63,053 nt of DNA from a virus, in the IMG/VR virus record IMGVR_UViG_3300037076_000066, positions 1 to 63,053 of that record; one strand, written 5' to 3'. Made by a program: the position numbers and the translations under genes. The notes beneath the pieces are model-generated. The model saw nothing but the letters and a program-made list of their open reading frames with translations, was not told the origin of the DNA and did no database searches. This document shows positions 1-63,053 of this stretch, piece by piece (positions within the stretch are counted from its first letter, which is position 1; the number at the start of each line of letters is the position of its first letter).

Positions 1-1547
1 ACTGCGCCAGTTTCAAGGAAGTTATTTCCACGGAAACCCATCAAGATTAAGTTTTCTTGCATATAAGGATTCTTATATACTTGGAAACGACTTGCAAAGT
101 TACCTACTTTGGAAACACCCATTGCGAATTTGGCACTATCACCATCTGTATTAACTACGAATCCGGGAATTGATTCCAGAATAGTAGCAACAGCAGGTCC
201 TACGACCATGAAGTTAGCACCACCACGGAGAGTCAACTGATGAATGCTGTTCGAGATTTTCTGAATCTTGTTACCAAGAGTCTGATACCACGAAGCTTTG
301 GTGTAGTAACCGAAACCAGCACCAGCACCAGCACTAACAGAGTTATCAACTACTTGATAAGCATTAGCACCAGTCTTGATGATATCACGGTTAATCTTAG
401 CACTCCAACGTTCTTTGTTGATGTTAGGAGCACCCGTAATTAACATGTCAAGGATTTCGAGATCGATTTCCATTGATACATATTCGGAGAGCAATGCCGT
501 TAATTCTGCTTCGGCATCAACGCTATGATAAGCATTCAAATCTTGAGCTAGTTCAGGAGTCCAAACAGCTTTTAATTTGCGAGTTTTAGCAACAATCGGT
601 TCACTGTTCAACTGGAGGTTGATTTCAGGAATTCCGATGTCGGTGTGAAGACCAGTAGAAGTTCCAGAAGCATCAGCAGTCAAACCTTTATCTTCGAAAT
701 CACCACGACCCGTATCAGTAGGTTGAATACTATAATTAACCGTATTAGTTGTAGTTACACCGGAACCACTTACAACGAACACAACTTCATTTCCACTCTT
801 ACGAGTAAATCCGGGGAAATATGTGACGATACCAGAACCACTAATCGTAAACGAACGGCAAGCCGTTAGATCCGGGGATTTAGTTCCAAGAGTAGTTGTC
901 GTAACTGTATAAAGAGTGTTGGCACCTAATGATGACGAGATAGCTTGATTGACGGGGTCATTTGCATTACCCGTATCCCAGTTAATATCCCAAGCTTGAG
1001 CAGATGCCGTTACACAACCAGTGAGTGACGCCGTCTGATCGTTTAGAGTATATCCAAACTTGCCCGGACCATATAAGCCACCAACAGGAGCATTGGTAGA
1101 ACCAAGCTTCCATGAGCCGTCAACGTCCTTACTGCCACTAACCCCACCGAATAGGGATTCGTAATCAGTACCAGAATCTTTCGTGAATGCACCGCTGTTA
1201 GAACCATATTTGAAATCCAGATAGAACACGAGTCCCGACGGGAGATTCATAGGTTGAACAGAGACGAATTCCTTGGCGGCGATTTCAGCGAATACACGAC
1301 GAACGAGGGGAAGAGCTACACCAGCCCATTGTTCGGAGTTGCCAGAAGTTCCGGTAGCGGAAGATTCTTCGATAAGCTGTTTAGCTTGGTTTTCAAGCAA
1401 TACAGACATATTTGATTTTTCAACTTGACTCTTGAGACCTTCAAGTAAGCCAGTTTTGTCCCATTTGGTCACGAGACCACGGGTTTCTTGTAATAGACGA
1501 GCTTGCGGATTAAGCGCACTAGTCAATAATTGTTTTACATCGTTCAT
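1..1547 (-). CDS. 23: Major capsid protein, T4 gp23-like (3' end cut by window edge)
   Basis: Translating the minus strand from ATG at 1545-1547 gives an open frame that runs off the left edge (about 515 codons visible). It forms the hexameric shell of the head. Recognisable gp23-family stretches are VSVQPMNLPSGLVFYLDFKYG (the QPMN-PTG-FALR region of T4 gp23), then EPIVAKTRKLKAVW-TPELAQDLNAYHSVDAEAEL, which matches the family's most conserved segment (SRALKAEYTSELAQDLKAVHGLDAE in T4; given here only in outline), and later FMVVGPAVATILESIPGF. The gene is visibly richer in G+C and in preferred codons than its neighbours, as expected for the most abundant virion protein. It lies 41 bases downstream of the scaffold-like gene, the T4 order 21-22-23 except that here the protease is elsewhere. 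The insert between residues about 130 and 240 is not shared with T4 and may be a surface domain. Identity is secure; the C-terminus is not visible. Confidence 0.93.
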   Translation of the reverse strand, partial: MNDVKQLLTSALNPQARLLQETRGLVTKWDKTGLLEGLKSQVEKSNMSVLLENQAKQLIEESSATGTSGNSEQWAGVALPLVRRVFAEIAAKEFVSVQPMNLPSGLVFYLDFKYGSNSGAFTKDSGTDYESLFGGVSGSKDVDGSWKLGSTNAPVGGLYGPGKFGYTLNDQTASLTGCVTASAQAWDINWDTGNANDPVNQAISSSLGANTLYTVTTTTLGTKSPDLTACRSFTISGSGIVTYFPGFTRKSGNEVVFVVSGSGVTTTNTVNYSIQPTDTGRGDFEDKGLTADASGTSTGLHTDIGIPEINLQLNSEPIVAKTRKLKAVWTPELAQDLNAYHSVDAEAELTALLSEYVSMEIDLEILDMLITGAPNINKERWSAKINRDIIKTGANAYQVVDNSVSAGAGAGFGYYTKASWYQTLGNKIQKISNSIHQLTLRGGANFMVVGPAVATILESIPGFVVNTDGDSAKFAMGVSKVGNFASRFQVYKNPYMQENLILMGFRGNNFLETGA

Positions 1548-1588
1548 AATTTTATTTTATTTTTTGGTTTCTAAGTTTATCTCGACCG

Positions 1589-2884
1589 TTATTTGTTTAC
1601 TATCTTAATTCCAGCGAGTTCTTGGAATCTTGATCTACTTAAAGCATTTTCAGAAATAATTTCTTTCGTTTGCTTTTCCGTTACAACTTGTTTGCTAGTA
1701 GCGAGACCTTCAGTGATGGCAGCAACTCTTGCAGGTGAAACTGATTTAGCAGTTACTTTCTTAGGAGTTGAGGTTGCACTGAAACTTAGAGCATCGGCAT
1801 AGTTAGCGAACGTCTGTTTAACTTCACGAATATTGCGGGACAAATCAAACATTTCAACGATTCGCAATTTCTGCTCACCATTGATGCTGTGTTCTTTAAA
1901 TAGCTTATTCGTGTAAAGCAATTTAGCGTTCAGCAAGTTGATTTCATTAAGTTCATTTTTAAGAAAACTAATAGCATTGGATTGCTCAGTAATTGTCTTA
2001 TTAGCTTCGGTTAATTTGGCAGTTGATTCAAAATCTCCACCACTATTAGGACGAGCCGCTTTCAATGCCGGACCAGATGTTCCACCTAGTTTCGGAGTTG
2101 ATAGATTAGTTGGGGTAGCGTTTTTTGCTACATTAGGACGTTTGGCAGTAGTTGCATCTTTTGCTTCTACAGTGCTTTCCGGCATTCCATTATCAGTAAC
2201 ACCACCCGATTCAAGTTTGGAACTTGAAGATGCAGCACTAGCAGGTTTATTGGAACCACCAGTTTTACCACCAATACCAGATGATTTTAGTTTAGTATCT
2301 TCATCCAATTTTTCTTTTTCTTCGTCATCTTCCGAGGCAATTTCTTTCTTCAAAGATTCGAGTAATTCATCTAAATCGAGTTCTTCATCCATTCCGGCAC
2401 CAGCACCATTCGGTTCGGACGGAGGTAATTCGGGTTCAGCACCCATATCACCAGTCGGTTCCGCACCCATGCCAGCCGAAGGAGCAGCAACAACAATAAC
2501 AGGAGCCTGAACAACCGGAGTTCCTTCAGGAGCAGTAGTTCCTTCCGGAGCAGGAGTAGCAACGGCAGGAGCAGCACCAGTCGGTGCAGTAGGTCCTTCG
2601 GGAGCAGGAGATTCTTCACCACCACCAACAGGTTCGCCCGTTGAACCTTCAATATCAGATTCTAATTCTTTAATGAGAGAATCAATATCGGCTTCACCAA
2701 CAACAGATTCATCTTCCATAGGAGCAGAAGTAGCCGATTCTTTTTTAAGTTTTTCGGCAAATAGTGCTTGGTATTTATCATTGAATTGTTCTTCAAGAGC
2801 AACTTTAGCATTGGCCAGAGCAGTTTGTCTTACGGCTTTTGCCAGAGCAATTGCTTCGGTAATTTCAGATTTAGTAGTATTCAT
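1589..2884 (-). CDS. Probable prohead scaffold/core protein (gp22-like position)
   Basis: 431 residues, directly upstream of the capsid gene and co-oriented with it, where T4 has the scaffold gene 22. Residues 1-60 are helical and charged; residues 60-170 are a low-complexity Pro/Ala/Gly/Glu tract; residues 170-200 are very acidic (EDDEEKEKLDED); the C-terminal third is again helical and basic and ends with SRFQELAGI. A closing (R/F)xQELAGI motif is, to my recollection, common in scaffold proteins of T4-like phages. Known role of the family: assembly core that is degraded by the prohead protease. The assignment rests mainly on position and composition, not on sequence similarity that I can verify, so a decoration or internal head protein is possible. 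Confidence 0.6.
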   Translation of the reverse strand: MNTTKSEITEAIALAKAVRQTALANAKVALEEQFNDKYQALFAEKLKKESATSAPMEDESVVGEADIDSLIKELESDIEGSTGEPVGGGEESPAPEGPTAPTGAAPAVATPAPEGTTAPEGTPVVQAPVIVVAAPSAGMGAEPTGDMGAEPELPPSEPNGAGAGMDEELDLDELLESLKKEIASEDDEEKEKLDEDTKLKSSGIGGKTGGSNKPASAASSSSKLESGGVTDNGMPESTVEAKDATTAKRPNVAKNATPTNLSTPKLGGTSGPALKAARPNSGGDFESTAKLTEANKTITEQSNAISFLKNELNEINLLNAKLLYTNKLFKEHSINGEQKLRIVEMFDLSRNIREVKQTFANYADALSFSATSTPKKVTAKSVSPARVAAITEGLATSKQVVTEKQTKEIISENALSRSRFQELAGIKIVNK

Positions 2885-3032
2885 ATTTTATTTTCGTTTT
2901 TTGTTAATCTGAAGTTATTGGAACTCCAATCAAGAATTTTTTATTAATGTGCCAGCACAAGAATGCTGTATTATAAATATAAATATATATTAAAAATCGA
3001 AAAACACAAAAAATCTTTATATTTATTATCAT
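2885..3032. promoter_or_regulatory. Divergent intergenic region between head genes and plus-strand genes
   Basis: 148 bases separating the divergent genes that start at 2884 and 3033. It holds two overlapping TATAAATAT copies at 2972-2986 (in plus orientation; they read ATATTTATA toward the scaffold/capsid operon) and a short inverted repeat CAGCA-N6-TGCTG at 2954-2969, which would lie in the leader of the minus-strand transcript. The plus-strand gene has its own ATATTTATT at 3019-3027. Promoter function is inferred from the same motif preceding many other structural genes. Confidence 0.5.
3019..3027 (+). promoter_or_regulatory. Start-proximal ATATTTATT element
   Basis: ATATTTATT, one mismatch from the recurrent ATATTTATA element, 5 bases before the ATG at 3033. 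Proposed late promoter. Confidence 0.4.
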
Positions 3033-3647
3033 ATGATTAATGAAAAACTACAAAACATAATAAAATCGAGGGATTCCTTAGATTTTAATGGTAAAAAAAA
3101 GTTATTAAAAATATTAAAAGAATGTAAAAAATCATATAAATCATTAATTTATGAGAATGATGATGTCGATTTAAATGTTATTGCTAAAAAATTTAATACT
3201 CAATCTGATTTTAATAGTTATGTGGCACAACATCGAGGATTACAGATTTTGCCGCAGGAAAAGCAAGCAATTGTAAATTATACATCGGCTAAACCAGTTG
3301 AGATGAATGATTTTATGGTGAAATATGAATCGACTGATGATTATTCTAACAATAATACGACAATCGTTAAAAAATTAAAAGAAGGTAATCAATTTTGTTG
3401 GACGGCGTTTTCTAAGAATACTAATATGGAATCTTCAACTAATACACAACAAGGGGATAATAATTTGCAAGAAATTGATGGAGAACAACAACCATCTACC
3501 CAACAACAAGCGAATCAGCAACAACCACCCCCTGAAGAAATTCCTAAAATTGATAATACTTTAGAAGTAATTAAAAGTGTTCCCTTTACAGATGAAACTA
3601 ATGGGGCTAAAATAGTCTCAGAATTTTTAATTAAACTTGATATCTAA
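3033..3647 (+). CDS. Hypothetical protein, Gln-rich
   Basis: 204 residues; I do not recognise the family. The N-terminal 60 residues are Lys-rich and predicted helical (LNxIIKSRDSLDF-type), the middle is mixed, and residues 135-170 are a Gln/Pro-rich linker (QQPSTQQQANQQQPPPEE). No signal peptide or membrane segment. First of three plus-strand genes (3033-4557) that lie divergent from the head operon and each carry a separate ATATTTATA-type element before the ATG, so they are probably late genes and possibly minor virion or assembly proteins. The reading frame is complete and tightly spaced with the next gene, which supports it being real. Confidence 0.7.
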   Translation: MINEKLQNIIKSRDSLDFNGKKKLLKILKECKKSYKSLIYENDDVDLNVIAKKFNTQSDFNSYVAQHRGLQILPQEKQAIVNYTSAKPVEMNDFMVKYESTDDYSNNNTTIVKKLKEGNQFCWTAFSKNTNMESSTNTQQGDNNLQEIDGEQQPSTQQQANQQQPPPEEIPKIDNTLEVIKSVPFTDETNGAKIVSEFLIKLDI

Positions 3648-3658
3648 CTATTTGAGTT

Positions 3659-3667
3659 ATATTTATA
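3659..3667 (+). promoter_or_regulatory. Start-proximal ATATTTATA element
   Basis: Exact ATATTTATA ending 3 bases before the ATG at 3671, within the 23-base gap after the previous stop codon. No Shine-Dalgarno sequence is present. Confidence 0.5.
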
Positions 3668-3670
3668 TCT

Positions 3671-3991
3671 ATGATCCTCTTAAAAGAACTATTAGATTCC
3701 ATTGATAAAGATAATAAGTCGGGTATGATATGTATTGATAATTGGAAATTGAGTGAAGTAGAATATCTTCATAACGTAGGATTTATCTTTGAAGATGATT
3801 ATAAAATGTCAACTCCGAAGCCTCCTATTATTTCTATTTATAAAAAGAAAGATAGTGCCGACGATAAAAAATCAAAGGGAACTTTCTATTTAGAAGAACC
3901 TGATAAGAGTATTAAGACCTTTAACGAATTTAAAGATATGATACTTTTCTTTGATAAATATGAACAAAGCGAGATTGACGATAGAGAATAA
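3671..3991 (+). CDS. Hypothetical protein
   Basis: 106 residues, acidic, no recognised family. It contains a central basic-to-acidic segment (YKKKDSADDKKSKG) and an otherwise mixed alpha/beta composition without Cys clusters, signal peptide or membrane segment. Its own ATATTTATA element lies 3 bases before ATG, so it may be transcribed separately from the upstream gene. The start is chosen because of that element and because the gap to the preceding stop is only 23 bases. Confidence 0.65.
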   Translation: MILLKELLDSIDKDNKSGMICIDNWKLSEVEYLHNVGFIFEDDYKMSTPKPPIISIYKKKDSADDKKSKGTFYLEEPDKSIKTFNEFKDMILFFDKYEQSEIDDRE

Positions 3992-4014
3992 TCAAATAAA
4001 ACACAATTTCAAAT

Positions 4015-4023
4015 ATATTTATA
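4015..4023 (+). promoter_or_regulatory. Start-proximal ATATTTATA element
   Basis: Exact ATATTTATA followed by CCT and the ATG at 4027. Same geometry as the element at 3659. Confidence 0.5.
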
Positions 4024-4026
4024 CCT

Positions 4027-4557
4027 ATGAGCATTTTAAAAAATACCAAGTTATCCCTCAAACAAATTGTTGAGAATTTAGATAAAATTCCATCTTCTAC
4101 CGGATTTGATGATGAGCCGAAGAAATTAACACCAGAACAAAAGAAACGTTTAATGGAGATGGCCGCACAATTTGAAAAATTCGGAGAAGTATTTAGAAAT
4201 GAAGCCGCTATTTTAGAATCTACTAAATCAATGACGGAATTATGTGAATTAGCGGAGACTTACGCTGTTAATGAGTGCCCCGATGTCTTTCAGAGCGACA
4301 TCGTGAAGAAGGATATGGTTAATATGAAAAAACATATTTCGGAACACAGCAAAATCGCTAAGGAATGTTATGCTAGAATGCAACAGCTACGAGTCTCTCA
4401 TGAAAACATCGGGCACATTTTGAATAGGTATTATAATCTCAAAGAAATTGCTGAAAGTATGGGATTTACTCCGTCTAGTGCTACTACAGTTGCCGGAACA
4501 CCACAAACTCCATTGGAAATTGGTGCGGCTCCTCAAGTAATGGAACGCAAGAAATAA
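4027..4557 (+). CDS. Hypothetical helical protein
   Basis: 176 residues, family not recognised. Predicted almost entirely helical: EQKKRLMEMAAQFEKFGEVF at residues 38-57 and repeated amphipathic stretches to about residue 145, then a disordered Ser/Thr/Ala/Pro tail. The closing residues MERKK are basic. Last gene of the plus-strand trio; it converges with the zinc-ribbon gene at 4571-4849 (13-base gap). A late promoter-like element precedes its start. A role in the virion or as an assembly factor would be a guess from location only. Confidence 0.7.
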   Translation: MSILKNTKLSLKQIVENLDKIPSSTGFDDEPKKLTPEQKKRLMEMAAQFEKFGEVFRNEAAILESTKSMTELCELAETYAVNECPDVFQSDIVKKDMVNMKKHISEHSKIAKECYARMQQLRVSHENIGHILNRYYNLKEIAESMGFTPSSATTVAGTPQTPLEIGAAPQVMERKK

Positions 4558-4570
4558 TCATTACTTCTTA

Positions 4571-4849
4571 CTAATCGCCATAACAAGTTCCTTTGGGACA
4601 TCGTTTAACTTTAACAAATCTTTTACGTTTTAAACATTCCGGACAAGGGATATAAGTTACTGGTTCTTTCCAATTATCCGTTATTTTTCTAATTTTTACA
4701 TTATCAGCATCTCGCTCTTTAATGGGCATCCATATTCTTTTCGTTATATAATATTTAACGCAACATGCAGGTATTCCTGAGTGGACGAGTCCACATTCTA
4801 TATGGTGAGGAATTTCAACTAAATTTAAATATATATTTGTTTTCGTCAT
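4571..4849 (-). CDS. Small Cys-rich (zinc-ribbon-like) protein
   Basis: 92 residues with seven cysteines: C20, a CC pair in GIPACCVKY, a CPEC knuckle in YIPCPECLKRKRF and C-x5-C at the C-terminus (RCPKGTCYGD). The pattern suggests one or two metal-binding ribbons, but no named family is recognised. It ends with TAG, which is rare among phage genes here. Expressed on the minus strand, convergent with 4027-4557. Function unknown; small nucleic-acid-binding proteins of this sort are frequent in accessory regions of large phages. Confidence 0.6.
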   Translation of the reverse strand: MTKTNIYLNLVEIPHHIECGLVHSGIPACCVKYYITKRIWMPIKERDADNVKIRKITDNWKEPVTYIPCPECLKRKRFVKVKRCPKGTCYGD

Positions 4850-4884
4850 ATCTTCTTAAAAGACTTTTTTATTGATGAAGATAT

Positions 4885-5106
4885 TCATTTATTAATTTTA
4901 ATTAAGACTTTAAATTTTGTCGATTTCCCATATCTAGAAGGAACTGCTTCAAATTTTATCGTGCCGTCGTGAATGGTTTCCATCATTGATATTTGATAAT
5001 ATTTATCTTCGATTTGAAGAACATCGTGGGGCATTATTTTTTCACGGGTAATACCAGATACTCCGCTAATACCTTCTTTAATTTCAATTATATCTTTTAG
5101 AGTCAT
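4885..5106 (-). CDS. Hypothetical small protein
   Basis: 73 residues, beta-rich by composition (KYYQISMMETIHDGTIKFEA), no recognised motif. It begins one base after the stop of the downstream-of-IS gene fragment at 5108, so before the insertion it probably formed an operon with the gene interrupted by the IS element. Start ATG at 5104-5106 follows that stop directly. Confidence 0.55.
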   Translation of the reverse strand: MTLKDIIEIKEGISGVSGITREKIMPHDVLQIEDKYYQISMMETIHDGTIKFEAVPSRYGKSTKFKVLIKINK

Positions 5107-5107
5107 A

Positions 5108-5310
5108 TTATTTCTTAGTCAATTCAACAATGTCATTGTATAATTTTACAATTAAACTTTTTTCTCGTTTATTAAATGCTATATGTTCTATATTATTGTA
5201 TGTAGTTTCCATCTCAAGAATATGAGGAGATATCTTCTCATTCCTCAATTTAGATATTTTAACTTGTATTTTTTCAATTTCTTTTTCCAATGCAGCCGCA
5301 TCATTTTCAT
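5108..5310 (-). pseudogene. 3' fragment of gene interrupted by TnpB element
   Basis: The frame read on the minus strand from 5310 encodes DENDAAALEKEIEKIQ and continues as a coiled-coil tail to the TAA at 5108. It has no ATG of its own; the only nearby start in frame is TTG at 5288-5290. Removing 5311-6663 joins it in frame to the 5' fragment at 6664-6904 (80 codons plus one base there, two bases plus 67 codons here), restoring a single 147-residue protein in which LELLKLLIE runs straight into DENDAAALEK. I infer one gene split by the IS element. Function of the intact protein is unknown. Confidence 0.7.
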
Positions 5311-5329
5311 CATCTGTCTCGCAAGGAAA

Positions 5330-5352
5330 CCCAGACGGCTTTAGCCTCTGGG
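5330..5352 (+). repeat. Left-end subterminal hairpin of TnpB element
   Basis: Stem CCCAGA/TCTGGG, bulged C at 5336, inner stem GGC/GCC and loop TTTA. In this family such hairpins are recognised by TnpA as single-stranded DNA. It pairs in design with the right-end hairpin at 6633-6655. Confidence 0.8.
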
Positions 5353-5435
5353 AGGAATTGCGACATTCTCAATATATTATCAGATAACTAATAATTGTCA
5401 AGTAATATTTAAATTTAGTTGATTATCAACAACTT

Positions 5436-6647
5436 ATGACTAATTTTGAAGATTTATTGTATTTTGACAATTCTTCACTATATTTATATATTGTAGTGAA
5501 GACATATAACACAAAATTAATATTCAGTTGTCCCGAAGATAAAATTCTTCTCGTTGAAACATTGAATTTAAAACAGCAAGCCGCAAATATTATTTCTAAA
5601 ATTAGATTTGATATGAAGACTTGTAATGGTATTATGCCTCTTCACCAACGCTCTTATAAATTAATTAAAGAACAATTACCAACTCTTCCTTCTCAATATA
5701 TCATAAAAGCAGAACAGGATGTCATTGCTAAATATAAAACAATTAGAAAAAATAAACATAAAATAAATGAAGCCGTTACTTTTTCCAAATTATCAACCTC
5801 ATTAGATAAAAGAATTTATAAGTTTTTAGATGATAATAGAATTAAATTGACTACCCACGATAAGAGAATTGTATGTGAATTTGAAACGTATACTAAATTA
5901 AATGAGATGTTGTCTAAGTATAAATTGAGAGACCCATCGGTATTTGTAACTCAAAATAATGACGTTTATGTTTCTCTTGTGTTTGATGATACATTAGAAT
6001 TTATCGATAATAATAAAGCAATCGGAATTGATTTAGGACTAAAACGATTGGTAGCAACTAGTGATGGAACTATAATTAAAGGAAATGAATTTAATAAACA
6101 AAAGAGAAAGATAAGATGGAACAAAAGAAAATTCCAAAGTAAGAAAAATAATTCTCATTCTTCTCGTAAAAAATTAAAATCACTTCGAAAAAAAGAAGCA
6201 AATTTTAGTAAAAATTATATTCATCACGTTGTTAATAATTTATTAAAATCGACAGATGTTAATACATTTGTTATCGAAGATTTAAGTAAAATAAAAAGTA
6301 AGAATAAGGGGAAAAGATTTAACAATCGATTAAGTCAGGTTCCCTTTTATAAGTTTAAGGAAATTTTAATCTACAAAGCACAATCTCTCGGAAAGAGAGT
6401 GGAAATGGTTAAGCCTTATTTTACATCTCAAAATGACCATAGAGGTATTGAGAGTGGTAAAAGAGTAGGTTGTAGATATTATAGTTCGGATGGTGTAGTG
6501 TTAGATGCTGATGTAAATGCAGCAATTAATATACTACAACGAAGTCAGAACAAACACTCCAACTCGTCTTGTAAAGGACTGGATGGACAGGTGACTGTCA
6601 ACTCACCAATCGTCGGAATTAATTCCGGCAAGCCCAAGCGTCTTTAG
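5436..6647 (+). CDS. tnpB: TnpB RNA-guided nuclease (IS200/IS605 family)
   Basis: 403 residues from the first ATG. Family similarity probably begins at residue 21 (VKTYNTKLIF), so GTG at 5496 is an alternative start; an ATATTTATA element lies at 5480-5488 just before it. RuvC-like catalytic residues are all present: D199 in GIDLGLKRLV, E281 in FVIEDLSKIK, and D359 in LDADVNAAINIL. Between the second and third motifs the usual four-cysteine zinc ribbon is degenerate: TSQNDHRGIESGKRVGCRYY keeps only C346. Known function: TnpB cuts DNA next to a target-adjacent motif using an omega RNA made from the element's right end, favouring retention of the element. The stop codon TAG lies inside the right-end hairpin. 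Nuclease activity without a zinc ribbon is plausible but untested. Confidence 0.9.
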   Translation: MTNFEDLLYFDNSSLYLYIVVKTYNTKLIFSCPEDKILLVETLNLKQQAANIISKIRFDMKTCNGIMPLHQRSYKLIKEQLPTLPSQYIIKAEQDVIAKYKTIRKNKHKINEAVTFSKLSTSLDKRIYKFLDDNRIKLTTHDKRIVCEFETYTKLNEMLSKYKLRDPSVFVTQNNDVYVSLVFDDTLEFIDNNKAIGIDLGLKRLVATSDGTIIKGNEFNKQKRKIRWNKRKFQSKKNNSHSSRKKLKSLRKKEANFSKNYIHHVVNNLLKSTDVNTFVIEDLSKIKSKNKGKRFNNRLSQVPFYKFKEILIYKAQSLGKRVEMVKPYFTSQNDHRGIESGKRVGCRYYSSDGVVLDADVNAAINILQRSQNKHSNSSCKGLDGQVTVNSPIVGINSGKPKRL

Positions 6648-6680
6648 ACCTTGGGTAGTTGACCTTCAATTAATAATTTT
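6480..6680 (+). ncRNA. Predicted omega RNA and guide segment of TnpB
   Basis: Inferred only from the family rule that the guide RNA scaffold derives from the 3' end of tnpB and the right end of the element, with the guide being the flanking DNA. If correct, the scaffold ends at 6663 and the guide begins at 6664 (CTTCAATTAATAATTTTAAC). The 5' limit given is approximate. No RNA evidence is available. Confidence 0.35.
6633..6655 (+). repeat. Right-end subterminal hairpin of TnpB element
   Basis: CCCAAG-c-GTC-TTTA-GAC-CTTGGG, matching the left-end hairpin in bulge and loop, 8 bases from the inferred element tip at 6663. Confidence 0.8.
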
Positions 6681-6904
6681 AACAATTCTAATTTATCAAC
6701 ATTTGATAATTTTAAAATCTCAGTTCTATCCCAATAATCAAAATCCCCAATTCCATAAAAACTATCGAAACACTGCCTAAATTTTTTATATCTGGTATTA
6801 ATATATTCACTAACTTGACGAGTAGAATAGCACGTTGGAGGAGGATTCATTCCCATCCATATCCATGCCCAGTTATCATTTCCTCTTGGATTTTTATTAC
6901 TCAT
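6664..6904 (-). pseudogene. 5' fragment of gene interrupted by TnpB element
   Basis: ATG at 6902-6904 begins MSNKNPRGNDNWAWIWMG. Eighty native codons lead to LELLKLLIE; beyond that the frame reads into the IS right end and gains an artificial tail GQLPKV before TAA at 6644. The fragment is therefore about 86 residues if translated. It contains many aromatic residues (NWAWIWMG, DFDYWDR) but no family I recognise. The other part of the gene is at 5108-5310. Whether the truncated protein is stable is unknown. Confidence 0.65.
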
Positions 6905-6941
6905 AATATTTTCATGTAATGATTTTTGTTTTTTAATTCTT

Positions 6942-7604
6942 TCATAAAGTTAATTTTACTCTCCAAACAGATATCATTTTGCCGGTCATTTGACTTAGAG
7001 TTGGATTTAAATTTTTAATATATTTTGCCGTATTTTTCTCTATCATATCTTCCAGACAACTTAAATCTTTGATTTTTCCTAAATCTTGCCAACCACCCAT
7101 AACAAAAAATTTAAAGTGATTCTTAAAATAATCAATATCAACTACCAGTCCATCATTAGTATTTACTACGACCCATAATTTCATTTTTTCGATAGTTGAC
7201 CCATTGACAATATCAATCCCATCATATCGTTCATCTATAACATCGAACAAATTTAAATCAGAAACATTTAAACTGGTTCCGTTTATTCTCCAGTATAGAT
7301 TTTCACATTTAAATTTGTAAACATTATATAATTCGCCAATTTTTGTGGCACATAACTCAATCTCCCCTATATAATCAGAATTAACATTATAATCAGTTGA
7401 TAATCCTAGATTTGGGTCGTTTAACTTATTCAGAGGAACGCAAGATAATGTTATAATATCATTATGTTTCTTTGGAATTAATACGTGAGTGCATATATTC
7501 TCCAAGAAAAAATTACCCAATTCTTCTTGTCCTGTTTTTGAACAATCACTAAATCTATAAGGATATACTATTACGTCTCTCGTGTTAAATTTTTGGTAGG
7601 TCAT
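6942..7604 (-). CDS. Hypothetical protein
   Basis: 220 residues, no recognised family; mixed alpha/beta composition, no signal peptide, membrane helix or Cys cluster. Its ATG overlaps the TGA of the upstream nucleotidyltransferase gene (ATGA at 7601-7604), so the two are translationally coupled and may act together. The C-terminus MISVWRVKLTL is beta-like. I cannot assign a function. Confidence 0.65.
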   Translation of the reverse strand: MTYQKFNTRDVIVYPYRFSDCSKTGQEELGNFFLENICTHVLIPKKHNDIITLSCVPLNKLNDPNLGLSTDYNVNSDYIGEIELCATKIGELYNVYKFKCENLYWRINGTSLNVSDLNLFDVIDERYDGIDIVNGSTIEKMKLWVVVNTNDGLVVDIDYFKNHFKFFVMGGWQDLGKIKDLSCLEDMIEKNTAKYIKNLNPTLSQMTGKMISVWRVKLTL

Positions 7605-8710
7605 AATTTTAATAATTTCTGATATAACTCATTAATTTTTTCGTAATTAACTGTTTTTGGTAAAGTAGTTGTTTTATACAATTCTTCTACTTCAAGTTGT
7701 TTCTTATCAAACCAATCTTTTAACTGGTCGTAAGTCCATTTACCATTGCGAATGTCTAATAGTTCTTCAGCATCAGGACGCCTAACTATTACTCCTTTTC
7801 CGCTAAGTATTTCGACCGACATCCGTTGGAGCCTAACTAAATGGGCAGCACTTTTTGTGTCGAAGTTATAATCCTTTTCTAATTTCATTCGATCTAAATT
7901 TCTATTTTCTTTCCAGTTAAGCCAACTATTATAATCCTTTAAATCGTTCTTATAACGAGTTTCTCTCAATATTAAATTGGTAATTTCAGCCGACAAATTA
8001 AATGTATTCGAAAAATCAGTTAAAATGGCCTCTTCATATTTCTGTGGCCAGTTATCCCAAGAAATTTTATTATTGCATAATTTTAAGACACATTCCCATA
8101 CAGTTTCTTTTAATTCTTGCCGCTCCAATTCATCCAGAGAAAATTTAGAGAAATTCCAATTTTCAATTTCTTTCTTGACTAATCTGTCAATTTCAGAATG
8201 TCCTTGTAATACTTCACCGACTAATCCATAATCTTTACGATCAGGTTTCTTCAAATCTCCTTTAATTAACCATCGACGATGACGCTCAATTAATGAAAAC
8301 TGGCTGGTCGAGTATCCGCCAAATGTCCACTTTGCTTTAGTAGAAATGAATAAATCTCTATTTTTTAGTAACTCTTCACCGATCTTATTACATTCGAGAA
8401 TATCAGACGAATCAACAAATAAAAGCGAAATTATGTTCGGATTTACTTGTGCTGCTAATTGAAAAAATTTAGAAAGACTAAATGCAGTCGATTCGAATTT
8501 GGGATTATTAGGATTTTTTAAATGAGAATATTTAAGTTCTAAATCTTTATTATTGATGGCTTGGTCGAATTTATTAAAGAGATGTTCTCTAACTTCGATG
8601 GGAGGCAATACTATTGCTTTGCAATCGAAATCAGAATGTGACTGGTTCATTCCGTATGCGGAGCTTCCGTCAATTGCTAAAAAACTAATATTAGGTAATA
8701 ACCACTTCAT
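7601..8710 (-). CDS. Predicted nucleotidyltransferase (RlaP/PF10127-like)
   Basis: 369 residues. The N-terminus has the pol-beta-type nucleotidyltransferase signature: IDGSSAYGMNQSHSDFDCK (GS at 15-16, aspartates D27 and D29 as metal ligands), followed by IVLPP. This matches the predicted nucleotidyltransferase family that includes RlaP, an enzyme associated with phage-like RNA ligases. The remaining 300 residues are helical and likely form the substrate-binding domain. The substrate is unknown; RNA end modification or tRNA repair is only a family-based possibility, and no RNA ligase is seen in the window. A sigma70-like promoter lies immediately upstream with its -10 box 6 bases from ATG, and the next gene overlaps by ATGA. 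Confidence 0.75.
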   Translation of the reverse strand: MKWLLPNISFLAIDGSSAYGMNQSHSDFDCKAIVLPPIEVREHLFNKFDQAINNKDLELKYSHLKNPNNPKFESTAFSLSKFFQLAAQVNPNIISLLFVDSSDILECNKIGEELLKNRDLFISTKAKWTFGGYSTSQFSLIERHRRWLIKGDLKKPDRKDYGLVGEVLQGHSEIDRLVKKEIENWNFSKFSLDELERQELKETVWECVLKLCNNKISWDNWPQKYEEAILTDFSNTFNLSAEITNLILRETRYKNDLKDYNSWLNWKENRNLDRMKLEKDYNFDTKSAAHLVRLQRMSVEILSGKGVIVRRPDAEELLDIRNGKWTYDQLKDWFDKKQLEVEELYKTTTLPKTVNYEKINELYQKLLKL

Positions 8711-8716
8711 TTGAAT

Positions 8717-8744
8717 AGTTTATCAGAATTATCGAAGAAGTCAA
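8717..8744 (-). promoter_or_regulatory. Sigma70-like promoter abutting the nucleotidyltransferase start
   Basis: Minus strand: TTGACT (8744-8739), 16-base spacer, TAAACT (8722-8717), then 6 bases to ATG. The spacer TCTTCGATAATTCTGA is nearly identical to those at 9317-9344 and 9586-9613. The -35 box overlaps the stop codon of the upstream gene. Confidence 0.7.
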
Positions 8745-9310
8745 GGAAATTGATTATACATTATAACGGCGTGGTGGCGTTTACTGATAGTTATAATTAT
8801 TCCTTCGAAATTTTTATGGAACATTTCAATTGTTAATATTTTATAGGGATTTTTTTCGACTATTCCGTTAATTCGAATGGCTCCAGATTTAATAAATTCG
8901 GTGGCTTTCCCAACTCCTTCATCTCCAACTAATCGACTATGATGCTTATTAGTCCAGACAATTGCTTGGCGAAGTGTTATATTATTATAATCTTCTTCTC
9001 CTTTTAATAAAGGATATTTCGACCACTCCGATGCTACTGATAAATGATTGAAATAATTCCCATATTCGACTATAAATGGATATCCTAATATGCCATGTGT
9101 AAATATATCATACACAGGTTCAACGATAAATCGTGGCCATTCTTGGATGGTAATAAGTTCTAATAATTCGCAATTATCGACTGGTTGATGATATAAGTAT
9201 TTATACCAATTATCCTTTTTGATATGTTCCCGCAATTCTTCCGGCGAATATCTATCAGATAAAAAATCTAGTTTCTTTTTCAATGTTTCCCAATTTTCGT
9301 CAAATGACAT
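8741..9310 (-). CDS. Hypothetical protein
   Basis: 189 residues, aromatic-rich. A stretch near residues 125-150 (FIKSGAIRINGIVEKNPYKI) resembles the loop of S4-type RNA-binding domains, but the similarity is too short to rely on. No catalytic motif is visible. It has its own sigma70-like promoter with the -10 box 6 bases before ATG, and is one of three consecutive genes with near-identical promoters, suggesting co-regulated early expression. Confidence 0.6.
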   Translation of the reverse strand: MSFDENWETLKKKLDFLSDRYSPEELREHIKKDNWYKYLYHQPVDNCELLELITIQEWPRFIVEPVYDIFTHGILGYPFIVEYGNYFNHLSVASEWSKYPLLKGEEDYNNITLRQAIVWTNKHHSRLVGDEGVGKATEFIKSGAIRINGIVEKNPYKILTIEMFHKNFEGIIITISKRHHAVIMYNQFP

Positions 9311-9316
9311 AATTGA

Positions 9317-9344
9317 ATTGTATCAGAATTATTGAAGAAGTCAA
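9317..9344 (-). promoter_or_regulatory. Sigma70-like promoter abutting gene start
   Basis: TTGACT (9344-9339), 16-base spacer TCTTCAATAATTCTGA, TACAAT (9322-9317), then TCAATT and ATG at 9310. Geometry identical to the promoters at 8717 and 9586. Confidence 0.72.
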
Positions 9345-9348
9345 GAAA

Positions 9349-9579
9349 TTAAACTTCGTCTTCCGTTAACTCAACAAAATTATCAGAGTGCCATCCCCAA
9401 GTGATTGAGCCATCTTTTTTACCGATAACACAATGTCCCGGCATATTAGGAATTTCTCCTAAGAATATGTAATTTGAGTTTGGCATGAAGGGATAATGGT
9501 CATGATATTTTTTATCAATACTACCAAAATCAAAGTTCACAAGACTTAATTTACGAGGAATTTTATTATTTTTAGACAT
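9349..9579 (-). CDS. Hypothetical small protein
   Basis: 76 residues, no recognised family. The segment IPNMPGHCVIGKKDGSITWG is beta-hairpin-like; the C-terminus is acidic (FVELTEDEV). Evidence that it is a real gene is its own sigma70-like promoter directly before the ATG and its compact spacing with neighbours. No function proposed. Confidence 0.6.
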   Translation of the reverse strand: MSKNNKIPRKLSLVNFDFGSIDKKYHDHYPFMPNSNYIFLGEIPNMPGHCVIGKKDGSITWGWHSDNFVELTEDEV

Positions 9580-9585
9580 CTACCA

Positions 9586-9613
9586 ATATTATCAGAATTA
9601 TTAAAGAAGTCAA
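9586..9613 (-). promoter_or_regulatory. Sigma70-like promoter abutting gene start
   Basis: TTGACT (9613-9608), 16-base spacer TCTTTAATAATTCTGA, TAATAT (9591-9586), 6 bases, ATG at 9579. Confidence 0.7.
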
Positions 9614-9619
9614 CTAAAA

Positions 9620-10081
9620 TTATTCAACGACAACAGTTTCTTGAAATTTGATTTTATCCGAATAAGAAATCATTGTTGGGCTGACTTTATAATCATCAAC
9701 TCGTTCAAGTAGATGAATACCGGCAGATTTAAATGCAGCAAATGTTAATTGAGAACAGGTATAACGATTTCTCTCTTCTTCATTGATATATAAAATAAAT
9801 CCTAATAATGCCACCCAATCATAATTCTTTCCAACTTGAGATTCTAAAAATTTAATTATTTCCCGTTCATGTGATTTAGGAAAGTGAGGAATTTCATATA
9901 AATCAACTATTTTACCTTTTTTATCATCAATTACTTTGAGCCTCCGAACTCCTTTAAAGGGGCGGCAATCATATACTATATCGTTGATTTTAACATTGAC
10001 GTGACAATATATACCTCGACAAAAGAAGCAAATTAATTTATCAATCCAATCAAGGGGTCGATGAAGGCATATCAATATCAT
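9620..10081 (-). CDS. Permuted NlpC/P60-like (YiiX/DUF830-type) cysteine hydrolase
   Basis: 153 residues from the ATG at 10079-10081; a longer form begins two codons earlier at 10087, but that ATG overlaps the ATATTTATA element, whereas 10081 lies 5 bases after it as at other genes. The order of motifs is that of circularly permuted papain-like enzymes: an early His in RGIYCHVNVKI, a region KNYDWVALLGFIL, then the nucleophile Cys in NRYTCSQLTFAAFKSAG. Members of the superfamily cut peptidoglycan peptides or lipid and amide bonds; a role in lysis or in host envelope modification is possible. The first 25 residues are hydrophobic (ILICLHRPLDWIDKLICFF) and may be membrane-associated. Substrate unknown. 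Confidence 0.7.
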   Translation of the reverse strand: MILICLHRPLDWIDKLICFFCRGIYCHVNVKINDIVYDCRPFKGVRRLKVIDDKKGKIVDLYEIPHFPKSHEREIIKFLESQVGKNYDWVALLGFILYINEEERNRYTCSQLTFAAFKSAGIHLLERVDDYKVSPTMISYSDKIKFQETVVVE

Positions 10082-10086
10082 ATACA

Positions 10087-10095
10087 TATAAATAT
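10087..10095 (-). promoter_or_regulatory. Start-proximal ATATTTATA element
   Basis: Exact element on the minus strand, 5 bases before the ATG at 10081. It supports 10081 rather than 10087 as the start. Confidence 0.45.
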
Positions 10096-10115
10096 ATGAT
10101 TAGGATATAGAAATA

Positions 10116-10463
10116 TTATTTATTTTCTAAATATTTTGTAGGACCGAATCCTTTATCAGTAAAACCCCATTCTATGGGCAATGGAAGCCCATTAATTAAA
10201 CACTCAATATAGATCAAATCCATATCCCTAACCCATTCTACTGTCATATCATTCAATAATTTATCTCTTAAATCATTCATAATTTTACCATTTACAGATT
10301 CCGAAATTGCTTGAGTTCTTATACATTCTATCTCTTTATCAATATCAACATTTAGCGGAGTTTCTCTTAATTGATATGACAGTTCTTCGCTAATACAGTA
10401 TTTAGAATATCTCAAATCATCTCGTAATTGTGGAGTATGGAGAGTTATTACTTTAGTTTTCAT
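10116..10463 (-). CDS. Hypothetical protein
   Basis: 115 residues, predicted largely helical, acidic, no recognised family. It contains YIECLINGLPLPIEWGF near residue 85 and a Gly-rich end. It lies 9 bases downstream of the GMP reductase-like gene and is presumably cotranscribed with it. No function can be assigned. Confidence 0.6.
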   Translation of the reverse strand: MKTKVITLHTPQLRDDLRYSKYCISEELSYQLRETPLNVDIDKEIECIRTQAISESVNGKIMNDLRDKLLNDMTVEWVRDMDLIYIECLINGLPLPIEWGFTDKGFGPTKYLENK

Positions 10464-10472
10464 ATTATATGG

Positions 10473-11456
10473 TCATTTTCTATTTTTTGGGGCAAGCGAA
10501 TTTTCCTTGATCTCAAATGTAGCGTTCCCGATAAAATCAGTTAATGTCTTGTATTTTGAGTATGATATAGCCGATGATAGACCACCGACCAAATCATCAA
10601 CTAATGTTGATAAGGGGACTAATTCTTCTTCAATTTTGATTTCTTTACCTTCACTATGACGTTTAATTCCTCCCCACTTTTCTTGTTGTTTGTGACTGGC
10701 ACCTCCATAATAAATTCCATCTCCCGATATATTAGTTTCTGCTTCAATCGCACGAGCAAAATATCCTCCCATCATAACAAATTCACTTCCTGATCCGAAA
10801 CTTTTAGCCGCATAATTACCATTCTTAATTCCTCCATCGGCAACTATATAATTGTTACACGCTTCATTTTTATGATGATCACGCTCATTTGATACTTCCA
10901 TAATCTCTGTTATTTGACCTCTGTTTACGCCTGTTGAATCCGAGGTTTTACAACAGGACCCTCCACTAAGGCCGACTCTAATATATGTTTCAGCACATAT
11001 ATCTACTAAATTTTTAAATCCTTCACCTGTATGAACATTACCGACCATCATCTTTTTAACGTCTGCTATTTCCTTAATTTTTGCTACTGTATTTTGTATA
11101 CTTGGTAAATACCCATTAGCAATATCCAATAGAAAATTATTAACTCCATTTTCTGCTAATATTTTTACTCTTTCCCAATCATTCAATCCAACACTTACAA
11201 ATACATTATTTTTATTGGTTAATTTGTTATAAATATTTAACTGATATTCAGGCTTACAAAATTTATGAAGACATATTGATAATCCCAATCTATCGGCTTC
11301 AATAGCAAAAGTTTCTCCTACAATTGCTGACATGGGAGATACTATGATTCGATGTAATTCTTTAGGAACTTCCGTCCGAGAATTGATAGTTGCGGGTTGA
11401 GCAATTATATTAACGTCATTATAATATAAAGATTTGGTTTTTAAAATTGTAGCCAT
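10473..11456 (-). CDS. guaC: GMP reductase-like enzyme (IMPDH/GMPR family)
   Basis: 327 residues, TIM-barrel of the IMP dehydrogenase/GMP reductase family without the CBS pair of IMPDH. Seen: the catalytic loop VGLSGGSCCKTSDSTGVNRG (Cys168/169 and Thr175, corresponding to the GPGSxCTTR-TGVG loop), the phosphate-binding VADGGI (205-210) and FVMMGGYFA, and the C-terminal YYGGAS-QQEKWGG-EGKE region. The length and lack of CBS domains favour GMP reductase (GMP to IMP, NADPH-dependent) over IMPDH. The loop is unusual in having two adjacent cysteines and lacking the usual Arg. In a phage this would adjust host purine pools during infection. A sigma70-like promoter precedes it. Confidence 0.85.
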   Translation of the reverse strand: MATILKTKSLYYNDVNIIAQPATINSRTEVPKELHRIIVSPMSAIVGETFAIEADRLGLSICLHKFCKPEYQLNIYNKLTNKNNVFVSVGLNDWERVKILAENGVNNFLLDIANGYLPSIQNTVAKIKEIADVKKMMVGNVHTGEGFKNLVDICAETYIRVGLSGGSCCKTSDSTGVNRGQITEIMEVSNERDHHKNEACNNYIVADGGIKNGNYAAKSFGSGSEFVMMGGYFARAIEAETNISGDGIYYGGASHKQQEKWGGIKRHSEGKEIKIEEELVPLSTLVDDLVGGLSSAISYSKYKTLTDFIGNATFEIKENSLAPKNRK

Positions 11457-11470
11457 AATAATATGCCACG

Positions 11471-11498
11471 ATTATAAACTATCTATCAGAGAAGTAAA
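11471..11498 (-). promoter_or_regulatory. Sigma70-like promoter of guaC-like gene
   Basis: TTTACT (11498-11493), 16-base spacer, TATAAT (11476-11471), 14 bases to ATG at 11456. The TTCT after the -35 box is shared with the three promoters at 8.7-9.6 kb. Confidence 0.65.
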
Positions 11499-11509
11499 CT
11501 TATTTTAAA

Positions 11510-12889
11510 TTATTTGCTACCCATGCAATCGGAGCATTTTGAATAATCACCATATGTTGGATCAAATAACTTGCCGCAATTTTTACATTTACATTTAGAT
11601 TTTTCAGCAATTTCATTTAATTTATTGCCATATTTCTTAGATAATTCACGAGCCATAGCATAAACTGTTTTATCATTGTTAGGATATTCTGATTTTAATT
11701 TACGATATAATTTCTTGGGGAAATTAGCCGGAAGAGTTTCTTCCAAATTTCCCAAATTACTCATTTCAGAATTTGTTTTTGTATATTGATTAGGAGCATC
11801 TTCTGGTTCTCTTGGAATATTAGCACCATTATCACGAGGATGAACCGAAGTAATATCAGATTCACTTAAATTAAACATCTTTCTAAAATGATTGTATCCA
11901 TAACAAACATCTCCACGAAAAGCGTAAACACAAATATCAACTTTTCCTGATGGATACTTACCATTACAATATTCAAATTTTTCCTGTCCGTTACCCGTTC
12001 TTAAAGTAAATGGCTCTTCTCCTTGTCTTTGAGAAACATATTCAACATAATCAACATCTTCATCGGGATTATTAGTTTTATTTTCATCCATTTCTCCACC
12101 CCCTTCTTCTTCAATCATTTCATTGGCCGTATCTTTAGCAACATCATAGGCACCTTGATAATCTCTCGTTCTTAATAAATCTTCAATAGTATCAAGACCA
12201 TTGGCAAATGTAGAAGTGTCGGCTAAATCATCCGATGTTAGTCCCAATTTATTTCTTAATACCGAATCAATCATTCTTTTTGCGGCAAGACGACTATCCA
12301 TTGTAGTTGCCCATTTTTCAACGGTAGCAAGTCCTTTTGGAGATAAAATACCCGTTTTCTTATTATCTTCTTCCATAGTTCTCATTTTATCATTCATTGC
12401 TTTATAAGGATTAGTAGATTCTCCCGGCTGCATAGGACAATTAACTCCCATTGATTGAGGATCAAATCCTTCTCTCAAAGTTCCAAATCCAGCAGGTCTA
12501 TTCATTTTTAAATTGTTGTTTCTCGATTTCTTGGCAGTGTTCCATACTCTCATAGCAAGGAGAAGCTGTCCATTTCCCATATTTACTGGTTGTCCTACTT
12601 TATAGGTAAATCCATAATTATGTAAGGGTTCTCCAATATATTTTCCATCTTTAATATTATCAGATACCCATTTATTAATATCAGAATAACGCTTTTCTTC
12701 GGGAACGGGCCACTGACTTTCATCAATATCATTTTGAGGTTCATCACTGCGAACTCTCATTTCAGGAGCATGAGAATGTTCTGAAGAATTATCTTCTTCT
12801 CCCTTAGAAATAGGTTGATTATTAATTGGGAGTTGAATATCAGAAATTTCTTCCGTTACGCATTGTTTGATAATAGATTTTAGATTCAT
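11510..12889 (-). CDS. Hypothetical late protein with C-terminal zinc ribbon
   Basis: 459 residues; not recognised. Residues 1-70 are polar and disordered, the central part is mixed with a repeated acidic linker (EEEGGGEMDENKTNNPDEDVD), and the C-terminus has a four-cysteine ribbon, CKCKNCGKLFDPTYGDYSKC followed by SDC. It follows the prohead protease by 4 bases in the head operon, so an internal or core head protein is a reasonable inference from location, but no homology supports it. An N-terminal LKSIIKQCV helix might be a targeting sequence cleaved by the protease. Confidence 0.65.
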   Translation of the reverse strand: MNLKSIIKQCVTEEISDIQLPINNQPISKGEEDNSSEHSHAPEMRVRSDEPQNDIDESQWPVPEEKRYSDINKWVSDNIKDGKYIGEPLHNYGFTYKVGQPVNMGNGQLLLAMRVWNTAKKSRNNNLKMNRPAGFGTLREGFDPQSMGVNCPMQPGESTNPYKAMNDKMRTMEEDNKKTGILSPKGLATVEKWATTMDSRLAAKRMIDSVLRNKLGLTSDDLADTSTFANGLDTIEDLLRTRDYQGAYDVAKDTANEMIEEEGGGEMDENKTNNPDEDVDYVEYVSQRQGEEPFTLRTGNGQEKFEYCNGKYPSGKVDICVYAFRGDVCYGYNHFRKMFNLSESDITSVHPRDNGANIPREPEDAPNQYTKTNSEMSNLGNLEETLPANFPKKLYRKLKSEYPNNDKTVYAMARELSKKYGNKLNEIAEKSKCKCKNCGKLFDPTYGDYSKCSDCMGSK

Positions 12890-12893
12890 AAAA

Positions 12894-13520
12894 TTAGTTT
12901 AATTCTGATAAGATATTGTGGATTAATTCATCGGTTCTCGTCCATTGATTCGTAATAGGATTTTTAATAATTCCTTCCGATAAAGCAATCTGGTCACTTT
13001 GATGTAAAAATGCTCCTTGAGTTGAGGGATTAGAAACTGCGTCGAATGCGACCATCTGAAGGTCATCGTTTACTATAACTGTCGATTCTGATATTTTTTT
13101 AACAGTTCCAGTTGCACGACTAGAAATACCAACTTTAATGCCGCATTTAAATAATTCTCGTAAAATATTTCCGCTGGGAGTAGTTAAAATTTCTAAAGTG
13201 CCAATCAAATCATCACCTTGCCACGTTAAATCAATTATATTATGAGATACATTTTTTAAATTTACGATCTCACTATCAGGATGGTCGCATTCTCCCAATG
13301 CTCTCCTGTCCTTGACGAATGTATCGATATATGTCTGAATGCTCTTCTCTAACACACCACTTGGGTAAATGCGACCATTCTGATTTTTGACTCCTTTTCG
13401 TTGAACTATTCCCTTCACTCGAAATGGTTTATTTGGATTTGCTATTGACTCATGTAATAATGCACCGTCCGGCTCAAACATCATACATTCCATCAGTAAT
13501 TTTTTATTGGTATCATTCAT
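12894..13520 (-). CDS. 21: Prohead core protease, T4 gp21-like (U9/S78-type)
   Basis: 208 residues, close to T4 gp21 (212). Family blocks visible: KGIVQRKGVKNQNGRIYPSG, the catalytic His80 in LGECDHPDSE, KNVSHNIIDL, a nucleophile Ser in GIKVGISSRATG (133-134), and the terminal FDAVSNPSTQGAF with Asp160 (the VADPS-AP-AF region). It cleaves scaffold and the capsid protein N-terminus during head maturation. The start overlaps the TGA of an upstream homing-endonuclease-like gene (TCAT overlap at 13517-13520), meaning that translation is probably coupled to a selfish gene inserted directly before it. Confidence 0.92.
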   Translation of the reverse strand: MNDTNKKLLMECMMFEPDGALLHESIANPNKPFRVKGIVQRKGVKNQNGRIYPSGVLEKSIQTYIDTFVKDRRALGECDHPDSEIVNLKNVSHNIIDLTWQGDDLIGTLEILTTPSGNILRELFKCGIKVGISSRATGTVKKISESTVIVNDDLQMVAFDAVSNPSTQGAFLHQSDQIALSEGIIKNPITNQWTRTDELIHNILSELN

Positions 13521-14272
13521 AGTGGTATAGAATAAGTAGGGAATGATTTATACAATTTATTATATTTCTCACTATATCTTATTATTTCTTTAACTTTGTT
13601 AGTCTCTAGTAACTTGGCCGTTCTATCTAAATCTTTAAACTTTCGCCCTTTCTTCTCGTGAGATGGTTCATCATATTCAAATGCAATTAAATTTATAACA
13701 TCATATCCATCAAGTGAAAACGTATTAATGACCTGTTCGCCTCCGTTTAATGCATGTCGGAAATTATATCCCAATAAAATGCTATATTTATCAATTGCCT
13801 GACATGCCGTAGGATTGAATGCGGGAATTATCCAAGTTTGATTAACGCTTCGATTCATCCGTTTAATTGCGGAAGTTCTCATTTTAGCTCTGCATTCCGG
13901 AGAATATGTTCGTGACTTGGCAACGCACGAATAACATTCGCAATCAATTCTGTTGGCGGCTTTATTGGCGGTTGATGCTGGAATTTCTGACCCGCATGAA
14001 TTGCATCTGTGACACCATTTTTGTAGATTTTCATTAAACCATATTAGATTTTTTTCAATCGCACTCAAAACCATTGGAGACGTAAATCTATTTTTCTTAG
14101 GAGATGGTTTACCATGAAAATGATGTAATTTTCCTGTTTTAGAACAAGATAAGCACAGTCCTTTATTTTTATTTCTTATGAGTGAGGCGTTTAAATTTTT
14201 CTCTGAAATATATGAAAGAACCTTATTACAATTTGGGCAATTTCGTTTCCATAATTTATCATCGCAATTCAT
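13517..14272 (-). CDS. Free-standing homing endonuclease, EDxHK/Vsr-like
   Basis: 251 residues. N-terminal zinc knuckles (CPNCNKVL, CLSCSKTG, CNSCGSEI, CECYSCVA) are followed by a DNA-binding middle part and a C-terminal nuclease-like domain containing HALNGGEQVI, SLDGYD and IAFEYDEPSHEKKGRKF. The E-x-D-x-x-x-H pattern and preceding YD resemble Vsr-type/EDxHK endonucleases. A paralogue with the same blocks (NPxACxxID, HALNGGE, YSLDGYD, FEYDExxH) lies at 32117-32851. It sits between two head genes with its stop overlapping the protease ATG. Activity is inferred; the paralogy is directly visible. Confidence 0.72.
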   Translation of the reverse strand: MNCDDKLWKRNCPNCNKVLSYISEKNLNASLIRNKNKGLCLSCSKTGKLHHFHGKPSPKKNRFTSPMVLSAIEKNLIWFNENLQKWCHRCNSCGSEIPASTANKAANRIDCECYSCVAKSRTYSPECRAKMRTSAIKRMNRSVNQTWIIPAFNPTACQAIDKYSILLGYNFRHALNGGEQVINTFSLDGYDVINLIAFEYDEPSHEKKGRKFKDLDRTAKLLETNKVKEIIRYSEKYNKLYKSFPTYSIPL

Positions 14273-14277
14273 AAAAT

Positions 14278-15423
14278 TTAATCTTTTCTATATATCTTTT
14301 TTACTGTTATAACATATTCGCCTTTAGATTTATCCAATTCCAAATTGGTAACTTTCTGTGATTGTTTGGCGTTGTTTAGAATAAAATTTTCCAATTGTTG
14401 TTTTTCAAGTTTATATTTCAAATATATAGTTGGAACTTGTATTTGAAATACAGATACCAATATTCCTCCTTCTCTTTCATCTGTCCATCCAATTTTCTTA
14501 ACAAAATCGATCATAGGAGTATTTTGTTTTTTTAATAAAGGAGGAAGCCACGTTGAAATATCTTCTACAATAGATTCTATTGAATATGCCGCATGTTGTT
14601 TCTGGGTTCCTGATTCTTCTGTTTCTTTTATGGGAGCCGGTTGAACTGGTGGATTATTATCAACGACTGGTTGAGTTTGAGGAGTTGATGGTTCTTTTTT
14701 TGCTAGATTTACACCTTTTTGGGGTGATGATTGACCCGTTGCCGGTCCTAAAATTTTTATTTGTGATTTAACATCAAGAAAATATTCTTTCGGCTTCGAT
14801 GTATGCATATCACGAGCAATAATAACTTGTTCTCCTTTATTATAAGGATCAGTTATGATTACATTGGAAACATCAAATTCGAATGGTTTAGATGGTTGAT
14901 GATAGCCCCTAGATGCCGTTGCTAATATTCTTTTTCCATTTAATTTTGCTCCAATTGCGGTTTGAAATTTCTGTTTTAGTTGTTCTGCTGAACTATCCAT
15001 TAAATGTTTAAATTCGGAAAAATCGTGGCCGACATTATAGAAATCTCCACTAATTTCTGATTGTTCCATTAATTTTTTTAGAGATAAGTGTTTATTCTCA
15101 TTTAAATTTCCACGGGGAGGACGAGTAGCAAAAGGAGCAACTGAACTTCTCGATGCATAATTAGGATCAAATTCGTCGGCATCTCCCAATGCTAAATTAT
15201 GAGATTTTGCAATACTTTTTACTATTAAGGCATCCAATTCAGGAGTTACTTCAATGGGAGTTTGTGTTCCTAAATTATAAACATTATTATAAGTTATATC
15301 ATTACCGGTAAATTCCCACTTATCAACCATAAATTCACGACCATCCGGTAAATAAATTTCTTCATTTCTTCCATAGGGAAGATCAATGCCGTGGAATTCT
15401 TTTATTTGAGATTTGTAATCCAT
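14278..15423 (-). CDS. Hypothetical head-operon protein
   Basis: 381 residues, not recognised. Residues 1-100 contain polar segments with GRNEEIYLPDGREF; residues 110-220 form a compact basic domain (KLNGKRILATASRGYHQP, VIIARDMHTSKPKEYF); residues 225-280 are a Pro/Gln/Ser linker; the last 90 residues are a Lys-rich alpha/beta region. Position between the protease block and portal in a minus-strand operon suggests a core or neck-related late protein. No catalytic motif is visible. Confidence 0.65.
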   Translation of the reverse strand: MDYKSQIKEFHGIDLPYGRNEEIYLPDGREFMVDKWEFTGNDITYNNVYNLGTQTPIEVTPELDALIVKSIAKSHNLALGDADEFDPNYASRSSVAPFATRPPRGNLNENKHLSLKKLMEQSEISGDFYNVGHDFSEFKHLMDSSAEQLKQKFQTAIGAKLNGKRILATASRGYHQPSKPFEFDVSNVIITDPYNKGEQVIIARDMHTSKPKEYFLDVKSQIKILGPATGQSSPQKGVNLAKKEPSTPQTQPVVDNNPPVQPAPIKETEESGTQKQHAAYSIESIVEDISTWLPPLLKKQNTPMIDFVKKIGWTDEREGGILVSVFQIQVPTIYLKYKLEKQQLENFILNNAKQSQKVTNLELDKSKGEYVITVKKIYRKD

Positions 15424-15425
15424 AA

Positions 15426-16049
15426 TTATTCCGTCATTGCATCAGGTTTACGATTAAAATCTTGTTTTCCTTGGGGAGTTAGCTCGTAGCCAAGAGATTT
15501 AGAGCCTTTCATAGCAGCACTCGACCCACCTTCTCGTTTAGAAAAGGCAGCGGGAATGTTGTATGCTCCAGCCGAACTGGCGCATGAAATTTCTTCTAAA
15601 TATTCTTCATCGTCATTCTCCATAACTCTCTTATTAATAGGTAATTGGCCATTAACAGGAGCAACTGCTGAGGTGGCAGATTCTTCTGAAATTTCCGGCG
15701 TAGGGCTTCCCATTAACATTTTTAGTGTTCCTGAAATTTTAATTTGATTACTACCGGCTTTACGATATGCCATAGGAGCATATCCGTCACTTGTCTCTGC
15801 ATGTGCTTTACTCCACAATTCAAGTCTATTGTTGGATTGATAAGTTTTTAATGTTTCAAAAGCCTGTTCAATGTCATTTATGCCACTCGTTCCTCGCCAT
15901 ACTACATTAAACGAGCCGTCCGGCAAACTTTCCTCGATAAATAAATTATTCTTATCCGATACATTGTGAATTTCATTCAACAACGTCTTGGTTATCATTG
16001 TTACTAAGGATTCCAATTGTGATTTTTTAATGGTAGATTTAGGTTTCAT
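15426..16049 (-). CDS. Hypothetical head-operon protein
   Basis: 207 residues, family not recognised. The N-terminus is helical (KKSQLESLVTMITKTLLNEI); the middle contains GSFNVVWRGTSGINDIEQAF; residues 130-207 are low complexity with acidic (NDDEEYLEEI) and Ala/Gly/Ser segments. Three bases separate it from the downstream gene and its ATG overlaps the stop of the upstream gene at 16046-16049. Probably a small assembly or internal head protein, by context only. Confidence 0.62.
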   Translation of the reverse strand: MKPKSTIKKSQLESLVTMITKTLLNEIHNVSDKNNLFIEESLPDGSFNVVWRGTSGINDIEQAFETLKTYQSNNRLELWSKAHAETSDGYAPMAYRKAGSNQIKISGTLKMLMGSPTPEISEESATSAVAPVNGQLPINKRVMENDDEEYLEEISCASSAGAYNIPAAFSKREGGSSAAMKGSKSLGYELTPQGKQDFNRKPDAMTE

Positions 16050-16954
16050 TTTAATAATGTTTTATTTCCGATATGCGAATTTACCTCTTTTAGTAATTCG
16101 TAAGAAAGCATTAATACAGTTACATGACTATCCTTTACAACTTTTGCCGGATTAATTTTATCTAATTGATTAATAACTTCTTTTATTTTAATCTTAATTA
16201 CGTCGGAACCCTTGATATTCTTAACGGCTTCCAATAAATTAACTTTGATCTTATCAATATGACTTTTAACAAATACATCAAATTTATTCGTATTGGATAC
16301 ATTACAAATATATTCTTTCAAGATCATTTTCTGCTCATCATCAAGAACACTAGAATATTTCTCATTTAATTTTTCAGCTAGTAATTTATAAGTTAATAAA
16401 CGAATATCTTCTGTTTGAGATTTGTAATAGTTTAATAATTGATCGTCTTCTTTAATAATGGGTTTATTTGTTAAATGTTCAACAATAACTGTTTTGGCTT
16501 GATAGATTTCATCAATTTCAAATTTTACATCATCCGATACGACATTTTCAAATAATTTATAGATAGAAGCCAACATCTTGTAATTCTTTACCGGTGATTT
16601 TAACATCTGCTCGATAGGATATAAACTCTTAATTTCTTTTATTAATTCGTATTTTTCCAATGCTAATGCCGAATTGTTAATCTTTTTACGAGCATCTAAT
16701 ACCGTCGAATAGTATCTTTCGGCTAATTGTTCCGTTTTAATTTTTTCATTCAATAATGCATTGTAAAGTTGCCATTCCCGACCCATTTCCGTGTTTTTAT
16801 TAAAAAACTTATGGAGAATGGTTGATGCCTTTGATGAAGTCTGACCAGCAATAATATCAGCCGTCACCTGTTTCGTCAGTAACTCGAATAAAATACCGGT
16901 ATTTTTAAACTTGGAGTGTTTCATTCGTTTTTGACTATTGGTAATTTTATTCAT
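16046..16954 (-). CDS. Hypothetical helical protein following portal
   Basis: 302 residues, predicted all-helical, basic. It begins KITNSQKRMKHSKFKNTGIL and continues FELLTKQVTADIIAG; I recall similar proteins next to portal genes in large T4-like phages but cannot name a family. No Cys or catalytic motif. It follows the portal gene by 52 bases and has an ATATTTATA element 16 bases before its ATG, so it may start its own late transcript covering the protease and the genes after it. Confidence 0.68.
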   Translation of the reverse strand: MNKITNSQKRMKHSKFKNTGILFELLTKQVTADIIAGQTSSKASTILHKFFNKNTEMGREWQLYNALLNEKIKTEQLAERYYSTVLDARKKINNSALALEKYELIKEIKSLYPIEQMLKSPVKNYKMLASIYKLFENVVSDDVKFEIDEIYQAKTVIVEHLTNKPIIKEDDQLLNYYKSQTEDIRLLTYKLLAEKLNEKYSSVLDDEQKMILKEYICNVSNTNKFDVFVKSHIDKIKVNLLEAVKNIKGSDVIKIKIKEVINQLDKINPAKVVKDSHVTVLMLSYELLKEVNSHIGNKTLLK

Positions 16955-16970
16955 GGCTTTAGTTGATAAA

Positions 16971-16979
16971 TATAAATAT
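16971..16979 (-). promoter_or_regulatory. ATATTTATA element upstream of gene 16046-16954
   Basis: Exact element on the minus strand, 16 bases before the ATG at 16954; an overlapping ATATTTATC lies 10 bases before it. The spacing is longer than at most other genes. Confidence 0.35.
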
Positions 16980-17006
16980 AGTTATTTATGACGAAAATGT
17001 AATATA

Positions 17007-20000
17007 TTATTCCGATTTTACATTTTCGTCAATTGTGGGTGATACAGTTACATCGATAATGTTCTCGGCTATGATAGTAGATGGAGTCGGATCGAAAAAT
17101 TCACGCAATCCCATTATAAATTCACCTTTATTCTTTTTATTACTGGGTTTGGGTTTTAATTGTCCCTTAACTTCTTCCAATGATAGAGGAGAATCATTTT
17201 CAAAGTTGTGATATAATACACTCTTTCTCTTACCTTCACTATTTTTTCGAGGTTTTCTATTTAATTCATTTTGCCCAAGGGGGTCTTCTCCAAAGGGATG
17301 ATCATTGGCATCGTGTTCACCCGACTGATCTCGGTCGGGACTATGTTCTTCCTTAACTATATCTTCCGGTTTACCTTCTTCTGGTTCTTCGGCAGGTATT
17401 CCCTGTTTATCAGATTCACCCTTCTCATCTTCCGGCGTACCTCCCTCGCCTTCACCTTCTTCGTCACCACCGCCTAATCCCCCAAGACCACCCATTCCGC
17501 CACCACCACCACCACCCGACGAAGAGCCTTTTTCTCCACCATGCCCACCAGCACCAATTTTCTTAAACGGTTTAGCCGGATCATCTCCTTCCGTTTCAAT
17601 AGATTCTAATCTAAATTTCTGCTTGGCATCTTCAACTAATCCCTTGGTAACTTTTTCAATATCATCATCTGACATTTTAAATACATTTTTATATATCCAT
17701 TCACGATTATATATTTTATTATCAATCATATCCGTTGCCAATGCCGTCTTATCCGACCAAATTTCTAATTTTTCTTTTTCAAAGATAGTGCTGGAATTAG
17801 TAAGTTCAACTTTAAAATCAATTAAACTCTCATCACGATATCCTTGAGCATATAAATGAATAATACCAATATTTTCTAATTCACTCCCTATTATCTTCTG
17901 AATCCGTTGAATAGTTCTCGCAAATCGCAAATCTTCCTGCGATAAATTTGCTTTGCCTCCGGTTGATTCATCAAAAGTTAAGAATGCTTTAGGCATTTTT
18001 AATGCGGCAAACATCTTATTTTTAAGATAATCAATATCATCAATACCTGTCCATTCCATTCCGGGCAATGTATCAATTTTCGTTCCTGAATCGCCACCAC
18101 GAACTGGAATAAATAAATCGTCCAACATGTTTTGAAGATTGAATTTTAAATTATATTCACCCGTTCGCTCATCAACATATGGAACTTTTCTCATCTTATC
18201 CATCAACCTCTGCATATGATTATCAACTTCAGCCGGAGCAATACCACCAATATCTGTATAATAAATACGACGTTCTGGAGCACGAACAACACGATGGATC
18301 ATCATTGCGTCTTCGAGAAGACTCAATTGCTTCCATACCCTCCGTGCTCCCTCAATCACACTCTTACCGTAGGGAATGAAATTGGAGTCGCTCAATAATC
18401 TAAAATGAGACATCTGATATCGTTCCAAAACTTCTGCTTGGGATGTATCGGTTGGACGAATTTGAAATTTTACATATTTCTTATTATAAGGATCAGAATT
18501 TTCAATTCTCTCAACATTATAAGTAGAAATCGGTTCCACCATATAAACACCATATTCGGGATTTACATAAGTTTTTAAGTAAAAATCACCATATTTAACA
18601 AGATTTCTTGTCCATGACCAAAGATTAAAGTCAACATGTAAAATTTCTTCATAAAGATTATATAATATCTCTTTTATGTTATTATCTTCGCAATGAACTG
18701 TTACTATTTTACCTAATTCGTTCATGGTTACGCATTCATCACTGTAGATGTCCAATGCGCTAGACAAGATCGGATCTTGATCCATCGTATTGTGACAGAA
18801 TACACTATCCGTAGCAAAGTTTTGATATTTTTCTACAGTAACATCATAAACATCAATTTCACCTACACATTCAATAGAAACTATTTTATGATTTAATTTA
18901 GAAACTATTTCATTTTTAAAAGTATTATTTTGTTCTATGTTAGACATAAAACGTTCTTCATACATAAATTTTGAATAACTTGATACCTCGTTTATAATTT
19001 TTTCCGAATCTTCGTGTTTTATCTTCGGAAAATTTGATTTTAACAAATCTGTATTGGTGACATGATCTGGGCAACTGACATGACACTTTCTACAAAGGGG
19101 AATAAGATTATTTTCATTATTAGCATCTAGGGGATTTTCAAATAGGCGAGGCGTTATTATATGATGAACCGATAATGTCTCGTTCAGTTCTTGTTCATTT
19201 TTAGCACATTCTTGACATACATATTGATACTTTTCTCTTATTTTCTCTCGCAATTCATGCCAGCCCGAAGATTTTAAATATGGTTCTTTAACCTTCCAAG
19301 TATCACCCCCAACATACAAATAATGATTTTCACCCTTAAACGAAGTTGAAAATACTTGTAATCTACATTCATCCGAACAATATTTTGATTTTTTATTTTT
19401 TGGAGTAATATTATATTCTTTTCCACATGACTTACATTGATTTTGGTATAACACGGTGGGTCCGGTAGTTTCACCTAGTATCATACATTCTTTTGAACAA
19501 TATTTTTTATTGTTTGGATTTAAGAATTCCACATTACAACTAAGACAAACTGTTTTATTTCCTTTATATGCCGGGCAATTTTCTCCCCTAAAATTAATAC
19601 TTCTATAATTAGCATAACACGCAAGAGAACAGAATTTGTTGGGACTACTATCAAAAAATCCAAAATTTTCTTTACAAGCTGGACAATTCTTATAATGAAA
19701 TTCTCTATATGCATTTAAGCCGGGTTGATATATTTTATTATCTTTCTGATAAAAAGGCATTACCGACTCGCCAACTCTTAAATCTTTAATGACCTTATAT
19801 TCCCCATTCCTCATAAGAAATGGATGCCCTTCACTTCCAATGACGAATTTACCATCATCAAATACAACTTTCCAGCCAACTCTTTTACCTTCTTTTTTAC
19901 GAGGATGATATGCATTACCCAATTTCATAGAATCTGATTCATGATCATAAGAAAACACATGAAACCGTTCTTGGGGCGAATCTTTATATTTTTCTGTTAA

Positions 20001-20345
20001 TTCTGCAATAGTTGGGTAAGTTCCGTCTGGTAGAGGAATAATAGTTTCGCCCGCAATACAATCATAATCCCTAAACAAATCCATTCTTGCGGCTTGATAA
20101 GATAGAGTAAAATCTCTGGTATAAGCATTATAAGCAGTTGAACGAATTCTATTAAATCGGTCTCTTAGAGAATTTCTATCCGTTGCCATTTGAGAATGGT
20201 CAACATCCTTAACTAATAATTTTTTACCACCAACATTTCTTACGATTGTATCGGATGAAAATAAAGTCTTTAATCTTGCATATAACGATTGCTTTTTAAT
20301 ATCAAGAATATCATCTTGCATCTGTGGATTGGTATTTAATGCCAT
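17007..20345 (-). CDS. 20: Portal protein, T4 gp20-like, containing an HNH intein
   Basis: 1112 residues as translated; 688 after removal of the intein at residues 96-519. Portal sequence flanks the intein at the conserved motif FRDYD|TMDQDPILSSALDIYSDE. Further gp20-like blocks are YGDFYLKTYVNPEYGVYMVE, FIPYGKSVIEGARRVWKQL and MHRVVRAPERRIYYTDIG. It forms the dodecameric ring through which DNA is packaged. The C-terminal 180 residues are an unusual addition: a Gly-rich run, a strongly acidic Glu/Gly tract and a basic tail (KPKPSNKKNKGE). It follows the terminase directly, and an ATATTTATA element lies 3 bases before its ATG. Without intein splicing the protein cannot fold normally. Confidence 0.93.
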   Translation of the reverse strand: MALNTNPQMQDDILDIKKQSLYARLKTLFSSDTIVRNVGGKKLLVKDVDHSQMATDRNSLRDRFNRIRSTAYNAYTRDFTLSYQAARMDLFRDYDCIAGETIIPLPDGTYPTIAELTEKYKDSPQERFHVFSYDHESDSMKLGNAYHPRKKEGKRVGWKVVFDDGKFVIGSEGHPFLMRNGEYKVIKDLRVGESVMPFYQKDNKIYQPGLNAYREFHYKNCPACKENFGFFDSSPNKFCSLACYANYRSINFRGENCPAYKGNKTVCLSCNVEFLNPNNKKYCSKECMILGETTGPTVLYQNQCKSCGKEYNITPKNKKSKYCSDECRLQVFSTSFKGENHYLYVGGDTWKVKEPYLKSSGWHELREKIREKYQYVCQECAKNEQELNETLSVHHIITPRLFENPLDANNENNLIPLCRKCHVSCPDHVTNTDLLKSNFPKIKHEDSEKIINEVSSYSKFMYEERFMSNIEQNNTFKNEIVSKLNHKIVSIECVGEIDVYDVTVEKYQNFATDSVFCHNTMDQDPILSSALDIYSDECVTMNELGKIVTVHCEDNNIKEILYNLYEEILHVDFNLWSWTRNLVKYGDFYLKTYVNPEYGVYMVEPISTYNVERIENSDPYNKKYVKFQIRPTDTSQAEVLERYQMSHFRLLSDSNFIPYGKSVIEGARRVWKQLSLLEDAMMIHRVVRAPERRIYYTDIGGIAPAEVDNHMQRLMDKMRKVPYVDERTGEYNLKFNLQNMLDDLFIPVRGGDSGTKIDTLPGMEWTGIDDIDYLKNKMFAALKMPKAFLTFDESTGGKANLSQEDLRFARTIQRIQKIIGSELENIGIIHLYAQGYRDESLIDFKVELTNSSTIFEKEKLEIWSDKTALATDMIDNKIYNREWIYKNVFKMSDDDIEKVTKGLVEDAKQKFRLESIETEGDDPAKPFKKIGAGGHGGEKGSSSGGGGGGGMGGLGGLGGGDEEGEGEGGTPEDEKGESDKQGIPAEEPEEGKPEDIVKEEHSPDRDQSGEHDANDHPFGEDPLGQNELNRKPRKNSEGKRKSVLYHNFENDSPLSLEEVKGQLKPKPSNKKNKGEFIMGLREFFDPTPSTIIAENIIDVTVSPTIDENVKSE
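18789..20060 (-). other. Intein in portal gene with HNH homing endonuclease and zinc knuckles
   Basis: 424 residues, from Cys96 (CIAGETIIPLPDG) to the C-terminal CHN before Thr520, all canonical splice residues. Block B-like GSEGHPFLMRNGEY and block F/G-like IDVYDVTVEKYQNFA-VFCHN are present. The endonuclease part has several CxxC-type knuckles (NCPACKENF, VCLSCNVEF, QCKSCGKEY, each followed by CS-C) and an HNH core at SVHHIITPRLFENPLDANN with CRKCH. Insertion is between Asp95 and Thr520 at the most conserved portal motif. Boundaries follow directly from extein continuity. Confidence 0.92.
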
Positions 20346-20348
20346 GTT

Positions 20349-20357
20349 TATAAATAT
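20349..20357 (-). promoter_or_regulatory. Start-proximal ATATTTATA element of portal gene
   Basis: Exact element on the minus strand followed by AAC and the portal ATG (spacing 3). Confidence 0.5.
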
Positions 20358-20394
20358 ATTGGTTTTATTGATTAGTAACTATTTTCTCTCATAT

Positions 20395-23271
20395 TTAGCC
20401 TAAGAGCCATTTGAGTGACTCAGTGCTATTTTTATCTAAAGGTCTATTAGGTGATCGACCCGTTGACATTTCCCATGATTGTTGTGCCACATTTCTTGCT
20501 TGTGCTTTAAACACGGGAGTTGTATCTAATTGAGTTTTATTCATATGAGATAATGATGCCTTGGTTAAATCAATTCCTTGTTGTCGCAATTTTAATGCCG
20601 TATCACGAATCCATAAACATATGCCTAATGCCATAGATAAATCGTCATGATATCCTTGCATGGCCTGTGCCTTCCCATTTTTCCAAATAAAAGTTTCTAA
20701 TTCTGACAATGTTCTAATAGAGTTTATTTGGATAGTTCGTTCTCTCATATATCTTTCTAAGGTTGATATTACCAGTGGTCGTGTTTGAGTATTTGTGCTA
20801 AATCCAGCTTGAGCTTTTTGTTCTTCTCGATTATAATTGTTATTATGTTGACTCTCTACATCAACATACTTCAAATCATTAGTCATATAAAATAAATTGG
20901 GATAACTTTTATCTATAACAGCTTGAATAACTGCATATCCTGTATTTTGCCGCTCAATTACTAATAATGCATTATTATATTCACTGGACAATGCGACTAG
21001 TAAATTCCCAAATTCTTTAGTATTTATATGTCCTCTATATTCAGCACATTGCTCTAATGTTACAGCATCTATTACATGGCATGCTTGATAATCACCCGTA
21101 TCATTTCCCGCCGAGGTATCGGCACTAACAATATATGTTGAATTGCATTCAGGATATTTCCAAATCCATAATGATTTATCTACATATCGACATTCGATTG
21201 GATCTTTTTTAAATGTTTTTTTATAGAATTCGATGGTTGCTAAGTCTACTACAGTATCACCCGACGTTAAGAAGTCACAGTCAAACTCACGTGCTGCTTC
21301 TTTTACTGATGGCTGTTTTAATCCCGCAACCCTTCGCCACTCTTCATCTCGGTCAGGGTGTAATTGCCATGGAAGACTGATGGGATGGAATCCGTTTTTT
21401 CCAATTTTACCATCTACACTATCTTCCGCACTTACCCACATTTTATGAAAGAAATTGCCAACGCCACGGGGAGTTTGATGCCCTATTATTCCGTTATATA
21501 TTACCGAATGACACCAGAAATCATTGGCATCTTCTTGTAATGAAAAATCATAAGTTTCATTCTCCGATGGAGTTATAGATGTAATTTCACACCACACAGT
21601 ATTCTCGTGGATAATAGTATTCCAATAGTTCTGATACTCGTTTGGCATTTTAGTTCCAAATAATGAGTATAATGCTATTACATTTTGTCGGGCTATATCA
21701 TCGGTTTTATATATTCGTTTTGAATTACAGTATTGATTTACAACTACTCCACATTTTTGTTTTATTTCTACAAAATTTAAATTTGAACTATCAACTAAGT
21801 CATTGACAAGTTTAAGAGAGTTCGGGATAATATCTTTACTACATGCTCGTGTTATATTTTTTACCAAATGTTTAGATATTGCGTCTTGTTTTCGAACTAA
21901 ATTAAATCCGACCAAATTAAAATACGTTAGTGCGTATTTTCCTACTATTTGAAATTGATATGTATCATGATTGTGTTTTATGGAATGCTTTCTATTGTTA
22001 CATTGTTCTTTAGTTTGTAAATAAATACCACCCATAATTCCGAAGTTGGATAATATCATCCTAACTTGATTTATTAATAATCTTGAGGTTGATGTTAACT
22101 GAACACATCTATTTGTAGCAGAACCATCCCCATCAAATATTCCACGCAACATCCACTTTGTATTTTCTTCATTCAATTGTAATAATTTTTTCGGAATACA
22201 TTTTTGATATGCTTTGTTAGATAGGTTAAACCCTAAATATTCCATGAATTCTATTAAATTTTTGTTAGATATAGTATAATGCATACCATCCCAGCAGTTG
22301 TAAATTAGATTTAACTTATCGAAAATCCAAGATATATCGTCCCCGCATGTAATTGTAAGAGACGCCCCGGTCATTTCTCCTTGTTTATTTCTGACTTTAT
22401 AAACACTACCTTCAGATATGTATAATCCCACCAAGTAACATAAGTCTGGAGTAATTGAATCGGGCTTAAATGGTGAATGTATTTTATTAGAAACACTAGG
22501 TTTAAAATCAGAAATATCGGTATAGTTTCCCCATATTCTTTTCCCAATTTGATGAGATATATAATCCCCGACACTTAAATCTTCAGATTTATACCACCCA
22601 TATTGTTTGATATCATGTTTAAATGCCCATAATTTATGATTATTAGTGCATTCCAACTCTGAAAATTTCGTTTTTACTATATTGGTTTTTTGTATCCCGT
22701 TATTGTGAATAAGATTCCCACATCTTAATTTCTCGACCCCCAACACATTATAGGTAGGAACTTCATATCCACCAATCTTAGACGTGTCAATGAATTCTCC
22801 AATTTCCTTTATACCAGTGGATGTAATAACCATCGTATCTTTAGTAACGCACGACAATAATATACATTTACCTCCGGTGCTAAGGGCCGGGGACGCCGAA
22901 GAGAACAGTTCTTCTCCATCTTCTAATAGCGCACAATTACTGGATAACACTCCATTAGCAAAAAATTCATTATTTTTTTCAACCGAGTTTAAGTCGTATA
23001 GATCGATAGGTCTATTCATCTTCCGAGTTGATTTTACTGTTAATATATGGTCTTTTCCAATAAATTGCATTCCTTTTTTTATTTCCCTCACGTATATAAA
23101 TTCATTGGATGCCAGTTTAAGTTTATGATTTTCAGAGCATTTGATATATGTCCCATCCGTAAACTTAACATTTATATAAATTTCTTTTTGTAATTTGGAA
23201 ACCGCTTTGAAACTACTCCATCCATTAGGAGTTAACACTTCCCAGTTATTTATTTTCTTGATATCTTTCAT
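20395..23271 (-). CDS. 17: Large terminase, C-terminal half (TerL-C) with split-intein C part and a second intein
   Basis: 958 residues. Residues 1-112 are the C-terminal part of a split intein; 113-140 are extein (CALLEDGEELFSSASPALST-); 141-599 are a complete LAGLIDADG intein; 600-958 are the rest of the terminase, starting TPRGVGNFFHKMW. The extein carries the ATPase coupling segment and the RNase H-like nuclease: Asp in VSADTSAGND, Glu in LLVIERQNTG, Asp in GYHDDLSMALG. After both splicing reactions it should join TerL-N to form a packaging motor and headful nuclease of about 550 residues. TerL-N ends 21 bases upstream in the same frame, separated by stop codons. Confidence 0.93.
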   Translation of the reverse strand: MKDIKKINNWEVLTPNGWSSFKAVSKLQKEIYINVKFTDGTYIKCSENHKLKLASNEFIYVREIKKGMQFIGKDHILTVKSTRKMNRPIDLYDLNSVEKNNEFFANGVLSSNCALLEDGEELFSSASPALSTGGKCILLSCVTKDTMVITSTGIKEIGEFIDTSKIGGYEVPTYNVLGVEKLRCGNLIHNNGIQKTNIVKTKFSELECTNNHKLWAFKHDIKQYGWYKSEDLSVGDYISHQIGKRIWGNYTDISDFKPSVSNKIHSPFKPDSITPDLCYLVGLYISEGSVYKVRNKQGEMTGASLTITCGDDISWIFDKLNLIYNCWDGMHYTISNKNLIEFMEYLGFNLSNKAYQKCIPKKLLQLNEENTKWMLRGIFDGDGSATNRCVQLTSTSRLLINQVRMILSNFGIMGGIYLQTKEQCNNRKHSIKHNHDTYQFQIVGKYALTYFNLVGFNLVRKQDAISKHLVKNITRACSKDIIPNSLKLVNDLVDSSNLNFVEIKQKCGVVVNQYCNSKRIYKTDDIARQNVIALYSLFGTKMPNEYQNYWNTIIHENTVWCEITSITPSENETYDFSLQEDANDFWCHSVIYNGIIGHQTPRGVGNFFHKMWVSAEDSVDGKIGKNGFHPISLPWQLHPDRDEEWRRVAGLKQPSVKEAAREFDCDFLTSGDTVVDLATIEFYKKTFKKDPIECRYVDKSLWIWKYPECNSTYIVSADTSAGNDTGDYQACHVIDAVTLEQCAEYRGHINTKEFGNLLVALSSEYNNALLVIERQNTGYAVIQAVIDKSYPNLFYMTNDLKYVDVESQHNNNYNREEQKAQAGFSTNTQTRPLVISTLERYMRERTIQINSIRTLSELETFIWKNGKAQAMQGYHDDLSMALGICLWIRDTALKLRQQGIDLTKASLSHMNKTQLDTTPVFKAQARNVAQQSWEMSTGRSPNRPLDKNSTESLKWLLG
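21475..22851 (-). other. LAGLIDADG intein within terminase
   Basis: 459 residues (141-599 of TerL-C). It starts CVTKDTMVITSTG and ends NGIIGHQ before Thr600, so the terminal residue is Gln rather than Asn, a known but uncommon variant. Two dodecapeptide motifs of a LAGLIDADG endonuclease are seen at about 279-289 (YLVGLYISEGSV) and 374-384 (WMLRGIFDGDGSA). Insertion lies between ILLS and TPRG, the conserved Ser/Thr coupling motif of the terminase ATPase. Confidence 0.92.
22936..23271 (-). other. Split intein C-terminal part (Int-C) of terminase
   Basis: 112 residues, beginning MKDIKKINNWEVLTPNGWSS and ending FFANGVLSSN before Cys113. The NWEVLTPNGWSSF and FTDGTYIKCSENH segments match the layout of the AceL-TerL-type Int-C. 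The penultimate residue is Ser instead of the usual His. DNA position 22933-22935 encodes the +1 Cys. Confidence 0.88.
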
Positions 23272-23292
23272 TTATTTTATAAATTGTTAGTA

Positions 23293-23394
23293 TTAACTAT
23301 ATTCTTCTAATTCGTATAAATCTTTAATTTTTACTTTTTGTATTTCTCCCGTTATCTTATTTCGGAGATCGATAATAGAATTCCCAGAGATACA
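23293..23394 (-). other. Split intein N-terminal part (Int-N) of terminase
   Basis: 33 residues (165-197 of TerL-N), starting with Cys165 in CISGNSIIDLRNK and ending DLYELEEYS before the stop. It follows the Walker B motif IIDE directly. Such a short Int-N is typical of the atypically split terminase inteins known from viral metagenomes. Confidence 0.88.
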
Positions 23395-23886
23395 CTCATC
23401 AATAATTAATATTGCCAAACTCTTACCAACACCTGACTTTTTTGTTGTGCTAGATGCTTTAATCGAACTTCCATTTACAAATTTTATAGATTTTTTATTA
23501 TTCTCTACGGTCGCTACTTTCATCCACGATGGCAACGCTTCATTGGCAAACGATACCTTTTCCAAGACTTCAATGGCGGCGTCTTGTTTTAGTGATATGA
23601 TTAATATATTTTGATCGCTTTTAAAGATTAAAGTCCAGAGTGAAAAAATCGCAACTAAAGTTGAGAGACCCATCTGTCTTGATTTTAATATTATATTATT
23701 ATCATACTCAGAAAATGCTTTTAATGTATCTTCTTGAAATGGATATAGATTAAAACTCACCGTTTTTCCAGAACTTTGAATTTTAGCATATTTTTTCATG
23801 AAATAAATCGGCGAATTTTTACAACGAGTAAATTCCTCGACGATTATCTCTTTCATCGTCATCTGTTTTTTAGGTTCCGGTATCAT
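23293..23886 (-). CDS. 17: Large terminase, N-terminal half (TerL-N) with split-intein N part
   Basis: 197 residues. ATPase motifs in order: adenine-recognition NLYPFQEDTL (about 46-55), Walker A SRQMGLST (69-76), and Walker B ILIIDE (159-164, with D163 and E164). Residues 165-197 are the Int-N. The protein is inactive alone, since the coupling motif and nuclease are encoded by the next gene; trans-splicing must ligate E164 to Cys113 of TerL-C. The ATG overlaps the TGA of the upstream gene at 23883-23886. The split sits exactly behind the catalytic Walker B acidic residues. Confidence 0.93.
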   Translation of the reverse strand: MIPEPKKQMTMKEIIVEEFTRCKNSPIYFMKKYAKIQSSGKTVSFNLYPFQEDTLKAFSEYDNNIILKSRQMGLSTLVAIFSLWTLIFKSDQNILIISLKQDAAIEVLEKVSFANEALPSWMKVATVENNKKSIKFVNGSSIKASSTTKKSGVGKSLAILIIDECISGNSIIDLRNKITGEIQKVKIKDLYELEEYS

Positions 23887-24554
23887 ATTACTTCCAATTT
23901 AAATTCTTTACATTTGGCTATATATAACTTTTTATTGACCTGTTTAATCTTGGATGCTTCCGTTATTAATTTTTTAATTTTTTTCAAGTCGGACTTAGCA
24001 TCATCAAATATTTTATCTCGATTCGTATTAATCCAGACGGCATCATTTCCAATACCATTTTCACAAGGTAGAGTAACATCCCCAGCATCTTTGGGATGTT
24101 CGATAAAGAATTTAATAAGGGATTTTACCGATTCTTTTTTATCTTTCAAATCGCCCAAGGCATATGAAGATAGTTTATATTTTTCATAAGAATCATAGGC
24201 ACCGACAATTCTTAATTTAGTTTCATATTCAATGAGACAATCTCCACATAATCCCGTTCTTCTATATAACGACATGTCTTGTTTATTCATCCATTTATAA
24301 GAACAATTACAAAATTTACATCTATCATCGCCCATTGCTTCTCTAATAATATCACCTTGAGACTTGGTAAGTTTAACAATCTTACCATTTTCTTTTTTAT
24401 ATTTGATACCTTGTAGTTCAAATTCTTCTCCATCTTGCCGGAACTTTTCTTTTTCGGAAATATGGTTGGATATTCTAATGTCTGTTTTTTCGGAATTCAT
24501 CCAACGACGAATTGTTTCAAGATTTGAATGATTTTTATTTAATTTTATAGCCAT
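23883..24554 (-). CDS. Hypothetical zinc-finger protein upstream of terminase
   Basis: 223 residues. A four-cysteine finger is seen at about 78-105 (RCKFCNCSYKWMN and LCGDCLIEYE). The rest is basic and helical (KSDLKKIKKLITEASKIKQ). Overlapping stop and start with TerL-N suggests coupled translation and a role in packaging; a small-terminase or terminase-accessory function is a candidate, but I see no TerS signature and do not claim it. Confidence 0.65.
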   Translation of the reverse strand: MAIKLNKNHSNLETIRRWMNSEKTDIRISNHISEKEKFRQDGEEFELQGIKYKKENGKIVKLTKSQGDIIREAMGDDRCKFCNCSYKWMNKQDMSLYRRTGLCGDCLIEYETKLRIVGAYDSYEKYKLSSYALGDLKDKKESVKSLIKFFIEHPKDAGDVTLPCENGIGNDAVWINTNRDKIFDDAKSDLKKIKKLITEASKIKQVNKKLYIAKCKEFKLEVI

Positions 24555-24585
24555 AATTATTTATTTTTTATTTTAAAATTTTACT

Positions 24586-24738
24586 TCATATTTCTCGAAT
24601 AGCATTTTCTAATTCTCTAAATCTAATATCTGCCGGAGTTACAATTAAACATTCTTCAACTAACGCTTCTAATTTTTGATTATCAATTTCATCTTCGTTA
24701 GAATATTTTTTACTTATCATATCCATAAGAGCACTCAT
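24586..24738 (-). CDS. Small acidic protein, 50 residues
   Basis: Translated from ATG at 24736-24738: starts MSALMDMISKKYSNEDEID and ends RFRELENAIREI before TGA. Predicted helical and acidic. Its ATG overlaps the TGA of the upstream HTH gene (ATGA), and an AGGA lies 12 bases before the start, a rare Shine-Dalgarno-like sequence here. Compact overlap on both sides of a short reading frame is the main support. Function unknown. Confidence 0.55.
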   Translation of the reverse strand: MSALMDMISKKYSNEDEIDNQKLEALVEECLIVTPADIRFRELENAIREI

Positions 24739-24899
24739 GATAATATTTCCTTTTTATTGATTATTGGTTTATCAGTATCAACCATTATCATGCCAGATGG
24801 TAGTCTATATGTTTCAAATGGAATTTGTTTTTTATGGAACCATACCCAAGACGTGCGGTATGTAATACCTTCTTGCTTTGCCCATTTTGATAATTTCAT
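24735..24899 (-). CDS. Small HTH protein resembling the DNA-binding domain of IS607 serine recombinase
   Basis: 54 residues from ATG at 24897-24899: MKLSKWAKQEGITYRTSWVW then FHKKQIPFETYRLPSGMIMV. The pattern LSxWAKxxGxxYRTxxxWFxxxxIP followed by LPSGxIxV is that of the N-terminal MerR-like helix-turn-helix of IS607-family TnpA. No recombinase catalytic domain follows; the frame stops after 54 codons and overlaps the next gene by ATGA. It could be a domesticated regulator, an excisionase-like protein or a transposon remnant. Upstream, TATAGT lies 8 bases before ATG. Confidence 0.7.
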   Translation of the reverse strand: MKLSKWAKQEGITYRTSWVWFHKKQIPFETYRLPSGMIMVDTDKPIINKKEILS

Positions 24900-24971
24900 T
24901 TTCACATACTATACATATAAATGAAAATGTATAAAATGCAATAATTCGGAATAAATGTGTATAAAATAACA

Positions 24972-24994
24972 AATCCTCCAAATTAAGGAGGATT
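24972..24994 (-). terminator. Rho-independent-type hairpin
   Basis: AATCCTCC and GGAGGATT pair around a 7-base loop. Read on the minus strand it follows the stop of 25016-26002 and is followed by TGTTATTTT. On the plus strand it lacks a clear T-run, so it most likely ends the minus-strand transcript. Confidence 0.65.
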
Positions 24995-25015
24995 ATTGAT
25001 ATATTTTATATTAAA

Positions 25016-26002
25016 TCACCAACTTATCTTATATCTCATCGCTTTAGTATATGTAGTCAAATCTCGTTCTAAGATATATCCGTATTTATTCAATTCAAGT
25101 TTAAGAAGTCTAATCCGGTCATCGTTTAAATCATAAAAAGCATAATGCCCGTATTTAGTTTTAGTTTCACACACACCTCCCCAGTAAATAAATTTATCAC
25201 TACTCTTTGTGCCGGATGCAAAGAGTATATCATCATTAATTTCCTTCATAACTATATATAACCAATTAACTGGAATAGTTTCAGATTCGCATTCGAGTTG
25301 TCTTGCCTTGGCCTGTTCTGATGTTATCATTGGATATGTAGTTGGTTGATTAATCAATGAAGTTGAATTATTAACCATCCATTTTGCCATATCCAATGAA
25401 TTGGCATCGCAATGTTTTTGAATTATATCAAATTGTTCTTTGGGAATATTGATAACCCTTCGTTCTTTTGATGGTTCTTCTTTTTTGGTTGTTAAACCAC
25501 GAAATATCATCGTGTCGGAATTATTAATATTGAGTTCCAATTCGTTTTTGGTAATTTTACCGAGACTGGTTATCGTGGAGGTGTGGTCGCCGTCATTGTG
25601 CCGGAATATCATTTTATACTCTGTATTATAAGATGGTCTTGTTAACCATCTCGGAAGACTTGCATTTAACGATGTGACATCTTGAAAAAATTCGGTTTTA
25701 ATATCCGGATCGCTCGACTCAATATTAATATCTACTGACGTATCGACAATTATTTTCCATAGACAGTATGCAGCTATTACTTTAAACTCATCGCCCCGGA
25801 GAAATTTCAAAACAAGAACTTTTGAAGGTGTTGTTGGTGATAAATAATAGCCTATATTATCAATTATACTTTGCTGATGTATACTGAGAATTTTATTCGT
25901 GGGAATATTTGTATAATTGCATATAAAATACTCAACTGAGTTCTTACATTTTTCATATTCTCCAGTGATTAAGTTTTTCATTGTTAGTGGTTCTTTTTTC
26001 AT
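25016..26002 (-). CDS. Degenerate paralogue of the terminase ATPase domain with a different C-terminus
   Basis: 328 residues. The first 150 residues can be aligned by eye with TerL-N of this phage: TMKNLITGEYEKCKNSVEYF against TMKEIIVEEFTRCKNSPIYF, then LVLKFLRGDEFKVIAAYCLW against IILKSRQMGLSTLVAIFSLW, and TSLNASLPRWL against SFANEALPSWM. The Walker A lysine-serine loop (SRQMGLST) is replaced by FLRGDEFK, and no Walker B IIDE is found, so ATPase activity is very unlikely. The C-terminal half is unrelated to terminase: an RVINIPKEQFDIIQKHCDAN stretch resembles a ribbon-helix-helix segment. It may bind or regulate the terminase or DNA. It ends in a terminator and lies 275 bases upstream of the terminase block's small genes. 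Confidence 0.72.
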   Translation of the reverse strand: MKKEPLTMKNLITGEYEKCKNSVEYFICNYTNIPTNKILSIHQQSIIDNIGYYLSPTTPSKVLVLKFLRGDEFKVIAAYCLWKIIVDTSVDINIESSDPDIKTEFFQDVTSLNASLPRWLTRPSYNTEYKMIFRHNDGDHTSTITSLGKITKNELELNINNSDTMIFRGLTTKKEEPSKERRVINIPKEQFDIIQKHCDANSLDMAKWMVNNSTSLINQPTTYPMITSEQAKARQLECESETIPVNWLYIVMKEINDDILFASGTKSSDKFIYWGGVCETKTKYGHYAFYDLNDDRIRLLKLELNKYGYILERDLTTYTKAMRYKISW

Positions 26003-26101
26003 AATTTATTATTTGTTCTTTCATGAATACATATACATCAAATGATGCAAAGTTATTCTTTTCTTTGAAAATGGACGTAAGTTGTTGACTATCAATGAAA
26101 T

Positions 26102-26416
26102 TTAATTGTTAGTATTCGTTATGTTCCACGGCTTACATTGGCATGTTACCCAACCACATAGTTCACATCTTTTATCTTGTTTCGCCATATCTACTTCGAG
26201 TTCGCATAAAATTTTATAGAAATCCGTATAAATATCACTATACCACAAATCAATCTGGCTGTTCGATAGAGGTAGTCCAGATTCTTTTGCAGTGGATGTT
26301 GTGAATTTAAAATATTTTTTAGCTGCTGCTTCTTTTCCTATTGATTTAATGTCTTTACGCATTTCGACCCATGTGATAACTTGTTCTGGCAATTCATTTT
26401 TATATTCTATTTCCAT
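26102..26416 (-). CDS. Hypothetical small Cys-containing protein
   Basis: 104 residues; the C-terminus RCELCGWVTCQCKP has four clustered cysteines, suggesting metal binding; the remainder is helical with ELPEQVITWVEMRKDIKSIG at the N-terminus. Last gene of the operon that begins with the primase. No family recognised. Confidence 0.6.
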   Translation of the reverse strand: MEIEYKNELPEQVITWVEMRKDIKSIGKEAAAKKYFKFTTSTAKESGLPLSNSQIDLWYSDIYTDFYKILCELEVDMAKQDKRCELCGWVTCQCKPWNITNTNN

Positions 26417-26444
26417 ATTTAATTATGTTGTATTTGTGAAAATT

Positions 26445-26687
26445 TCAATAATTTAATTCTGACGGATTAAATCTCCCATATATTATTGATTTTTTATATG
26501 TAATCTGATATGGTTGGCCGTCAACAATAAATCCCTCGGAATATAAATATCTAAAATAAGAATCAACTTCTTTCTCCCTTTTTAAATTATATGACGGGAA
26601 CCCCGGATATTTAAAGTCGAATTCCATGCATGTGCAATTAACACGTATAAATTTGGATTCAATACCGACATTTGCTATTGGCATCAT
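26445..26687 (-). CDS. Hypothetical small protein
   Basis: 80 residues, beta-rich with many aromatics, no recognised family. Its ATG overlaps the TGA of the fused nuclease gene at 26684-26687, so it is translated with the recombination machinery and could be an accessory factor. No motif found. Confidence 0.58.
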   Translation of the reverse strand: MMPIANVGIESKFIRVNCTCMEFDFKYPGFPSYNLKREKEVDSYFRYLYSEGFIVDGQPYQITYKKSIIYGRFNPSELNY

Positions 26688-29600
26688 ATATGTTGAATTT
26701 GGGAAAATCCATTAACTTGATTAATTTCTATTACCCTTTCGGCACAATCCTTGATGGATGATAAGTGTGAAATTACTACTATTGCCGAGAATTTAGTTTT
26801 TAGGATTGAGAATAAAGTTTCCATATTTGATAAATTAGAAGCATCAAGTGCCGCCATCCCTTCATCACAGAAGAAATAATCGCTCTTTGATATATTACTA
26901 TTTTCAATAAGGGAAACTCGTATAGCCAATTCCATTATAAATCGTTCAAATCCACTACATAATTCAATGGGATGTTTTTTATCTTCATATGAAATATAAG
27001 GAATAATATCACTTCCATCATTTTCCAGTTTAAGAGTAAACTCGGTAATCTGGGTTAGAATATCATTAACTCCTTTTTCAATGGTTGGAATAGCATTACA
27101 GATTATTTTATATGGGATACCATCTCGTCCGACTGCCGAAATATATTTTTCATAGTTATTTAGTTCAATCTCTTTATTTTTAACGAGTTCAATGGTATTC
27201 TTTAGATTAGCTATATTACTTTTAAATACTTCGAGTTTACCATATATTTCCGTTATTTTGTTATTTATTTTTTGAATATTAACTTCAAGAGTTGAGGCTT
27301 CTAATTTATATCTTGAGAGAACAGCATTAACTGAATTATTATTTTCAACGGCTGTTAAATTTCTATTGTAAATTGCTATATTATTATCTATATTAGTTAA
27401 TATCTCTTTATTTTTAACTTGATTATTGCTATAGTTTAAAATGGACGTTGATAACGATTGTAATTCATCTTTTAATGCGCCACGTTTATTTAAGAGCCGA
27501 GTGTATAATTCATATTTAGAATCGACCCATTTAATATTTTCAAAGTCCAATTCTAATGCTTCGAGTTTTTCCATTAATTCTTTTACAATAACTTTGTCCT
27601 GTTTGAGTTGCTCTTGACAGTTTACAGCATCTTTGACGAAATCATTATCAATACAGAATTTACAGTTTGGGTCGTATTTATGAGTCTTTAATCGGTCTAC
27701 TTTATCTAATTTACCTCGAACTTCTACCTTTTTAATATCCATTTTCTTCTTAGCCGCCGAGATTTTATCAGTAATAATCTTATATTTTTTATGATTTTCA
27801 ATTAAATCAAGAGCCTCAATCTTCTTAATACTAGTTTCAACCATTCTAATATATTTACTATACCTCGTAGATTTTTTATTGAGATCGGATATTCCTTTGG
27901 TTACTTGAGAAATCCTTTCTTCCAACTTTAATTTGTTGGTAGTTAATTCTGTTATATTGGTTGGGATATTACTATCCAGTTTAATAAGTTTAATGGACTC
28001 TTCTTGAATTTTCTGATTTATAATGGACAATTCTGATTTTAATTTGGTATGCTCGGCTGTTAAGTCCGTATGAATTGTCGTGGCATGAGTGACGGCATTT
28101 TCCGTCTGGTTTAATTCTGTTTGATAATCTTTACCCTTATAAATTTTTAATTCAGTATTAATTTCCTTCTTCTTGTCATTGGCAATCTTACATAATTTAT
28201 CAAAGACATCGATCCCAATAAATTTGACTAAGATATCTTTTCTATCACTATTACCCATATCAATAAATGATAGATTATTCTTTCCGAATTGGAAATATGC
28301 CGAAGTTAAGATAAAATCATCAAAGGTTCCTACATATGTCCGAATAACTTCATTCGTATCACTTCTTTCTGTGCCGTGCAATTCAATTTCTTCTCCATTA
28401 ACAATTTTCCAGAATCGAACATCAACCTTAACTGCACCAGTTCTTCCCATTGTTCCTTTTCGTTCTATGAAATATCGAATATCATCAATCTCTAATTCCA
28501 ATTTACATTTGAAAGATGATTTTTGGTTATTTAAGACGTGAGTTCCCTTTGAAGATGTTGACGTTTTATCAAATAAACAAAATAATAAACAATTCAAAGC
28601 CGATGATTTTCCACTGGCATTTTTTGCGAATATACCATTAACACCCGTCACATTTTCAAAGTTTATATAATTATCAGAACCATACTTAAACATATTCTCC
28701 CACTCCATCCTGATTAGTTTATATTTAGAAGACCCAATATTATTAGAGGCCACAACCTCTTTATTGATATTTTGATTTATACACATGATATTATCGAGGT
28801 TAAGAGTCGATATATCGGGGCTTATTTCTGAGAGATGCTTTTTAATTAACTCATTCTGGTAAGTTACATCAAATATATTTTTTAAATTTATATCGGATAC
28901 AATTTTATTGGTGGTATCTATATCAGCCGTTTCTCGTATGAACGAACTTTCTATTATATTATGAGTTTCTTTTAATGTTGCTAATATAGTTTTTACTTCG
29001 GATGGAATGGTTTCTTTACAAATAACTCGTAATCTTACATTTTTTGGTAAGGATGATATATCCGTTACTAATTTACCATTCTCTACTCCAATAGTATAAA
29101 ATCCATAGTCATTTTTTAATTCGTGGTGAGTATATGACATATCAGACAAATCCCATAATGAGTAGCCATGTGGATTATTAAATTCAGAATGATTCTGTGA
29201 AATACAAGAACCGGCATATCTAACTATCGGCTTATCATATTGATAATCATATTCTTGTAAATTTTGGGAGAAATGTATGTCACCCAAAAGCAGTGCGTGA
29301 TGATTATCAAATAACGGAAGCATTATTTTCGGGTTTTCTAATACGTGTCCGGAGTCTGATATTGATTGGTCAACTGCCCCATGAAATACCCCTATAATTC
29401 TTTCATATTTATTTTTATATACTGATGGAATATCTTTTCCCAGAGTATATTTTTCTGGTTCGTCGAATACCGACATGTTATTGAATAGAATATTAGAAAA
29501 TCCATATAATCCACTCTCCCGTAAATAATATACGTTTGAGTGATTGAGGGAATTTACGATTGGAGTTATACTATCTAATCGGCTTTTATTGGATAGCACT

Positions 29601-29884
29601 GCGTCGTGATTGCCAGCAATTATAATCAGAGGTCGTATATCAGCGATATTTTTAATAAATTCCGAGGCCAATTGTAAACTTTCAGGAGAAATTTCGTTTT
29701 TTTGGTGCAACAAATCTCCTGCAAAAACAACTATTGTAGTTTCTGATGTATTTTTTATATCCGTATATAATACATCAAATACTTCCCGAAATTCTATATT
29801 GCGAACAGAATTTCTTATATGGGCATCGGCCAAATGTAATATATGTGTTACTTTTTCTATTTCTGTTTTTAATATTGTAATCAT
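26684..29884 (-). CDS. 47-46: Fused SbcD-SbcC (T4 gp47-gp46-like) recombination nuclease
   Basis: 1066 residues combining two normally separate subunits. Residues 1-340 are the calcineurin-like nuclease: LADAHIR (D20, H22), FAGDLLHQKN (D57), AGNHD (92-94), FHG (168) and LGDIHF (202-204). Residues 385-1066 are the SMC-like ATPase: Walker A GIFAKNASGKSS (418-428), a long coiled coil with a zinc hook NCKFC near its centre, signature LCSGFERFIMELAIR, Walker B YFFCDEGMAALD and a switch His in VVISHLSS. It resects DNA ends to start recombination-dependent replication. In T4 genes 47 and 46 are separate; the fusion fixes 1:1 stoichiometry. The start overlaps the primase stop (29881-29884). Confidence 0.93.
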   Translation of the reverse strand: MITILKTEIEKVTHILHLADAHIRNSVRNIEFREVFDVLYTDIKNTSETTIVVFAGDLLHQKNEISPESLQLASEFIKNIADIRPLIIIAGNHDAVLSNKSRLDSITPIVNSLNHSNVYYLRESGLYGFSNILFNNMSVFDEPEKYTLGKDIPSVYKNKYERIIGVFHGAVDQSISDSGHVLENPKIMLPLFDNHHALLLGDIHFSQNLQEYDYQYDKPIVRYAGSCISQNHSEFNNPHGYSLWDLSDMSYTHHELKNDYGFYTIGVENGKLVTDISSLPKNVRLRVICKETIPSEVKTILATLKETHNIIESSFIRETADIDTTNKIVSDINLKNIFDVTYQNELIKKHLSEISPDISTLNLDNIMCINQNINKEVVASNNIGSSKYKLIRMEWENMFKYGSDNYINFENVTGVNGIFAKNASGKSSALNCLLFCLFDKTSTSSKGTHVLNNQKSSFKCKLELEIDDIRYFIERKGTMGRTGAVKVDVRFWKIVNGEEIELHGTERSDTNEVIRTYVGTFDDFILTSAYFQFGKNNLSFIDMGNSDRKDILVKFIGIDVFDKLCKIANDKKKEINTELKIYKGKDYQTELNQTENAVTHATTIHTDLTAEHTKLKSELSIINQKIQEESIKLIKLDSNIPTNITELTTNKLKLEERISQVTKGISDLNKKSTRYSKYIRMVETSIKKIEALDLIENHKKYKIITDKISAAKKKMDIKKVEVRGKLDKVDRLKTHKYDPNCKFCIDNDFVKDAVNCQEQLKQDKVIVKELMEKLEALELDFENIKWVDSKYELYTRLLNKRGALKDELQSLSTSILNYSNNQVKNKEILTNIDNNIAIYNRNLTAVENNNSVNAVLSRYKLEASTLEVNIQKINNKITEIYGKLEVFKSNIANLKNTIELVKNKEIELNNYEKYISAVGRDGIPYKIICNAIPTIEKGVNDILTQITEFTLKLENDGSDIIPYISYEDKKHPIELCSGFERFIMELAIRVSLIENSNISKSDYFFCDEGMAALDASNLSNMETLFSILKTKFSAIVVISHLSSIKDCAERVIEINQVNGFSQIQHI

Positions 29885-30834
29885 AATTTACTCAATTTAT
29901 ATCTCATCAAATTTTCCCATTCAAATGGGACGGAATCTTTAATTAGTTCGTGAACTTTTTTAAATCCTAATTTTGATGGATCTTTTCCATCTAATTTTAC
30001 TAGATGAACATTAATACCATATTTCCATAATAACTCACAATTCTTAACGGCATCGTCCAACGCATCATTATCCAATATCATATTAACTCTCTTTATTCCA
30101 TTAGAAATAAGTTTTTCCTGTAATTTTTTTTGTGGATATTTTCCAAATAAAGGAATAGCATTGTTACGAACAGCGAAGGCATCAAACACTCCCTCAACAC
30201 ATGAAACTTCCCCATATTCCCAATTTAACTGATTTTCAAACCCTATAATATCGTTTGATTCGTCTATTTTAGTATATCGATATCCGCTATCATCATTATA
30301 ATATTTTCTACCAATATAAAAATTTAATTTATTATCAATATCATATGACGGAATTATTACTTGTTGTTTTAATTTACCTTCCTCACAGTATCCAATGTTA
30401 TATCTCAGAATATCAATCATACCAACCCCACGGGTTTTTAAATAGTGAATAGCATTTCTATATTCTATATTATCGGTTGGAGTTGACAACGAAATAAATT
30501 CTTCTGGCAATTGAATATCCGATATAATATTTTTTCTTTTATAACTTCTTACTTTTTTTACTTCTCCTGAAAGTTCAAACATCTTATTTCTAAGGTATTG
30601 TGGGGCATTTAATTTTTTAAGGAGCGACCCAAAACTTTTACTTGATTTTTTACAACGCCAACAATTTGAAAATCCAATTCTCTCACCATCAATACATACT
30701 TCCATCTTTTTAAATCCATCATGACGATTACAGAATGGGCAATCATATAATAATTGAGTCATTCCCTTGCGAGATTTTCCACGTTGTTTAAACGCTTCAT
30801 CCAGAAGTGATATAATATCTGATTTTACTAACAT
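29881..30834 (-). CDS. DnaG-type DNA primase (zinc-binding plus Toprim)
   Basis: 317 residues. An N-terminal zinc-binding domain has DCPFCNRHDG (C32, C35) and NCWRCKKSS (C58, C61). The Toprim core shows SCVEGVFDAFAV (Glu) and NMILDNDALDD (acidic pair), with LVKLDGKDPSKLG following, as in small phage primases such as T4 gp61. It makes RNA primers for lagging-strand synthesis at the fork. It heads the operon primase, gp47-46 fusion and two small genes, all with overlapping ends. A sigma70-like promoter has its -10 box 8 bases from ATG. Confidence 0.88.
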   Translation of the reverse strand: MLVKSDIISLLDEAFKQRGKSRKGMTQLLYDCPFCNRHDGFKKMEVCIDGERIGFSNCWRCKKSSKSFGSLLKKLNAPQYLRNKMFELSGEVKKVRSYKRKNIISDIQLPEEFISLSTPTDNIEYRNAIHYLKTRGVGMIDILRYNIGYCEEGKLKQQVIIPSYDIDNKLNFYIGRKYYNDDSGYRYTKIDESNDIIGFENQLNWEYGEVSCVEGVFDAFAVRNNAIPLFGKYPQKKLQEKLISNGIKRVNMILDNDALDDAVKNCELLWKYGINVHLVKLDGKDPSKLGFKKVHELIKDSVPFEWENLMRYKLSKL

Positions 30835-30842
30835 TTCTACGT

Positions 30843-30871
30843 ATAATATCGTAAAAATGAATGAATATCAA
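30843..30871 (-). promoter_or_regulatory. Sigma70-like promoter of primase operon
   Basis: TTGATA (30871-30866), 17-base spacer, TATTAT (30848-30843), then ACGTAGAA and ATG at 30834. Confidence 0.7.
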
Positions 30872-30877
30872 CTTTTT

Positions 30878-31204
30878 TTAATATTTAGCAGGATTCTCGT
30901 TGTAATCGTCTAAAGTTTCTTGGAGTCTTGAAATTGCAATTTGAATAGACACTCGAAACCATTCTCCTTTTTGAATTATATCAGTAGCAAAATAGTGCAT
31001 CATTTCTTTAATTTTCTTTTCGGCAATTTTATATTTTGGATGAAACATTGAAAACTCTATTTTATAGCTTCTTAATGGATCAGCCGTTTGATATTGTGAT
31101 AACCTAGAATTTAAATCGTCAGTAATTCCAATTTTACAATACCCATTAAATTGTGGATTTGTAATGATATATAAATAACCGCCAGTATTATTTAACGTTT
31201 CCAT
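30878..31204 (-). CDS. GIY-YIG nuclease-like protein (T5orf172/MUG113-type)
   Basis: 108 residues. GGYLYIITNPQFNGYCKIGI shows the YLYI and KIG elements, followed by SRLSQYQTADPLRSYKIEF and later AEKKIKEMMHYF; this is the compact GIY-YIG form found in small phage endonucleases. No DNA-binding module is attached. It overlaps the upstream small gene by 17 bases. It could be a minimal homing endonuclease or a host-DNA nuclease. Confidence 0.75.
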   Translation of the reverse strand: METLNNTGGYLYIITNPQFNGYCKIGITDDLNSRLSQYQTADPLRSYKIEFSMFHPKYKIAEKKIKEMMHYFATDIIQKGEWFRVSIQIAISRLQETLDDYNENPAKY

Positions 31205-31403
31205 ATCTTTTTATATAACGAGGATCGGCAAACATACAAGCATCACAAATATTAACTTCTCCCTCATTTCCGTAATTCCTCCAATAACCCTGATCTACTT
31301 GATAATATCCAGCCGTCATTATTATGCTTTTGAAGGAATCATCTAAAATTCCATCGACGGTTGAATGACATCTATCACAGATTATCGTTTTGGTTATTTT
31401 CAT
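31188..31403 (-). CDS. Small zinc-finger-like protein
   Basis: 71 residues with CDRCHS at residues 9-12 and NICDACMFAD near 53, a probable four-Cys metal site around a central beta segment. No named family. Overlaps both neighbours by a few bases, typical of the compact endonuclease cluster here. Confidence 0.58.
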   Translation of the reverse strand: MKITKTIICDRCHSTVDGILDDSFKSIIMTAGYYQVDQGYWRNYGNEGEVNICDACMFADPRYIKRYGNVK

Positions 31404-31801
31404 ATTTTTATTTTATTGACAAGTCGGCATCCCAGATATTTATTATAGTAATTTTTATCGAAAATAGCATTAGAATTTACTATATGTTTGACCTCGGCAT
31501 AATTTAAAGTTAACTTAGAACTACACCATTCCAATATCTCGAATGTAAAATTCTCTTTACCAAGTTTTTTTATATCTTCTTGAAGTTCTATACAGGAACC
31601 ACAATATGTCATATAATCGCTTTGTTTAGTGCCTCTTCGTTTATTTTTATTCCCCTTGAGCGGCTTACGGGATGTTTTAAATAATATTAACTTACGCCCC
31701 AAATATTTCCTACCATCAATATTATTTGTTATTTTGTATATGAAACCAATCGAATTTTCAATAAATTCAACTTTACTAGTCCAATGTCCAAGTTCTATCA
31801 T
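31400..31801 (-). CDS. GIY-YIG homing endonuclease-like protein
   Basis: 133 residues from ATG at 31799-31801 (MIELGHWTSKVEF). A GTG start 24 bases upstream lies inside a terminator hairpin and is therefore unlikely. GFIYKITNNIDGRKYLGRKL carries the GIY and YIG-like elements; the insert KNKRRGTKQSDYMTYCGSC and FEILEWC, with Glu in LNYAEVKHI, follow the Seg-type arrangement. Likely a free-standing mobile endonuclease. Confidence 0.75.
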   Translation of the reverse strand: MIELGHWTSKVEFIENSIGFIYKITNNIDGRKYLGRKLILFKTSRKPLKGNKNKRRGTKQSDYMTYCGSCIELQEDIKKLGKENFTFEILEWCSSKLTLNYAEVKHIVNSNAIFDKNYYNKYLGCRLVNKIKI

Positions 31802-31814
31802 AAATATAACTAGT

Positions 31815-31839
31815 AAAAATCCCACGATTAAGTGGGATT
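31815..31839 (-). terminator. Rho-independent terminator
   Basis: On the minus strand AATCCCAC pairs with GTGGGATT around a 6-base loop and is followed by TTTTT-like sequence. It lies just after the stop of 31857-32120 and before the GIY-YIG gene. Confidence 0.75.
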
Positions 31840-31856
31840 GATGATTTAAAATTATT

Positions 31857-32120
31857 TTATTTTTTGTATGGAGTTGTATCTATTCCTTTACCAAAATTAC
31901 TAATTTCAGTATAGGTTGATCCATCAACTCCTTTAAATTCTGACTGTCCCTGTATCGCATTAATTAAATACTCTGTTGAGGTTTCAAATAATTTAGATTT
32001 CATGGAGGGAGTTATGTTACTTTTTCCTGCTCTCTTAGCATCGAAGGCACCTCCTTCTCTTTGATTTAAGTATCGTTGTTCTAAATTTACAGTTTCGCTT
32101 GTTCGTGAAATTGGTGTCAT
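31857..32120 (-). CDS. Hypothetical small protein
   Basis: 87 residues, polar, ending GKGIDTTPYKK. No recognised motif. Its ATG overlaps the stop of the upstream homing endonuclease and a terminator follows its stop, so it is the last gene of its transcript. It may be a late structural protein, being downstream of tail genes, but that is inference. Confidence 0.58.
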   Translation of the reverse strand: MTPISRTSETVNLEQRYLNQREGGAFDAKRAGKSNITPSMKSKLFETSTEYLINAIQGQSEFKGVDGSTYTEISNFGKGIDTTPYKK

Positions 32121-32851
32121 ATAATTTGTATTGGTTGGTTAGTTATAACATCATATAATTCATTTTTATATTCGTTATATCTTAAAAATAAGATTGGTTT
32201 AATTGCATTTATAATTCTATCTTCTCTCAATTTATCTTTTGTTTTATATCGTGGTGATTCGTGATATCTTTCATCATATTCAAATACGATATTTTTAGTC
32301 GTATCGTATCCGTCTAACGAATACCACGATACTTTCAATTCTCCACCGTTTAATGCGTGTTGTAAATTCAGCCCTAAACATTTATTCAGATTGTCTATAT
32401 AATCACATGCTTTGGGATTATAATTTGCCATTTTAATCCCGTTTAATGCTATTTGGTTCCATCTATGTTTTCTTAATTTTTCACGAGTAATCTCAGAGAT
32501 ATTTTTATTTCTTAATTTTTCACGAGTAACATCCGAGTGTTTATATCCCAAGGTTCGTTTATTTCCCATTAACTTTGCCGATAATTTCTTTCTAGTTTCT
32601 TCTGTTAAAATTCTTCCCTGCTGACCATCTGACATTTTCTGCAATGTTTCTTTGGATTTTGGCAATTTATTCCATGGGCAAGGATTGCCAAACATATGAT
32701 TTTTTTCTCCCTTTTGAAAACACGATTTACATATAGTAATTCCGTTAATCAGAGTATCTGCTCGAAGAGCAGAATATTTATTTGTATGAATTACCTCACG
32801 CCCACAACTACATGTTCGCTTCCAAGTCTTATGTCCGGTTTGAAATATCAT
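32117..32851 (-). CDS. Free-standing homing endonuclease with NUMOD3 repeats and EDxHK-like nuclease domain
   Basis: 244 residues. A Cys pair (ICKSCFQKG) precedes NUMOD3-type repeats (KSKETLQKMSDGQ, LTEETRKKLSAKL, HSDVTREKLRNK), then the nuclease-like domain HALNGGELKVSWYSLDGYD and IVFEYDERYHESPRY, shared with the protein at 13517-14272. Its stop overlaps the next start (TCAT at 32117-32120). It carries its own ATATTTATA element 5 bases before ATG, so it can be expressed independently at late times. Confidence 0.78.
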   Translation of the reverse strand: MIFQTGHKTWKRTCSCGREVIHTNKYSALRADTLINGITICKSCFQKGEKNHMFGNPCPWNKLPKSKETLQKMSDGQQGRILTEETRKKLSAKLMGNKRTLGYKHSDVTREKLRNKNISEITREKLRKHRWNQIALNGIKMANYNPKACDYIDNLNKCLGLNLQHALNGGELKVSWYSLDGYDTTKNIVFEYDERYHESPRYKTKDKLREDRIINAIKPILFLRYNEYKNELYDVITNQPIQII

Positions 32852-32856
32852 ACATA

Positions 32857-32865
32857 TATAAATAT
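32857..32865 (-). promoter_or_regulatory. Start-proximal ATATTTATA element
   Basis: Exact element, 5 bases before the homing endonuclease ATG at 32851. Confidence 0.45.
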
Positions 32866-32906
32866 AAAGAATTAATATTAAAAAGAGACTATTTTAGATA
32901 ATATTT

Positions 32907-33185
32907 TTACCCTCCCAAAATATCGGGTCTAGATGGCTCTAATGTTCCATTTTTATTGTATTTTCGGATAACATATCCCAAAACTTTGCCAGTTTCATCA
33001 TCTACATTTGTTGCTATTACCCATCCATGTTTTCTAAGAAATGGATTGAACATCATCTTAAACCAAATTCTATGATGAACTATTTCACCGGTCTGTTTAT
33101 CTCGTATAACATGTCCCAATAACCACTGTCTCAAAGTTTCTTTTTCGGGCTTATCTAATGGACTAGTGTTTGGCGGATTAGTCAT
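32907..33185 (-). CDS. Hypothetical small protein
   Basis: 92 residues; N-terminus Pro/Ser-rich, then ETLRQWLLGHVIRDKQTG and a beta-rich middle (ETGKVLGYVIRKYN). Ends ILGG. Directly follows the large adhesin gene in the same operon (ATG 2 bases before or at its stop). Possibly a small tail-assembly protein; family not recognised. Confidence 0.58.
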   Translation of the reverse strand: MTNPPNTSPLDKPEKETLRQWLLGHVIRDKQTGEIVHHRIWFKMMFNPFLRKHGWVIATNVDDETGKVLGYVIRKYNKNGTLEPSRPDILGG

Positions 33186-33187
33186 AA

Positions 33188-35527
33188 TTAAAAATCCATC
33201 TTAATTAAGAAATTTACAGGTAAACTCCCATCCAATTTTATAGGATTTCCTAATTTTGCTACTGCTATTAATTCTAATCCGCTATATAATCCTATTGTAG
33301 TTGCCATTACGTTAAGATAACTACCTGTAGGGTCATTACTTACATTATTTTTATAATTAAAAAATTCAGGAGTTATATTCTGTGGTTTATTTCTTCCGCT
33401 TAATCCGTCCAGATAATCAATGGCTAAGTTAAGTGTTTTTCTCGTTGAATTGGGAGTTATATAGGTTGGATAATTCTTTTGATTTAGTCGATTACTAAAA
33501 TATTTCCAGACAATATTCATATCTCGGATATCTACTACGTTATCGCCATTTACATCTAAATCAGTCTGAATACTAATATCATCAACATCCCATATTGGAA
33601 TATAATTTAACACTTGTTGAGATACGTAGGCATCATTATAAGTTGAACTTGATTTATAATAATTTATCAAACTTATTTCATCGGTAGCCAGTGATATAGA
33701 CGAACTCCAATCAGTTGAAAATGGCAATCCCATTGCTTGTGTATTTTTATATTCCATATACCGCAATATAATATCGACATCTTCAAAATCAAACTGCCCA
33801 TCGGAATTTAAATCGAGAATATATTCTATTTGTTCTAGTGATGTTGGATTGGTGCTAACATTAAATTCGCCGGGCGAAATTGAACATATAACTTGTTTTT
33901 CATAGATGGTATGCTCTCCATTGAAATTTAGCGTGTAAGCAGTATTGTTATCCGCTAAAAATAAATCTTGGAAAACAGAACCAGATGTCATCAATACAAT
34001 TTTACCATTTCTATAAAATACATTCCCGATATGACATGATTCGTGTAGATTGTTTAGATTGTATATATATGCTTTTCCACATATATCGCCAAGGACAACG
34101 GTATCATCGTAAAGGACAACTCCAACAATTGAATTTGCTGCGACGTTAATGCTTTGTGGCGTTGATGATATTAATAGAGGTGCGCCAACAACCATAGAAT
34201 AATCGGCAATAGAAACATTATGCCCAAATTCTCGGTAAGGGCTAAAATAGTCTTTCTTCTTTTGGAAAATATTTTCAATGCCCCAACTACCACTTTCATT
34301 TGTAAATAGTGCAACTTGACCGTTCAGCGAATTTAATACGTCGGTATCTTGGTAAGATTGAGTCAAGGTAGTTTCAATATAATTTGATGTTATAGAATTT
34401 TGATTTATCCTTGGTATACCGGCAACTGCTTTTAAATCAAACATATCAACGGAATATCCAAGATTGTTACTCCTTAATATATTCTCGTTGCCATATGTTT
34501 TATATGCTAAATCAAATAACGATGAACTCGGAGCGCATCGCTCAAATATTGATACTGATCCCTGTTGATAGTTAGCCGACCCACTATATTCATATACTGT
34601 TCTATCTAAATATTCGCCAATAATAACGGAATCTCCATAAGTAGATACGGAACTACCAAAACTACTCGATAGATTTCTTACTAAGTTATATGGAGTATAA
34701 TTACCAAATGTTAATGGATATGTGTCATAATTAGGAGTAAACGTATATGTTTGCGACCATCTACTTCCGCTATATTCAAAGAAAAACGCTTTGCATTGTG
34801 CCGGATTTCCACACCCAACTACTAATCGTCCACTAGGAGTATTAGGATCTTTATTTAATTCTACACTATAGCCGAAATTAGCATTTGATATTACATTACT
34901 GGAACTTATTTCTTGATATAAATTCCAACTACCACTCGTATTATTATATATAAATACGGACCCCGAATTATTATTCTCGGCTGGACTTCCAATGGCCAGC
35001 CAATTATTATTGATAGATACCGATGATCCAAACGAACTACTTACAAATGAATTACTTATCCGGGAAGAACTTGAAATGGTCTGAATTAATGATGATGTTC
35101 CCAACTCAAAAATATATGCAGCCGAACCACTATACGATGATGTTAAATTGAATCTGGAATATTGTTGTAAAAAATAAGGACATCCGACAACTAGATTCGT
35201 GTTCATCAAGTCTAATGATGTCCCAAATAAATTCTGAGCTTCATGAGTCGTATTATTTGCATCAATAGATAGTTCAAATGATGTTTCTGTCGTTAATATG
35301 GAACTTGTCTCGGTGGCTAATACAATATCTATGGGGGTGTGTGGACGAGTTAACGTATACATTAATATATGCTCGTCCAATGATTTATTATGTCGATAAC
35401 AATCAACGGAACCTGTATGATATACATTTGCCGATGATGAAATAAAATCTGGATTAGAAATAGCAACCCAATCAGCATATGTTGTTGTTGCTATTCCATA
35501 ATTATTATTTGTTACGTTGATATACAT
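33188..35527 (-). CDS. Tail/adhesin protein with FG-GAP-like propeller and dockerin-like repeats
   Basis: 779 residues. Residues 60-480 contain repeated blade-like motifs of the FG-GAP type: FGTSLDLMNTNLVVGCP, FGSSVSINNNWLAIGSP followed by GSVFIYN, FGSSVSTYGDSVIIGE. Residues 572-677 contain two calcium-loop repeats of dockerin type I (DLNSDGQFDFEDVDIIL and DVNGDNVVDIRDMNIVW), separated by a longer linker than usual. The last 37 residues (GLYSGLELIAVAKLGNPIKL) match the C-terminus of 38195-39280, suggesting a shared attachment module to the virion. Probably a surface-exposed tail or baseplate component binding the host surface. Confidence 0.75.
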   Translation of the reverse strand: MYINVTNNNYGIATTTYADWVAISNPDFISSSANVYHTGSVDCYRHNKSLDEHILMYTLTRPHTPIDIVLATETSSILTTETSFELSIDANNTTHEAQNLFGTSLDLMNTNLVVGCPYFLQQYSRFNLTSSYSGSAAYIFELGTSSLIQTISSSSRISNSFVSSSFGSSVSINNNWLAIGSPAENNNSGSVFIYNNTSGSWNLYQEISSSNVISNANFGYSVELNKDPNTPSGRLVVGCGNPAQCKAFFFEYSGSRWSQTYTFTPNYDTYPLTFGNYTPYNLVRNLSSSFGSSVSTYGDSVIIGEYLDRTVYEYSGSANYQQGSVSIFERCAPSSSLFDLAYKTYGNENILRSNNLGYSVDMFDLKAVAGIPRINQNSITSNYIETTLTQSYQDTDVLNSLNGQVALFTNESGSWGIENIFQKKKDYFSPYREFGHNVSIADYSMVVGAPLLISSTPQSINVAANSIVGVVLYDDTVVLGDICGKAYIYNLNNLHESCHIGNVFYRNGKIVLMTSGSVFQDLFLADNNTAYTLNFNGEHTIYEKQVICSISPGEFNVSTNPTSLEQIEYILDLNSDGQFDFEDVDIILRYMEYKNTQAMGLPFSTDWSSSISLATDEISLINYYKSSSTYNDAYVSQQVLNYIPIWDVDDISIQTDLDVNGDNVVDIRDMNIVWKYFSNRLNQKNYPTYITPNSTRKTLNLAIDYLDGLSGRNKPQNITPEFFNYKNNVSNDPTGSYLNVMATTIGLYSGLELIAVAKLGNPIKLDGSLPVNFLIKMDF

Positions 35528-35530
35528 ATT

Positions 35531-36043
35531 TTATGAACAACCTTGAAATATTCCGGCATAATCTATTGTGGTGCTATATAATCCTGCACCGCCAACCGGG
35601 CACGTTGCACTGCCGGAGTTGCTAAACACTATAAGACTAGAACTTGCTATTCCATTCGTTATAGAGTCGTCGCCGAAATATACATAGGTATTTGCCGATA
35701 CACTCCCCGAATTTACAGAATTATTGTGGAAATCTAGGTAATCATTTGCCGTTGCTCTTCCATAATTTCTAGCGTAATCACTGAAACCTAAGTAATTATT
35801 TGCCGATGCACTTCCATAATTTATAGAGTTGTTTATGAACTGTGTATTATTATCTGAATGTGCGCTTCCATTATTTATAGAACTGGCACCGAAATACGTG
35901 TCAGTATTTGAATACGCACTTCCATTATTTGTAGAACTACCGTAGAATCCTGTAATGATGCTAGATGTTAAATTTGCTAGATTTACTCCGAAAATAGAAC
36001 TAGTTAAACTTCCTACAATAATGTAATTATATATAGTTGACAT
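35531..36043 (-). CDS. Repeat protein of tail region
   Basis: 170 residues composed mostly of an imperfect repeat of about 18 residues: AYSNTDTYFGASSINNGS, AHSDNNTQFINNSINYGS, ASANNYLGFSDYARNYGR, ATANDYLDFHNNSVNSGS, VSANTYVYFGDDSITNG. The regular spacing of Y/F and NG suggests a beta-solenoid or fibre shaft. Between two tail genes in the same operon (3-base gaps). Host-contact role inferred from context and repeat architecture. Confidence 0.7.
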   Translation of the reverse strand: MSTIYNYIIVGSLTSSIFGVNLANLTSSIITGFYGSSTNNGSAYSNTDTYFGASSINNGSAHSDNNTQFINNSINYGSASANNYLGFSDYARNYGRATANDYLDFHNNSVNSGSVSANTYVYFGDDSITNGIASSSLIVFSNSGSATCPVGGAGLYSTTIDYAGIFQGCS

Positions 36044-36046
36044 ATT

Positions 36047-37066
36047 TTATGGATTTGCCGGGGTTGATATTGTTCCATCAATATATATCGGATGACCTGC
36101 TATTGGAAGTATATTTGCCGGTATAGTCCACGCAGAATCTATCCACCAGTTATTGATATTGTTAAAGTTTCCATCTCCCGTTGCATTGTTGTAGTAATAC
36201 GCCATTGGAGGAGCAGATGGAGTAGCAGTGGCTTGATTTGAGTTGGCGCTCTCATCCCCAGCGTTCAGAGCCGAAACGACGTAGTAATACGTCGTTCCGT
36301 TCGTCACGGTAGTATCTGTGAAACTGACATTGGTGGTCGTTCCAACCGTCGTGTAAGAACCACCAACCGTGGTTGACCGCTTGACGTGGTAACTTGTTGC
36401 GCCCGACGCTACCGTCCAAATCAGCCCGACTTGTCCATCTCCTGATGCGGCCTCCAAATTAATCGGGAGCGGCACATATGGTATAATATTTTCAAAATGT
36501 CTAACTTCTTGTATTCTATAAAAAATATTATTACCGGCCAACATATTACCAAAGCCATCATCATATACAACAACGGCATCATCCGTTGAAAAATTATTAA
36601 TCATTACACTATTAGGGAGAATAGTTTCTCCGAAGATTTTACGGGGCACATTTATCAATAAAAAATTATCATGTATATGTCGATTCGTCTTGGAAAGGCC
36701 AAAATCTATATTTTCCAGTCCAAATGTCTTCGCTGGATTGTGAGACGAATTATAAAATGTATTATATATCTGAGAATATACTAATCGAGTATATGTTCCA
36801 TCAGAATTTTGAGGTTCGGTTGATTCATCGAAGTGCCCACTTCCACTTGTTCCTACTTGAAAATCAATATTACCATCAAACTGTATCTGCTCTAACGCAA
36901 TATTACCGTCGTCCGTATAATTTCCGGTATATTCCCACACGATGGATGTTTCCGTATATCCGTCTAACAATATTAAATCACTATTAGCATTATTATTAAG
37001 AGTCCACTTTTTAGTAGTTTTTATGGGCGTCAGGATAATATTTCTAGGATTTATCGTTTTAAGCAT
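36047..37066 (-). CDS. Tail protein with inserted fibronectin type III domain
   Basis: 339 residues. Residues 1-195 form a phage-specific domain ending EVRHFENIIPYVPLP. Residues 199-287 are a clear FN3 domain (GLIWTVASGATSYHVKRSTT, TFTDTTVTNGTTYYYVVSAL-like strands with conserved W, Y and NG). The last 50 residues are a short, aromatic-rich piece (FNNINNWWIDSAWTIP). The FN3 part is encoded by DNA of about 54 percent G+C by my count over 36241-36480, against about 32 percent in the preceding coding stretch. Such Ig-like domains decorate virions and may bind host glycans. Confidence 0.78.
   Translation of the reverse strand: MLKTINPRNIILTPIKTTKKWTLNNNANSDLILLDGYTETSIVWEYTGNYTDDGNIALEQIQFDGNIDFQVGTSGSGHFDESTEPQNSDGTYTRLVYSQIYNTFYNSSHNPAKTFGLENIDFGLSKTNRHIHDNFLLINVPRKIFGETILPNSVMINNFSTDDAVVVYDDGFGNMLAGNNIFYRIQEVRHFENIIPYVPLPINLEAASGDGQVGLIWTVASGATSYHVKRSTTVGGSYTTVGTTTNVSFTDTTVTNGTTYYYVVSALNAGDESANSNQATATPSAPPMAYYYNNATGDGNFNNINNWWIDSAWTIPANILPIAGHPIYIDGTISTPANP
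36197..36472 (-). other. G+C-rich FN3 domain-coding segment of likely foreign origin
   Basis: Abrupt compositional island that coincides with the FN3 domain of the surrounding gene. Its codon usage (GTC, GCC, ACG, CGC-rich) differs from the AT-biased neighbours, suggesting recent domain acquisition. Confidence 0.7.
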
Positions 37067-37084
37067 AATCTATGAATATAACTA

Positions 37085-38128
37085 TTATCTAAGTAGAGAT
37101 TTAAGGATTATTGACAAGTCTTTTTTGATGTCAGATTCCCACAAACGAATTACTGTATAACCTCGTGCCGCCGCCATTTCATTTTTTAAATTGTCATTTA
37201 GCCTATTTTTTTCGATATGTTTACAATGTTTCTTAACGCCCGGTCCACCGTGCCAATAATCGCCATCAATCTCCAATATAATCGGCTTACCTTTGATTTT
37301 GAAATCATATATTTTACAATGAATAGTATCATTGATACAAAATCCCCAATAATATTCAATGTTGGCAGCATCTAATATTGACGAAACAAACGTTTCTAGC
37401 TTATTCATATGTTTGCATCCGAAATTTTTTGCTATGGTTTCGGGCGAATGATGCTTGCCAAACATTGGATTGTTTTTTCCGATATATCTTCCGCTTAATA
37501 TATGCTCTTTGGAGATTTTATCTTTTGTTTCTTGTGAGTGATGCTTTCCATAAAATGGATGATCCTTGGGATTTGACATTCTGATCTTTGCTTTGTTTCC
37601 GATTTTAATTTTAGTTTCTTCCGATTGAGGTTTTCCAAACATCGGGGATTTGAAACCAACCCATGTTTCTCTCAATTTGCCGTGACATTCCAGAGAGCAC
37701 GTTGGTTCGTTATATTTTTTGGAAAATCCTTTACATATTTTATTGCAGATTACACAATTAGCCCAACCATATTGTTTAAAATCATTTAAGTTTTCTGACA
37801 CATAATCAATAAATTTAATATTATGATTTTTTAATAGATGTTGAGAGATTTGCTTAGAATGAATTGAACTATTACAGCATTTACATGTAATATGCGTATT
37901 ATTGGTTTTATTGTGATTTTTAGAATAACAAGTTCCGCATTTAGATGACCGACCATTGAATAAGTTCCCACATTCCGAGCATAGTTTCCAATTTAAATGT
38001 TTAAAATCGGATATGTTGTTCTTGGTATAATCGTCTGGCAACTCTCCATGAATCTTTAATATGTGATTTCTAAACCACTTCATGTTGCCCGATTTATTAC
38101 AATATCTACAAGTTATAGTGTTGCTCAT
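37085..38128 (-). CDS. Vsr-like homing endonuclease with NUMOD3 repeats
   Basis: 347 residues. Several zinc knuckles (CRYCNKSGN, CSECGNLF, CKCCNSSI, CVICNKICK), NUMOD3 repeats (SEETKIKIGNKAK, SQETKDKISKEH, SPETIAKNFG, each after PMFGK or PFYGK), and a C-terminal nuclease domain IYDFKIKGKPIILEIDGDYW followed by HGG, with a helical NDNLKNEMAAARGYTVIRLW. The E-x-D-x-x-W-H pattern is the Vsr/EDxHD type, a family reported with split-intein 'fractured genes'. It is inserted between tail genes and has an element one mismatch from ATATTTATA at 38133-38141, 4 bases from ATG. Confidence 0.83.
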   Translation of the reverse strand: MSNTITCRYCNKSGNMKWFRNHILKIHGELPDDYTKNNISDFKHLNWKLCSECGNLFNGRSSKCGTCYSKNHNKTNNTHITCKCCNSSIHSKQISQHLLKNHNIKFIDYVSENLNDFKQYGWANCVICNKICKGFSKKYNEPTCSLECHGKLRETWVGFKSPMFGKPQSEETKIKIGNKAKIRMSNPKDHPFYGKHHSQETKDKISKEHILSGRYIGKNNPMFGKHHSPETIAKNFGCKHMNKLETFVSSILDAANIEYYWGFCINDTIHCKIYDFKIKGKPIILEIDGDYWHGGPGVKKHCKHIEKNRLNDNLKNEMAAARGYTVIRLWESDIKKDLSIILKSLLR

Positions 38129-38194
38129 ACAATATAACTATAAGTGAGGTTTAATTAAACACTATCAAGTCGAAGTTTTATTAATGCCTCCGAA

Positions 38195-39280
38195 TTAAGT
38201 ATCGATTCGTATTTTGAGCAATGCTTCCGAACTAAACGACTTAACTAATGGCCTACTTAATTTTGCAACGGCTATTAATTCGTTACTATCATTATATAAG
38301 CCTACGGTCGTAATATAAGTTTGTGGATTTGTTATAAAGTTTGGATTATAAATATAACCTGCCGGATGAACTCCGTCGGTTCCGTCGTAAGTATATGTAG
38401 GATTATTACTATAATTAAATTCTTTATTTTTTACTCTTATATAATATTGGATGGATGGAATAAATTCGCTACATTGAACGTTCATACTATCAGATGATGC
38501 CACAATAGAATTAAATAATACATAATGGTTTATAGCATAATCATAACTGGCCGGAACAATTGGAGAATATGGATATGTTCCGGATTCAAGCCCAACTAAA
38601 GTATTAATTGCCGATGCATTTAATACGACTATACCCGATGCCGGGAAAAATGTCCCAAGCCCCTCATACGTCGGAGAGGTTGGTGGCGTCGTTAAATTTC
38701 CTTGTATTATTTGATAGGACGTATTTACAGTTGAAACATATTGGGAATCATCTATGAAAGTAAAGGTTCCGTTCGCTCCCACTAAACTAAATTGAAGAGC
38801 ACCAGCATCAACATTATTTTTCATTTTAAATGATGAAAACGAGATCACCCATATATCATTAGCTGCTATGGTTGAACTACCCAATTTCATATAAAATAAT
38901 CCGGAATTAGCCAGTAGGTTGGAGTATTGAGTATAGATAACTTTAGATGGATATGCTCGTATATCTGCAATATCCGATGTAAATGATCCACTTCCCTTAT
39001 TTCCATTTACATTTCCATATGCAATAGAAAAATATGGATCACTATTATTATACTCAGTCGTCGTAGGAAATACATTTAAATAATACATCGTCCGGTGAAC
39101 ATTATATTTACTGTTACTTCCATATGATGGATTTGCGTTTGAGTCGATCAAACCGAGAAAATCAGATACCATCCCAGACTGGACAACTGACATTACATTG
39201 TTGGGCCATATTCCCGTAGAAACTCTAAGAGAACGTCCCGCAACTACGTCAGAATTTTGGTCAAATTTATTGAATATCAT
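38195..39280 (-). CDS. Tail/baseplate structural protein
   Basis: 361 residues, beta-rich. The C-terminus VGLYNDSNELIAVAKLSRPL parallels that of the adhesin at 33188-35527, indicating a common terminal module. The N-terminus begins MIFNKFDQNSDVVAGRSLRV, a start typical of phage structural proteins that form oligomers. No enzymatic motif. The first 14 bases overlap the end of the HNH endonuclease gene at 39267-39833. Likely a baseplate-peripheral or fibre-connector protein. Confidence 0.68.
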   Translation of the reverse strand: MIFNKFDQNSDVVAGRSLRVSTGIWPNNVMSVVQSGMVSDFLGLIDSNANPSYGSNSKYNVHRTMYYLNVFPTTTEYNNSDPYFSIAYGNVNGNKGSGSFTSDIADIRAYPSKVIYTQYSNLLANSGLFYMKLGSSTIAANDIWVISFSSFKMKNNVDAGALQFSLVGANGTFTFIDDSQYVSTVNTSYQIIQGNLTTPPTSPTYEGLGTFFPASGIVVLNASAINTLVGLESGTYPYSPIVPASYDYAINHYVLFNSIVASSDSMNVQCSEFIPSIQYYIRVKNKEFNYSNNPTYTYDGTDGVHPAGYIYNPNFITNPQTYITTVGLYNDSNELIAVAKLSRPLVKSFSSEALLKIRIDT

Positions 39281-39833
39281 AATTAATTGGTTGAACTTTA
39301 GACTTATTGTTTTTTATAAATATATCAATAGGTGTTTCTATGATATTATCAGCAATTTTTCGACACGTTTCGATGAAATAATCACTATTAAAATTTGACT
39401 TCATTTTATTAATATCCTTATCTACCCATTGAATATTATTTTTAATATAACCTAAATTAGAATCTATTCTATCAACCGACGCATTCCCGACTCTGTAGTT
39501 TCGTCCTCGATTGACAAATGACAGCGTTACTCCTGAATACGCACATTTCCCGTTTTGTGTATTATATTTGGAATATAAGTCTTCCATTGAAATAGAACAT
39601 TCTCTGCCATTTGCTTTGGCATGGTTTTGAATATCTGTAATATATCTATAGGGCATTTCTCCAATACCTTTACACATGCCATTTTTAGCACCAAAATTTG
39701 CTTTACCCAAAATCTTCGAACTGCATTTTTTACATAAAGATTTCATGCGATTTGCTCTGGTCTTAGATTTTAGACTATTATAATATATGATTTTATCGCA
39801 ATTTGGGCAGTTTCTGTTATATTTCGTAATCAT
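39267..39833 (-). CDS. HNH homing endonuclease
   Basis: 188 residues. An N-terminal zinc site (CPNCDKIIYY, CKKCSSK) is followed by an HNH-type core: KCAYSGVTLSF, ASVDRIDSNLGYIKNNIQWV and DKDINKMKSNF, the layout of phage HNH enzymes in which D and N replace the first His region. It is inserted between two tail genes, 2 bases after the upstream stop and overlapping the next gene by 14 bases. Free-standing; no intron boundary is apparent since both neighbours are complete genes. Confidence 0.85.
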   Translation of the reverse strand: MITKYNRNCPNCDKIIYYNSLKSKTRANRMKSLCKKCSSKILGKANFGAKNGMCKGIGEMPYRYITDIQNHAKANGRECSISMEDLYSKYNTQNGKCAYSGVTLSFVNRGRNYRVGNASVDRIDSNLGYIKNNIQWVDKDINKMKSNFNSDYFIETCRKIADNIIETPIDIFIKNNKSKVQPINYDIQ

Positions 39834-39835
39834 GA

Positions 39836-40483
39836 TTAATTAGTTGAAGTTGAAGGAACGATGACTGTTATTTCTATGGATATAGATCCGCCCGACTCAT
39901 TTCCAATAATAGTTAAATTGGTTGTAGTCGTAACGCTCAATGTGCTATTCGGAATAAATGCAAATACATTCCCAACGGCAACCTGAGAACTAGCAATGTT
40001 AATATTACCAATAAACGATGGAACTATATTAGATAGGGTATTCGTGGCATTTGCTTGTTGAACGATTAGTGTTCCAACGTTCTTATTTCCTAAAATTGCT
40101 GTGTAGCCCGCCGTTAAATTATAGGATGGTGCAGTTGATGGACTTATCGTAATATTTCCCGTATAATTATTGGGAACGGAGATGCTAGATTGAGCAATTG
40201 TTATTACTGGAATTGACGTAACACCTTGATTCAAAGTTACTAATTTATATTTTAACATTTGAGTTTCATCGGATAATGGTTCAAATATAGGAGTATTTCT
40301 CAGTGCAACATCATAAAATGCGCTACCACCGGGATGAGTTGGGTCGTATAGGGTATAATCTATTTCATCATCGGCCAATGCAAATGAGGTAATATTCAAG
40401 TTTCCATTTTGGGCGAGTAATTCCCTTCCTCTCTGAGTGAGAATTGCGTCAATCGTTATAGTTTGTGAATCTAAAAATGCCAT
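39836..40483 (-). CDS. Conserved tail structural protein
   Basis: 215 residues. The N-terminus ITIDAILTQRGRELLAQNGN followed by LNITSFALADDEIDYTLYDP is of a type I recognise in structural modules of large T4-like phages, though without a gene number. The C-terminal 110 residues are Thr/Ser/Ile-rich and beta-like. It follows the split LamG gene and belongs to the same late operon. Probably a baseplate or fibre-linked component. Confidence 0.7.
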   Translation of the reverse strand: MAFLDSQTITIDAILTQRGRELLAQNGNLNITSFALADDEIDYTLYDPTHPGGSAFYDVALRNTPIFEPLSDETQMLKYKLVTLNQGVTSIPVITIAQSSISVPNNYTGNITISPSTAPSYNLTAGYTAILGNKNVGTLIVQQANATNTLSNIVPSFIGNINIASSQVAVGNVFAFIPNSTLSVTTTTNLTIIGNESGGSISIEITVIVPSTSTN

Positions 40484-40535
40484 ATAATAATTTGTTCTTC
40501 TTTATACATATAATCGAATTTCGATTTTTCGTAAA

Positions 40536-42311
40536 TTAGTTCATAATTCCAATCGCATCCTTAATTAATATAAATACTGGGTTTTCGGAATGTTTTAAAG
40601 TATTGATGTCTACACTTGAAGAAATTGTCTCATAAGCGGTCACGACAAACGTGCTACTTGAGACAACACTTGAAGTTATAAGAAGCAAATTGTTTACTTT
40701 AATTGTGAAATTCATCCCAAAGTAGTGACCGGAAACATAATAGTGGTTATTTTTATAAGTTGTATTATCATTTGTAATGGGAATATGTATAGGAAAAACC
40801 CCCATATAAAGATATGATGCCGTTTGTCCGGGCGCAATTCCGCCGCCCGGATCACCACTACTACTTTCATAATAATGCGAAAGAGCGAAAAAATAATTAA
40901 TTTCTGATTTTCTATATATTGTCGATTGGGCACTGTTGAATGACGATTTGTTCGTGAATATATTTTGTTTATGGGAATGGTGATTTCGGGGATATCCACT
41001 AGCAAGTTCAAAATAATCACCATCATCGGGGGATGTAAGATTATAAGATTCGGTATCCGGCACTTTTATATAATCGTATAAATATACCGATGCTGAACTG
41101 TCAATTTTAGAATCGTCGGCAGCAGAATATCTATACTTCTTCCATCGTTTCAATATATGTGCCGATGACGAATACGGAAAATAACTATTTATTACTTTTT
41201 TAGTGATCGGGTCGATATATGATTCAAGTTGAGTATCATCGAGGGAATATGGAATATATCCGATAGATTGATAAGTGACACTATCATTTTTATTGGCTAA
41301 AATATCCAATTCAAAATCATATGGATTATAACCATCTTGTGCCATATACTCGATACTAGAAGTTAATATAAAAGATGCTGATCGGGGCAGATTGATTTCA
41401 TATAATTCAGCGTCTCCCGTGTTTATTGATGCTGTTACTGGTTTAAATGGATATTTCGGACGTTCCAATATAGTTGGGGCGATTAATATACCATCAACTA
41501 CATTTGCCCGTGCCGGTAGCAATTTTTTAATAGAAGAGAATATAGATTTGTTAAAATATAATCTATAAATCGTCATCAATTCACCAAATAATGTAGTTTG
41601 TTGTTTATTTTTCAGACTATCTACATATGATGATTGCAATTGTTTTAAATTCAAATATTGATTATCATACATTGATGATGGGTCTCCAATAGATGACATC
41701 AAATCATAACTTCCCAATTGCCGCACAATATCTTTATTCTTAAAATCTTGGGGATCTAAGAAAAGTCCCAATAAGTTTGAAGATGGCGTTAATTTTTCCG
41801 TGTTTTGTGTTGATGTATTTAGATTATCAAGTCGACAAACAACTTCTTGGTCGATATTATTGACTTTATTCGTATTAAATTGATTGGGTCCGTAAAATGA
41901 TGAATTTATTGTGTTTAAATATTCAACTTCGGTAAATTGATATGGATAAATTCCTAACTTAGTATTTTGGCAAGCCGAGGTATTATATGATGATGTCGTT
42001 GCACCTTCCCATGCATTTGAACTACTTAGATAGGTTGAATAGAGAGAATTAGAATTCGGCCATATTGATGATGAGTTCATATCAAAGGGATAATCAACAC
42101 TCATTCTAAATAATAAATCTTGTTGACTACCCGATTGATTGTTTGAATATGAATTTATATTATTTACATAATCATCAAAGGTTAAGTCGGAAACAGCATT
42201 TTGAAAGATTTCAAGTTTATCAAAGGAGCCGACAAGAGGAGTTGAATTATGAGGTAGGAACCAGCCACCAATGACTATTCTCGTAGTTGGGAGTCCGTCA
42301 AAATTAATCAT
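40536..42311 (-). CDS. Tail structural protein beginning with the end of a LamG-like domain
   Basis: 591 residues. The first 55 residues (RIVIGGWFLPHNSTPLVGSF then DKLEIFQNAVSDLTFDDYV) look like the final strands of a LamG/concanavalin-like domain (IGG...GSFDEIRIW...F..H...SY), whose preceding strands are found near the C-terminus of 42948-46271. The remaining 530 residues are Ser/Asn/Tyr-rich structural sequence without known motif. I infer that an ancestral single gene was divided. A 10-codon leader frame overlaps its ATG. Confidence 0.68.
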   Translation of the reverse strand: MINFDGLPTTRIVIGGWFLPHNSTPLVGSFDKLEIFQNAVSDLTFDDYVNNINSYSNNQSGSQQDLLFRMSVDYPFDMNSSSIWPNSNSLYSTYLSSSNAWEGATTSSYNTSACQNTKLGIYPYQFTEVEYLNTINSSFYGPNQFNTNKVNNIDQEVVCRLDNLNTSTQNTEKLTPSSNLLGLFLDPQDFKNKDIVRQLGSYDLMSSIGDPSSMYDNQYLNLKQLQSSYVDSLKNKQQTTLFGELMTIYRLYFNKSIFSSIKKLLPARANVVDGILIAPTILERPKYPFKPVTASINTGDAELYEINLPRSASFILTSSIEYMAQDGYNPYDFELDILANKNDSVTYQSIGYIPYSLDDTQLESYIDPITKKVINSYFPYSSSAHILKRWKKYRYSAADDSKIDSSASVYLYDYIKVPDTESYNLTSPDDGDYFELASGYPRNHHSHKQNIFTNKSSFNSAQSTIYRKSEINYFFALSHYYESSSGDPGGGIAPGQTASYLYMGVFPIHIPITNDNTTYKNNHYYVSGHYFGMNFTIKVNNLLLITSSVVSSSTFVVTAYETISSSVDINTLKHSENPVFILIKDAIGIMN

Positions 42312-42340
42312 ATGTTATTATGTGTGAATTGCACCATCAT
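42308..42340 (-). other. Possible 10-codon leader frame
   Basis: ATG at 42338-42340 lies 4 bases after an ATATTTATA element, the geometry of real starts here. It encodes MMVQFTHNNI and its TGA overlaps the ATG of 40536-42311 (ATGA). It could couple translation of the main gene to an element-proximal start. Confidence 0.3.
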
Positions 42341-42344
42341 ACAT

Positions 42345-42353
42345 TATAAATAT
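42345..42353 (-). promoter_or_regulatory. ATATTTATA element before the divided LamG gene
   Basis: Exact element, 4 bases before the leader ATG at 42340 and 33 bases before the main ATG at 42311. Confidence 0.4.
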
Positions 42354-42376
42354 AAGAAATTATTACAATGGAGGCA

Positions 42377-42940
42377 TCAATTAAAATTCATTAATCCAAC
42401 TGGAAATCTTTCTATGGGTCTTCTTCCCAAATGAGAAACTAATTCCGTAGGACTTTCATCGGGACACCATCCATTAACATCACTCATATTGTAGGCTTTT
42501 AAATTTAATCTTATAATAGATTTAGCCAACTCAATATCTTGATAAATACAATATCCCGTAAACAACGAATCATTTAAAATTTTTTGAACCGATTCTCTCG
42601 TATAAAATTGAAATGCTCCAAACCAAATCCAACCCATATTAGATTTTCTAAAATCGCCCGCAATATCACAATCATTAGGTATAGTTGGAAGACTTTTTAT
42701 TTTAGTATCGGGGTCAATTTTTATTAAACTATCATAATCAGATTCTTCTAAAAATTTACGAAGAAACCTCTTGGTCCATTCGACAGTTGATTTATCTGAA
42801 TTATCAACTTTCCAAACATTACCAAAAGAAATATCCATATCCGTTACAATTCTAAAATTATTTTTAAATCTATCATTAAAGGATTTTACGGAATCTATTT
42901 CAGATTCTCTTGATAAGGTTGTTACGATTAAGGGATTCAT
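42377..42940 (-). CDS. Small GT-A-type glycosyltransferase-like protein
   Basis: 187 residues. Begins NPLIVTTLSRESEIDSVKSF, contains a DxD-like metal site in LIKIDPDTKIKSLP (residues about 75-80), and GAFQFYTRESVQKIL with GYCIYQDIELAKSI, the acceptor-side pattern of GT-A enzymes that decorate surfaces. It is located between the two genes that share a LamG domain, 7 bases after one of them. It might modify the virion, host surface or DNA; substrate unknown. Confidence 0.6.
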   Translation of the reverse strand: MNPLIVTTLSRESEIDSVKSFNDRFKNNFRIVTDMDISFGNVWKVDNSDKSTVEWTKRFLRKFLEESDYDSLIKIDPDTKIKSLPTIPNDCDIAGDFRKSNMGWIWFGAFQFYTRESVQKILNDSLFTGYCIYQDIELAKSIIRLNLKAYNMSDVNGWCPDESPTELVSHLGRRPIERFPVGLMNFN

Positions 42941-42947
42941 TTTATTA

Positions 42948-45900
42948 TTAATAGTTTATGATAAATGGTAGGGTATATCCATCTGCATATATTGAGATAA
43001 CGTCGCTAAGATTTGCGCCAGGAATTGAACGAGCGTCATCGAGATGATTTATGTTAGTAACAGTTAAAGTTTTATGGGAGTTTGGGTTATTCCATTGGTA
43101 GGGTGTTGCAGACAGAGTGAATGGGAATCCACCGTTAATGGACACTGTGTTCCCATTGGTTACGGTAATATTGTTTATTGTTATTGGCGTCTGCGACGTG
43201 TTCGCTATGTAGAAAGAGTTTGTTGGATACCAGAAACTAGCCTGTGCGGGTGATACGTTTGAACTCCAATACTCAGCATAGAATTCTATCGGTGGATAAG
43301 TATTCACATCGCCCCCCCCACCAGCACTTCCAATATTCCAACTAGCAGTTACAAATGACGTTAGATTTTGAGAACTCTCCGTCACAGATAAGGAAGCGGT
43401 GTATGCTCCGGGATTTAAATATATTAATTGAGCGTCAACGGATGAAGTAGTAAAACTTCCACTGCCATACGTCCAAAGATAATTTAATGTTCCCGTTCCA
43501 TTATAAGTTGACGAATTGGTAAATGATGCGGTTGATGGTGCCGTTGCTGATGAAGTTGTATAAGTGAATAGTGCTGTTAATGTTGGGGGGGGCGTATAAT
43601 AATTTATATAACTAGAACTAATATTTAATAATTCATCACCCGAATTATTTCTCTTAACTACCAAATCATATTGTCTCGGTAATTGATTGAGACTCCCTAT
43701 AAAATTAGAGATATCAAATTTCGGATCTATTTCGTTCTTTCTTATCAACACGCTATATATATTACCATCAAATAAAGAGAATTCTGGACTTTCGAGCTTA
43801 AACTCTTCTTGTCCTTTATATCCCACCCTAAAATATATTGTGCCGGAATTTGAACTATCCGTTCTTGTAAATCCAACGGCCCAATCACCTGATCCTTCCA
43901 TGCTCGACGAGTTTGGATACATGCCACCCGATTGATTTATCGCTCCGAATAATATATTATCATCTCCCTTCGAATAATATTCCGGATCATTAAACCGAAC
44001 TTTAAACATATATGCAGAGGCACTATTTATTCCGTCTAAAGTAAACATATCATTTGGGGCGGATTCGTCCCAAGTATATAGATAAGCCCTTTCATAAAAA
44101 TCACAACTACCCGTTGAAGAATGGACGTATCCACCATACTCTTTAATATTAAGTAAAGATTGGGGAATTCCATAACAGGCCAATAACAAATCAACGGATT
44201 GTTGAGTTCCTTTTGTTTTATAAATTAAAGGTAGATTTTTTAGTATTCTGTTTTCTATAATTTTAATTCGATCTGCCGAACTTATTGCCGTGTAGCTGCC
44301 GGTGAGATTATAATTCAATATATTATCTTCAGATAGTATGTCTGTTATGTCCCAGCCCATTTCTTCTAAGATAGCACTGACCATCTTATTTGATAACATC
44401 GTATCCAATGAATTTCCTGTCATTTTCGCCCCCGGCAAATTCGAAATATATATGTAAATATTATCAAAGAAATGCCCAATCATTGACAAGAATATTATAT
44501 AATCATCGTTATTAATATCTTCCAAAATATATTTGGGGGTATTCTTTATAAGACTATCTCGGTTTTGAATATCATATGCCAAAGCCGAACTCTCTAAATC
44601 TTGAATTTGTGCTGTGTTTGTAAAAACTCCGCTGATAGTATCGTAAATTCCCAAATCAAATAGATAGGATTCATAACCATCAAACGACTCAACAATACTA
44701 TCTAACTGGTCATTCAAGTTCAACAATTCGGTCGTATAGAATGGATAAGTAGTATTATTTAATGCTATATAATCTTGATTCTTCGTATTTAATAAATTGA
44801 TGGTTGAATTTAAACTATCCAATTGTATTTTTTTATTTTTAAATATTTTCAATCGAACTTCTGCCGAAGAAAATATTATGAATTTTGTAAAGTCGGTATA
44901 GTCTATCGTCAATTCCTTTATTTTTTTACTGATACTTATATTTCTATTATCGATTAAACTTGGATTTATATCATTAATAGAATATTTTTCATTTCCCCCA
45001 GATGCCAATATATTTTTATCCTTTATTGAAAAGTCCGGTCCTTTTATAGCATATGTTCGAATGGGATTCGAGTCATTAATCAATACGTTTAATATAATGG
45101 GACTCAATGATATATTTGATACCCAACATGTATCACCCATCGATAAATTTGATGGTAGTGATTCTTTTAGTTTTATGACTAAACTTATACTTCCATCTGA
45201 TTCATTAAATGCCCCACTATTTAATATAGTATATATTTGATTTTGCCCGAAATTCAACCCATTCTTTAATGGTGAGTTATAAATATTATTATATGAACTA
45301 GACAATTTATCGGCTATAACTTGATAATAATATTGCACTATAAAATCATAGAAAAATTTCTTAATGTCAATATAATATGCATCCGTTATAGTATTTGATA
45401 GCTGAGAAACTTTAGAATCTATAACAGAATTTACAATACCTATAAATTCCAAATCAAGATTATCAAATGTAATGGACGATGTCATATTATCCATTATATA
45501 GTTGAAGAAATACGATTTTATTCCTTGAATTCGTGTCGTTATTCCGTTATTATCAACATTCGAATATGAATAAACATCTTCATAAATATTTATGATATAA
45601 TTTATTATGTCCGTATCAGTTTTTAATGATGATAGTCGATTAATCGTTTCTATCGATCCGGTATATTGTGATTTTATTTTATTATAAATTGAATTCGCCG
45701 GAAATGATATGAGACCATCTATATATTGCTGATATATGTCTGATATGAGAACCTGACCAGAATAAAAATTTATAAACTTTTGTGTTGTCAATCCCTGTGG
45801 TAGTAATTTAACTTCGGTCCTACTGGGAGATATCTCTTTTATAACCAACGGAGAAGTTTGGTCTCCGGCCATATTTCTTACGGGGTTATACGTTAAAAGA

Positions 45901-46271
45901 TAACTTCCACTATTATAACTTCCTATCGTGTTTAAATCGCTTGGAGGATTTATTAGCAGGTTGGAATTGTTATAGGTTATAAATCCATTGCTTAATATTA
46001 CATTGGAAAAAGCGATGGGATAATTTAATGAATTTAGATAAGAATTGGATGATGTTACATTACTTGACCCCGTTATAACTCCCCATCCCATTAAGGTTTG
46101 GTCTAAATCCCATATACCAAGCTCAATTATATCGGAATTTGATGTCCCATACCATATATTCGAATTATCCGCCGAAAAATTTAGCAATGCATCGTCGGCA
46201 CTGGATAGATACGACCCACTATTAACCGGAGAGTTTTTACTGGATATAGATTGATATGAAACAAATTGCAT
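42948..46271 (-). CDS. Large tail structural protein with partial LamG and a PKD domain
   Basis: 1107 residues. Residues 1-720 are phage-type structural sequence rich in Ser/Asn/Tyr. Residues about 735-892 hold the first strands of a LamG-like domain (MFKVRFNDPEYYSKGDDNIL, IYSVLIRKNEI, PRQYDLVVKRNNSGDELLNI). The closing strands are missing and occur at the start of 40536-42311. From residue 894, PPPTLTALFTYTTSSA starts a PKD-like domain (TASFTNSSTYNGTGTLNYLW, PGAYTASLSV), followed by a terminal 115-residue domain. The DNA for the PKD and terminal domain is richer in G+C (about 45 percent over 43081-43260) than the surroundings. Likely a baseplate-associated adhesin. Confidence 0.72.
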   Translation of the reverse strand: MQFVSYQSISSKNSPVNSGSYLSSADDALLNFSADNSNIWYGTSNSDIIELGIWDLDQTLMGWGVITGSSNVTSSNSYLNSLNYPIAFSNVILSNGFITYNNSNLLINPPSDLNTIGSYNSGSYLLTYNPVRNMAGDQTSPLVIKEISPSRTEVKLLPQGLTTQKFINFYSGQVLISDIYQQYIDGLISFPANSIYNKIKSQYTGSIETINRLSSLKTDTDIINYIINIYEDVYSYSNVDNNGITTRIQGIKSYFFNYIMDNMTSSITFDNLDLEFIGIVNSVIDSKVSQLSNTITDAYYIDIKKFFYDFIVQYYYQVIADKLSSSYNNIYNSPLKNGLNFGQNQIYTILNSGAFNESDGSISLVIKLKESLPSNLSMGDTCWVSNISLSPIILNVLINDSNPIRTYAIKGPDFSIKDKNILASGGNEKYSINDINPSLIDNRNISISKKIKELTIDYTDFTKFIIFSSAEVRLKIFKNKKIQLDSLNSTINLLNTKNQDYIALNNTTYPFYTTELLNLNDQLDSIVESFDGYESYLFDLGIYDTISGVFTNTAQIQDLESSALAYDIQNRDSLIKNTPKYILEDINNDDYIIFLSMIGHFFDNIYIYISNLPGAKMTGNSLDTMLSNKMVSAILEEMGWDITDILSEDNILNYNLTGSYTAISSADRIKIIENRILKNLPLIYKTKGTQQSVDLLLACYGIPQSLLNIKEYGGYVHSSTGSCDFYERAYLYTWDESAPNDMFTLDGINSASAYMFKVRFNDPEYYSKGDDNILFGAINQSGGMYPNSSSMEGSGDWAVGFTRTDSSNSGTIYFRVGYKGQEEFKLESPEFSLFDGNIYSVLIRKNEIDPKFDISNFIGSLNQLPRQYDLVVKRNNSGDELLNISSSYINYYTPPPTLTALFTYTTSSATAPSTASFTNSSTYNGTGTLNYLWTYGSGSFTTSSVDAQLIYLNPGAYTASLSVTESSQNLTSFVTASWNIGSAGGGGDVNTYPPIEFYAEYWSSNVSPAQASFWYPTNSFYIANTSQTPITINNITVTNGNTVSINGGFPFTLSATPYQWNNPNSHKTLTVTNINHLDDARSIPGANLSDVISIYADGYTLPFIINY

Positions 46272-46272
46272 G

Positions 46273-46731
46273 TTATTTTAATGCTGTATACGGGAATGTT
46301 GTGCTAAAATCTGATGAAGCCACACCTTGCCCAAGTGAAATTCTCAGGCTGATTATAGTTTGTTTAGCCGCCAAAATATCTGCGGCAGTAGTGTTATCCT
46401 GTTGTAAATTAGTAATATCCGTCAATTGTTGTTGTAAGTTGTTATTGTCTGTTATTGACTGTGCTAATTGAGTAGATATATCCTCAATCGAACTCGTTGC
46501 CGCTGTTAATGTCGGCACCGATATGAACTCGGTAAACTCGATAGGATAAAAACTATTAAGTTTAGAGGTTGAATAATTATCATTATTGAGGGGGATTGAT
46601 ACAAAATTCTGATTAAATTCTGATGACTTTGGATTGATCAATAAATTATTACCACCATCAATTTGATAGGTATATGTTCCAGTTTTCTGGAAATTCGCAA
46701 TCTCTGTAGAAAAATCCATATTATCGGACAA
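46273..46731 (-). CDS. Tail-region protein with coiled-coil
   Basis: 152 residues. Residues 75-115 are a Gln/Asn-rich helical stretch (LAQSITDNNNLQQQLTDITN), followed by ILAAKQTIISLRISLGQGV. No recognised family. It overlaps the upstream gene by 11 bases and is one base from the next gene; a small connector or trimeric assembly protein is plausible. Confidence 0.6.
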   Translation of the reverse strand: MSDNMDFSTEIANFQKTGTYTYQIDGGNNLLINPKSSEFNQNFVSIPLNNDNYSTSKLNSFYPIEFTEFISVPTLTAATSSIEDISTQLAQSITDNNNLQQQLTDITNLQQDNTTAADILAAKQTIISLRISLGQGVASSDFSTTFPYTALK

Positions 46732-48841
46732 TTTTAAATTTCTTGCCTGTATCTAAAGTATAAGTATTGGTGGTATCTATAATTTTAATTAATATTTGAT
46801 ACTCTCGTTCAGGAAACAGACAAATAGTATCGAGTTCAAAATAATTTCCAAGTGGATAATCACAATTTATTTGAGTATATTCGTCAAAGTCAACCACCAT
46901 TTCATTTGTTATATTATCTCGTATTCCATAATATGAACTTGTTGGGAGATAATTCGGAGTAGTGTATTGGTCAAATTGATATCCTACATTGAAATTCTTA
47001 GACGGATATTTTTCAGCCGAAGATATATAAATTGTAATTACATTTCCACGTTGATATTGATAATTTAAGTCTTTAACATTTACATTAAATGGGTGGGAAA
47101 TATCTAATTCGGACATTACGCTACTAGTATAATCAATACTGCTGGTATAGGAAAAACTAGATGTATAAATTGATCCACTGAAGGGCAGAACAACTTCCAG
47201 TCCATTGAATAATCCACTCGTAAAAAATCCATCATAAGATGCGCTACCAGAATTATAAAATGACAATTTCCCTATCATATTACCACTCATATAATCACCG
47301 TTTAAATTTGCCGTATAATATGATGAAGTTGATGCTTCCATTGATAAATTTAAAATAGAAAACTTACAATTAGACAACCAAATATTTGGAAAACTACCAC
47401 TGATAATTGCATTTTCAACCATATTATCAACGTAATATGCCGTAAATGACATTCCTTCCCATATACCATCCGTGAATGACGCAGTTATCAAATGGGCATC
47501 AAACATATTTCCACAACTACCCGTTACTCCAACCGAGTCTGCCGAAACTACTCCACTAACTCCTCCTATAAATGGCAAATTTAATATGTTACCACTCAAT
47601 CCAGCTCCGAATACAATTCCACTAGCCGATAAAATCGAGGGATCACTTTGTATTGTTGTATTTAACCCGGCACTTCCAGAAAACGTCCCACTTATAATCG
47701 GAGAAGATAGGAAGTATGATGAAGTCGTTGTAATTCCTGTTATTGATTCGCTTATAAATGATATATTGACACTTGATGTTTCCGTGCTTCCTGTTATAAA
47801 CGAAAAGGAATTCCATCCCATATTTAAATAGGGTGAATATATCGTGTTAGTATTTTCGCTGAAATATGAAATTGTAAATGCCGTTCCAGTTACTTCTGAA
47901 GATGCCATTAGCATAATACCTTCATTTGGAATTTCGCCGGTCAACCATGAAGTTACTATTGCTGTAATATCAATATTTAAATCAGAGGTGGAATATCCAA
48001 AACTTTGAGAGCATATACTCGAAGAATACCACGTTCCACCACCATCAACTGAAGCAGATTCTGTTAATGATATGTTAGAGTGAACTAATGACGAGGAATC
48101 AGCCGTCCAATTCGAAACACCATCTCTAGTTTGCCACGAAACTCCATCACTTGATCCTCCATCCGACAAATACCCAGTCCCCATCGTCCAACTTTGACTC
48201 ACAGCAAATGCATATATGGTATAATTCAAGGGCAATTCTAATTCATCACACACTTTCAAGTTGAGATAAAATGAACTACTCGAAGTTCCGGCATTTACTG
48301 CGGACTGTGAAATAGCAGTTAAATCAAACTTGATAAGGGAACGATATGCAGTTAAATCACTAACAACTACAGTCGATGGATAATCTATGATTCCATACCC
48401 CGTTAACTCCCCAACAACACTCCCACTAAAATTTGAAATTGAACCCGAAAAATATGAATTATAGTCATAGGCAGTTACAGATGAACTTATCATACCAACG
48501 AAGGAACTTGATACTATACTTCCACTGAATATTGTTATAGGATTATTATCGATAGACCCGCTAAAATAGGAAACATTAATACTTGCACTTGTTCCGTATA
48601 CATCACCATCGAAGAAATCTGACTGTCCGATGAGTGATCCGCTGATAGTTCCATAAAATCCGCTAATTGTAATGTTAACATTATCTTCATTATAACTTTG
48701 GCTTGTAAATGGACTTGTAATTGATGAGTATCCGCCCACAGTTCCTACTTTTAAAATTTCAGTCATTCCGAAATTTTTATTCTCGTATCCACTATCATTC
48801 GTTATAAAAGAATCTTGGGTTGGAAAAAAATATTTATTCAT
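46721..48841 (-). CDS. Tail protein with DNRLRE-type domain interrupted by a Ser/Gly-rich insert
   Basis: 706 residues. The start NKYFFPTQDSFITNDSGYEN-KNFG and later LIKFDLTAIS, TIYAFAVSQSWTMGTGYLSD, VSWQTRDG and INIDITAIVTSWLTGEIPNEG (family pattern) match the DNRLRE fold (a carbohydrate-binding-like beta-sandwich). Between residues 40 and 165 lies a Ser/Gly-rich insert of repeated FSGSI/SGS motifs, and a similar region covers 360-600. The C-terminus is a compact domain (FELDTICLFPEREYQILIKI). Located between gp6-like and the LamG gene. Probably baseplate periphery, contacting the host surface. Confidence 0.7.
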   Translation of the reverse strand: MNKYFFPTQDSFITNDSGYENKNFGMTEILKVGTVGGYSSITSPFTSQSYNEDNVNITISGFYGTISGSLIGQSDFFDGDVYGTSASINVSYFSGSIDNNPITIFSGSIVSSSFVGMISSSVTAYDYNSYFSGSISNFSGSVVGELTGYGIIDYPSTVVVSDLTAYRSLIKFDLTAISQSAVNAGTSSSSFYLNLKVCDELELPLNYTIYAFAVSQSWTMGTGYLSDGGSSDGVSWQTRDGVSNWTADSSSLVHSNISLTESASVDGGGTWYSSSICSQSFGYSTSDLNIDITAIVTSWLTGEIPNEGIMLMASSEVTGTAFTISYFSENTNTIYSPYLNMGWNSFSFITGSTETSSVNISFISESITGITTTSSYFLSSPIISGTFSGSAGLNTTIQSDPSILSASGIVFGAGLSGNILNLPFIGGVSGVVSADSVGVTGSCGNMFDAHLITASFTDGIWEGMSFTAYYVDNMVENAIISGSFPNIWLSNCKFSILNLSMEASTSSYYTANLNGDYMSGNMIGKLSFYNSGSASYDGFFTSGLFNGLEVVLPFSGSIYTSSFSYTSSIDYTSSVMSELDISHPFNVNVKDLNYQYQRGNVITIYISSAEKYPSKNFNVGYQFDQYTTPNYLPTSSYYGIRDNITNEMVVDFDEYTQINCDYPLGNYFELDTICLFPEREYQILIKIIDTTNTYTLDTGKKFKIVR

Positions 48842-48850
48842 TTTGAGTTA

Positions 48851-50812
48851 TCATCCGATGTTAATTTTTATATCAGATTCCGGGTATTTTACTTGAAAAA
48901 CAGCCGGATCAATACTGGGAAATATTACATTATCCTTTGTTGCCGATGTGATATTATATTCGATGGGTGAATATGTTCCGTCCGTTATTGTTTTATTATA
49001 AATATTGATGGATGATACTGATTGAACTCCCATAACGCTGGCAACGGCAAGTTGCAATACTGATATATTAATGGGCTGTGAGAATGACCAGTTATCGATA
49101 TTAAAAAATGCAGTTACGGCATTTAAACAGTCTAATATAACGTCTTGTTTATTATACCCATTATAAATTGATATGGAAACATCGACTCCTATATTGATAA
49201 CATATCCATCAATTACATTGATTTCATCGGTTAATATCCTATATTGTTTTAGATAGGTCATTAAATTATATATCGTTGCCGGATTGGTGGGAATTAAATT
49301 TTTGTTGGCATCGTATGATAGAACATATACATTTATAGCAAATGGGTTTGTGTTGGTTGTTGAAAATTGACGAGATAATGATTCTGATATATTTACAGTA
49401 TTATCTGATGATATGGTGCCCGTTGATATTGTATAATTGTTATTTAAACTTGAATTTGATATGACAATGGCCTTTGCAATGGAACCAAATTTGGGTGGTA
49501 GGGAATAAATTCTTGCTAAATAATCCGAGGTAGTAACGGTTCGATTTTGTCCGCTAAAAGTAGCAGTAGCATTCATTCTAATCTCATCGTTGGTTTCAAC
49601 TCCATTACCGCCCACACATGGCGAAGAATTAGAAACTTTCAACGAATTTTTTACAGTATTCATTAAATCCGATTGGGCGGGGGTAAGTCCCCCAACAGAT
49701 GTTCCGTAATTGACACTTATAACGTTAGTTATTTCTCCAACTTGACAGTTTGAAGATAATCCACCACCCACCAAATATCGGACAGTTAAAGTAGTATTTG
49801 CCGGAGAAGTTCCATAATTATCATTATTTAAAAAAGAAGATGGGTCAATTGGAATATTAATGGATGATATATTTCTAAGACCGTTACCGATTAAATTGGA
49901 ATCTAAAGTCACTAATTCATCTCCAACTACATTTGTGCCGGAACCAAATGTTAGTGTCGTTATATTATTTTCATCGATGGAAGTTACAAACTTCTTTGAA
50001 GTTGATATATATTCCAATATATAAGGAACGCTATCTCTATATGGAGAATAACTATTTTGTTGATTATTATTTACTGCTATAGGTATTAATTCCTGTGCCA
50101 TGTAATCGGCTTCATACCACCGATTATGGTCGGAATCATACATGTCAATTATTTCCAATACATTATCTTCGTCCAATGAGAATGAAAAATTTGATGTTTG
50201 TCCTTGAATATTTACTTGTTTCGTATAAATCTGCCCCCCAATTACATTTCCCGTCTTTTGTAAGAGGAAAAATTGCGGAGTTCCATCTTGATTTCTAGAA
50301 TAAACAGTTTGAGTTAGGGGCGAATTTACCGTATTAATTGAGAAATCTACTTCTTGAGTTAATGTGAAAAAAGTATTGTTATTGCTGGAAAATTGAGAAT
50401 TTTCCCCGATTTGTAATAAATAAGTAGAATCCGGAGTATAATTTCCGAGAGTATCACTTATAGCAGGACATAATTGATAAACATCAATTGTTCCGACAGA
50501 AGTTCTGGATGCTTTTACTTTATATCCAAGATAAGACGCTAAATTTATAATATTCTTTCGTTCTTGGGCAGTCGATAATAGTCCTTCCTTAAACATATAA
50601 TCGGTATAAAACCCAAGAACATCACCAACATATGCAGCCTGTTGAATAAACATCATTCCGGGTGACGACGGACTGAAATCTTTATATGTTTGAGGATAAT
50701 ATGTCTTAGTAAACGATATGAGAGCATCTCTCATCTGAGAAAAATCACGATTTAAATATCTAACATCTTTAGAATCGTTGGGTGAGAATGTCTTGTTAAT
50801 TGTCGTCGCCAT
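48851..50812 (-). CDS. 6: Baseplate wedge protein, T4 gp6-like
   Basis: 653 residues, close to T4 gp6 (660). The N-terminus has the family signature DVRYLNRDFSQMRDALISFT followed by YYPQTYKDFSPSSPGMMFIQ and AAYVGDVLGFYTDYMFKE, then INLASYLGYKV. The central baseplate-J-like region includes TTSDYLARIYSLPPKFGSIA, and the C-terminal domain ends with the gp6-like wing. It forms the ring of wedge dimers that holds the baseplate together. It precedes gp25-like in reading order as in related phages. The ATATTTATA element lies 4 bases before ATG. Confidence 0.93.
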   Translation of the reverse strand: MATTINKTFSPNDSKDVRYLNRDFSQMRDALISFTKTYYPQTYKDFSPSSPGMMFIQQAAYVGDVLGFYTDYMFKEGLLSTAQERKNIINLASYLGYKVKASRTSVGTIDVYQLCPAISDTLGNYTPDSTYLLQIGENSQFSSNNNTFFTLTQEVDFSINTVNSPLTQTVYSRNQDGTPQFFLLQKTGNVIGGQIYTKQVNIQGQTSNFSFSLDEDNVLEIIDMYDSDHNRWYEADYMAQELIPIAVNNNQQNSYSPYRDSVPYILEYISTSKKFVTSIDENNITTLTFGSGTNVVGDELVTLDSNLIGNGLRNISSINIPIDPSSFLNNDNYGTSPANTTLTVRYLVGGGLSSNCQVGEITNVISVNYGTSVGGLTPAQSDLMNTVKNSLKVSNSSPCVGGNGVETNDEIRMNATATFSGQNRTVTTSDYLARIYSLPPKFGSIAKAIVISNSSLNNNYTISTGTISSDNTVNISESLSRQFSTTNTNPFAINVYVLSYDANKNLIPTNPATIYNLMTYLKQYRILTDEINVIDGYVINIGVDVSISIYNGYNKQDVILDCLNAVTAFFNIDNWSFSQPINISVLQLAVASVMGVQSVSSINIYNKTITDGTYSPIEYNITSATKDNVIFPSIDPAVFQVKYPESDIKINIG

Positions 50813-50816
50813 ACAA

Positions 50817-50825
50817 TATAAATAT
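50817..50825 (-). promoter_or_regulatory. Start-proximal ATATTTATA element of gene 6
   Basis: Exact element, 4 bases (TTGT) before the ATG at 50812. Confidence 0.5.
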
Positions 50826-50848
50826 CCGATAAAGTCAAAATATTAATA

Positions 50849-51247
50849 TTATATGCTGGTGGTAATCACTAAATCTATACTATCTTGTTGATTAGTAGCA
50901 TTAATAACAAATTGAACATTTATATATAATATGTAATTATCGGTTAAATTAGTATTTCCATTAGGATCATTCGTTAAAATTGTAATTTTGCCAACTGATA
51001 TTCCACCAACCCATCGAGCTACATCTTCCGTTATTATGTTTCGAACCTTTACATCTAATAAACCATCATTCGGCTCAAATACCACATTCCACAACCTACA
51101 ACCAAAATCAGGCGCAAATCTTCTTTCTCCCGGAATAGTATTAAGTAAATTTATGAGATTTACCTTATACATCGAATTAGTATCGACAGTCTGCTCAAAA
51201 TAGCCGTCTTTTCCGTTCTGAATTGGTAATGAAAGTCCCAGTCCCAT
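50849..51247 (-). CDS. 25: Baseplate wedge protein, T4 gp25-like (GPW/gp25 family)
   Basis: 132 residues, the same length as T4 gp25. Diagnostic stretch: NLINLLNTIPGERRFAPDFG then CRLWNVVFEPND, matching the family (LL-T-pGER-m-p-fG--L). It nucleates sheath and wedge assembly. Its ATG follows the stop of the upstream gene by one base, and gene 6 follows 36 bases later with its own element. Confidence 0.93.
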   Translation of the reverse strand: MGLGLSLPIQNGKDGYFEQTVDTNSMYKVNLINLLNTIPGERRFAPDFGCRLWNVVFEPNDGLLDVKVRNIITEDVARWVGGISVGKITILTNDPNGNTNLTDNYILYINVQFVINATNQQDSIDLVITTSI

Positions 51248-51248
51248 A

Positions 51249-51761
51249 TTATTTTTTCATTGATTTTGCCAAAATAGCCTTAAAATCCCATTTCATAAGA
51301 TTATCAACGGCAGGATCTTTTCCTTTAAAATCAAGAACAGAATCAGTCGTTGCTATATGTTGCTGATGACTTGGTGCAATAGCTTCGTTAAGCATTCCTC
51401 CATCTGGATTAGAATTCATCGACAGTGACCCATCCATTCCTACATAGGGACTTCTCCCCGATTCTCTGGTAGATAAATCATTGACGGTCTCATTTAAAAT
51501 CGCATTTATCATCGGATCTTTTGTATAGGTCTTGGCTACTTTGGGAGTTGTTGCGACTTGTCGAGGTTGCGGTTCCTGTTGACTCATCAATTCTAATAAG
51601 GAAGTATTAGATTGTTTTCTAGGAATAGGAGCAGACGGAGTAACATCTGGTTCGGCATCTTTCGTTAGTAACTCTTGTAATAAAAGGGGAAGTTGTTTCT
51701 TTACTTCTTTTGAGACCATTTGCTCTATAAGAGTTTTCAATAGTTTAGTGTTGGCATTCAT
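51249..51761 (-). CDS. Hypothetical baseplate-cluster protein
   Basis: 170 residues, polar. N-terminal helix NTKLLKTLIEQMVSKEVKKQ, Pro/Gln-rich middle, and a C-terminal motif PAVDNLMKWDFKAILAKSM. No family I can name. Its position between the hub and gp25 genes and its own ATATTTATA element suggest a late baseplate or assembly protein. Confidence 0.62.
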   Translation of the reverse strand: MNANTKLLKTLIEQMVSKEVKKQLPLLLQELLTKDAEPDVTPSAPIPRKQSNTSLLELMSQQEPQPRQVATTPKVAKTYTKDPMINAILNETVNDLSTRESGRSPYVGMDGSLSMNSNPDGGMLNEAIAPSHQQHIATTDSVLDFKGKDPAVDNLMKWDFKAILAKSMKK

Positions 51762-51765
51762 ATGA

Positions 51766-51774
51766 TATAAATAT
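51766..51774 (-). promoter_or_regulatory. Start-proximal ATATTTATA element
   Basis: Exact element, 4 bases before the ATG at 51761. Confidence 0.45.
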
Positions 51775-51788
51775 GGGTTAGTTTGTGG

Positions 51789-53255
51789 TTATTTCTTATA
51801 ATCGTGTCCGGGAGCAAATCCACCACCCGTGACAAATACCCGCTTACTCTTTAACGTATCTAATTTAGCAATCATCGAATTCAACTGAGCTACTTGAGGT
51901 GTCATTTGTGTCTGCCCCGGTCTATCAAAATGAGTATGAGTCTTGAGCCAAGTTAATAATTCATTTAGGAAATTCACGGTGGTCTGTCCTAATAACACCG
52001 GTTCGCCTTTTTGATTTATTTCTCCCAAATAAATCCTAGGCGAGTTTATAGCACATTCTGAATTGGTTGTTAATACCACTCTATCTTGAGCATCAACAAT
52101 AAATTCGCTATCCGTCACTATCCCATATCTCTTCTTGGAAAAATGTAAAGATTCTCCATACCGAGAAGAAAATATTAGTCGATCACTATTAATAACGATT
52201 TGGTCTCCATCCAATGGAGAAGGATATTTAAAATTGGTAGTTCCTTGAAAAGCAGGAACTTCCTCTCCTTTTCCATCACCATACATTGTTTTAAAACAAG
52301 TTGTTACAAACTTACTAGTTGTCTTTCCGCTGGTAATATGAATGGATGATCCGTCTAGATTTACATCTTCGGAAATATATCCCCCGACATTTTTCTCTTG
52401 GGGAGTGCCTTTTATTGTGGATGCTAATATAGATTTTGCCGGACTGCCATGTAATGATAAAGTTTTACCTTCTTCTAAGATGGGACGTTGTCTATTTCTA
52501 ATTAAAATCATCGGATTGCCGCCGTTATTTACATAATCCGTATTGGACGGACTGCTAATATCATTTTTCCGATTATTATCATATGCCGTAAAATGGATAC
52601 TTTGACCAAATCTACTTTCAATTGCTAAATCACCTTCATATCTTCTTAAGTTTCTTATCCGGTTATTCGATACAAAATATTTTCCGGCATATCCAGAATA
52701 TCCAGTATTTCCCTTATAATTTGTCGTTGATGGGTTTGTCCCGGTATAAGGAGTCGTTGAAAATAATTCGGTATTGGGTGGATTAACGAGATCAATATTA
52801 AAATCTAAATTATTATTGGCCCAATTATGATAATTAACTTTCTTAGAATAATACGTCTTTCCGTTATATTGAGATAAGACTACCGTTTCATATATTAGAG
52901 GATATTCGGAAATATTAGATTCGGCTGGATAAGCCCATATTAATTTATCCTTGCTTATATTTTTTCCTGATTCAATAGGCCGAACTAATATTCGACCAAT
53001 CCATGAATAATCAATATCAGTTTGATTAGCCTGTTTATTATTAACGGCCAATGGCCATCGGTCAGCATCTACAGTATTAAAAACACCGGAACCCCTCTTA
53101 AAAAAAGGATGGGAGTCATCTAAAATAACATCAAGAACAACTCCCAATTCAAGTTCATAAAATTCAAGTTGAGTTGCTGAGTTGGATGATTTATGATTTA
53201 ATCCAAAATGATCAACTGTTCTTAAATTTTTATCGGATGATTTGGTATAGGCCAT
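51789..53255 (-). CDS. Baseplate hub/spike protein, gp5-like without lysozyme domain
   Basis: 488 residues. An N-terminal beta-barrel-like region (YSWIGRILVRPIESGKNISK, LIWAYPAESNI) is followed by ESRFGQSIHFTAYD and NPMILIRNRQRPILEEGKTL, and a C-terminal part DRLIFSSRYGESLHFSKKRY with LGEINQKGEPVLLGQTTVNF and LLTWLKTHTHFDRPGQTQ, as in gp5/VgrG-type spike proteins. No lysozyme catalytic domain is present, unlike T4 gp5. Lysis of the wall during entry would require another enzyme. Probably the central tail-spike component. Confidence 0.72.
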   Translation of the reverse strand: MAYTKSSDKNLRTVDHFGLNHKSSNSATQLEFYELELGVVLDVILDDSHPFFKRGSGVFNTVDADRWPLAVNNKQANQTDIDYSWIGRILVRPIESGKNISKDKLIWAYPAESNISEYPLIYETVVLSQYNGKTYYSKKVNYHNWANNNLDFNIDLVNPPNTELFSTTPYTGTNPSTTNYKGNTGYSGYAGKYFVSNNRIRNLRRYEGDLAIESRFGQSIHFTAYDNNRKNDISSPSNTDYVNNGGNPMILIRNRQRPILEEGKTLSLHGSPAKSILASTIKGTPQEKNVGGYISEDVNLDGSSIHITSGKTTSKFVTTCFKTMYGDGKGEEVPAFQGTTNFKYPSPLDGDQIVINSDRLIFSSRYGESLHFSKKRYGIVTDSEFIVDAQDRVVLTTNSECAINSPRIYLGEINQKGEPVLLGQTTVNFLNELLTWLKTHTHFDRPGQTQMTPQVAQLNSMIAKLDTLKSKRVFVTGGGFAPGHDYKK

Positions 53256-53257
53256 AA

Positions 53258-53632
53258 TTACATTTTGAAATTTTCAACGGGAACATTTATCGAAGACTTT
53301 AAATCGGTAACACTTGATTCTATAGAATTTCTTAATTGCTCTTTTTCTTCTTCACTTAATAATTCTCCATTAACTGCACCCTCCTTAAGAGTTTCCATTT
53401 TTTGAATGACTGCTATCATCTTTAAAAAATTATCATCGTTTTTTACACCTACGATCATAAAATCATTGATTCTTGGGAGCATTAAAATTGCGTCGTTCTT
53501 GTCTGTTATATGTTTTTGAATATCAGATAGAATGGTATTAATCTGCGTCTTTTTATTCTCTGATCGATTATACATTTCTCGATATAAATCGGTCATACTC
53601 TTATCGTCAAATATTATCTTATCATTATCCAT
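53258..53632 (-). CDS. Conserved hypothetical late protein
   Basis: 124 residues from ATG at 53630-53632 (MDNDKIIFDDKSMTDLYREM). A GTG-initiated form starts 27 bases earlier and overlaps the upstream stop, but the internal ATG is preferred because it restores a TATAAT-rich start region and a normal N-terminus. Mostly helical with two acidic-basic stretches (ILMLPRINDFMIVGVKNDDN). Similar proteins precede hub genes in large T4-like phages in my recollection; function unknown. Confidence 0.62.
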   Translation of the reverse strand: MDNDKIIFDDKSMTDLYREMYNRSENKKTQINTILSDIQKHITDKNDAILMLPRINDFMIVGVKNDDNFLKMIAVIQKMETLKEGAVNGELLSEEEKEQLRNSIESSVTDLKSSINVPVENFKM

Positions 53633-53655
53633 ATTATAATATATAGTGATGATTA

Positions 53656-54378
53656 TCACATTTTATTGCTTTTTCGGAGATTATCTTCAACTAATAATGG
53701 TTGCAAATTTGTATAATGGACTGCTTTTAAAAATTGAGTTCTATCCGTCAAATCGAAAGAAGAAAGAGGAATAATATGATCGATGTGCCAAACCACACCA
53801 TAATTATCCATTGTCATATCACCATAGAATTGAGATTTGAATTGTAATTTTAAGTCATCAATGGAACATCCTAAGTCTCGAACAGCCGAACCAACCTTGT
53901 AGTGTTTCTTCAATGCCGATGATATGCGAACTCGTAAACACGCTGCAATATGGAAATTTATATCTTCTTTTCTACGTTTTTTAATATATTCGTTACGAGA
54001 AGATTTATTGTTTTGATAATATCCTCTAGAATAATCTTTCAATTTATCGGCATGTTCTTCATAATAATTGTCGTAATATGCTGATAACTTATCTTTATTA
54101 TCGTTCCAATACTTAGTTTTATATTCTGCGATAGGTTCTTTATGATTGTCCCGGTAGATTTTTACTTCTGATTTAATATGCTCCTTATTTTCTTCGTAAT
54201 ATAATTGATTATAACTCTTCGTTTTTTCCTTATGCCCGACAGATTCTCTAGTCCTTTTAGAATTATCCTTACATTGTTGCTTATTTTCCTGATAATATTT
54301 TTTGTTCTTTAATTTACGCCTAATATCCGACATTACTTTTTTGAGTAATTTTAAATCTTCTTTTAATGTGGGATTCAT
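53656..54378 (-). CDS. HNH homing endonuclease with basic repeat region
   Basis: 240 residues. Residues 20-135 contain an imperfect repeat of the type KYYQENKQQCKDNSKRTRES, YYEENKEHIKSEVKIYRDNH, YYEEHADKLKDYSRGYYQNN, a DNA-binding linker seen in phage mobile endonucleases. The C-terminal nuclease core reads VVWHIDHIIPLSSFDLTDRT followed by HYTNLQPLLVEDNLRKSNK, a canonical HNH. Inserted between sigma-factor and hub-operon genes, overlapping the sigma gene stop region by 4 bases (54375-54378). Free-standing. Confidence 0.87.
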   Translation of the reverse strand: MNPTLKEDLKLLKKVMSDIRRKLKNKKYYQENKQQCKDNSKRTRESVGHKEKTKSYNQLYYEENKEHIKSEVKIYRDNHKEPIAEYKTKYWNDNKDKLSAYYDNYYEEHADKLKDYSRGYYQNNKSSRNEYIKKRRKEDINFHIAACLRVRISSALKKHYKVGSAVRDLGCSIDDLKLQFKSQFYGDMTMDNYGVVWHIDHIIPLSSFDLTDRTQFLKAVHYTNLQPLLVEDNLRKSNKM

Positions 54379-55277
54379 ATCTCAATATTACCTGTGTTCT
54401 TATATTCATTACTAATAATTTTATAAAATGATTTCATCTTATTTAATATTTTTGTTATTGCTTGTGTCCGGCAATTTGAAATTTCTCTAATTATCAGATA
54501 AAGGACCTTTTTGTTATTCAGGTCGACTTTATCAGAATTTCTTAACAACTCGACAACAGCATTAGCTATTTCAGCATCTTGTTGTTTGGGGAATATTATA
54601 GGAATATTCTTTTCAAAGTATTTAACCATCAAACTCATAAAATCGTTCATTTCCATTTGATTGTGATGTTTATCAACTTGTTGTAATTGAACGGTATGTT
54701 CTTCTCGATCTTCTCCAATTTCAACATTTTGATTGAATTTTTTATAATTACCATTATTTAATAGGATTAGAAAATGCTTGGCGACGATAGAAAAATATGA
54801 ATACGCCTTCGCAGGTCGGTCCGGATGGATCTTGCTCCTTCGTTCTGGATCAAATTTATGAATGTTTAAAACTAAATGACTAACAGCCTCTTTTTGAATA
54901 TCAAACGGGCTGACTTCAAAGTAACTAAATTTAAATGTATTAAATATACATTCAACTAATTTAGTAAAGGGTTGATGTATTCTAGTTATATACAATTCAT
55001 TCTTTATATTTTGATCATCTGTTGAATTGTATTCTATAATGGCTTGTTCCGTGTCATTTGTGAAGTATCTAAGCGGACTCGTTGGGCTAGTTAATTTCCG
55101 CTGTTTTCTTGGTTTTTTAGCTATAGATTCAACATGTGCCGGAGCAATTATCTTCTTAATTTTTTTACTCTTATGAATTTTAAATTTAATCTTCTTAACT
55201 TTAGATTTTAGTTTATTATTAATGATACTTTTATTTTTTGTAGATTTATTATTTTTTCTCATTTTGTAACTCCTCAA
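54375..55277 (-). CDS. 55: Late-transcription sigma factor, T4 gp55-like
   Basis: 300 residues. Residues 1-65 are a very basic tail (KNKSIINNKLKSKVKKIKFK). Region 2-like sequence follows: NTFKFSYFEVSPFDIQKEAV, SHLVLNIHKFDPERRSKI and AYSYFSIVAKHFLILL, corresponding to the DNA-melting helix of gp55 (AFDPEKS..FAYFTTIAFRAF). Regions 3 and 4 are absent, as in gp55. The last part is helical and polar. In T4 this factor directs RNA polymerase to TATAAATA late promoters; here a motif ATATTTATA before many structural genes may be its target. Overlaps the upstream membrane protein by 29 bases. Confidence 0.78.
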   Translation of the reverse strand: MRSYKMRKNNKSTKNKSIINNKLKSKVKKIKFKIHKSKKIKKIIAPAHVESIAKKPRKQRKLTSPTSPLRYFTNDTEQAIIEYNSTDDQNIKNELYITRIHQPFTKLVECIFNTFKFSYFEVSPFDIQKEAVSHLVLNIHKFDPERRSKIHPDRPAKAYSYFSIVAKHFLILLNNGNYKKFNQNVEIGEDREEHTVQLQQVDKHHNQMEMNDFMSLMVKYFEKNIPIIFPKQQDAEIANAVVELLRNSDKVDLNNKKVLYLIIREISNCRTQAITKILNKMKSFYKIISNEYKNTGNIEI

Positions 55278-55587
55278 TATTTTTGTTTAAATCCTCAACA
55301 ACTTGCGTTAAATCGGCAAATATTTGCCCGACCATGTCATCCGATTCGAATAAGCCTTTTTCAGATATTCTAGAACTGAATACACCTTGTTTATCAATTT
55401 CTCTCATAGTAGATAGAGATTTTACTACTAATTCTCTCATAGAAACTACAAAAGCATCACTCTTTAATATTTCTTTTTCATAAAATGCTATTTTTTTCTG
55501 ATGAATTTTGGAAAGAACTCCTAACGAAATATTAATTCCGATTGATATGGTGAGTAAGACTAACGACGTAACAAGTATTATAATCAT
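55249..55587 (-). CDS. Small membrane-anchored coiled-coil protein
   Basis: 112 residues. Residues 2-24 form a hydrophobic segment (IIILVTSLVLLTISIGINIS) typical of an N-terminal membrane anchor; the rest is charged helix with heptad features (QVVEDLNKNIEELQNEKK). No family recognised. It precedes and overlaps the late sigma gene, and follows a 37-residue gene, suggesting a small operon. Could act at the envelope, for example in lysis timing, but no evidence is seen. Confidence 0.62.
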   Translation of the reverse strand: MIIILVTSLVLLTISIGINISLGVLSKIHQKKIAFYEKEILKSDAFVVSMRELVVKSLSTMREIDKQGVFSSRISEKGLFESDDMVGQIFADLTQVVEDLNKNIEELQNEKK

Positions 55588-55591
55588 ATCT

Positions 55592-55705
55592 CTAATCTAA
55601 AAATTCTTTTAATTGTTCGATTGTTTCTTCAATGATATCCAAGTCTTTATCTTCGATGGCATCATTGAGCATTTTAATTATATCTTTAATATCTTGTTGT
55701 TCCAT
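55592..55705 (-). CDS. Small acidic helical protein, 37 residues
   Basis: ATG at 55703-55705: MEQQDIKDIIKMLNDAIEDK, then DLDIIEETIEQLKEFLD and TAG. Amphipathic helix pattern throughout. It lies 4 bases before the membrane-protein gene and is open and co-oriented, so it is probably translated. Function unknown. Confidence 0.5.
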   Translation of the reverse strand: MEQQDIKDIIKMLNDAIEDKDLDIIEETIEQLKEFLD

Positions 55706-55862
55706 GATTATTTTGTATATATGAGGGTTAGTGTTACATTTCATATATATTATAATTTATTGCAAAACATAGATTTTTTTAAATATAATCTATATTACAT
55801 CAAAAAATAGTAATAGTCAACTTATTATAACTATTTAATGATTTATTATTTGTGGAGAAGAA
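55706..55862. promoter_or_regulatory. AT-rich intergenic region
   Basis: 157 bases, very AT-rich, between the SGNH hydrolase stop and the small 37-residue gene. It contains TATATA 10 bases before the ATG at 55705 and a palindrome-like ATATATATTATAAT stretch. A promoter for the sigma-factor operon is likely; no exact consensus pair can be assigned. Confidence 0.35.
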
Positions 55863-56435
55863 TTAAATCCCTAACATCGTCTTGAAATGTGCCGCCAGCG
55901 CAACATGCCCCTTAATATTAGGATGCATATCGGGGGGTAGAAACATATCAGGAGTAAGAACCGTGCTCGTTTCAAATACTTCTACTCCTTTAACGGTAGC
56001 AGCCGCAGCACGAATAGTTTGATTAATTTGAAGCATTAGAGCAGCTATTTTTGGATCACTGCCATTAAGGGGGTCAGTATAAGTCATTACAATTGTTCTT
56101 GGTTTCTTAGCAACTGCAATAATTTTGGCTAGATTTTTCTGTTCTAACTTCCAATTAATAGGCAAGCCACCTTTAAAAAGATTTAACGCATCATTCCCCA
56201 ACAATGACATAATAAGAACATCGGCTTTGATTTGATTTGCCATTGCCATTCGATTGCCGAAATTAGTCACCCATTGAATTACGGTGCTGCCCGGAACTGC
56301 ACCTGCTATGCAGGACGGCCCCAGCAATTGGGGCCATCCATGTTCGTTTAATTCTCCGTTGGGAGTTGCACAAATTGCACTTGACCAGCTATCTCCGATT
56401 GTTATAATTTTCATTTTTTTCATTTTAGGTTTCAT
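55863..56435 (-). CDS. SGNH/GDSL-family hydrolase
   Basis: 190 residues; the true start may be the ATG eight codons in (MKIITIGDSWSS). All four SGNH blocks are seen: block I GDSWSS (nucleophile Ser), block II Gly in AVPGSTVIQW, block III Asn in LLGNDALNLF, and block V DMHPNIKGH (Asp and His). Such enzymes hydrolyse esters, often acetyl groups on surface polysaccharides. It is adjacent to the tail-fibre genes, so it could be a receptor-modifying enzyme on the tail or act on host glycans. The gene is somewhat richer in G+C than its neighbours. Confidence 0.85.
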   Translation of the reverse strand: MKPKMKKMKIITIGDSWSSAICATPNGELNEHGWPQLLGPSCIAGAVPGSTVIQWVTNFGNRMAMANQIKADVLIMSLLGNDALNLFKGGLPINWKLEQKNLAKIIAVAKKPRTIVMTYTDPLNGSDPKIAALMLQINQTIRAAAATVKGVEVFETSTVLTPDMFLPPDMHPNIKGHVALAAHFKTMLGI

Positions 56436-56472
56436 TTTTTTATATTATATTTTCAAATTTTATTATTAATAT

Positions 56473-56522
56473 ATCGGAATTGACCCACTACCCTAAAGGG
56501 ATAGCGGCTTTCTTCCTCCGAT
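56473..56522 (-). repeat. Solo IS200/IS605-like right-end hairpin
   Basis: On the minus strand: AAAGCCGCTATCCCTTTAGG, where CTA-t-CCC-TTTA-GGG-TAG forms the same stem, bulged base and TTTA loop as both ends of the TnpB element at 5.3-6.7 kb, then GGGTCAA. An outer pair ATCGGA/TCCGAT flanks it. No T-run follows, so it is not a standard terminator. It may be a remnant or a non-autonomous derivative between tail-fibre and hydrolase genes. Confidence 0.4.
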
Positions 56523-56530
56523 CAAGTAAA

Positions 56531-57400
56531 TCAATAATAACCTACAAGTCGAATAGTGGTTGACACAAATAATGCCAGTCCACTAGTTACATAATAATAA
56601 AAAGAACCGTCAGTTGCACATGGAAATGTCCCCTGTCCACTCCCATAGATCCTTTGAAAATTACTAGTGGCACCTTTACCGGCATACAATAATCTCGGAT
56701 GAGAAGCCAAAGACCCTAATCCGTCTTGGGATATATATACAATATTTGTGTTCTCCGTGGTTGTACTCAGGGTTGTCCACCCATCTAAAATTACTGCTGA
56801 TGTTCCTGTTGGAAGTATTCCAACCGAACCAGAAAATCTTACCCAACTACCATGGAGGGTGCTGTTGTTAAGGACGACGATGGGGGTTATAAATGTCGGG
56901 CCACCACCAGCAGTCCCCACTGGGGAATTTAACGCATAACTAGCCGTTGTTGATCTTAATGCATAACTAGCCGATATAGTAGTCCCCACTGGGGAATTTA
57001 ACGCATAACTAGCCGTTGTTGATCTTAATGCATAACTAGCCGATATAGTAGACCCCGCCGGGGAACTTAATGCATAACTAGCCGTTGTTGATCTTAATGC
57101 ATAACTACTGCTTGTCGCTGCACTCGAAGTTGCCGAATAACTTGAGCTGATTGATGCTGATGCCCAACTTCCCGATACTTGATATGTGGCGGGAACATAA
57201 CTTGCACTCACGGAATTTTTAACATAACTCGATGTTGATGAATATGATGCTGACCCACTGGCGGCAAACCAAGTATTAAGGGTATTAATATCAGTTCGGA
57301 AGGTCGTTAGTGAACTGCTTTGATCAATCGGGAAGAAATCATAGCGAGAAAGTGTTCCAAGTGGATTTAATTGACTTATTTTAATAATTGAATCGGCCAT
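56531..57400 (-). CDS. Tail-fibre-like protein with Ser/Ala/Tyr repeats
   Basis: 289 residues. N-terminus IIKISQLNPLGTLSRYDFFP resembles the anchor of the neighbouring fibre protein (ERISQLNNLPAANVASNDLF). Residues 50-170 are repeats of the SASYALRSTTASYAL type, including three near-identical 23-residue copies. Residues 175-289 form a distinct C-terminal domain (VRFSGSVGILPTGTSAVILD), probably the receptor-binding head. The ATATTTATA element is 5 bases before ATG. Confidence 0.75.
   Translation of the reverse strand: MADSIIKISQLNPLGTLSRYDFFPIDQSSSLTTFRTDINTLNTWFAASGSASYSSTSSYVKNSVSASYVPATYQVSGSWASASISSSYSATSSAATSSSYALRSTTASYALSSPAGSTISASYALRSTTASYALNSPVGTTISASYALRSTTASYALNSPVGTAGGGPTFITPIVVLNNSTLHGSWVRFSGSVGILPTGTSAVILDGWTTLSTTTENTNIVYISQDGLGSLASHPRLLYAGKGATSNFQRIYGSGQGTFPCATDGSFYYYVTSGLALFVSTTIRLVGYY
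56913..57119 (-). repeat. Tandem repeat, 69-base period, about three copies
   Basis: GTCCCCACTGGGGAATTTA recurs at 56913, 56982 and (diverged) 57051, each followed by nearly identical sequence coding for SYALRSTTASYALNSPVG. Period equals 23 codons, so copy-number change keeps the frame of the fibre gene. Confidence 0.8.
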
Positions 57401-57405
57401 ATGAA

Positions 57406-57414
57406 TATAAATAT
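57406..57414 (-). promoter_or_regulatory. Start-proximal ATATTTATA element of tail-fibre gene
   Basis: Exact element, 5 bases before the ATG at 57400. Confidence 0.5.
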
Positions 57415-57463
57415 AATTGAAATGAAAATCTAAACAGTTATTTTATCGGATATTTAAACTTCA

Positions 57464-59245
57464 TCAGTAGTTGACTGTCCATGAATATAATGATGACGTT
57501 AGTAGTTGTTTATTATACCACGCAATGGTATTTGTATTTGTCGAAATATTATTATTGGAAATATCCAGCGTTCCGCCTATAATATTAGATGCCGAAACTT
57601 CGGCTACTAACATAGATGTGATAATGTCTAAATCGTATTGGGCTAGTTCACAATACGAAACATTCAGATACTGAATTCCCTTCATCATACTAAGAGGCCA
57701 CTTACGAATAATAGGATTTCTCGATACGTTTAGATATGACATGGACAGGGGCAACGCTGATAAATCGGATATATTATTACCACCTCCAACTGTATTAGAT
57801 ACGTCTAAATATGCTACGTTCGAATTATACAGCGGGGGTAATGTTGATAAATTACAATTTTGGCATGACATTGTTACCAACGACAATGGAACTCCATCTA
57901 TAGAAGATACGCTAGAACTATTTAAAATTAAAGTATTTAATGACGTAGCCGTCCATAGATTGGTAAGTGTATTAAAAATATTTTCATTGCTGTTTAGATA
58001 TGTTAGATAACTTTCTGATGATGGTGTTGTCGCTGTTAAATTTTGAATGGTGTTATTTCCGCTTGATGATGTGATTATTCCAAATGAATTATAACTAGCA
58101 CTATAACTACAAGTAAAAGATTGATCTGATGATAAGATCGGTATTCCAGAAACATCAGAAGTAACGACAAAAATGTTGGCATCGCTACTTAATCTAAAAG
58201 ATGGAGTTGTATCGGGCATTCCGTAAAAATAAAACGAAATGCTGTTATCCCCAATATCTAAATATGATGCCTCTACATATGTTCTATATGATCCCGCCGA
58301 TAAATGTGTATTGTTTGTTAAATAGAAAGGTTGAATGGCACCTATTGACGACGTATTTGTTATAGTAGTATCGACGCCTTGAAGATATGAGTTATATGAA
58401 GCAGATGATAATATCTGAGTATCCCCTGTCATCAAATTTTGGACGATGAGAGATACTTTTGGGTTCCAGATAGAACTATATACACTACCCGTATTATGTA
58501 ATACAGCGACTAATCCACATGCCGTTATATTTACTAAACTCGAAGTTTGAAGAGAATTGTTCATTCTTATTTCATCGATCTGAGCAATTACAGATTCCGT
58601 TACAAGAAGCGTTTCACCCGAAGAAAACGACGAAGTATTATATACTATATTAGTATGTGTAGTGATGGATGCTATATTTCCCGATTGATTTATATCGCTA
58701 TTCACGAGGGATAACGCAACACTTGCAATATCTGCACTCCCGGCGGAAGATGCATAAGATGCGCTCACTGCATTTTGCGAATTCTCTGCATATGCAATAG
58801 CCATTCCCGTTACTAACGCATAAGACGAGGTCGTTGAATAACTTGAAGTATTGGCAAAAGAACTTGAAATTGAACTTAGACTACTTGATGCCCAAGATGC
58901 ACTTAACGAGCTTGTAGCATATGAAACTTGTGCTGCTGTCGGAGCATTTAGAGCATATGTTGCTATATTAGCAAGACTAGAAGTAGCAGAATGAGAACTT
59001 GAAATTGAATTTAGACTGCTTGATGCCCACGATGAACTTAATGAGCTAGTCGCATATTTAGCAAGATTGGAATTACTAGAATAAGAACTTGAACTTATTC
59101 CACTACCCAACACATAAGTCTTTAAATCTATAGCCGTTAGATTTTTTGATTCAGGCAAAGACATGTCTGATATAACGAATAGATCATTACTTGCTACATT
59201 TGCTGCTGGTAAATTGTTTAATTGAGATATTCTTTCATTAGCCAT
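57464..59245 (-). CDS. Tail-fibre-like protein with leucine-rich repeats
   Basis: 593 residues. The N-terminal 45 residues share the anchor pattern of the gene at 56531-57400. Residues 50-185 are SASWASSSL/SSISSS-type shaft repeats. The middle (about 190-390) is beta-rich. Residues about 420-570 are leucine-rich repeats: SLNTLILNSSSVSSIDGVPL, SLVTMSCQNCNLSTLPPLYN, VAYLDVSNTVGG, MSYLNVSRNPIIRKW, IQYLNVSYCELAQYDL, GTLDISNNNIS. LRRs in tail fibres could mediate receptor binding. The ATATTTATA element lies 5 bases before ATG. Confidence 0.8.
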   Translation of the reverse strand: MANERISQLNNLPAANVASNDLFVISDMSLPESKNLTAIDLKTYVLGSGISSSSYSSNSNLAKYATSSLSSSWASSSLNSISSSHSATSSLANIATYALNAPTAAQVSYATSSLSASWASSSLSSISSSFANTSSYSTTSSYALVTGMAIAYAENSQNAVSASYASSAGSADIASVALSLVNSDINQSGNIASITTHTNIVYNTSSFSSGETLLVTESVIAQIDEIRMNNSLQTSSLVNITACGLVAVLHNTGSVYSSIWNPKVSLIVQNLMTGDTQILSSASYNSYLQGVDTTITNTSSIGAIQPFYLTNNTHLSAGSYRTYVEASYLDIGDNSISFYFYGMPDTTPSFRLSSDANIFVVTSDVSGIPILSSDQSFTCSYSASYNSFGIITSSSGNNTIQNLTATTPSSESYLTYLNSNENIFNTLTNLWTATSLNTLILNSSSVSSIDGVPLSLVTMSCQNCNLSTLPPLYNSNVAYLDVSNTVGGGNNISDLSALPLSMSYLNVSRNPIIRKWPLSMMKGIQYLNVSYCELAQYDLDIITSMLVAEVSASNIIGGTLDISNNNISTNTNTIAWYNKQLLTSSLYSWTVNY

Positions 59246-59250
59246 ATGTT

Positions 59251-59259
59251 TATAAATAT
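59251..59259 (-). promoter_or_regulatory. Start-proximal ATATTTATA element of LRR fibre gene
   Basis: Exact element, 5 bases before the ATG at 59245. Confidence 0.5.
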
Positions 59260-59344
59260 AATCGAAATGGGAATTTAGAAAATATAAATAGTTATTTTAT
59301 CACATTTTTATCACTTTTCGAAATATTGATTATATGTATAAGAT

Positions 59345-59485
59345 ATGGGAAGAAAAAAATTATACAAAACTAACGAGGAATTGAGAATTTCAATTAACGA
59401 AAAATCAATGAGATATTATCTGAAAAATAAAGAATTAATCCAAAAGAAGAATTTAAAACGATATTATGATAAGAAAGAAAAATAA
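59345..59485 (+). CDS. Small basic protein, 46 residues
   Basis: ATG at 59345 encodes MGRKKLYKTNEELRISINEK, then SMRYYLKNKELIQKKNLKRYYDKKEK. The RYYLKNKELIQKK pattern is like the basic repeats of the HNH endonuclease at 53656-54378. Its stop lies 18 bases into the downstream endonuclease gene, so the two overlap. Probably a DNA-binding companion or leader of the endonuclease; evidence is limited to frame, overlap and composition. Confidence 0.5.
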   Translation: MGRKKLYKTNEELRISINEKSMRYYLKNKELIQKKNLKRYYDKKEK

Positions 59486-61214
59486 TAAGTGGACGGTTGA
59501 GGATATTGAGAAGTTGAAAGAATTGTATCCTGACAATACAAATAAACATATATCGGCTATCTTACATAGAAGTGAGCAAATTATAGCAGTCAAGGCTTCA
59601 AAGTTAAAGATAAAAAAATCGATATCGCATTTGCGGCATATGGCAACCCAACAAGACCAATCCCGATTGAGAACTCTTGATGAATTTATACTAGAATCAA
59701 ATAAAACACATGATATTGGTGAATATGATTATGACGAGTCAAGGTATGTAGGAGCACATCAACTAATCGAAATAAAACACAATAAATGTGGAAAAATATT
59801 TACCCAATTAGCCAATACACATGTTCGTGGAGGTGGGTGTCCATTCTGCAATGGAACTGAAAAACGCTCAAATATTACTTTTAAAATGGCAGGTGAAGAG
59901 AAATATGAAGATTTAAATAGTTATGACCTAGTCGATTATAAGAATGCCAAAACCAAGGTTAAGATACGATGTAACCGGCACAATTTAATATTTGAACAGA
60001 TACCCGATAGTTATTTACGTAAAAATACGGGATGTCCTGAATGTAGTCTAGAAAATAGAAAACGAAGAATCGATGGTTGGTCAGTTGACGATGATAATAT
60101 ATTAACAGCTTTATATTCAACTACTTCAAATGAAGAATTGAAATTAAAATTTAATAAGAGTGTGGGATCAATAGTCCAACGTGCTGGAAGATTTAATTTG
60201 AAAAAGGATGAATTGTATATTAGTAATTTAAGACGAGATATAAATATAAAATTAAAAGGTCGTAATTTAGATTATCAGAAAGTAAAAGAAATTGCATTAA
60301 AATTTAAATCACGACAAGAATTTGGAAAATTAGATACTTCAGCATATGACTTTGCCAGAAAAAATGGATATTTAGATGATATTTGTTCGCATATGCTGAA
60401 AATTAACATGAGTGCTCCTCAGTTAATGTTACAAACTATTATGGACGGTGTATTAAATAAAAAATCAATGTATAATACACGGCAAATCATAAAGCCGTTT
60501 GAAATTGACATATACTATCCAGAATTTAAGTTGGCATTTGAATATCAAGGAATCCATTGGCACGGAGAAGATAATACACGAGACGCAATTAAATTGCAAC
60601 GGATGAACGATTTGGACATCAATCTAATTTATATAATGGAAACAAGCAAACAATATGAAATAGATATAAAAAATCAACTAGTTAACAATTTAACAGAAAT
60701 AAATAGAATCTGTAATACGTCAATATTACCCGGTGATATACTAAATTTTAATATAGGAAATGTTTATGAAAAAATACATAATAAAGATACGTTATTTGCT
60801 ATTGCAAGAACATACGATTCATATAAAGAGTTTAGAAAAATAGAAAAAAGCGTATGTTATAAACTAAATCTCATGGGGTGGATAAAACCTGCAACCGATC
60901 ACATGAAAGATAAATGGAAAAAACTGACATTGGAGATGGTATTGGAGAAGATTAAAAAATATACAACGTTAAGTGATTTGCACGAGCATGATAAAGGAGC
61001 CTACGAATATATAATGCGAAATAAACTGAAACATTTGGTGTCGCATTTGAAACGAGGATCATATGCCGTAGATTTTACGCTGGACGAGGTAAAAACAAAA
61101 ATTAATCAATATACAACAAAATGGGAATTTACAAAAGAAAATCCACGGATGTATAATTATTTGCGATCTAGAAGACTAACATATCTAATATCACATCTTA
61201 CAAGTTTAAAATAA
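59466..61214 (+). CDS. Vsr-like homing endonuclease with HTH and C-terminal repeats
   Basis: 582 residues on the plus strand, against the direction of the neighbours. N-terminus KWTVEDIEKLKELYPDNTNK and VKASKLKIKKS form a GcrA/Myb-like HTH, repeated at WSVDDDNILTALYSTTSNEE. Zinc knuckles CPFCNGTE and CPECSLEN follow. The nuclease domain is EIDIYYPEFKLAFEYQGIHW followed by HGED, with RDAIKLQRMNDLDINLIYIM: the Vsr/EDxHK arrangement. The C-terminus has three copies of a 40-residue repeat with EFRKIEKSVCYKLNLMGW, DLHEHDKGAYEYIMRNKLKH and EFTKENPRMYNYLRSRRLTY, also present once before the nuclease domain (EFGKLDTSAYDFARKNGYLD). A free-standing mobile gene. Confidence 0.85.
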   Translation: MIRKKNNKWTVEDIEKLKELYPDNTNKHISAILHRSEQIIAVKASKLKIKKSISHLRHMATQQDQSRLRTLDEFILESNKTHDIGEYDYDESRYVGAHQLIEIKHNKCGKIFTQLANTHVRGGGCPFCNGTEKRSNITFKMAGEEKYEDLNSYDLVDYKNAKTKVKIRCNRHNLIFEQIPDSYLRKNTGCPECSLENRKRRIDGWSVDDDNILTALYSTTSNEELKLKFNKSVGSIVQRAGRFNLKKDELYISNLRRDINIKLKGRNLDYQKVKEIALKFKSRQEFGKLDTSAYDFARKNGYLDDICSHMLKINMSAPQLMLQTIMDGVLNKKSMYNTRQIIKPFEIDIYYPEFKLAFEYQGIHWHGEDNTRDAIKLQRMNDLDINLIYIMETSKQYEIDIKNQLVNNLTEINRICNTSILPGDILNFNIGNVYEKIHNKDTLFAIARTYDSYKEFRKIEKSVCYKLNLMGWIKPATDHMKDKWKKLTLEMVLEKIKKYTTLSDLHEHDKGAYEYIMRNKLKHLVSHLKRGSYAVDFTLDEVKTKINQYTTKWEFTKENPRMYNYLRSRRLTYLISHLTSLK

Positions 61215-61979
61215 TTATTTTTTATTCAATCGTTTGATGATGAATTTTACGAGTTCTGATCTAACAATATCATCATCGTTAAATTCGAATGTATATATTC
61301 CATTATTTCGAGACTCTTCATCGTTAAATTTATTCATCATTTGCAGGGCACCACTATTTTTAATATCTGACTGAGAATCATCGAATAACATGAATAGCTT
61401 ACTAAATTGTCCAACTCTCGTAATTAAAGTTGTGATTTCTTTAAACGTCATATTCTGAATTTCATCCGCCACGATTACTTTGGCATTCCAGTTTATACCT
61501 CTTAGGAAATTGATAGGTTGACCCGTTATCCTACCTTCTTTTAATAACATATCTATTTCGTTGTTAGGTAACAACTCTTCCAACTTATCTGTAAGTGCTT
61601 GTAGGTAAACAGAAACCTTCTGATCAATATCTCCTTTCAAATACCCCAAGTGACTGTCCGATGACTCAACAATACTTCTCAAATAAATTAAATCACTTAC
61701 TTTCTTCTCATTTAACAGTTGTAATGCGGCCATTATAGCACAGAAAGTTTTGGAACTACCGGCACTTCCCCGAATAAAAATCATCTTACATTCTTTAGAA
61801 TTAATCAACTTCAACAATTCTTTTTGTTTATCGGTTAAATCGGGTCTTACACGAATATGCAATTCTGATTTTAGTTTTCCTTTTTGATAGACGATGGGGC
61901 TTGTATCTTTAATATATTCTTGTTCATTTGAATTGTCGGTATTTTGTTTATGGTTATTTTTTTTATATTTTTTGCTCAT
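61215..61979 (-). CDS. phoH: PhoH-like ATPase
   Basis: 254 residues. N-terminal basic, disordered 40 residues, then LTDKQKELLKLINS and Walker A FIRGSAGSSKT (71-78), QLLNEKKVSDLIYLRSIVES, Walker B VIVADEIQNM, and FMLFDDSQSDIKN, all typical of the PhoH family found in many large phages. The family has predicted ATP-dependent RNA helicase or nuclease-related activity; its role in phages is not settled. The stop is one base from the convergent endonuclease stop at 61214. Confidence 0.9.
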   Translation of the reverse strand: MSKKYKKNNHKQNTDNSNEQEYIKDTSPIVYQKGKLKSELHIRVRPDLTDKQKELLKLINSKECKMIFIRGSAGSSKTFCAIMAALQLLNEKKVSDLIYLRSIVESSDSHLGYLKGDIDQKVSVYLQALTDKLEELLPNNEIDMLLKEGRITGQPINFLRGINWNAKVIVADEIQNMTFKEITTLITRVGQFSKLFMLFDDSQSDIKNSGALQMMNKFNDEESRNNGIYTFEFNDDDIVRSELVKFIIKRLNKK

Positions 61980-62293
61980 AATTTATTTTTTAATTGTTTC
62001 CGAAGTTCTTCTATTTTAGGACAAAATTCAAATAATTTGGATTGTTGATAATATTCGTAGATATGGGCTAAGTTAGCATCAAATTCTTTTTCATGTAAAG
62101 TGACAATAAAATTGGATGATTTAAAGGAAAATAATTCAACGACTGCCAATTTATTTTTTAATGCATATTCGATAGATTTTACAGTATGCCACATCATATC
62201 TTGTCGGAAGGTGGATATGAATTTTTCCATTTCGGCATTGTCCGATGGTAAAACATAAGTTTCATTTTCTTCTAACAATGGTTTCTTCGCCAT
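61976..62293 (-). CDS. Hypothetical protein upstream of phoH
   Basis: 105 residues from ATG at 62291-62293 (MAKKPLLEENETYVLPSD). An upstream TTG start at 62314 would place the start codon in a TATAGT region that more likely is the -10 box (7 bases before ATG). Helical, charged; no family. Its stop overlaps the phoH ATG (61976-61979). Confidence 0.6.
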   Translation of the reverse strand: MAKKPLLEENETYVLPSDNAEMEKFISTFRQDMMWHTVKSIEYALKNKLAVVELFSFKSSNFIVTLHEKEFDANLAHIYEYYQQSKLFEFCPKIEELRKQLKNKL

Positions 62294-62325
62294 AGTAATA
62301 ACTATAACTCTCAAGTCGTAAAAAC

Positions 62326-62352
62326 AAAAAAACCGAAAAATAAATTTCGGTT
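62326..62352 (-). terminator. Rho-independent terminator
   Basis: On the minus strand AACCGAAA pairs with TTTCGGTT around a 6-base loop and is followed by TTTTTGTTTTT. It lies after the stop of 62373-62666 and before the promoter region of 61976-62293. Confidence 0.82.
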
Positions 62353-62372
62353 ATGTTATTATTTTATTTAAA

Positions 62373-62666
62373 CTACCAAATCCGATGTTTCTTCGAATCG
62401 TATTGAACGAGTTCCACTTTTTCTCCCCATGAATGATTTTTTGAAACTTTAGTCCAGAATTTCATTTCATTCAATGCCATTTTATCTGCCGGATAGGAAT
62501 ATTCCTTATCGGATACTCGATATCCATCTCTTGTTACAACATAGCGATCTGATATTACTTTATCAATATCGGCTTTATTTTCAATGGTTAAGTTGTTTTC
62601 AAACATTGGTTCAACACTTTTCTTGGGAGTCGTCGAATTTAACTCTTTATTTTTTTCTTTTTTCAT
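62373..62666 (-). CDS. Hypothetical small protein
   Basis: 97 residues ending with TAG, one of only a few TAG stops here. Basic N-terminus (KKEKNKELNSTTPKK), then ISDRYVVTRDGYRVSDKEYS and FWTKVSKNHSWGEKVELVQY. No family recognised. It follows the gene at 62671 by 4 bases and ends at a strong terminator, forming a two-gene early operon. Confidence 0.62.
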   Translation of the reverse strand: MKKEKNKELNSTTPKKSVEPMFENNLTIENKADIDKVISDRYVVTRDGYRVSDKEYSYPADKMALNEMKFWTKVSKNHSWGEKVELVQYDSKKHRIW

Positions 62667-62670
62667 TTTT

Positions 62671-62955
62671 TTATGTGTCTTTTTTTAATTCAGACAATAT
62701 GAAGTTGGCAAGTTCTAGAGCACGTTCGTCAGTTGCGATAATGCTGTCAGCCCAAGGATTGCCCGTCCTTAAAATTCTCCAGCACCATCGAAATCTTTCT
62801 TTCCATCTTTTAATATTTCCATTACATGTATAATACCATATAGAAAAATTAAATCCTTTATCGTGTTCGTCAAAATAATATCTTTCCGTTTGTAACATAT
62901 GCGATGAACAATCGCATTTAGTAAATATTGAACTAGTAAATTCTTTTTTATTCAT
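62671..62955 (-). CDS. Hypothetical early protein
   Basis: 94 residues from ATG at 62953-62955 (MNKKEFTSSIFTKCDCSSHM). A TTG-initiated longer frame (62991) coincides with the -35 box of the promoter and is rejected. The protein has several aromatic residues (FNFSIWYYTCNGN, RFRWCWRIL) and Cys residues that might bind metal. Controlled by a near-perfect sigma70 promoter, so probably immediate early. Function unknown. Confidence 0.65.
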   Translation of the reverse strand: MNKKEFTSSIFTKCDCSSHMLQTERYYFDEHDKGFNFSIWYYTCNGNIKRWKERFRWCWRILRTGNPWADSIIATDERALELANFILSELKKDT

Positions 62956-62962
62956 TGGTAGT

Positions 62963-62991
62963 ATTATAACAGATGCCGGAATGATTGTCAA
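62963..62991 (-). promoter_or_regulatory. Near-consensus sigma70 promoter abutting a start codon
   Basis: TTGACA (62991-62986), 17-base spacer, TATAAT (62968-62963), then ACTACCA and ATG at 62955. Both boxes are perfect consensus. Initiation about 7 bases after the -10 box would give a transcript starting at or within one base or two of ATG. Confidence 0.88.
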
Positions 62992-63053
62992 TGGAAAAAG
63001 AAATCACATATATTTTCTAACGTAAAAAGCTGAGACACGCCGCACTAAAATCA

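What the first reader, a model, noticed from the sequence alone, without database searches (positions are those of the whole stretch)
22933..23394. Terminase large subunit encoded as two genes joined by an atypically split intein
TerL-N stops 33 residues after the Walker B IIDE, in sequence that begins with an intein Cys (CISGNSIIDLR). TerL-C begins with 112 residues of intein ending in SSN before Cys113 and continues with terminase sequence. The short Int-N and long Int-C match the layout of the AceL-TerL-type split inteins known from viral metagenomes. Novel details here: the two genes are in the same frame and only 21 bases apart, separated by three in-frame TAA codons, suggesting a contiguous intein that was split by small mutations; no endonuclease lies between them; and the penultimate residue is Ser instead of His.
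Basis: partly seen in the sequence, partly recalled or inferred. Interest (0 to 1): 0.72.

Follow-up and report, generated by a model that had tools for sequence, protein, structure and literature searches.

The report
Phage packaging motor gene, split intein
A phage DNA-packaging enzyme is encoded as two adjacent genes whose products are very probably joined by a self-splicing split intein; relatives suggest that this compact form arose by loss of a homing nuclease gene that once lay between the halves, so it is a new member of a known kind with an informative history.

Summary
On the minus strand, TerL-N (23886-23293) ends 33 codons after Walker B IIDE. TerL-C (23271-20395) begins with 112 intein residues before Cys113. 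The 21-nt spacer is in frame and closed by TAA codons. Two other viral contigs (97-99% identical DNA) carry the same junction, and a sibling contig from the metagenome of one of them has an uninterrupted TerL with this exact site empty, so an assembly error is unlikely. Int-C matches the atypical Cat/AceL-TerL intein (E 1e-12), and the two halves together are predicted to form a complete intein fold. Trans-splicing into one TerL is the best explanation; it was not tested. Two "novel details" fail: lack of an endonuclease and penultimate Ser both recur in relatives. The suggested origin, a contiguous intein broken by small mutations, is disfavoured: the closest clade holds a split intein with a homing endonuclease gene, a split one with a relic of that gene, the window, and a contiguous intein nested among them. 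This fits endonuclease loss here and probable re-fusion in the contiguous relative.

The parts
23293..23886 (-). TerL-N gene (197 aa plus TAA stop)
   Evidence: ORF; Terminase_6N 1.6e-12; PHROG 5989 terminase large subunit 1.9e-45
23395..23886 (-). N-extein: TerL ATPase domain through Walker B LAILIIDE (164 aa)
   Evidence: Aligns to the uninterrupted TerL of L079, 86% identity
23296..23394 (-). Int-N, 33 aa, Cys1
   Evidence: Aligned with Int-N of relatives; contiguous with Int-C in L080
23272..23292 (-). 21-nt spacer with two further in-frame TAA codons; AATTTATA lies 6 nt before the TerL-C ATG
   Evidence: Sequence; identical in L002 and L003; start-site motif count
20395..23271 (-). TerL-C gene (958 aa plus TAA stop)
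   Evidence: ORF; terminase PHROG 24361 1.2e-17
22936..23271 (-). Int-C, 112 aa, ends SSN before Cys+1
   Evidence: CatC 6dsl_B 1.2e-12; 56% identical to the Int-C part of the contiguous L080 intein; model fold
22852..22935 (-). C-extein segment 1, CALLEDGEELFSSASPALSTGGKCILLS (28 aa)
   Evidence: Contiguous with Walker B in intein-free L079
21475..22851 (-). Second TerL intein, 459 aa, LAGLIDADG type, Cys1, ends HQ before Thr+1
   Evidence: LAGLIDADG_3 1.1e-12, Intein_splicing 1.5e-8; empty site in L079; boundaries
20398..21474 (-). C-extein segment 2: rest of the motor and nuclease domain (359 aa)
   Evidence: 95% identical in L079

Best explanation
The phage makes its T4-like large terminase (TerL) from two adjacent genes. 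Each carries part of an atypically split class-1 intein inserted exactly after Walker B (IIDE|C). The 33-aa Int-N docks on the 112-aa Int-C, rebuilds a full intein fold, and by the standard class-1 route (Cys1 thioester, transfer to Cys+1, Asn112 cyclisation) joins TerL-N to TerL-C. A second, contiguous intein 28 residues further on splices itself out, so that Walker B, the 28-residue segment CALLEDGEELFSSASPALSTGGKCILLS and the TPRGV segment become adjacent, as they are in the uninterrupted relative. The compact 21-nt spacer is what remained after a homing endonuclease gene between the two halves was lost. Shown by sequence: gene layout, exact insertion site, homology, conserved catalytic residues, relatives. 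Inferred: that the two proteins are made, splice and give an active terminase; the direction of evolution.
For: Int-C matches Cat, a working atypical split intein. Cys1, block-B His49, Asn112 and Cys+1 are kept. Sibling L079 has the same TerL with both sites empty (IIDE|A and ILLS|T). Read-through of both halves with S at each TAA is predicted as one intein domain, pLDDT 90.9, with only the spacer region disordered; VIA Z 18.9 to VidaL, rmsd 2.2 over 138 residues. The junction is identical in three haplotypes. In a Fletchervirus record the two TerL halves, with Int-N and Int-C, lie about 24 kb apart on opposite strands, so a phage of this family must assemble TerL in trans. Endonuclease loss: L009 carries a DUF7487-type gene between the halves; L114 keeps a relic of its 3' end (alignment score 65, best of 500 shuffles 36); tree clade 99/98, same pattern in the downstream intein.
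Against: No experiment. Penultimate Ser replaces the usual His, which can slow splicing. No Shine-Dalgarno before TerL-C, but almost no gene in this window has one. The branch that pairs L080 with L114 is modest (87/75), and holding the window with L114 is not rejected (p 0.16). The structure model used an artificial linkage of the two halves. The record is a fragment, so another TerL copy elsewhere cannot be excluded.
Confidence: 0.88

Rival explanations
1. Genes in pieces: the two TerL halves are never ligated and work as a non-covalent pair, as known for a phage ribonucleotide reductase; the intein remnants are leftovers.
For: Two separate stop-terminated genes; penultimate Ser; a non-spliced split ribonucleotide reductase is on record (cited in PMC3322345, and PMC10448857).
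Against: Cys1, His49, Asn112 and Cys+1 are all kept, and Int-N is still recognisable across diverged relatives; the cut lies directly after Walker B in the ATPase core.
Confidence: 0.07
2. The intein is contiguous and the in-frame stops are a sequencing or assembly error, or a recently broken allele.
For: Same frame; close relative L080 has a contiguous intein at this site.
Against: Three stops, not one indel; same 21 nt in three different haplotypes; relatives L009, L012, L114, L182, L185 are split at about the same point.
Confidence: 0.03
3. Split intein as in the best explanation, but created here by point mutations in a contiguous ancestor.
For: Contiguous inteins exist at this site (L006, L027, L069, L007, L080).
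Against: L009 and L114, on either side of the window in the tree, share the split and the same endonuclease gene or its relic; a grouping of the three split forms without contiguous L080 is rejected at p 0.028.
Confidence: 0.15

Closest known systems
AceL-TerL, GOS-TerL and the consensus Cat split inteins
   Same: Atypically split intein in phage TerL, short Int-N (25-37 aa) and long Int-C (104-115 aa), Cys+1 (PMC11766414); sequence and fold match to CatC.
   Different: Penultimate Ser; only about 35% identity to CatC; the genomic layout of AceL and GOS could not be checked here.
Split gp17 of T4-like phages (Krischvirus, Tequatrovirus, Tegunavirus and others)
   Same: Same insertion point after Walker B DE, Int-N and Int-C in separate genes.
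   Different: There an endonuclease is fused to TerL-N or lies between the halves; none here.
Aeromonas phage PX29 gp17A/17B
   Same: The record itself annotates a putative N-intein and C-intein in split terminase genes.
   Different: GIY-YIG endonuclease fused to the Int-C gene; different insertion point (DEAAF is uninterrupted there).
'Fractured gene' arrangement of Dassa et al. 2009 (paper not held; known from citation)
   Same: Host gene and intein broken in two.
   Different: The free homing endonuclease gene that sits in the break is missing; a relic survives only in relative L114.

Membership tests
AceL/Cat-type atypically split TerL intein | Inserted in a phage large terminase | tested here: met
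   Terminase_6N and PHROG terminase hits; empty site in L079 TerL
AceL/Cat-type atypically split TerL intein | Short Int-N (25-37 aa) and long Int-C (104-115 aa) in separate genes | tested here: met
   33 and 112 aa; ranges from PMC11766414
AceL/Cat-type atypically split TerL intein | Sequence homology to a characterised member | tested here: met
   CatC 6dsl_B phmmer E 1.2e-12
AceL/Cat-type atypically split TerL intein | Class-1 catalytic residues Cys1, block-B His, terminal Asn, Cys+1 | tested here: met
   Cys165 of TerL-N; His49, Asn112, Cys113 of TerL-C
AceL/Cat-type atypically split TerL intein | Halves together form an intein (HINT) fold | tested here: met
   Read-through model pLDDT 90.9; VidaL Z 18.9, rmsd 2.2 over 138; prediction only
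AceL/Cat-type atypically split TerL intein | Trans-splicing activity | not testable with these tools
   Needs co-expression
Fractured-gene arrangement with homing endonuclease in the break | Endonuclease gene between the two intein halves | tested here: not met
   21-nt spacer only; no DUF7487 anywhere in the record

The most novel reading that the evidence does not exclude
At one TerL site a fission-fusion cycle is caught in several states: empty (L079), split with homing endonuclease gene (L009), split with its relic (L114), compact split (window), and re-fused contiguous intein (L080). The endonuclease-less split intein may persist by being carried along with the LAGLIDADG intein 84 bp downstream, which all four members of its clade also hold.
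Probability: 0.5. Interest if true: 0.65.

Novelty: new member of a known kind. Interest (0 to 1): 0.47.

Why it matters
How split inteins arise, lose their homing genes, and whether they can re-fuse is mostly argued from distant examples (own knowledge of the field). Here relatives within one clade show intermediate states at one site, so direction and order can be tested with denser sampling. It also offers a new short-Int-N split intein pair that could be tried for protein labelling.

Tried and rejected
Alternative genetic code with TAA as a residue: rejected, 36 of 57 long ORFs end in TAA. Assembly error: disfavoured. Endonuclease relic in the window's own 21-nt spacer: no signal (against the L009 gene 485 of 500 shuffles as good; against the L114 spacer 59 of 500). 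Remaining DUF7487 gene elsewhere in the window: none. Uniqueness of penultimate Ser and of the missing endonuclease: rejected. Contiguous inteins as one clade: rejected, p 0.0001. The endonuclease of L034 was not scanned because the coordinates were wrong. The Dassa 2009 paper is not held.

Full report
What is there. Everything lies on the minus strand. TerL-N (23886-23293, 197 aa) ends 33 codons after Walker B IIDE; TerL-C (23271-20395, 958 aa) opens with 112 residues of intein before Cys113. Between them are 21 nt in the same frame; with TerL-N's own stop there are three in-frame TAA codons. TerL-N is a terminase ATPase domain. Int-C is closest among solved structures to CatC, the consensus atypical TerL intein (E 1.2e-12).

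Is it real? Two other viral contigs, from metagenomes 3300050033 and 3300050029, carry the same junction base for base, though they differ elsewhere from the window (aligned DNA about 99.0% and 97.4% identical). A third contig, L079, also from 3300050029, encodes a sibling TerL (86% and 95% identical exteins) as one uninterrupted gene...LALLIIDE|AALLDDGEELFSSASPALSTGGQCILLS|TPRGVGNFFHKMW.... This is the empty site for both TerL inteins and fixes their borders; the +1 residue of the split one is Ala in the empty allele and Cys in the intein allele. TAA is an ordinary stop here (36 of 57 long ORFs end in it).

A second intein. TerL-C also holds a contiguous 459-aa intein with a LAGLIDADG domain at 21475-22851, 84 bp downstream of the split one.

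Does it fold as one intein? Reading Int-N, spacer and Int-C as one chain (Ser at each TAA) with 15 relatives in the alignment gave pLDDT 90.9, low only in the spacer region. The model matches solved inteins along its whole length (VidaL Z 18.9, rmsd 2.2 over 138 residues) and Cat 6dsl_B over 101 columns (rmsd 1.9, 35% identity). This shows that the two parts are compatible; it does not show splicing.

Relatives at the same site. Of 150 TerL loci read from Walker B onwards, many of them near-copies, 97 had no insert between Walker B and the TPRG segment. Among intein-bearing ones the layouts are: contiguous (L006, L027, L069, L007, L080); split with an endonuclease gene between or fused (L009, L012, L046, L062, L185, Krischvirus and other T4-like phages); split without one (window, L182 with 5 nt, L011 with about 108 nt); and L114, split with about 95 nt that contain a relic of the endonuclease's 3' end (57 columns, score 65 against at most 36 in 500 shuffles). 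In a Fletchervirus record (L036) TerL-N with Int-N lies about 24 kb from TerL-C on the other strand, so that phage depends on assembly in trans.

History. A tree of Int-N plus Int-C puts the window in a well supported clade (99/98) with L009 (split, DUF7487-type endonuclease gene), L114 (relic) and L080 (contiguous); L009 branches first and L080 pairs with L114 (87/75). Holding the three split members together without L080 is rejected (p 0.028); holding the window with L114 alone is not (p 0.16). The downstream intein gives the same pattern: L080-L114 70% identical, window to either 62-63%, L009 57-58%. Because L009 and L114 share the same gene in the same break, their common ancestor, which is also the window's, was probably already split with that gene. 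So the window most likely lost it, and L080 most likely re-fused. Horizontal replacement of the whole element remains possible.

Penultimate Ser is shared with L009, L080, L013-L015, L020-L022, L024 and phage CP21. Lack of an endonuclease recurs. The 21-nt in-frame spacer is not matched among the loci seen, but sharing a frame is a 1-in-3 event, and in sequence that is about 80% A+T before starts extra TAA codons are cheap.

Expression. Genes in this window nearly all lack Shine-Dalgarno sites; ATATTTAT occurs just before 11 of 57 starts and before none of 304 internal ATGs. TerL-C has a related AATTTATA 6 nt before its ATG, which may serve its expression; this is suggestive only.

Why might a split intein without its own endonuclease persist? 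All four members of the clade also hold the LAGLIDADG intein at ILLS|T, while L011, L012, L182 and L185 have the split intein without it. The nearby endonuclease could carry the split intein along by co-conversion. This is inference; shared descent alone would give the same pattern.

Verdict. A real, very probably working split intein of the known Cat/AceL-TerL kind. The interest lies in the series of states at one site, not in the splitting itself.

Noticed in passing
18789-20060 (-): Portal (T4 gp20-like) gene 17007-20345 carries an intein with an HNH domain; sibling L079 has this site empty and two other inteins elsewhere in its portal.
   Followed up: partly
L002, TerL ORF 817-4884: TerL of L002 has a further intein at GYHDDL|C...HN|CMSLG, absent from the window.
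   Followed up: partly
L009, TerL ORF from 5001: TerL of L009 holds three inteins within about 30 extein residues (DE|C, TLS|TGG, ILLS|C).
   Followed up: partly
25016-26002 (-): Protein with an N-terminal stretch related to TerL-N (27% identity, 6e-11) but without a clear Walker A; possible terminase paralogue.
   Followed up: partly
window, starts of 11 of 57 long ORFs: ATATTTAT motif just before start codons; Shine-Dalgarno sites nearly absent.
   Followed up: partly
L036 (Fletchervirus) and L192: TerL-N with Int-N is encoded about 24 kb from TerL-C with Int-C, on the opposite strand.
   Followed up: partly
L007 103-4410: Campylobacter phage CP21 terminase region shows three intein sites, one in the Walker A region.
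   Followed up: no
33188-35527 and 42948-46271 (-): FG-GAP/dockerin-like protein and PKD-domain protein, function not examined.
   Followed up: no

What the first reader, a model, noticed from the sequence alone, without database searches (positions are those of the whole stretch)
25016..26002. Catalytically dead paralogue of the terminase ATPase domain with an unrelated C-terminal domain
The first 150 residues align by eye with this phage's TerL-N (TMKNLITGEYEKCKNSVEYF / TMKEIIVEEFTRCKNSPIYF; LVLKFLRGDEFKVIAAYCLW / IILKSRQMGLSTLVAIFSLW; LNASLPRWL / ANEALPSWM). Walker A is replaced and Walker B is absent. The remaining half is new and includes a possible ribbon-helix-helix segment. A duplicated, inactivated motor domain near the terminase operon suggests a regulator, decoy or packaging adaptor. 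I know of no described example.
Basis: partly seen in the sequence, partly recalled or inferred. Interest (0 to 1): 0.75.

Follow-up and report, generated by a model that had tools for sequence, protein, structure and literature searches.

The report
Dead terminase motor-domain copy in phage
A phage carries a second, heavily changed copy of part of its DNA-packaging motor that has lost the ATP-using parts and gained a new tail end; similar stand-alone copies turn up in a few other phages, and what they do is unknown but can be tested.

Summary
The ORF is on the MINUS strand (25016-26002, 328 aa). Residues ~5-151 are homologous to the ATPase subdomain of this phage's own large terminase (BLASTP 27% over 127 aa, E=6e-11; a TerL HMM gives 34-37 bits against 9.9 for the best of 5000 shuffles). 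Walker A and the Walker B glutamate are lost, while the N-terminal helices and LPxW are kept. The C-terminal half matches nothing. The "ribbon-helix-helix" is not supported by any profile. The open frame is far too long for chance. It lies in a variable spot between the recombination and packaging genes, closed by a terminator. A sister phage (76% at the adjacent gene) has the flanking genes but not this ORF, so it looks accessory. Stand-alone TerL ATPase-domain paralogues also occur in three other phage groups: Sinorhizobium phages phiM12/phiN3 (gp94, motifs intact, between TerS and TerL), and two huge uncultured phages (LR756508, with an RHH-like N-terminus; LR756500, with degenerate motifs beside a split-intein TerL). 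The window ORF is an extreme, inactivated case of a recurrent and apparently undiscussed type. Regulator or decoy of packaging remains a hypothesis (~0.4).

The parts
25016..26002 (-). The ORF: 328 aa TerL ATPase-domain paralogue with new C-terminal half
   Evidence: stop-free 328 codons at 33% GC, 0 of 20000 shuffles open; codon score like other genes of the phage
25550..25990 (-). Residues 5-151: region homologous to TerL ATPase subdomain I
   Evidence: HMM alignment; BLASTP; AF2 pLDDT mostly 70-95 over residues 1-40 and 70-120, lower at 41-70, and built on a TerL alignment
25778..25807 (-). Residues 66-75 (KFLRGDEFKV) at the Walker A position (KSRQMGLSTL in TerL): P-loop lost
25352..25459 (-). 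Residues 182-217, the proposed ribbon-helix-helix: two helices predicted at low confidence, no profile support
25016..25348 (-). Residues 219-328, orphan C-terminal region
   Evidence: last 99 bp identical in L083
24972..24994 (-). Intrinsic terminator directly after the ORF, also present in L083 after a different gene
   Evidence: z=-3.7
26040..26105 (-). 66-bp stretch before the ORF, 89% identical to the stretch right after the SbcCD-like gene in L085; nature unresolved
23293..23886 (-). The phage's own TerL N-terminal part plus N-piece of a split intein inserted after Walker B IIDE
   Evidence: aligns to T4 gp17 ATPase domain
20395..23271 (-). C-piece of the split intein plus the rest of TerL (with a second LAGLIDADG intein)
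23883..24554 (-). 223-aa gene upstream of TerL, conserved in sister phages (TerS position, unproven)

Best explanation
The gene descends from a copy of a T4-type large terminase cut down to its ATPase subdomain. It lost the nucleotide-binding and hydrolysis motifs and gained a new C-terminal half. It is kept as an accessory gene in a variable spot beside the packaging genes. Most likely it acts without ATP: the retained ATPase-domain scaffold imitates a TerL subunit and binds a TerL partner (a neighbouring TerL, the small terminase or the portal), and so modulates packaging by this phage or blocks that of a competitor. Shown: homology, motif loss, intact reading frame, presence/absence among sister phages. 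Inferred: binding and regulation.
For: Homology. Motif loss with the N-terminal helix residues (E15, C19, F26, Y30) and LPxW kept. Not a decaying frame. Missing from the matching place and from the whole 67.5-kb fragment of sister phage L085. Identical 3' end in a second phage (L083). Stand-alone TerL ATPase paralogues recur in other phages, two of them directly beside TerL (phiN3 gp94 and LR756500). T4 TerS stimulates and inhibits gp17 activities through direct contacts (PMC9958956), so a TerL mimic has partners to act on.
Against: No interaction evidence. Very long branch (about 4.5-10 changes per site), so old binding surfaces may be gone. The terminator separates it from the TerL gene set. 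The C-terminal half may carry an unrelated function.
Confidence: 0.4

Rival explanations
1. Exaptation to an unrelated job: the TerL scaffold was only raw material, and the protein now works through its new C-terminal half (for example DNA or host-protein binding), with no part in packaging.
For: Extreme divergence; orphan C-terminal half; variable accessory spot closed by a terminator.
Against: Structural residues of the TerL domain are selectively kept (21 of 77 highly conserved columns); adjacency to packaging genes; similar TerL-adjacent paralogues in other phages.
Confidence: 0.3
2. A by-product of homing: partial TerL duplication left by double-strand-break repair at the intein-invaded TerL gene, now neutral and drifting.
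For: In the window, in L083 and in LR756500 the TerL next door is broken by a split intein; L085 has neither intein in TerL nor paralogue.
Against: 328 open codons at 33% GC, phage-like codon use in both halves and a clean terminator argue for selection. phiN3 and LR756508 have paralogues and no intein in TerL.
Confidence: 0.15
3. It is this phage's small terminase or a needed packaging adaptor.
For: Position upstream of TerL; phiN3 places a TerL-ATPase paralogue between TerS and TerL.
Against: The sister phage L085 lacks it at that place and in the 67.5 kb held; a conserved 223-aa gene already sits directly before TerL.
Confidence: 0.07
4. Chance or alignment artefact: no relation to TerL.
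For: Pairwise identity only 27%; Foldseek of the whole model finds nothing significant.
Against: HMM score far above 5000 shuffles, E=6e-11, PHROG 5989 hit. The Foldseek null is probably due to the low-confidence C-terminal strands.
Confidence: 0.02

Closest known systems
T4-type large terminase gp17 ATPase domain (PHROG 5989, Pfam Terminase_6N, PDB 3cpe/3ezk)
   Same: Residues 5-151 align to the start of the ATPase core; N-terminal helices, strand/helix after the P-loop and LPxW are kept.
   Different: No Walker A, no Walker B glutamate, no Q-motif FQ, no rest of the ATPase domain, no nuclease; new C-terminal half.
Emdodecavirus gp94 (phiN3 PHIN3_97; phiM12, phiM7, phiM19), annotated 'terminase large subunit'
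   Same: Stand-alone TerL ATPase-subdomain paralogue of 194 aa next to a complete TerL (35% identical to it).
   Different: Walker A (GKTT) and B (YIDE) intact; no extra C-terminal half; sits between TerS and TerL.
LR756500.1 (462-kb phage) 272-aa ORF at 193335-194150
   Same: Stand-alone TerL ATPase-like paralogue with degenerate motifs (SSRQMGISM, IIDN), directly beside a split-intein TerL.
   Different: Keeps the motif positions and the later part of the ATPase domain; no new C-terminal domain; only a weak direct match to P0001 (E=0.006).
LR756508.1 (484-kb phage) 288-aa ORF at 184952-185815
   Same: Stand-alone TerL ATPase-like paralogue; P0001 matches it better (5.6e-6) than that phage's TerL (9.9e-5).
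   Different: Intact motifs, RHH-like N-terminus, about 43 kb from TerL.

Membership tests
Large terminase (TerL, PHROG 5989 / Terminase_6N) | Homologous ATPase core | tested here: met
   (first ~150 residues only; Pfam itself gives no hit)
Large terminase (TerL, PHROG 5989 / Terminase_6N) | Walker A P-loop | tested here: not met
   KSRQMGLST replaced by KFLRGDEFK
Large terminase (TerL, PHROG 5989 / Terminase_6N) | Walker B Asp-Glu | tested here: not met
   no DE at the aligned position
Large terminase (TerL, PHROG 5989 / Terminase_6N) | RNase H-like nuclease domain | tested here: not met
   nothing in residues 171-328
Ribbon-helix-helix DNA-binding proteins | Match to an RHH profile with strand-helix-helix | tested here: not met
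   no RHH family hit in Pfam, NCBIfam or PDB at E up to 10; two helices predicted at pLDDT about 40. A weak test: the RHH-like N-terminus of the LR756508 ORF also finds no Pfam model
Stand-alone TerL ATPase-domain paralogues (working group, not a named family) | TerL ATPase-domain homology without nuclease, in a phage with a separate full TerL | tested here: met
   window has TerL at 20395-23886
Stand-alone TerL ATPase-domain paralogues (working group, not a named family) | Common ancestry of the paralogues with each other, apart from TerL | tested here: inconclusive
   branches too long, placement unresolved
Small terminase (TerS) | Essential, found in all sister phages | tested here: not met
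   absent in the L085 fragment; that contig is incomplete

The most novel reading that the evidence does not exclude
T4-type phages repeatedly spin off stand-alone copies of their packaging ATPase domain that work as regulators or decoys of packaging motors. The window's is a fully inactive pseudo-ATPase with a new domain, possibly linked to phages whose TerL must be assembled by split-intein trans-splicing (for example by holding the unspliced TerL half or keeping unspliced TerL out of the motor).
Probability: 0.2. Interest if true: 0.8.

Novelty: new variant of a known kind. Interest (0 to 1): 0.5.

Why it matters
Inactive copies of motor subunits are common regulators in other ring ATPases (established knowledge), but I found no report of one for a viral packaging motor in the open-access papers searched. 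If the gene acts on packaging, it would be a phage-made brake, adaptor or weapon. The cultured Sinorhizobium phages offer a ready system to test the stand-alone form.

Tried and rejected
No relatives of the full protein in viral contigs, GTDB genomes or phages, apart from the 3' end in L083 and TerLs. A second TerL-like copy was sought within the flanks of 80 TerL loci and across 18 contigs/phage records: complete ones only in LR756508 and LR756500. The second hit in L056's contig (G022) is cut by the contig end beside a second TerS-like gene, so it may be a chimera. Foldseek of the full model: uninformative. C-terminal half folded alone: pLDDT 38. Promoter idea for the 66-bp element: the Bacteroidota-type TAnnTTTG motif is hardly enriched before genes (0.76 against 0.54 per kb), so not claimed. 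Age of duplication: tree saturated. Where the phage's lineage differs from other TerLs, the ORF matches the lineage state at 8 columns and the majority state at 6, a weak hint of an origin within this lineage. Papers: none found on TerL paralogues, decoys or a second terminase.

Full report
OBSERVATION. The ORF lies on the minus strand, 25016-26002, 328 aa. Against the window's own TerL N-part (23293-23886) BLASTP gives 27% identity over 127 residues, E=6e-11. PHROG 5989 (TerL) hits residues 9-134 at E=0.0015. An HMM built from 73 TerL-N sequences of 80 viral loci scores residues 5-151 at 34-37 bits; the best of 5000 composition-matched shuffles gets 9.9 bits. The relation is real. Of 77 columns more than 90% conserved in TerL the ORF keeps 21, mostly the first helices (E15, C19, F26, Y30, I33), W82 and L116-P117-W119. 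Of the P-loop K-S-R-Q-x-G-x-S-T only the first K remains, and the Walker B glutamate is missing. Some alignments place a gap at the P-loop instead; the motif is lost either way. Loss of ATP use is inferred from sequence, not shown.

THE C-TERMINAL HALF. Residues 171-328 find no convincing match in Pfam, NCBIfam, PHROGs, PDB sequences or phage genomes. The proposed ribbon-helix-helix (residues ~182-217) finds no RHH profile even at E=10. AlphaFold2 puts two helices there at very low confidence. I therefore do not claim an RHH, though short RHH segments are easily missed by such profiles.

STRUCTURE. With an alignment of TerL rows AF2 gives good confidence for most of residues 1-40 and 70-120 and low confidence beyond; this model is biased to TerL by its alignment. 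Foldseek gives no significant match for the whole model.

IS IT A GENE? A 328-codon open frame at 33% GC has a chance of about 8e-12 and no shuffle of 20000 was open. Codon scores of both halves are like those of other genes of the phage. A strong terminator hairpin follows (24972-24994) and is conserved in L083.

SURROUNDINGS. Order on the minus strand: SbcCD-like gene (26684-29884), two small genes, this ORF, terminator, two small ORFs, a 223-aa gene, TerL. TerL is broken in two by what reads as a split intein inserted right after the Walker B IIDE (23293-23886 and 20395-23271), with a further LAGLIDADG intein. In the sister phage L085 (76% identical in the 223-aa gene) the same flanking genes are present, the ORF is absent there and anywhere in its 67.5 kb, and TerL has no intein. 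L083 carries the last 99 bp of the ORF unchanged, then a different gene, the same terminator and the same split-intein TerL. So this is a variable, accessory spot.

RELATIVES ELSEWHERE. Tracking second TerL-like copies gave three further cases. (a) LR756508.1, 484 kb: a 288-aa ORF with an RHH-like start and intact TerL ATPase motifs, about 43 kb from TerL. (b) LR756500.1, 462 kb: a 272-aa ORF with degenerate motifs (SSRQMGISM; IIDN) directly beside a TerL split by an intein at Walker A. (c) Sinorhizobium phages phiN3, phiM12, phiM7, phiM19: gp94, 194 aa, intact motifs, between TerS and a complete TerL, 82% identical between phiN3 and the others and annotated as a second 'terminase large subunit'. 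All have long branches; trees do not settle whether they share an origin. Most T4-like records tested have no second copy.

MECHANISM. Best reading: an ATP-independent TerL mimic that binds TerL's partners and tunes or blocks packaging (0.4). Rivals: exaptation to an unrelated role (0.3), a relic of intein-driven duplication (0.15), small terminase/adaptor (0.07), no relation (0.02). The co-occurrence of degenerate paralogue and split-intein TerL (window, L083, LR756500; neither in L085) is noted, but these are at most two independent cases.

NOVELTY. TerL is well known. Stand-alone, inactive TerL ATPase paralogues seem undiscussed in the open papers I could search, though one group of stand-alone copies is in public annotation. 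New variant of a known kind.

Noticed in passing
window 20395-23886 (-): TerL gene is fractured by a split intein at Walker B (IIDE|C) and carries a second LAGLIDADG intein; close relative L004 has a continuous TerL without either.
   Followed up: partly
L121 4240-7828 (LR756500.1): Huge-phage TerL split at Walker A by a split intein with a free-standing homing-endonuclease-like ORF between the halves, next to a degenerate TerL ATPase paralogue.
   Followed up: partly
window 24735-24899 (-): 54-aa ORF like the N-terminal part of a transposase (PHROG 6620, E=0.009; IS607-type HTH by eye), standing alone; L083 and L085 have a different 55-57 aa small ORF in that place.
   Followed up: partly
window 26040-26105: 66-bp stretch 89% conserved with L085 although the flanking non-coding DNA is not; promoter, remnant or other element not decided.
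   Followed up: partly
window 17007-20345 (-): Portal-like ORF with what looks like an HNH-containing intein; L004's portal has a different insert at another site.
   Followed up: no
window 5436-6647 (+): TnpB-like ORF on the strand opposite to most genes.
   Followed up: no
L125 3333-3917 (phiN3 gp94): Conserved stand-alone TerL ATPase paralogue with intact motifs between TerS and TerL in Emdodecavirus, function apparently undescribed.
   Followed up: partly
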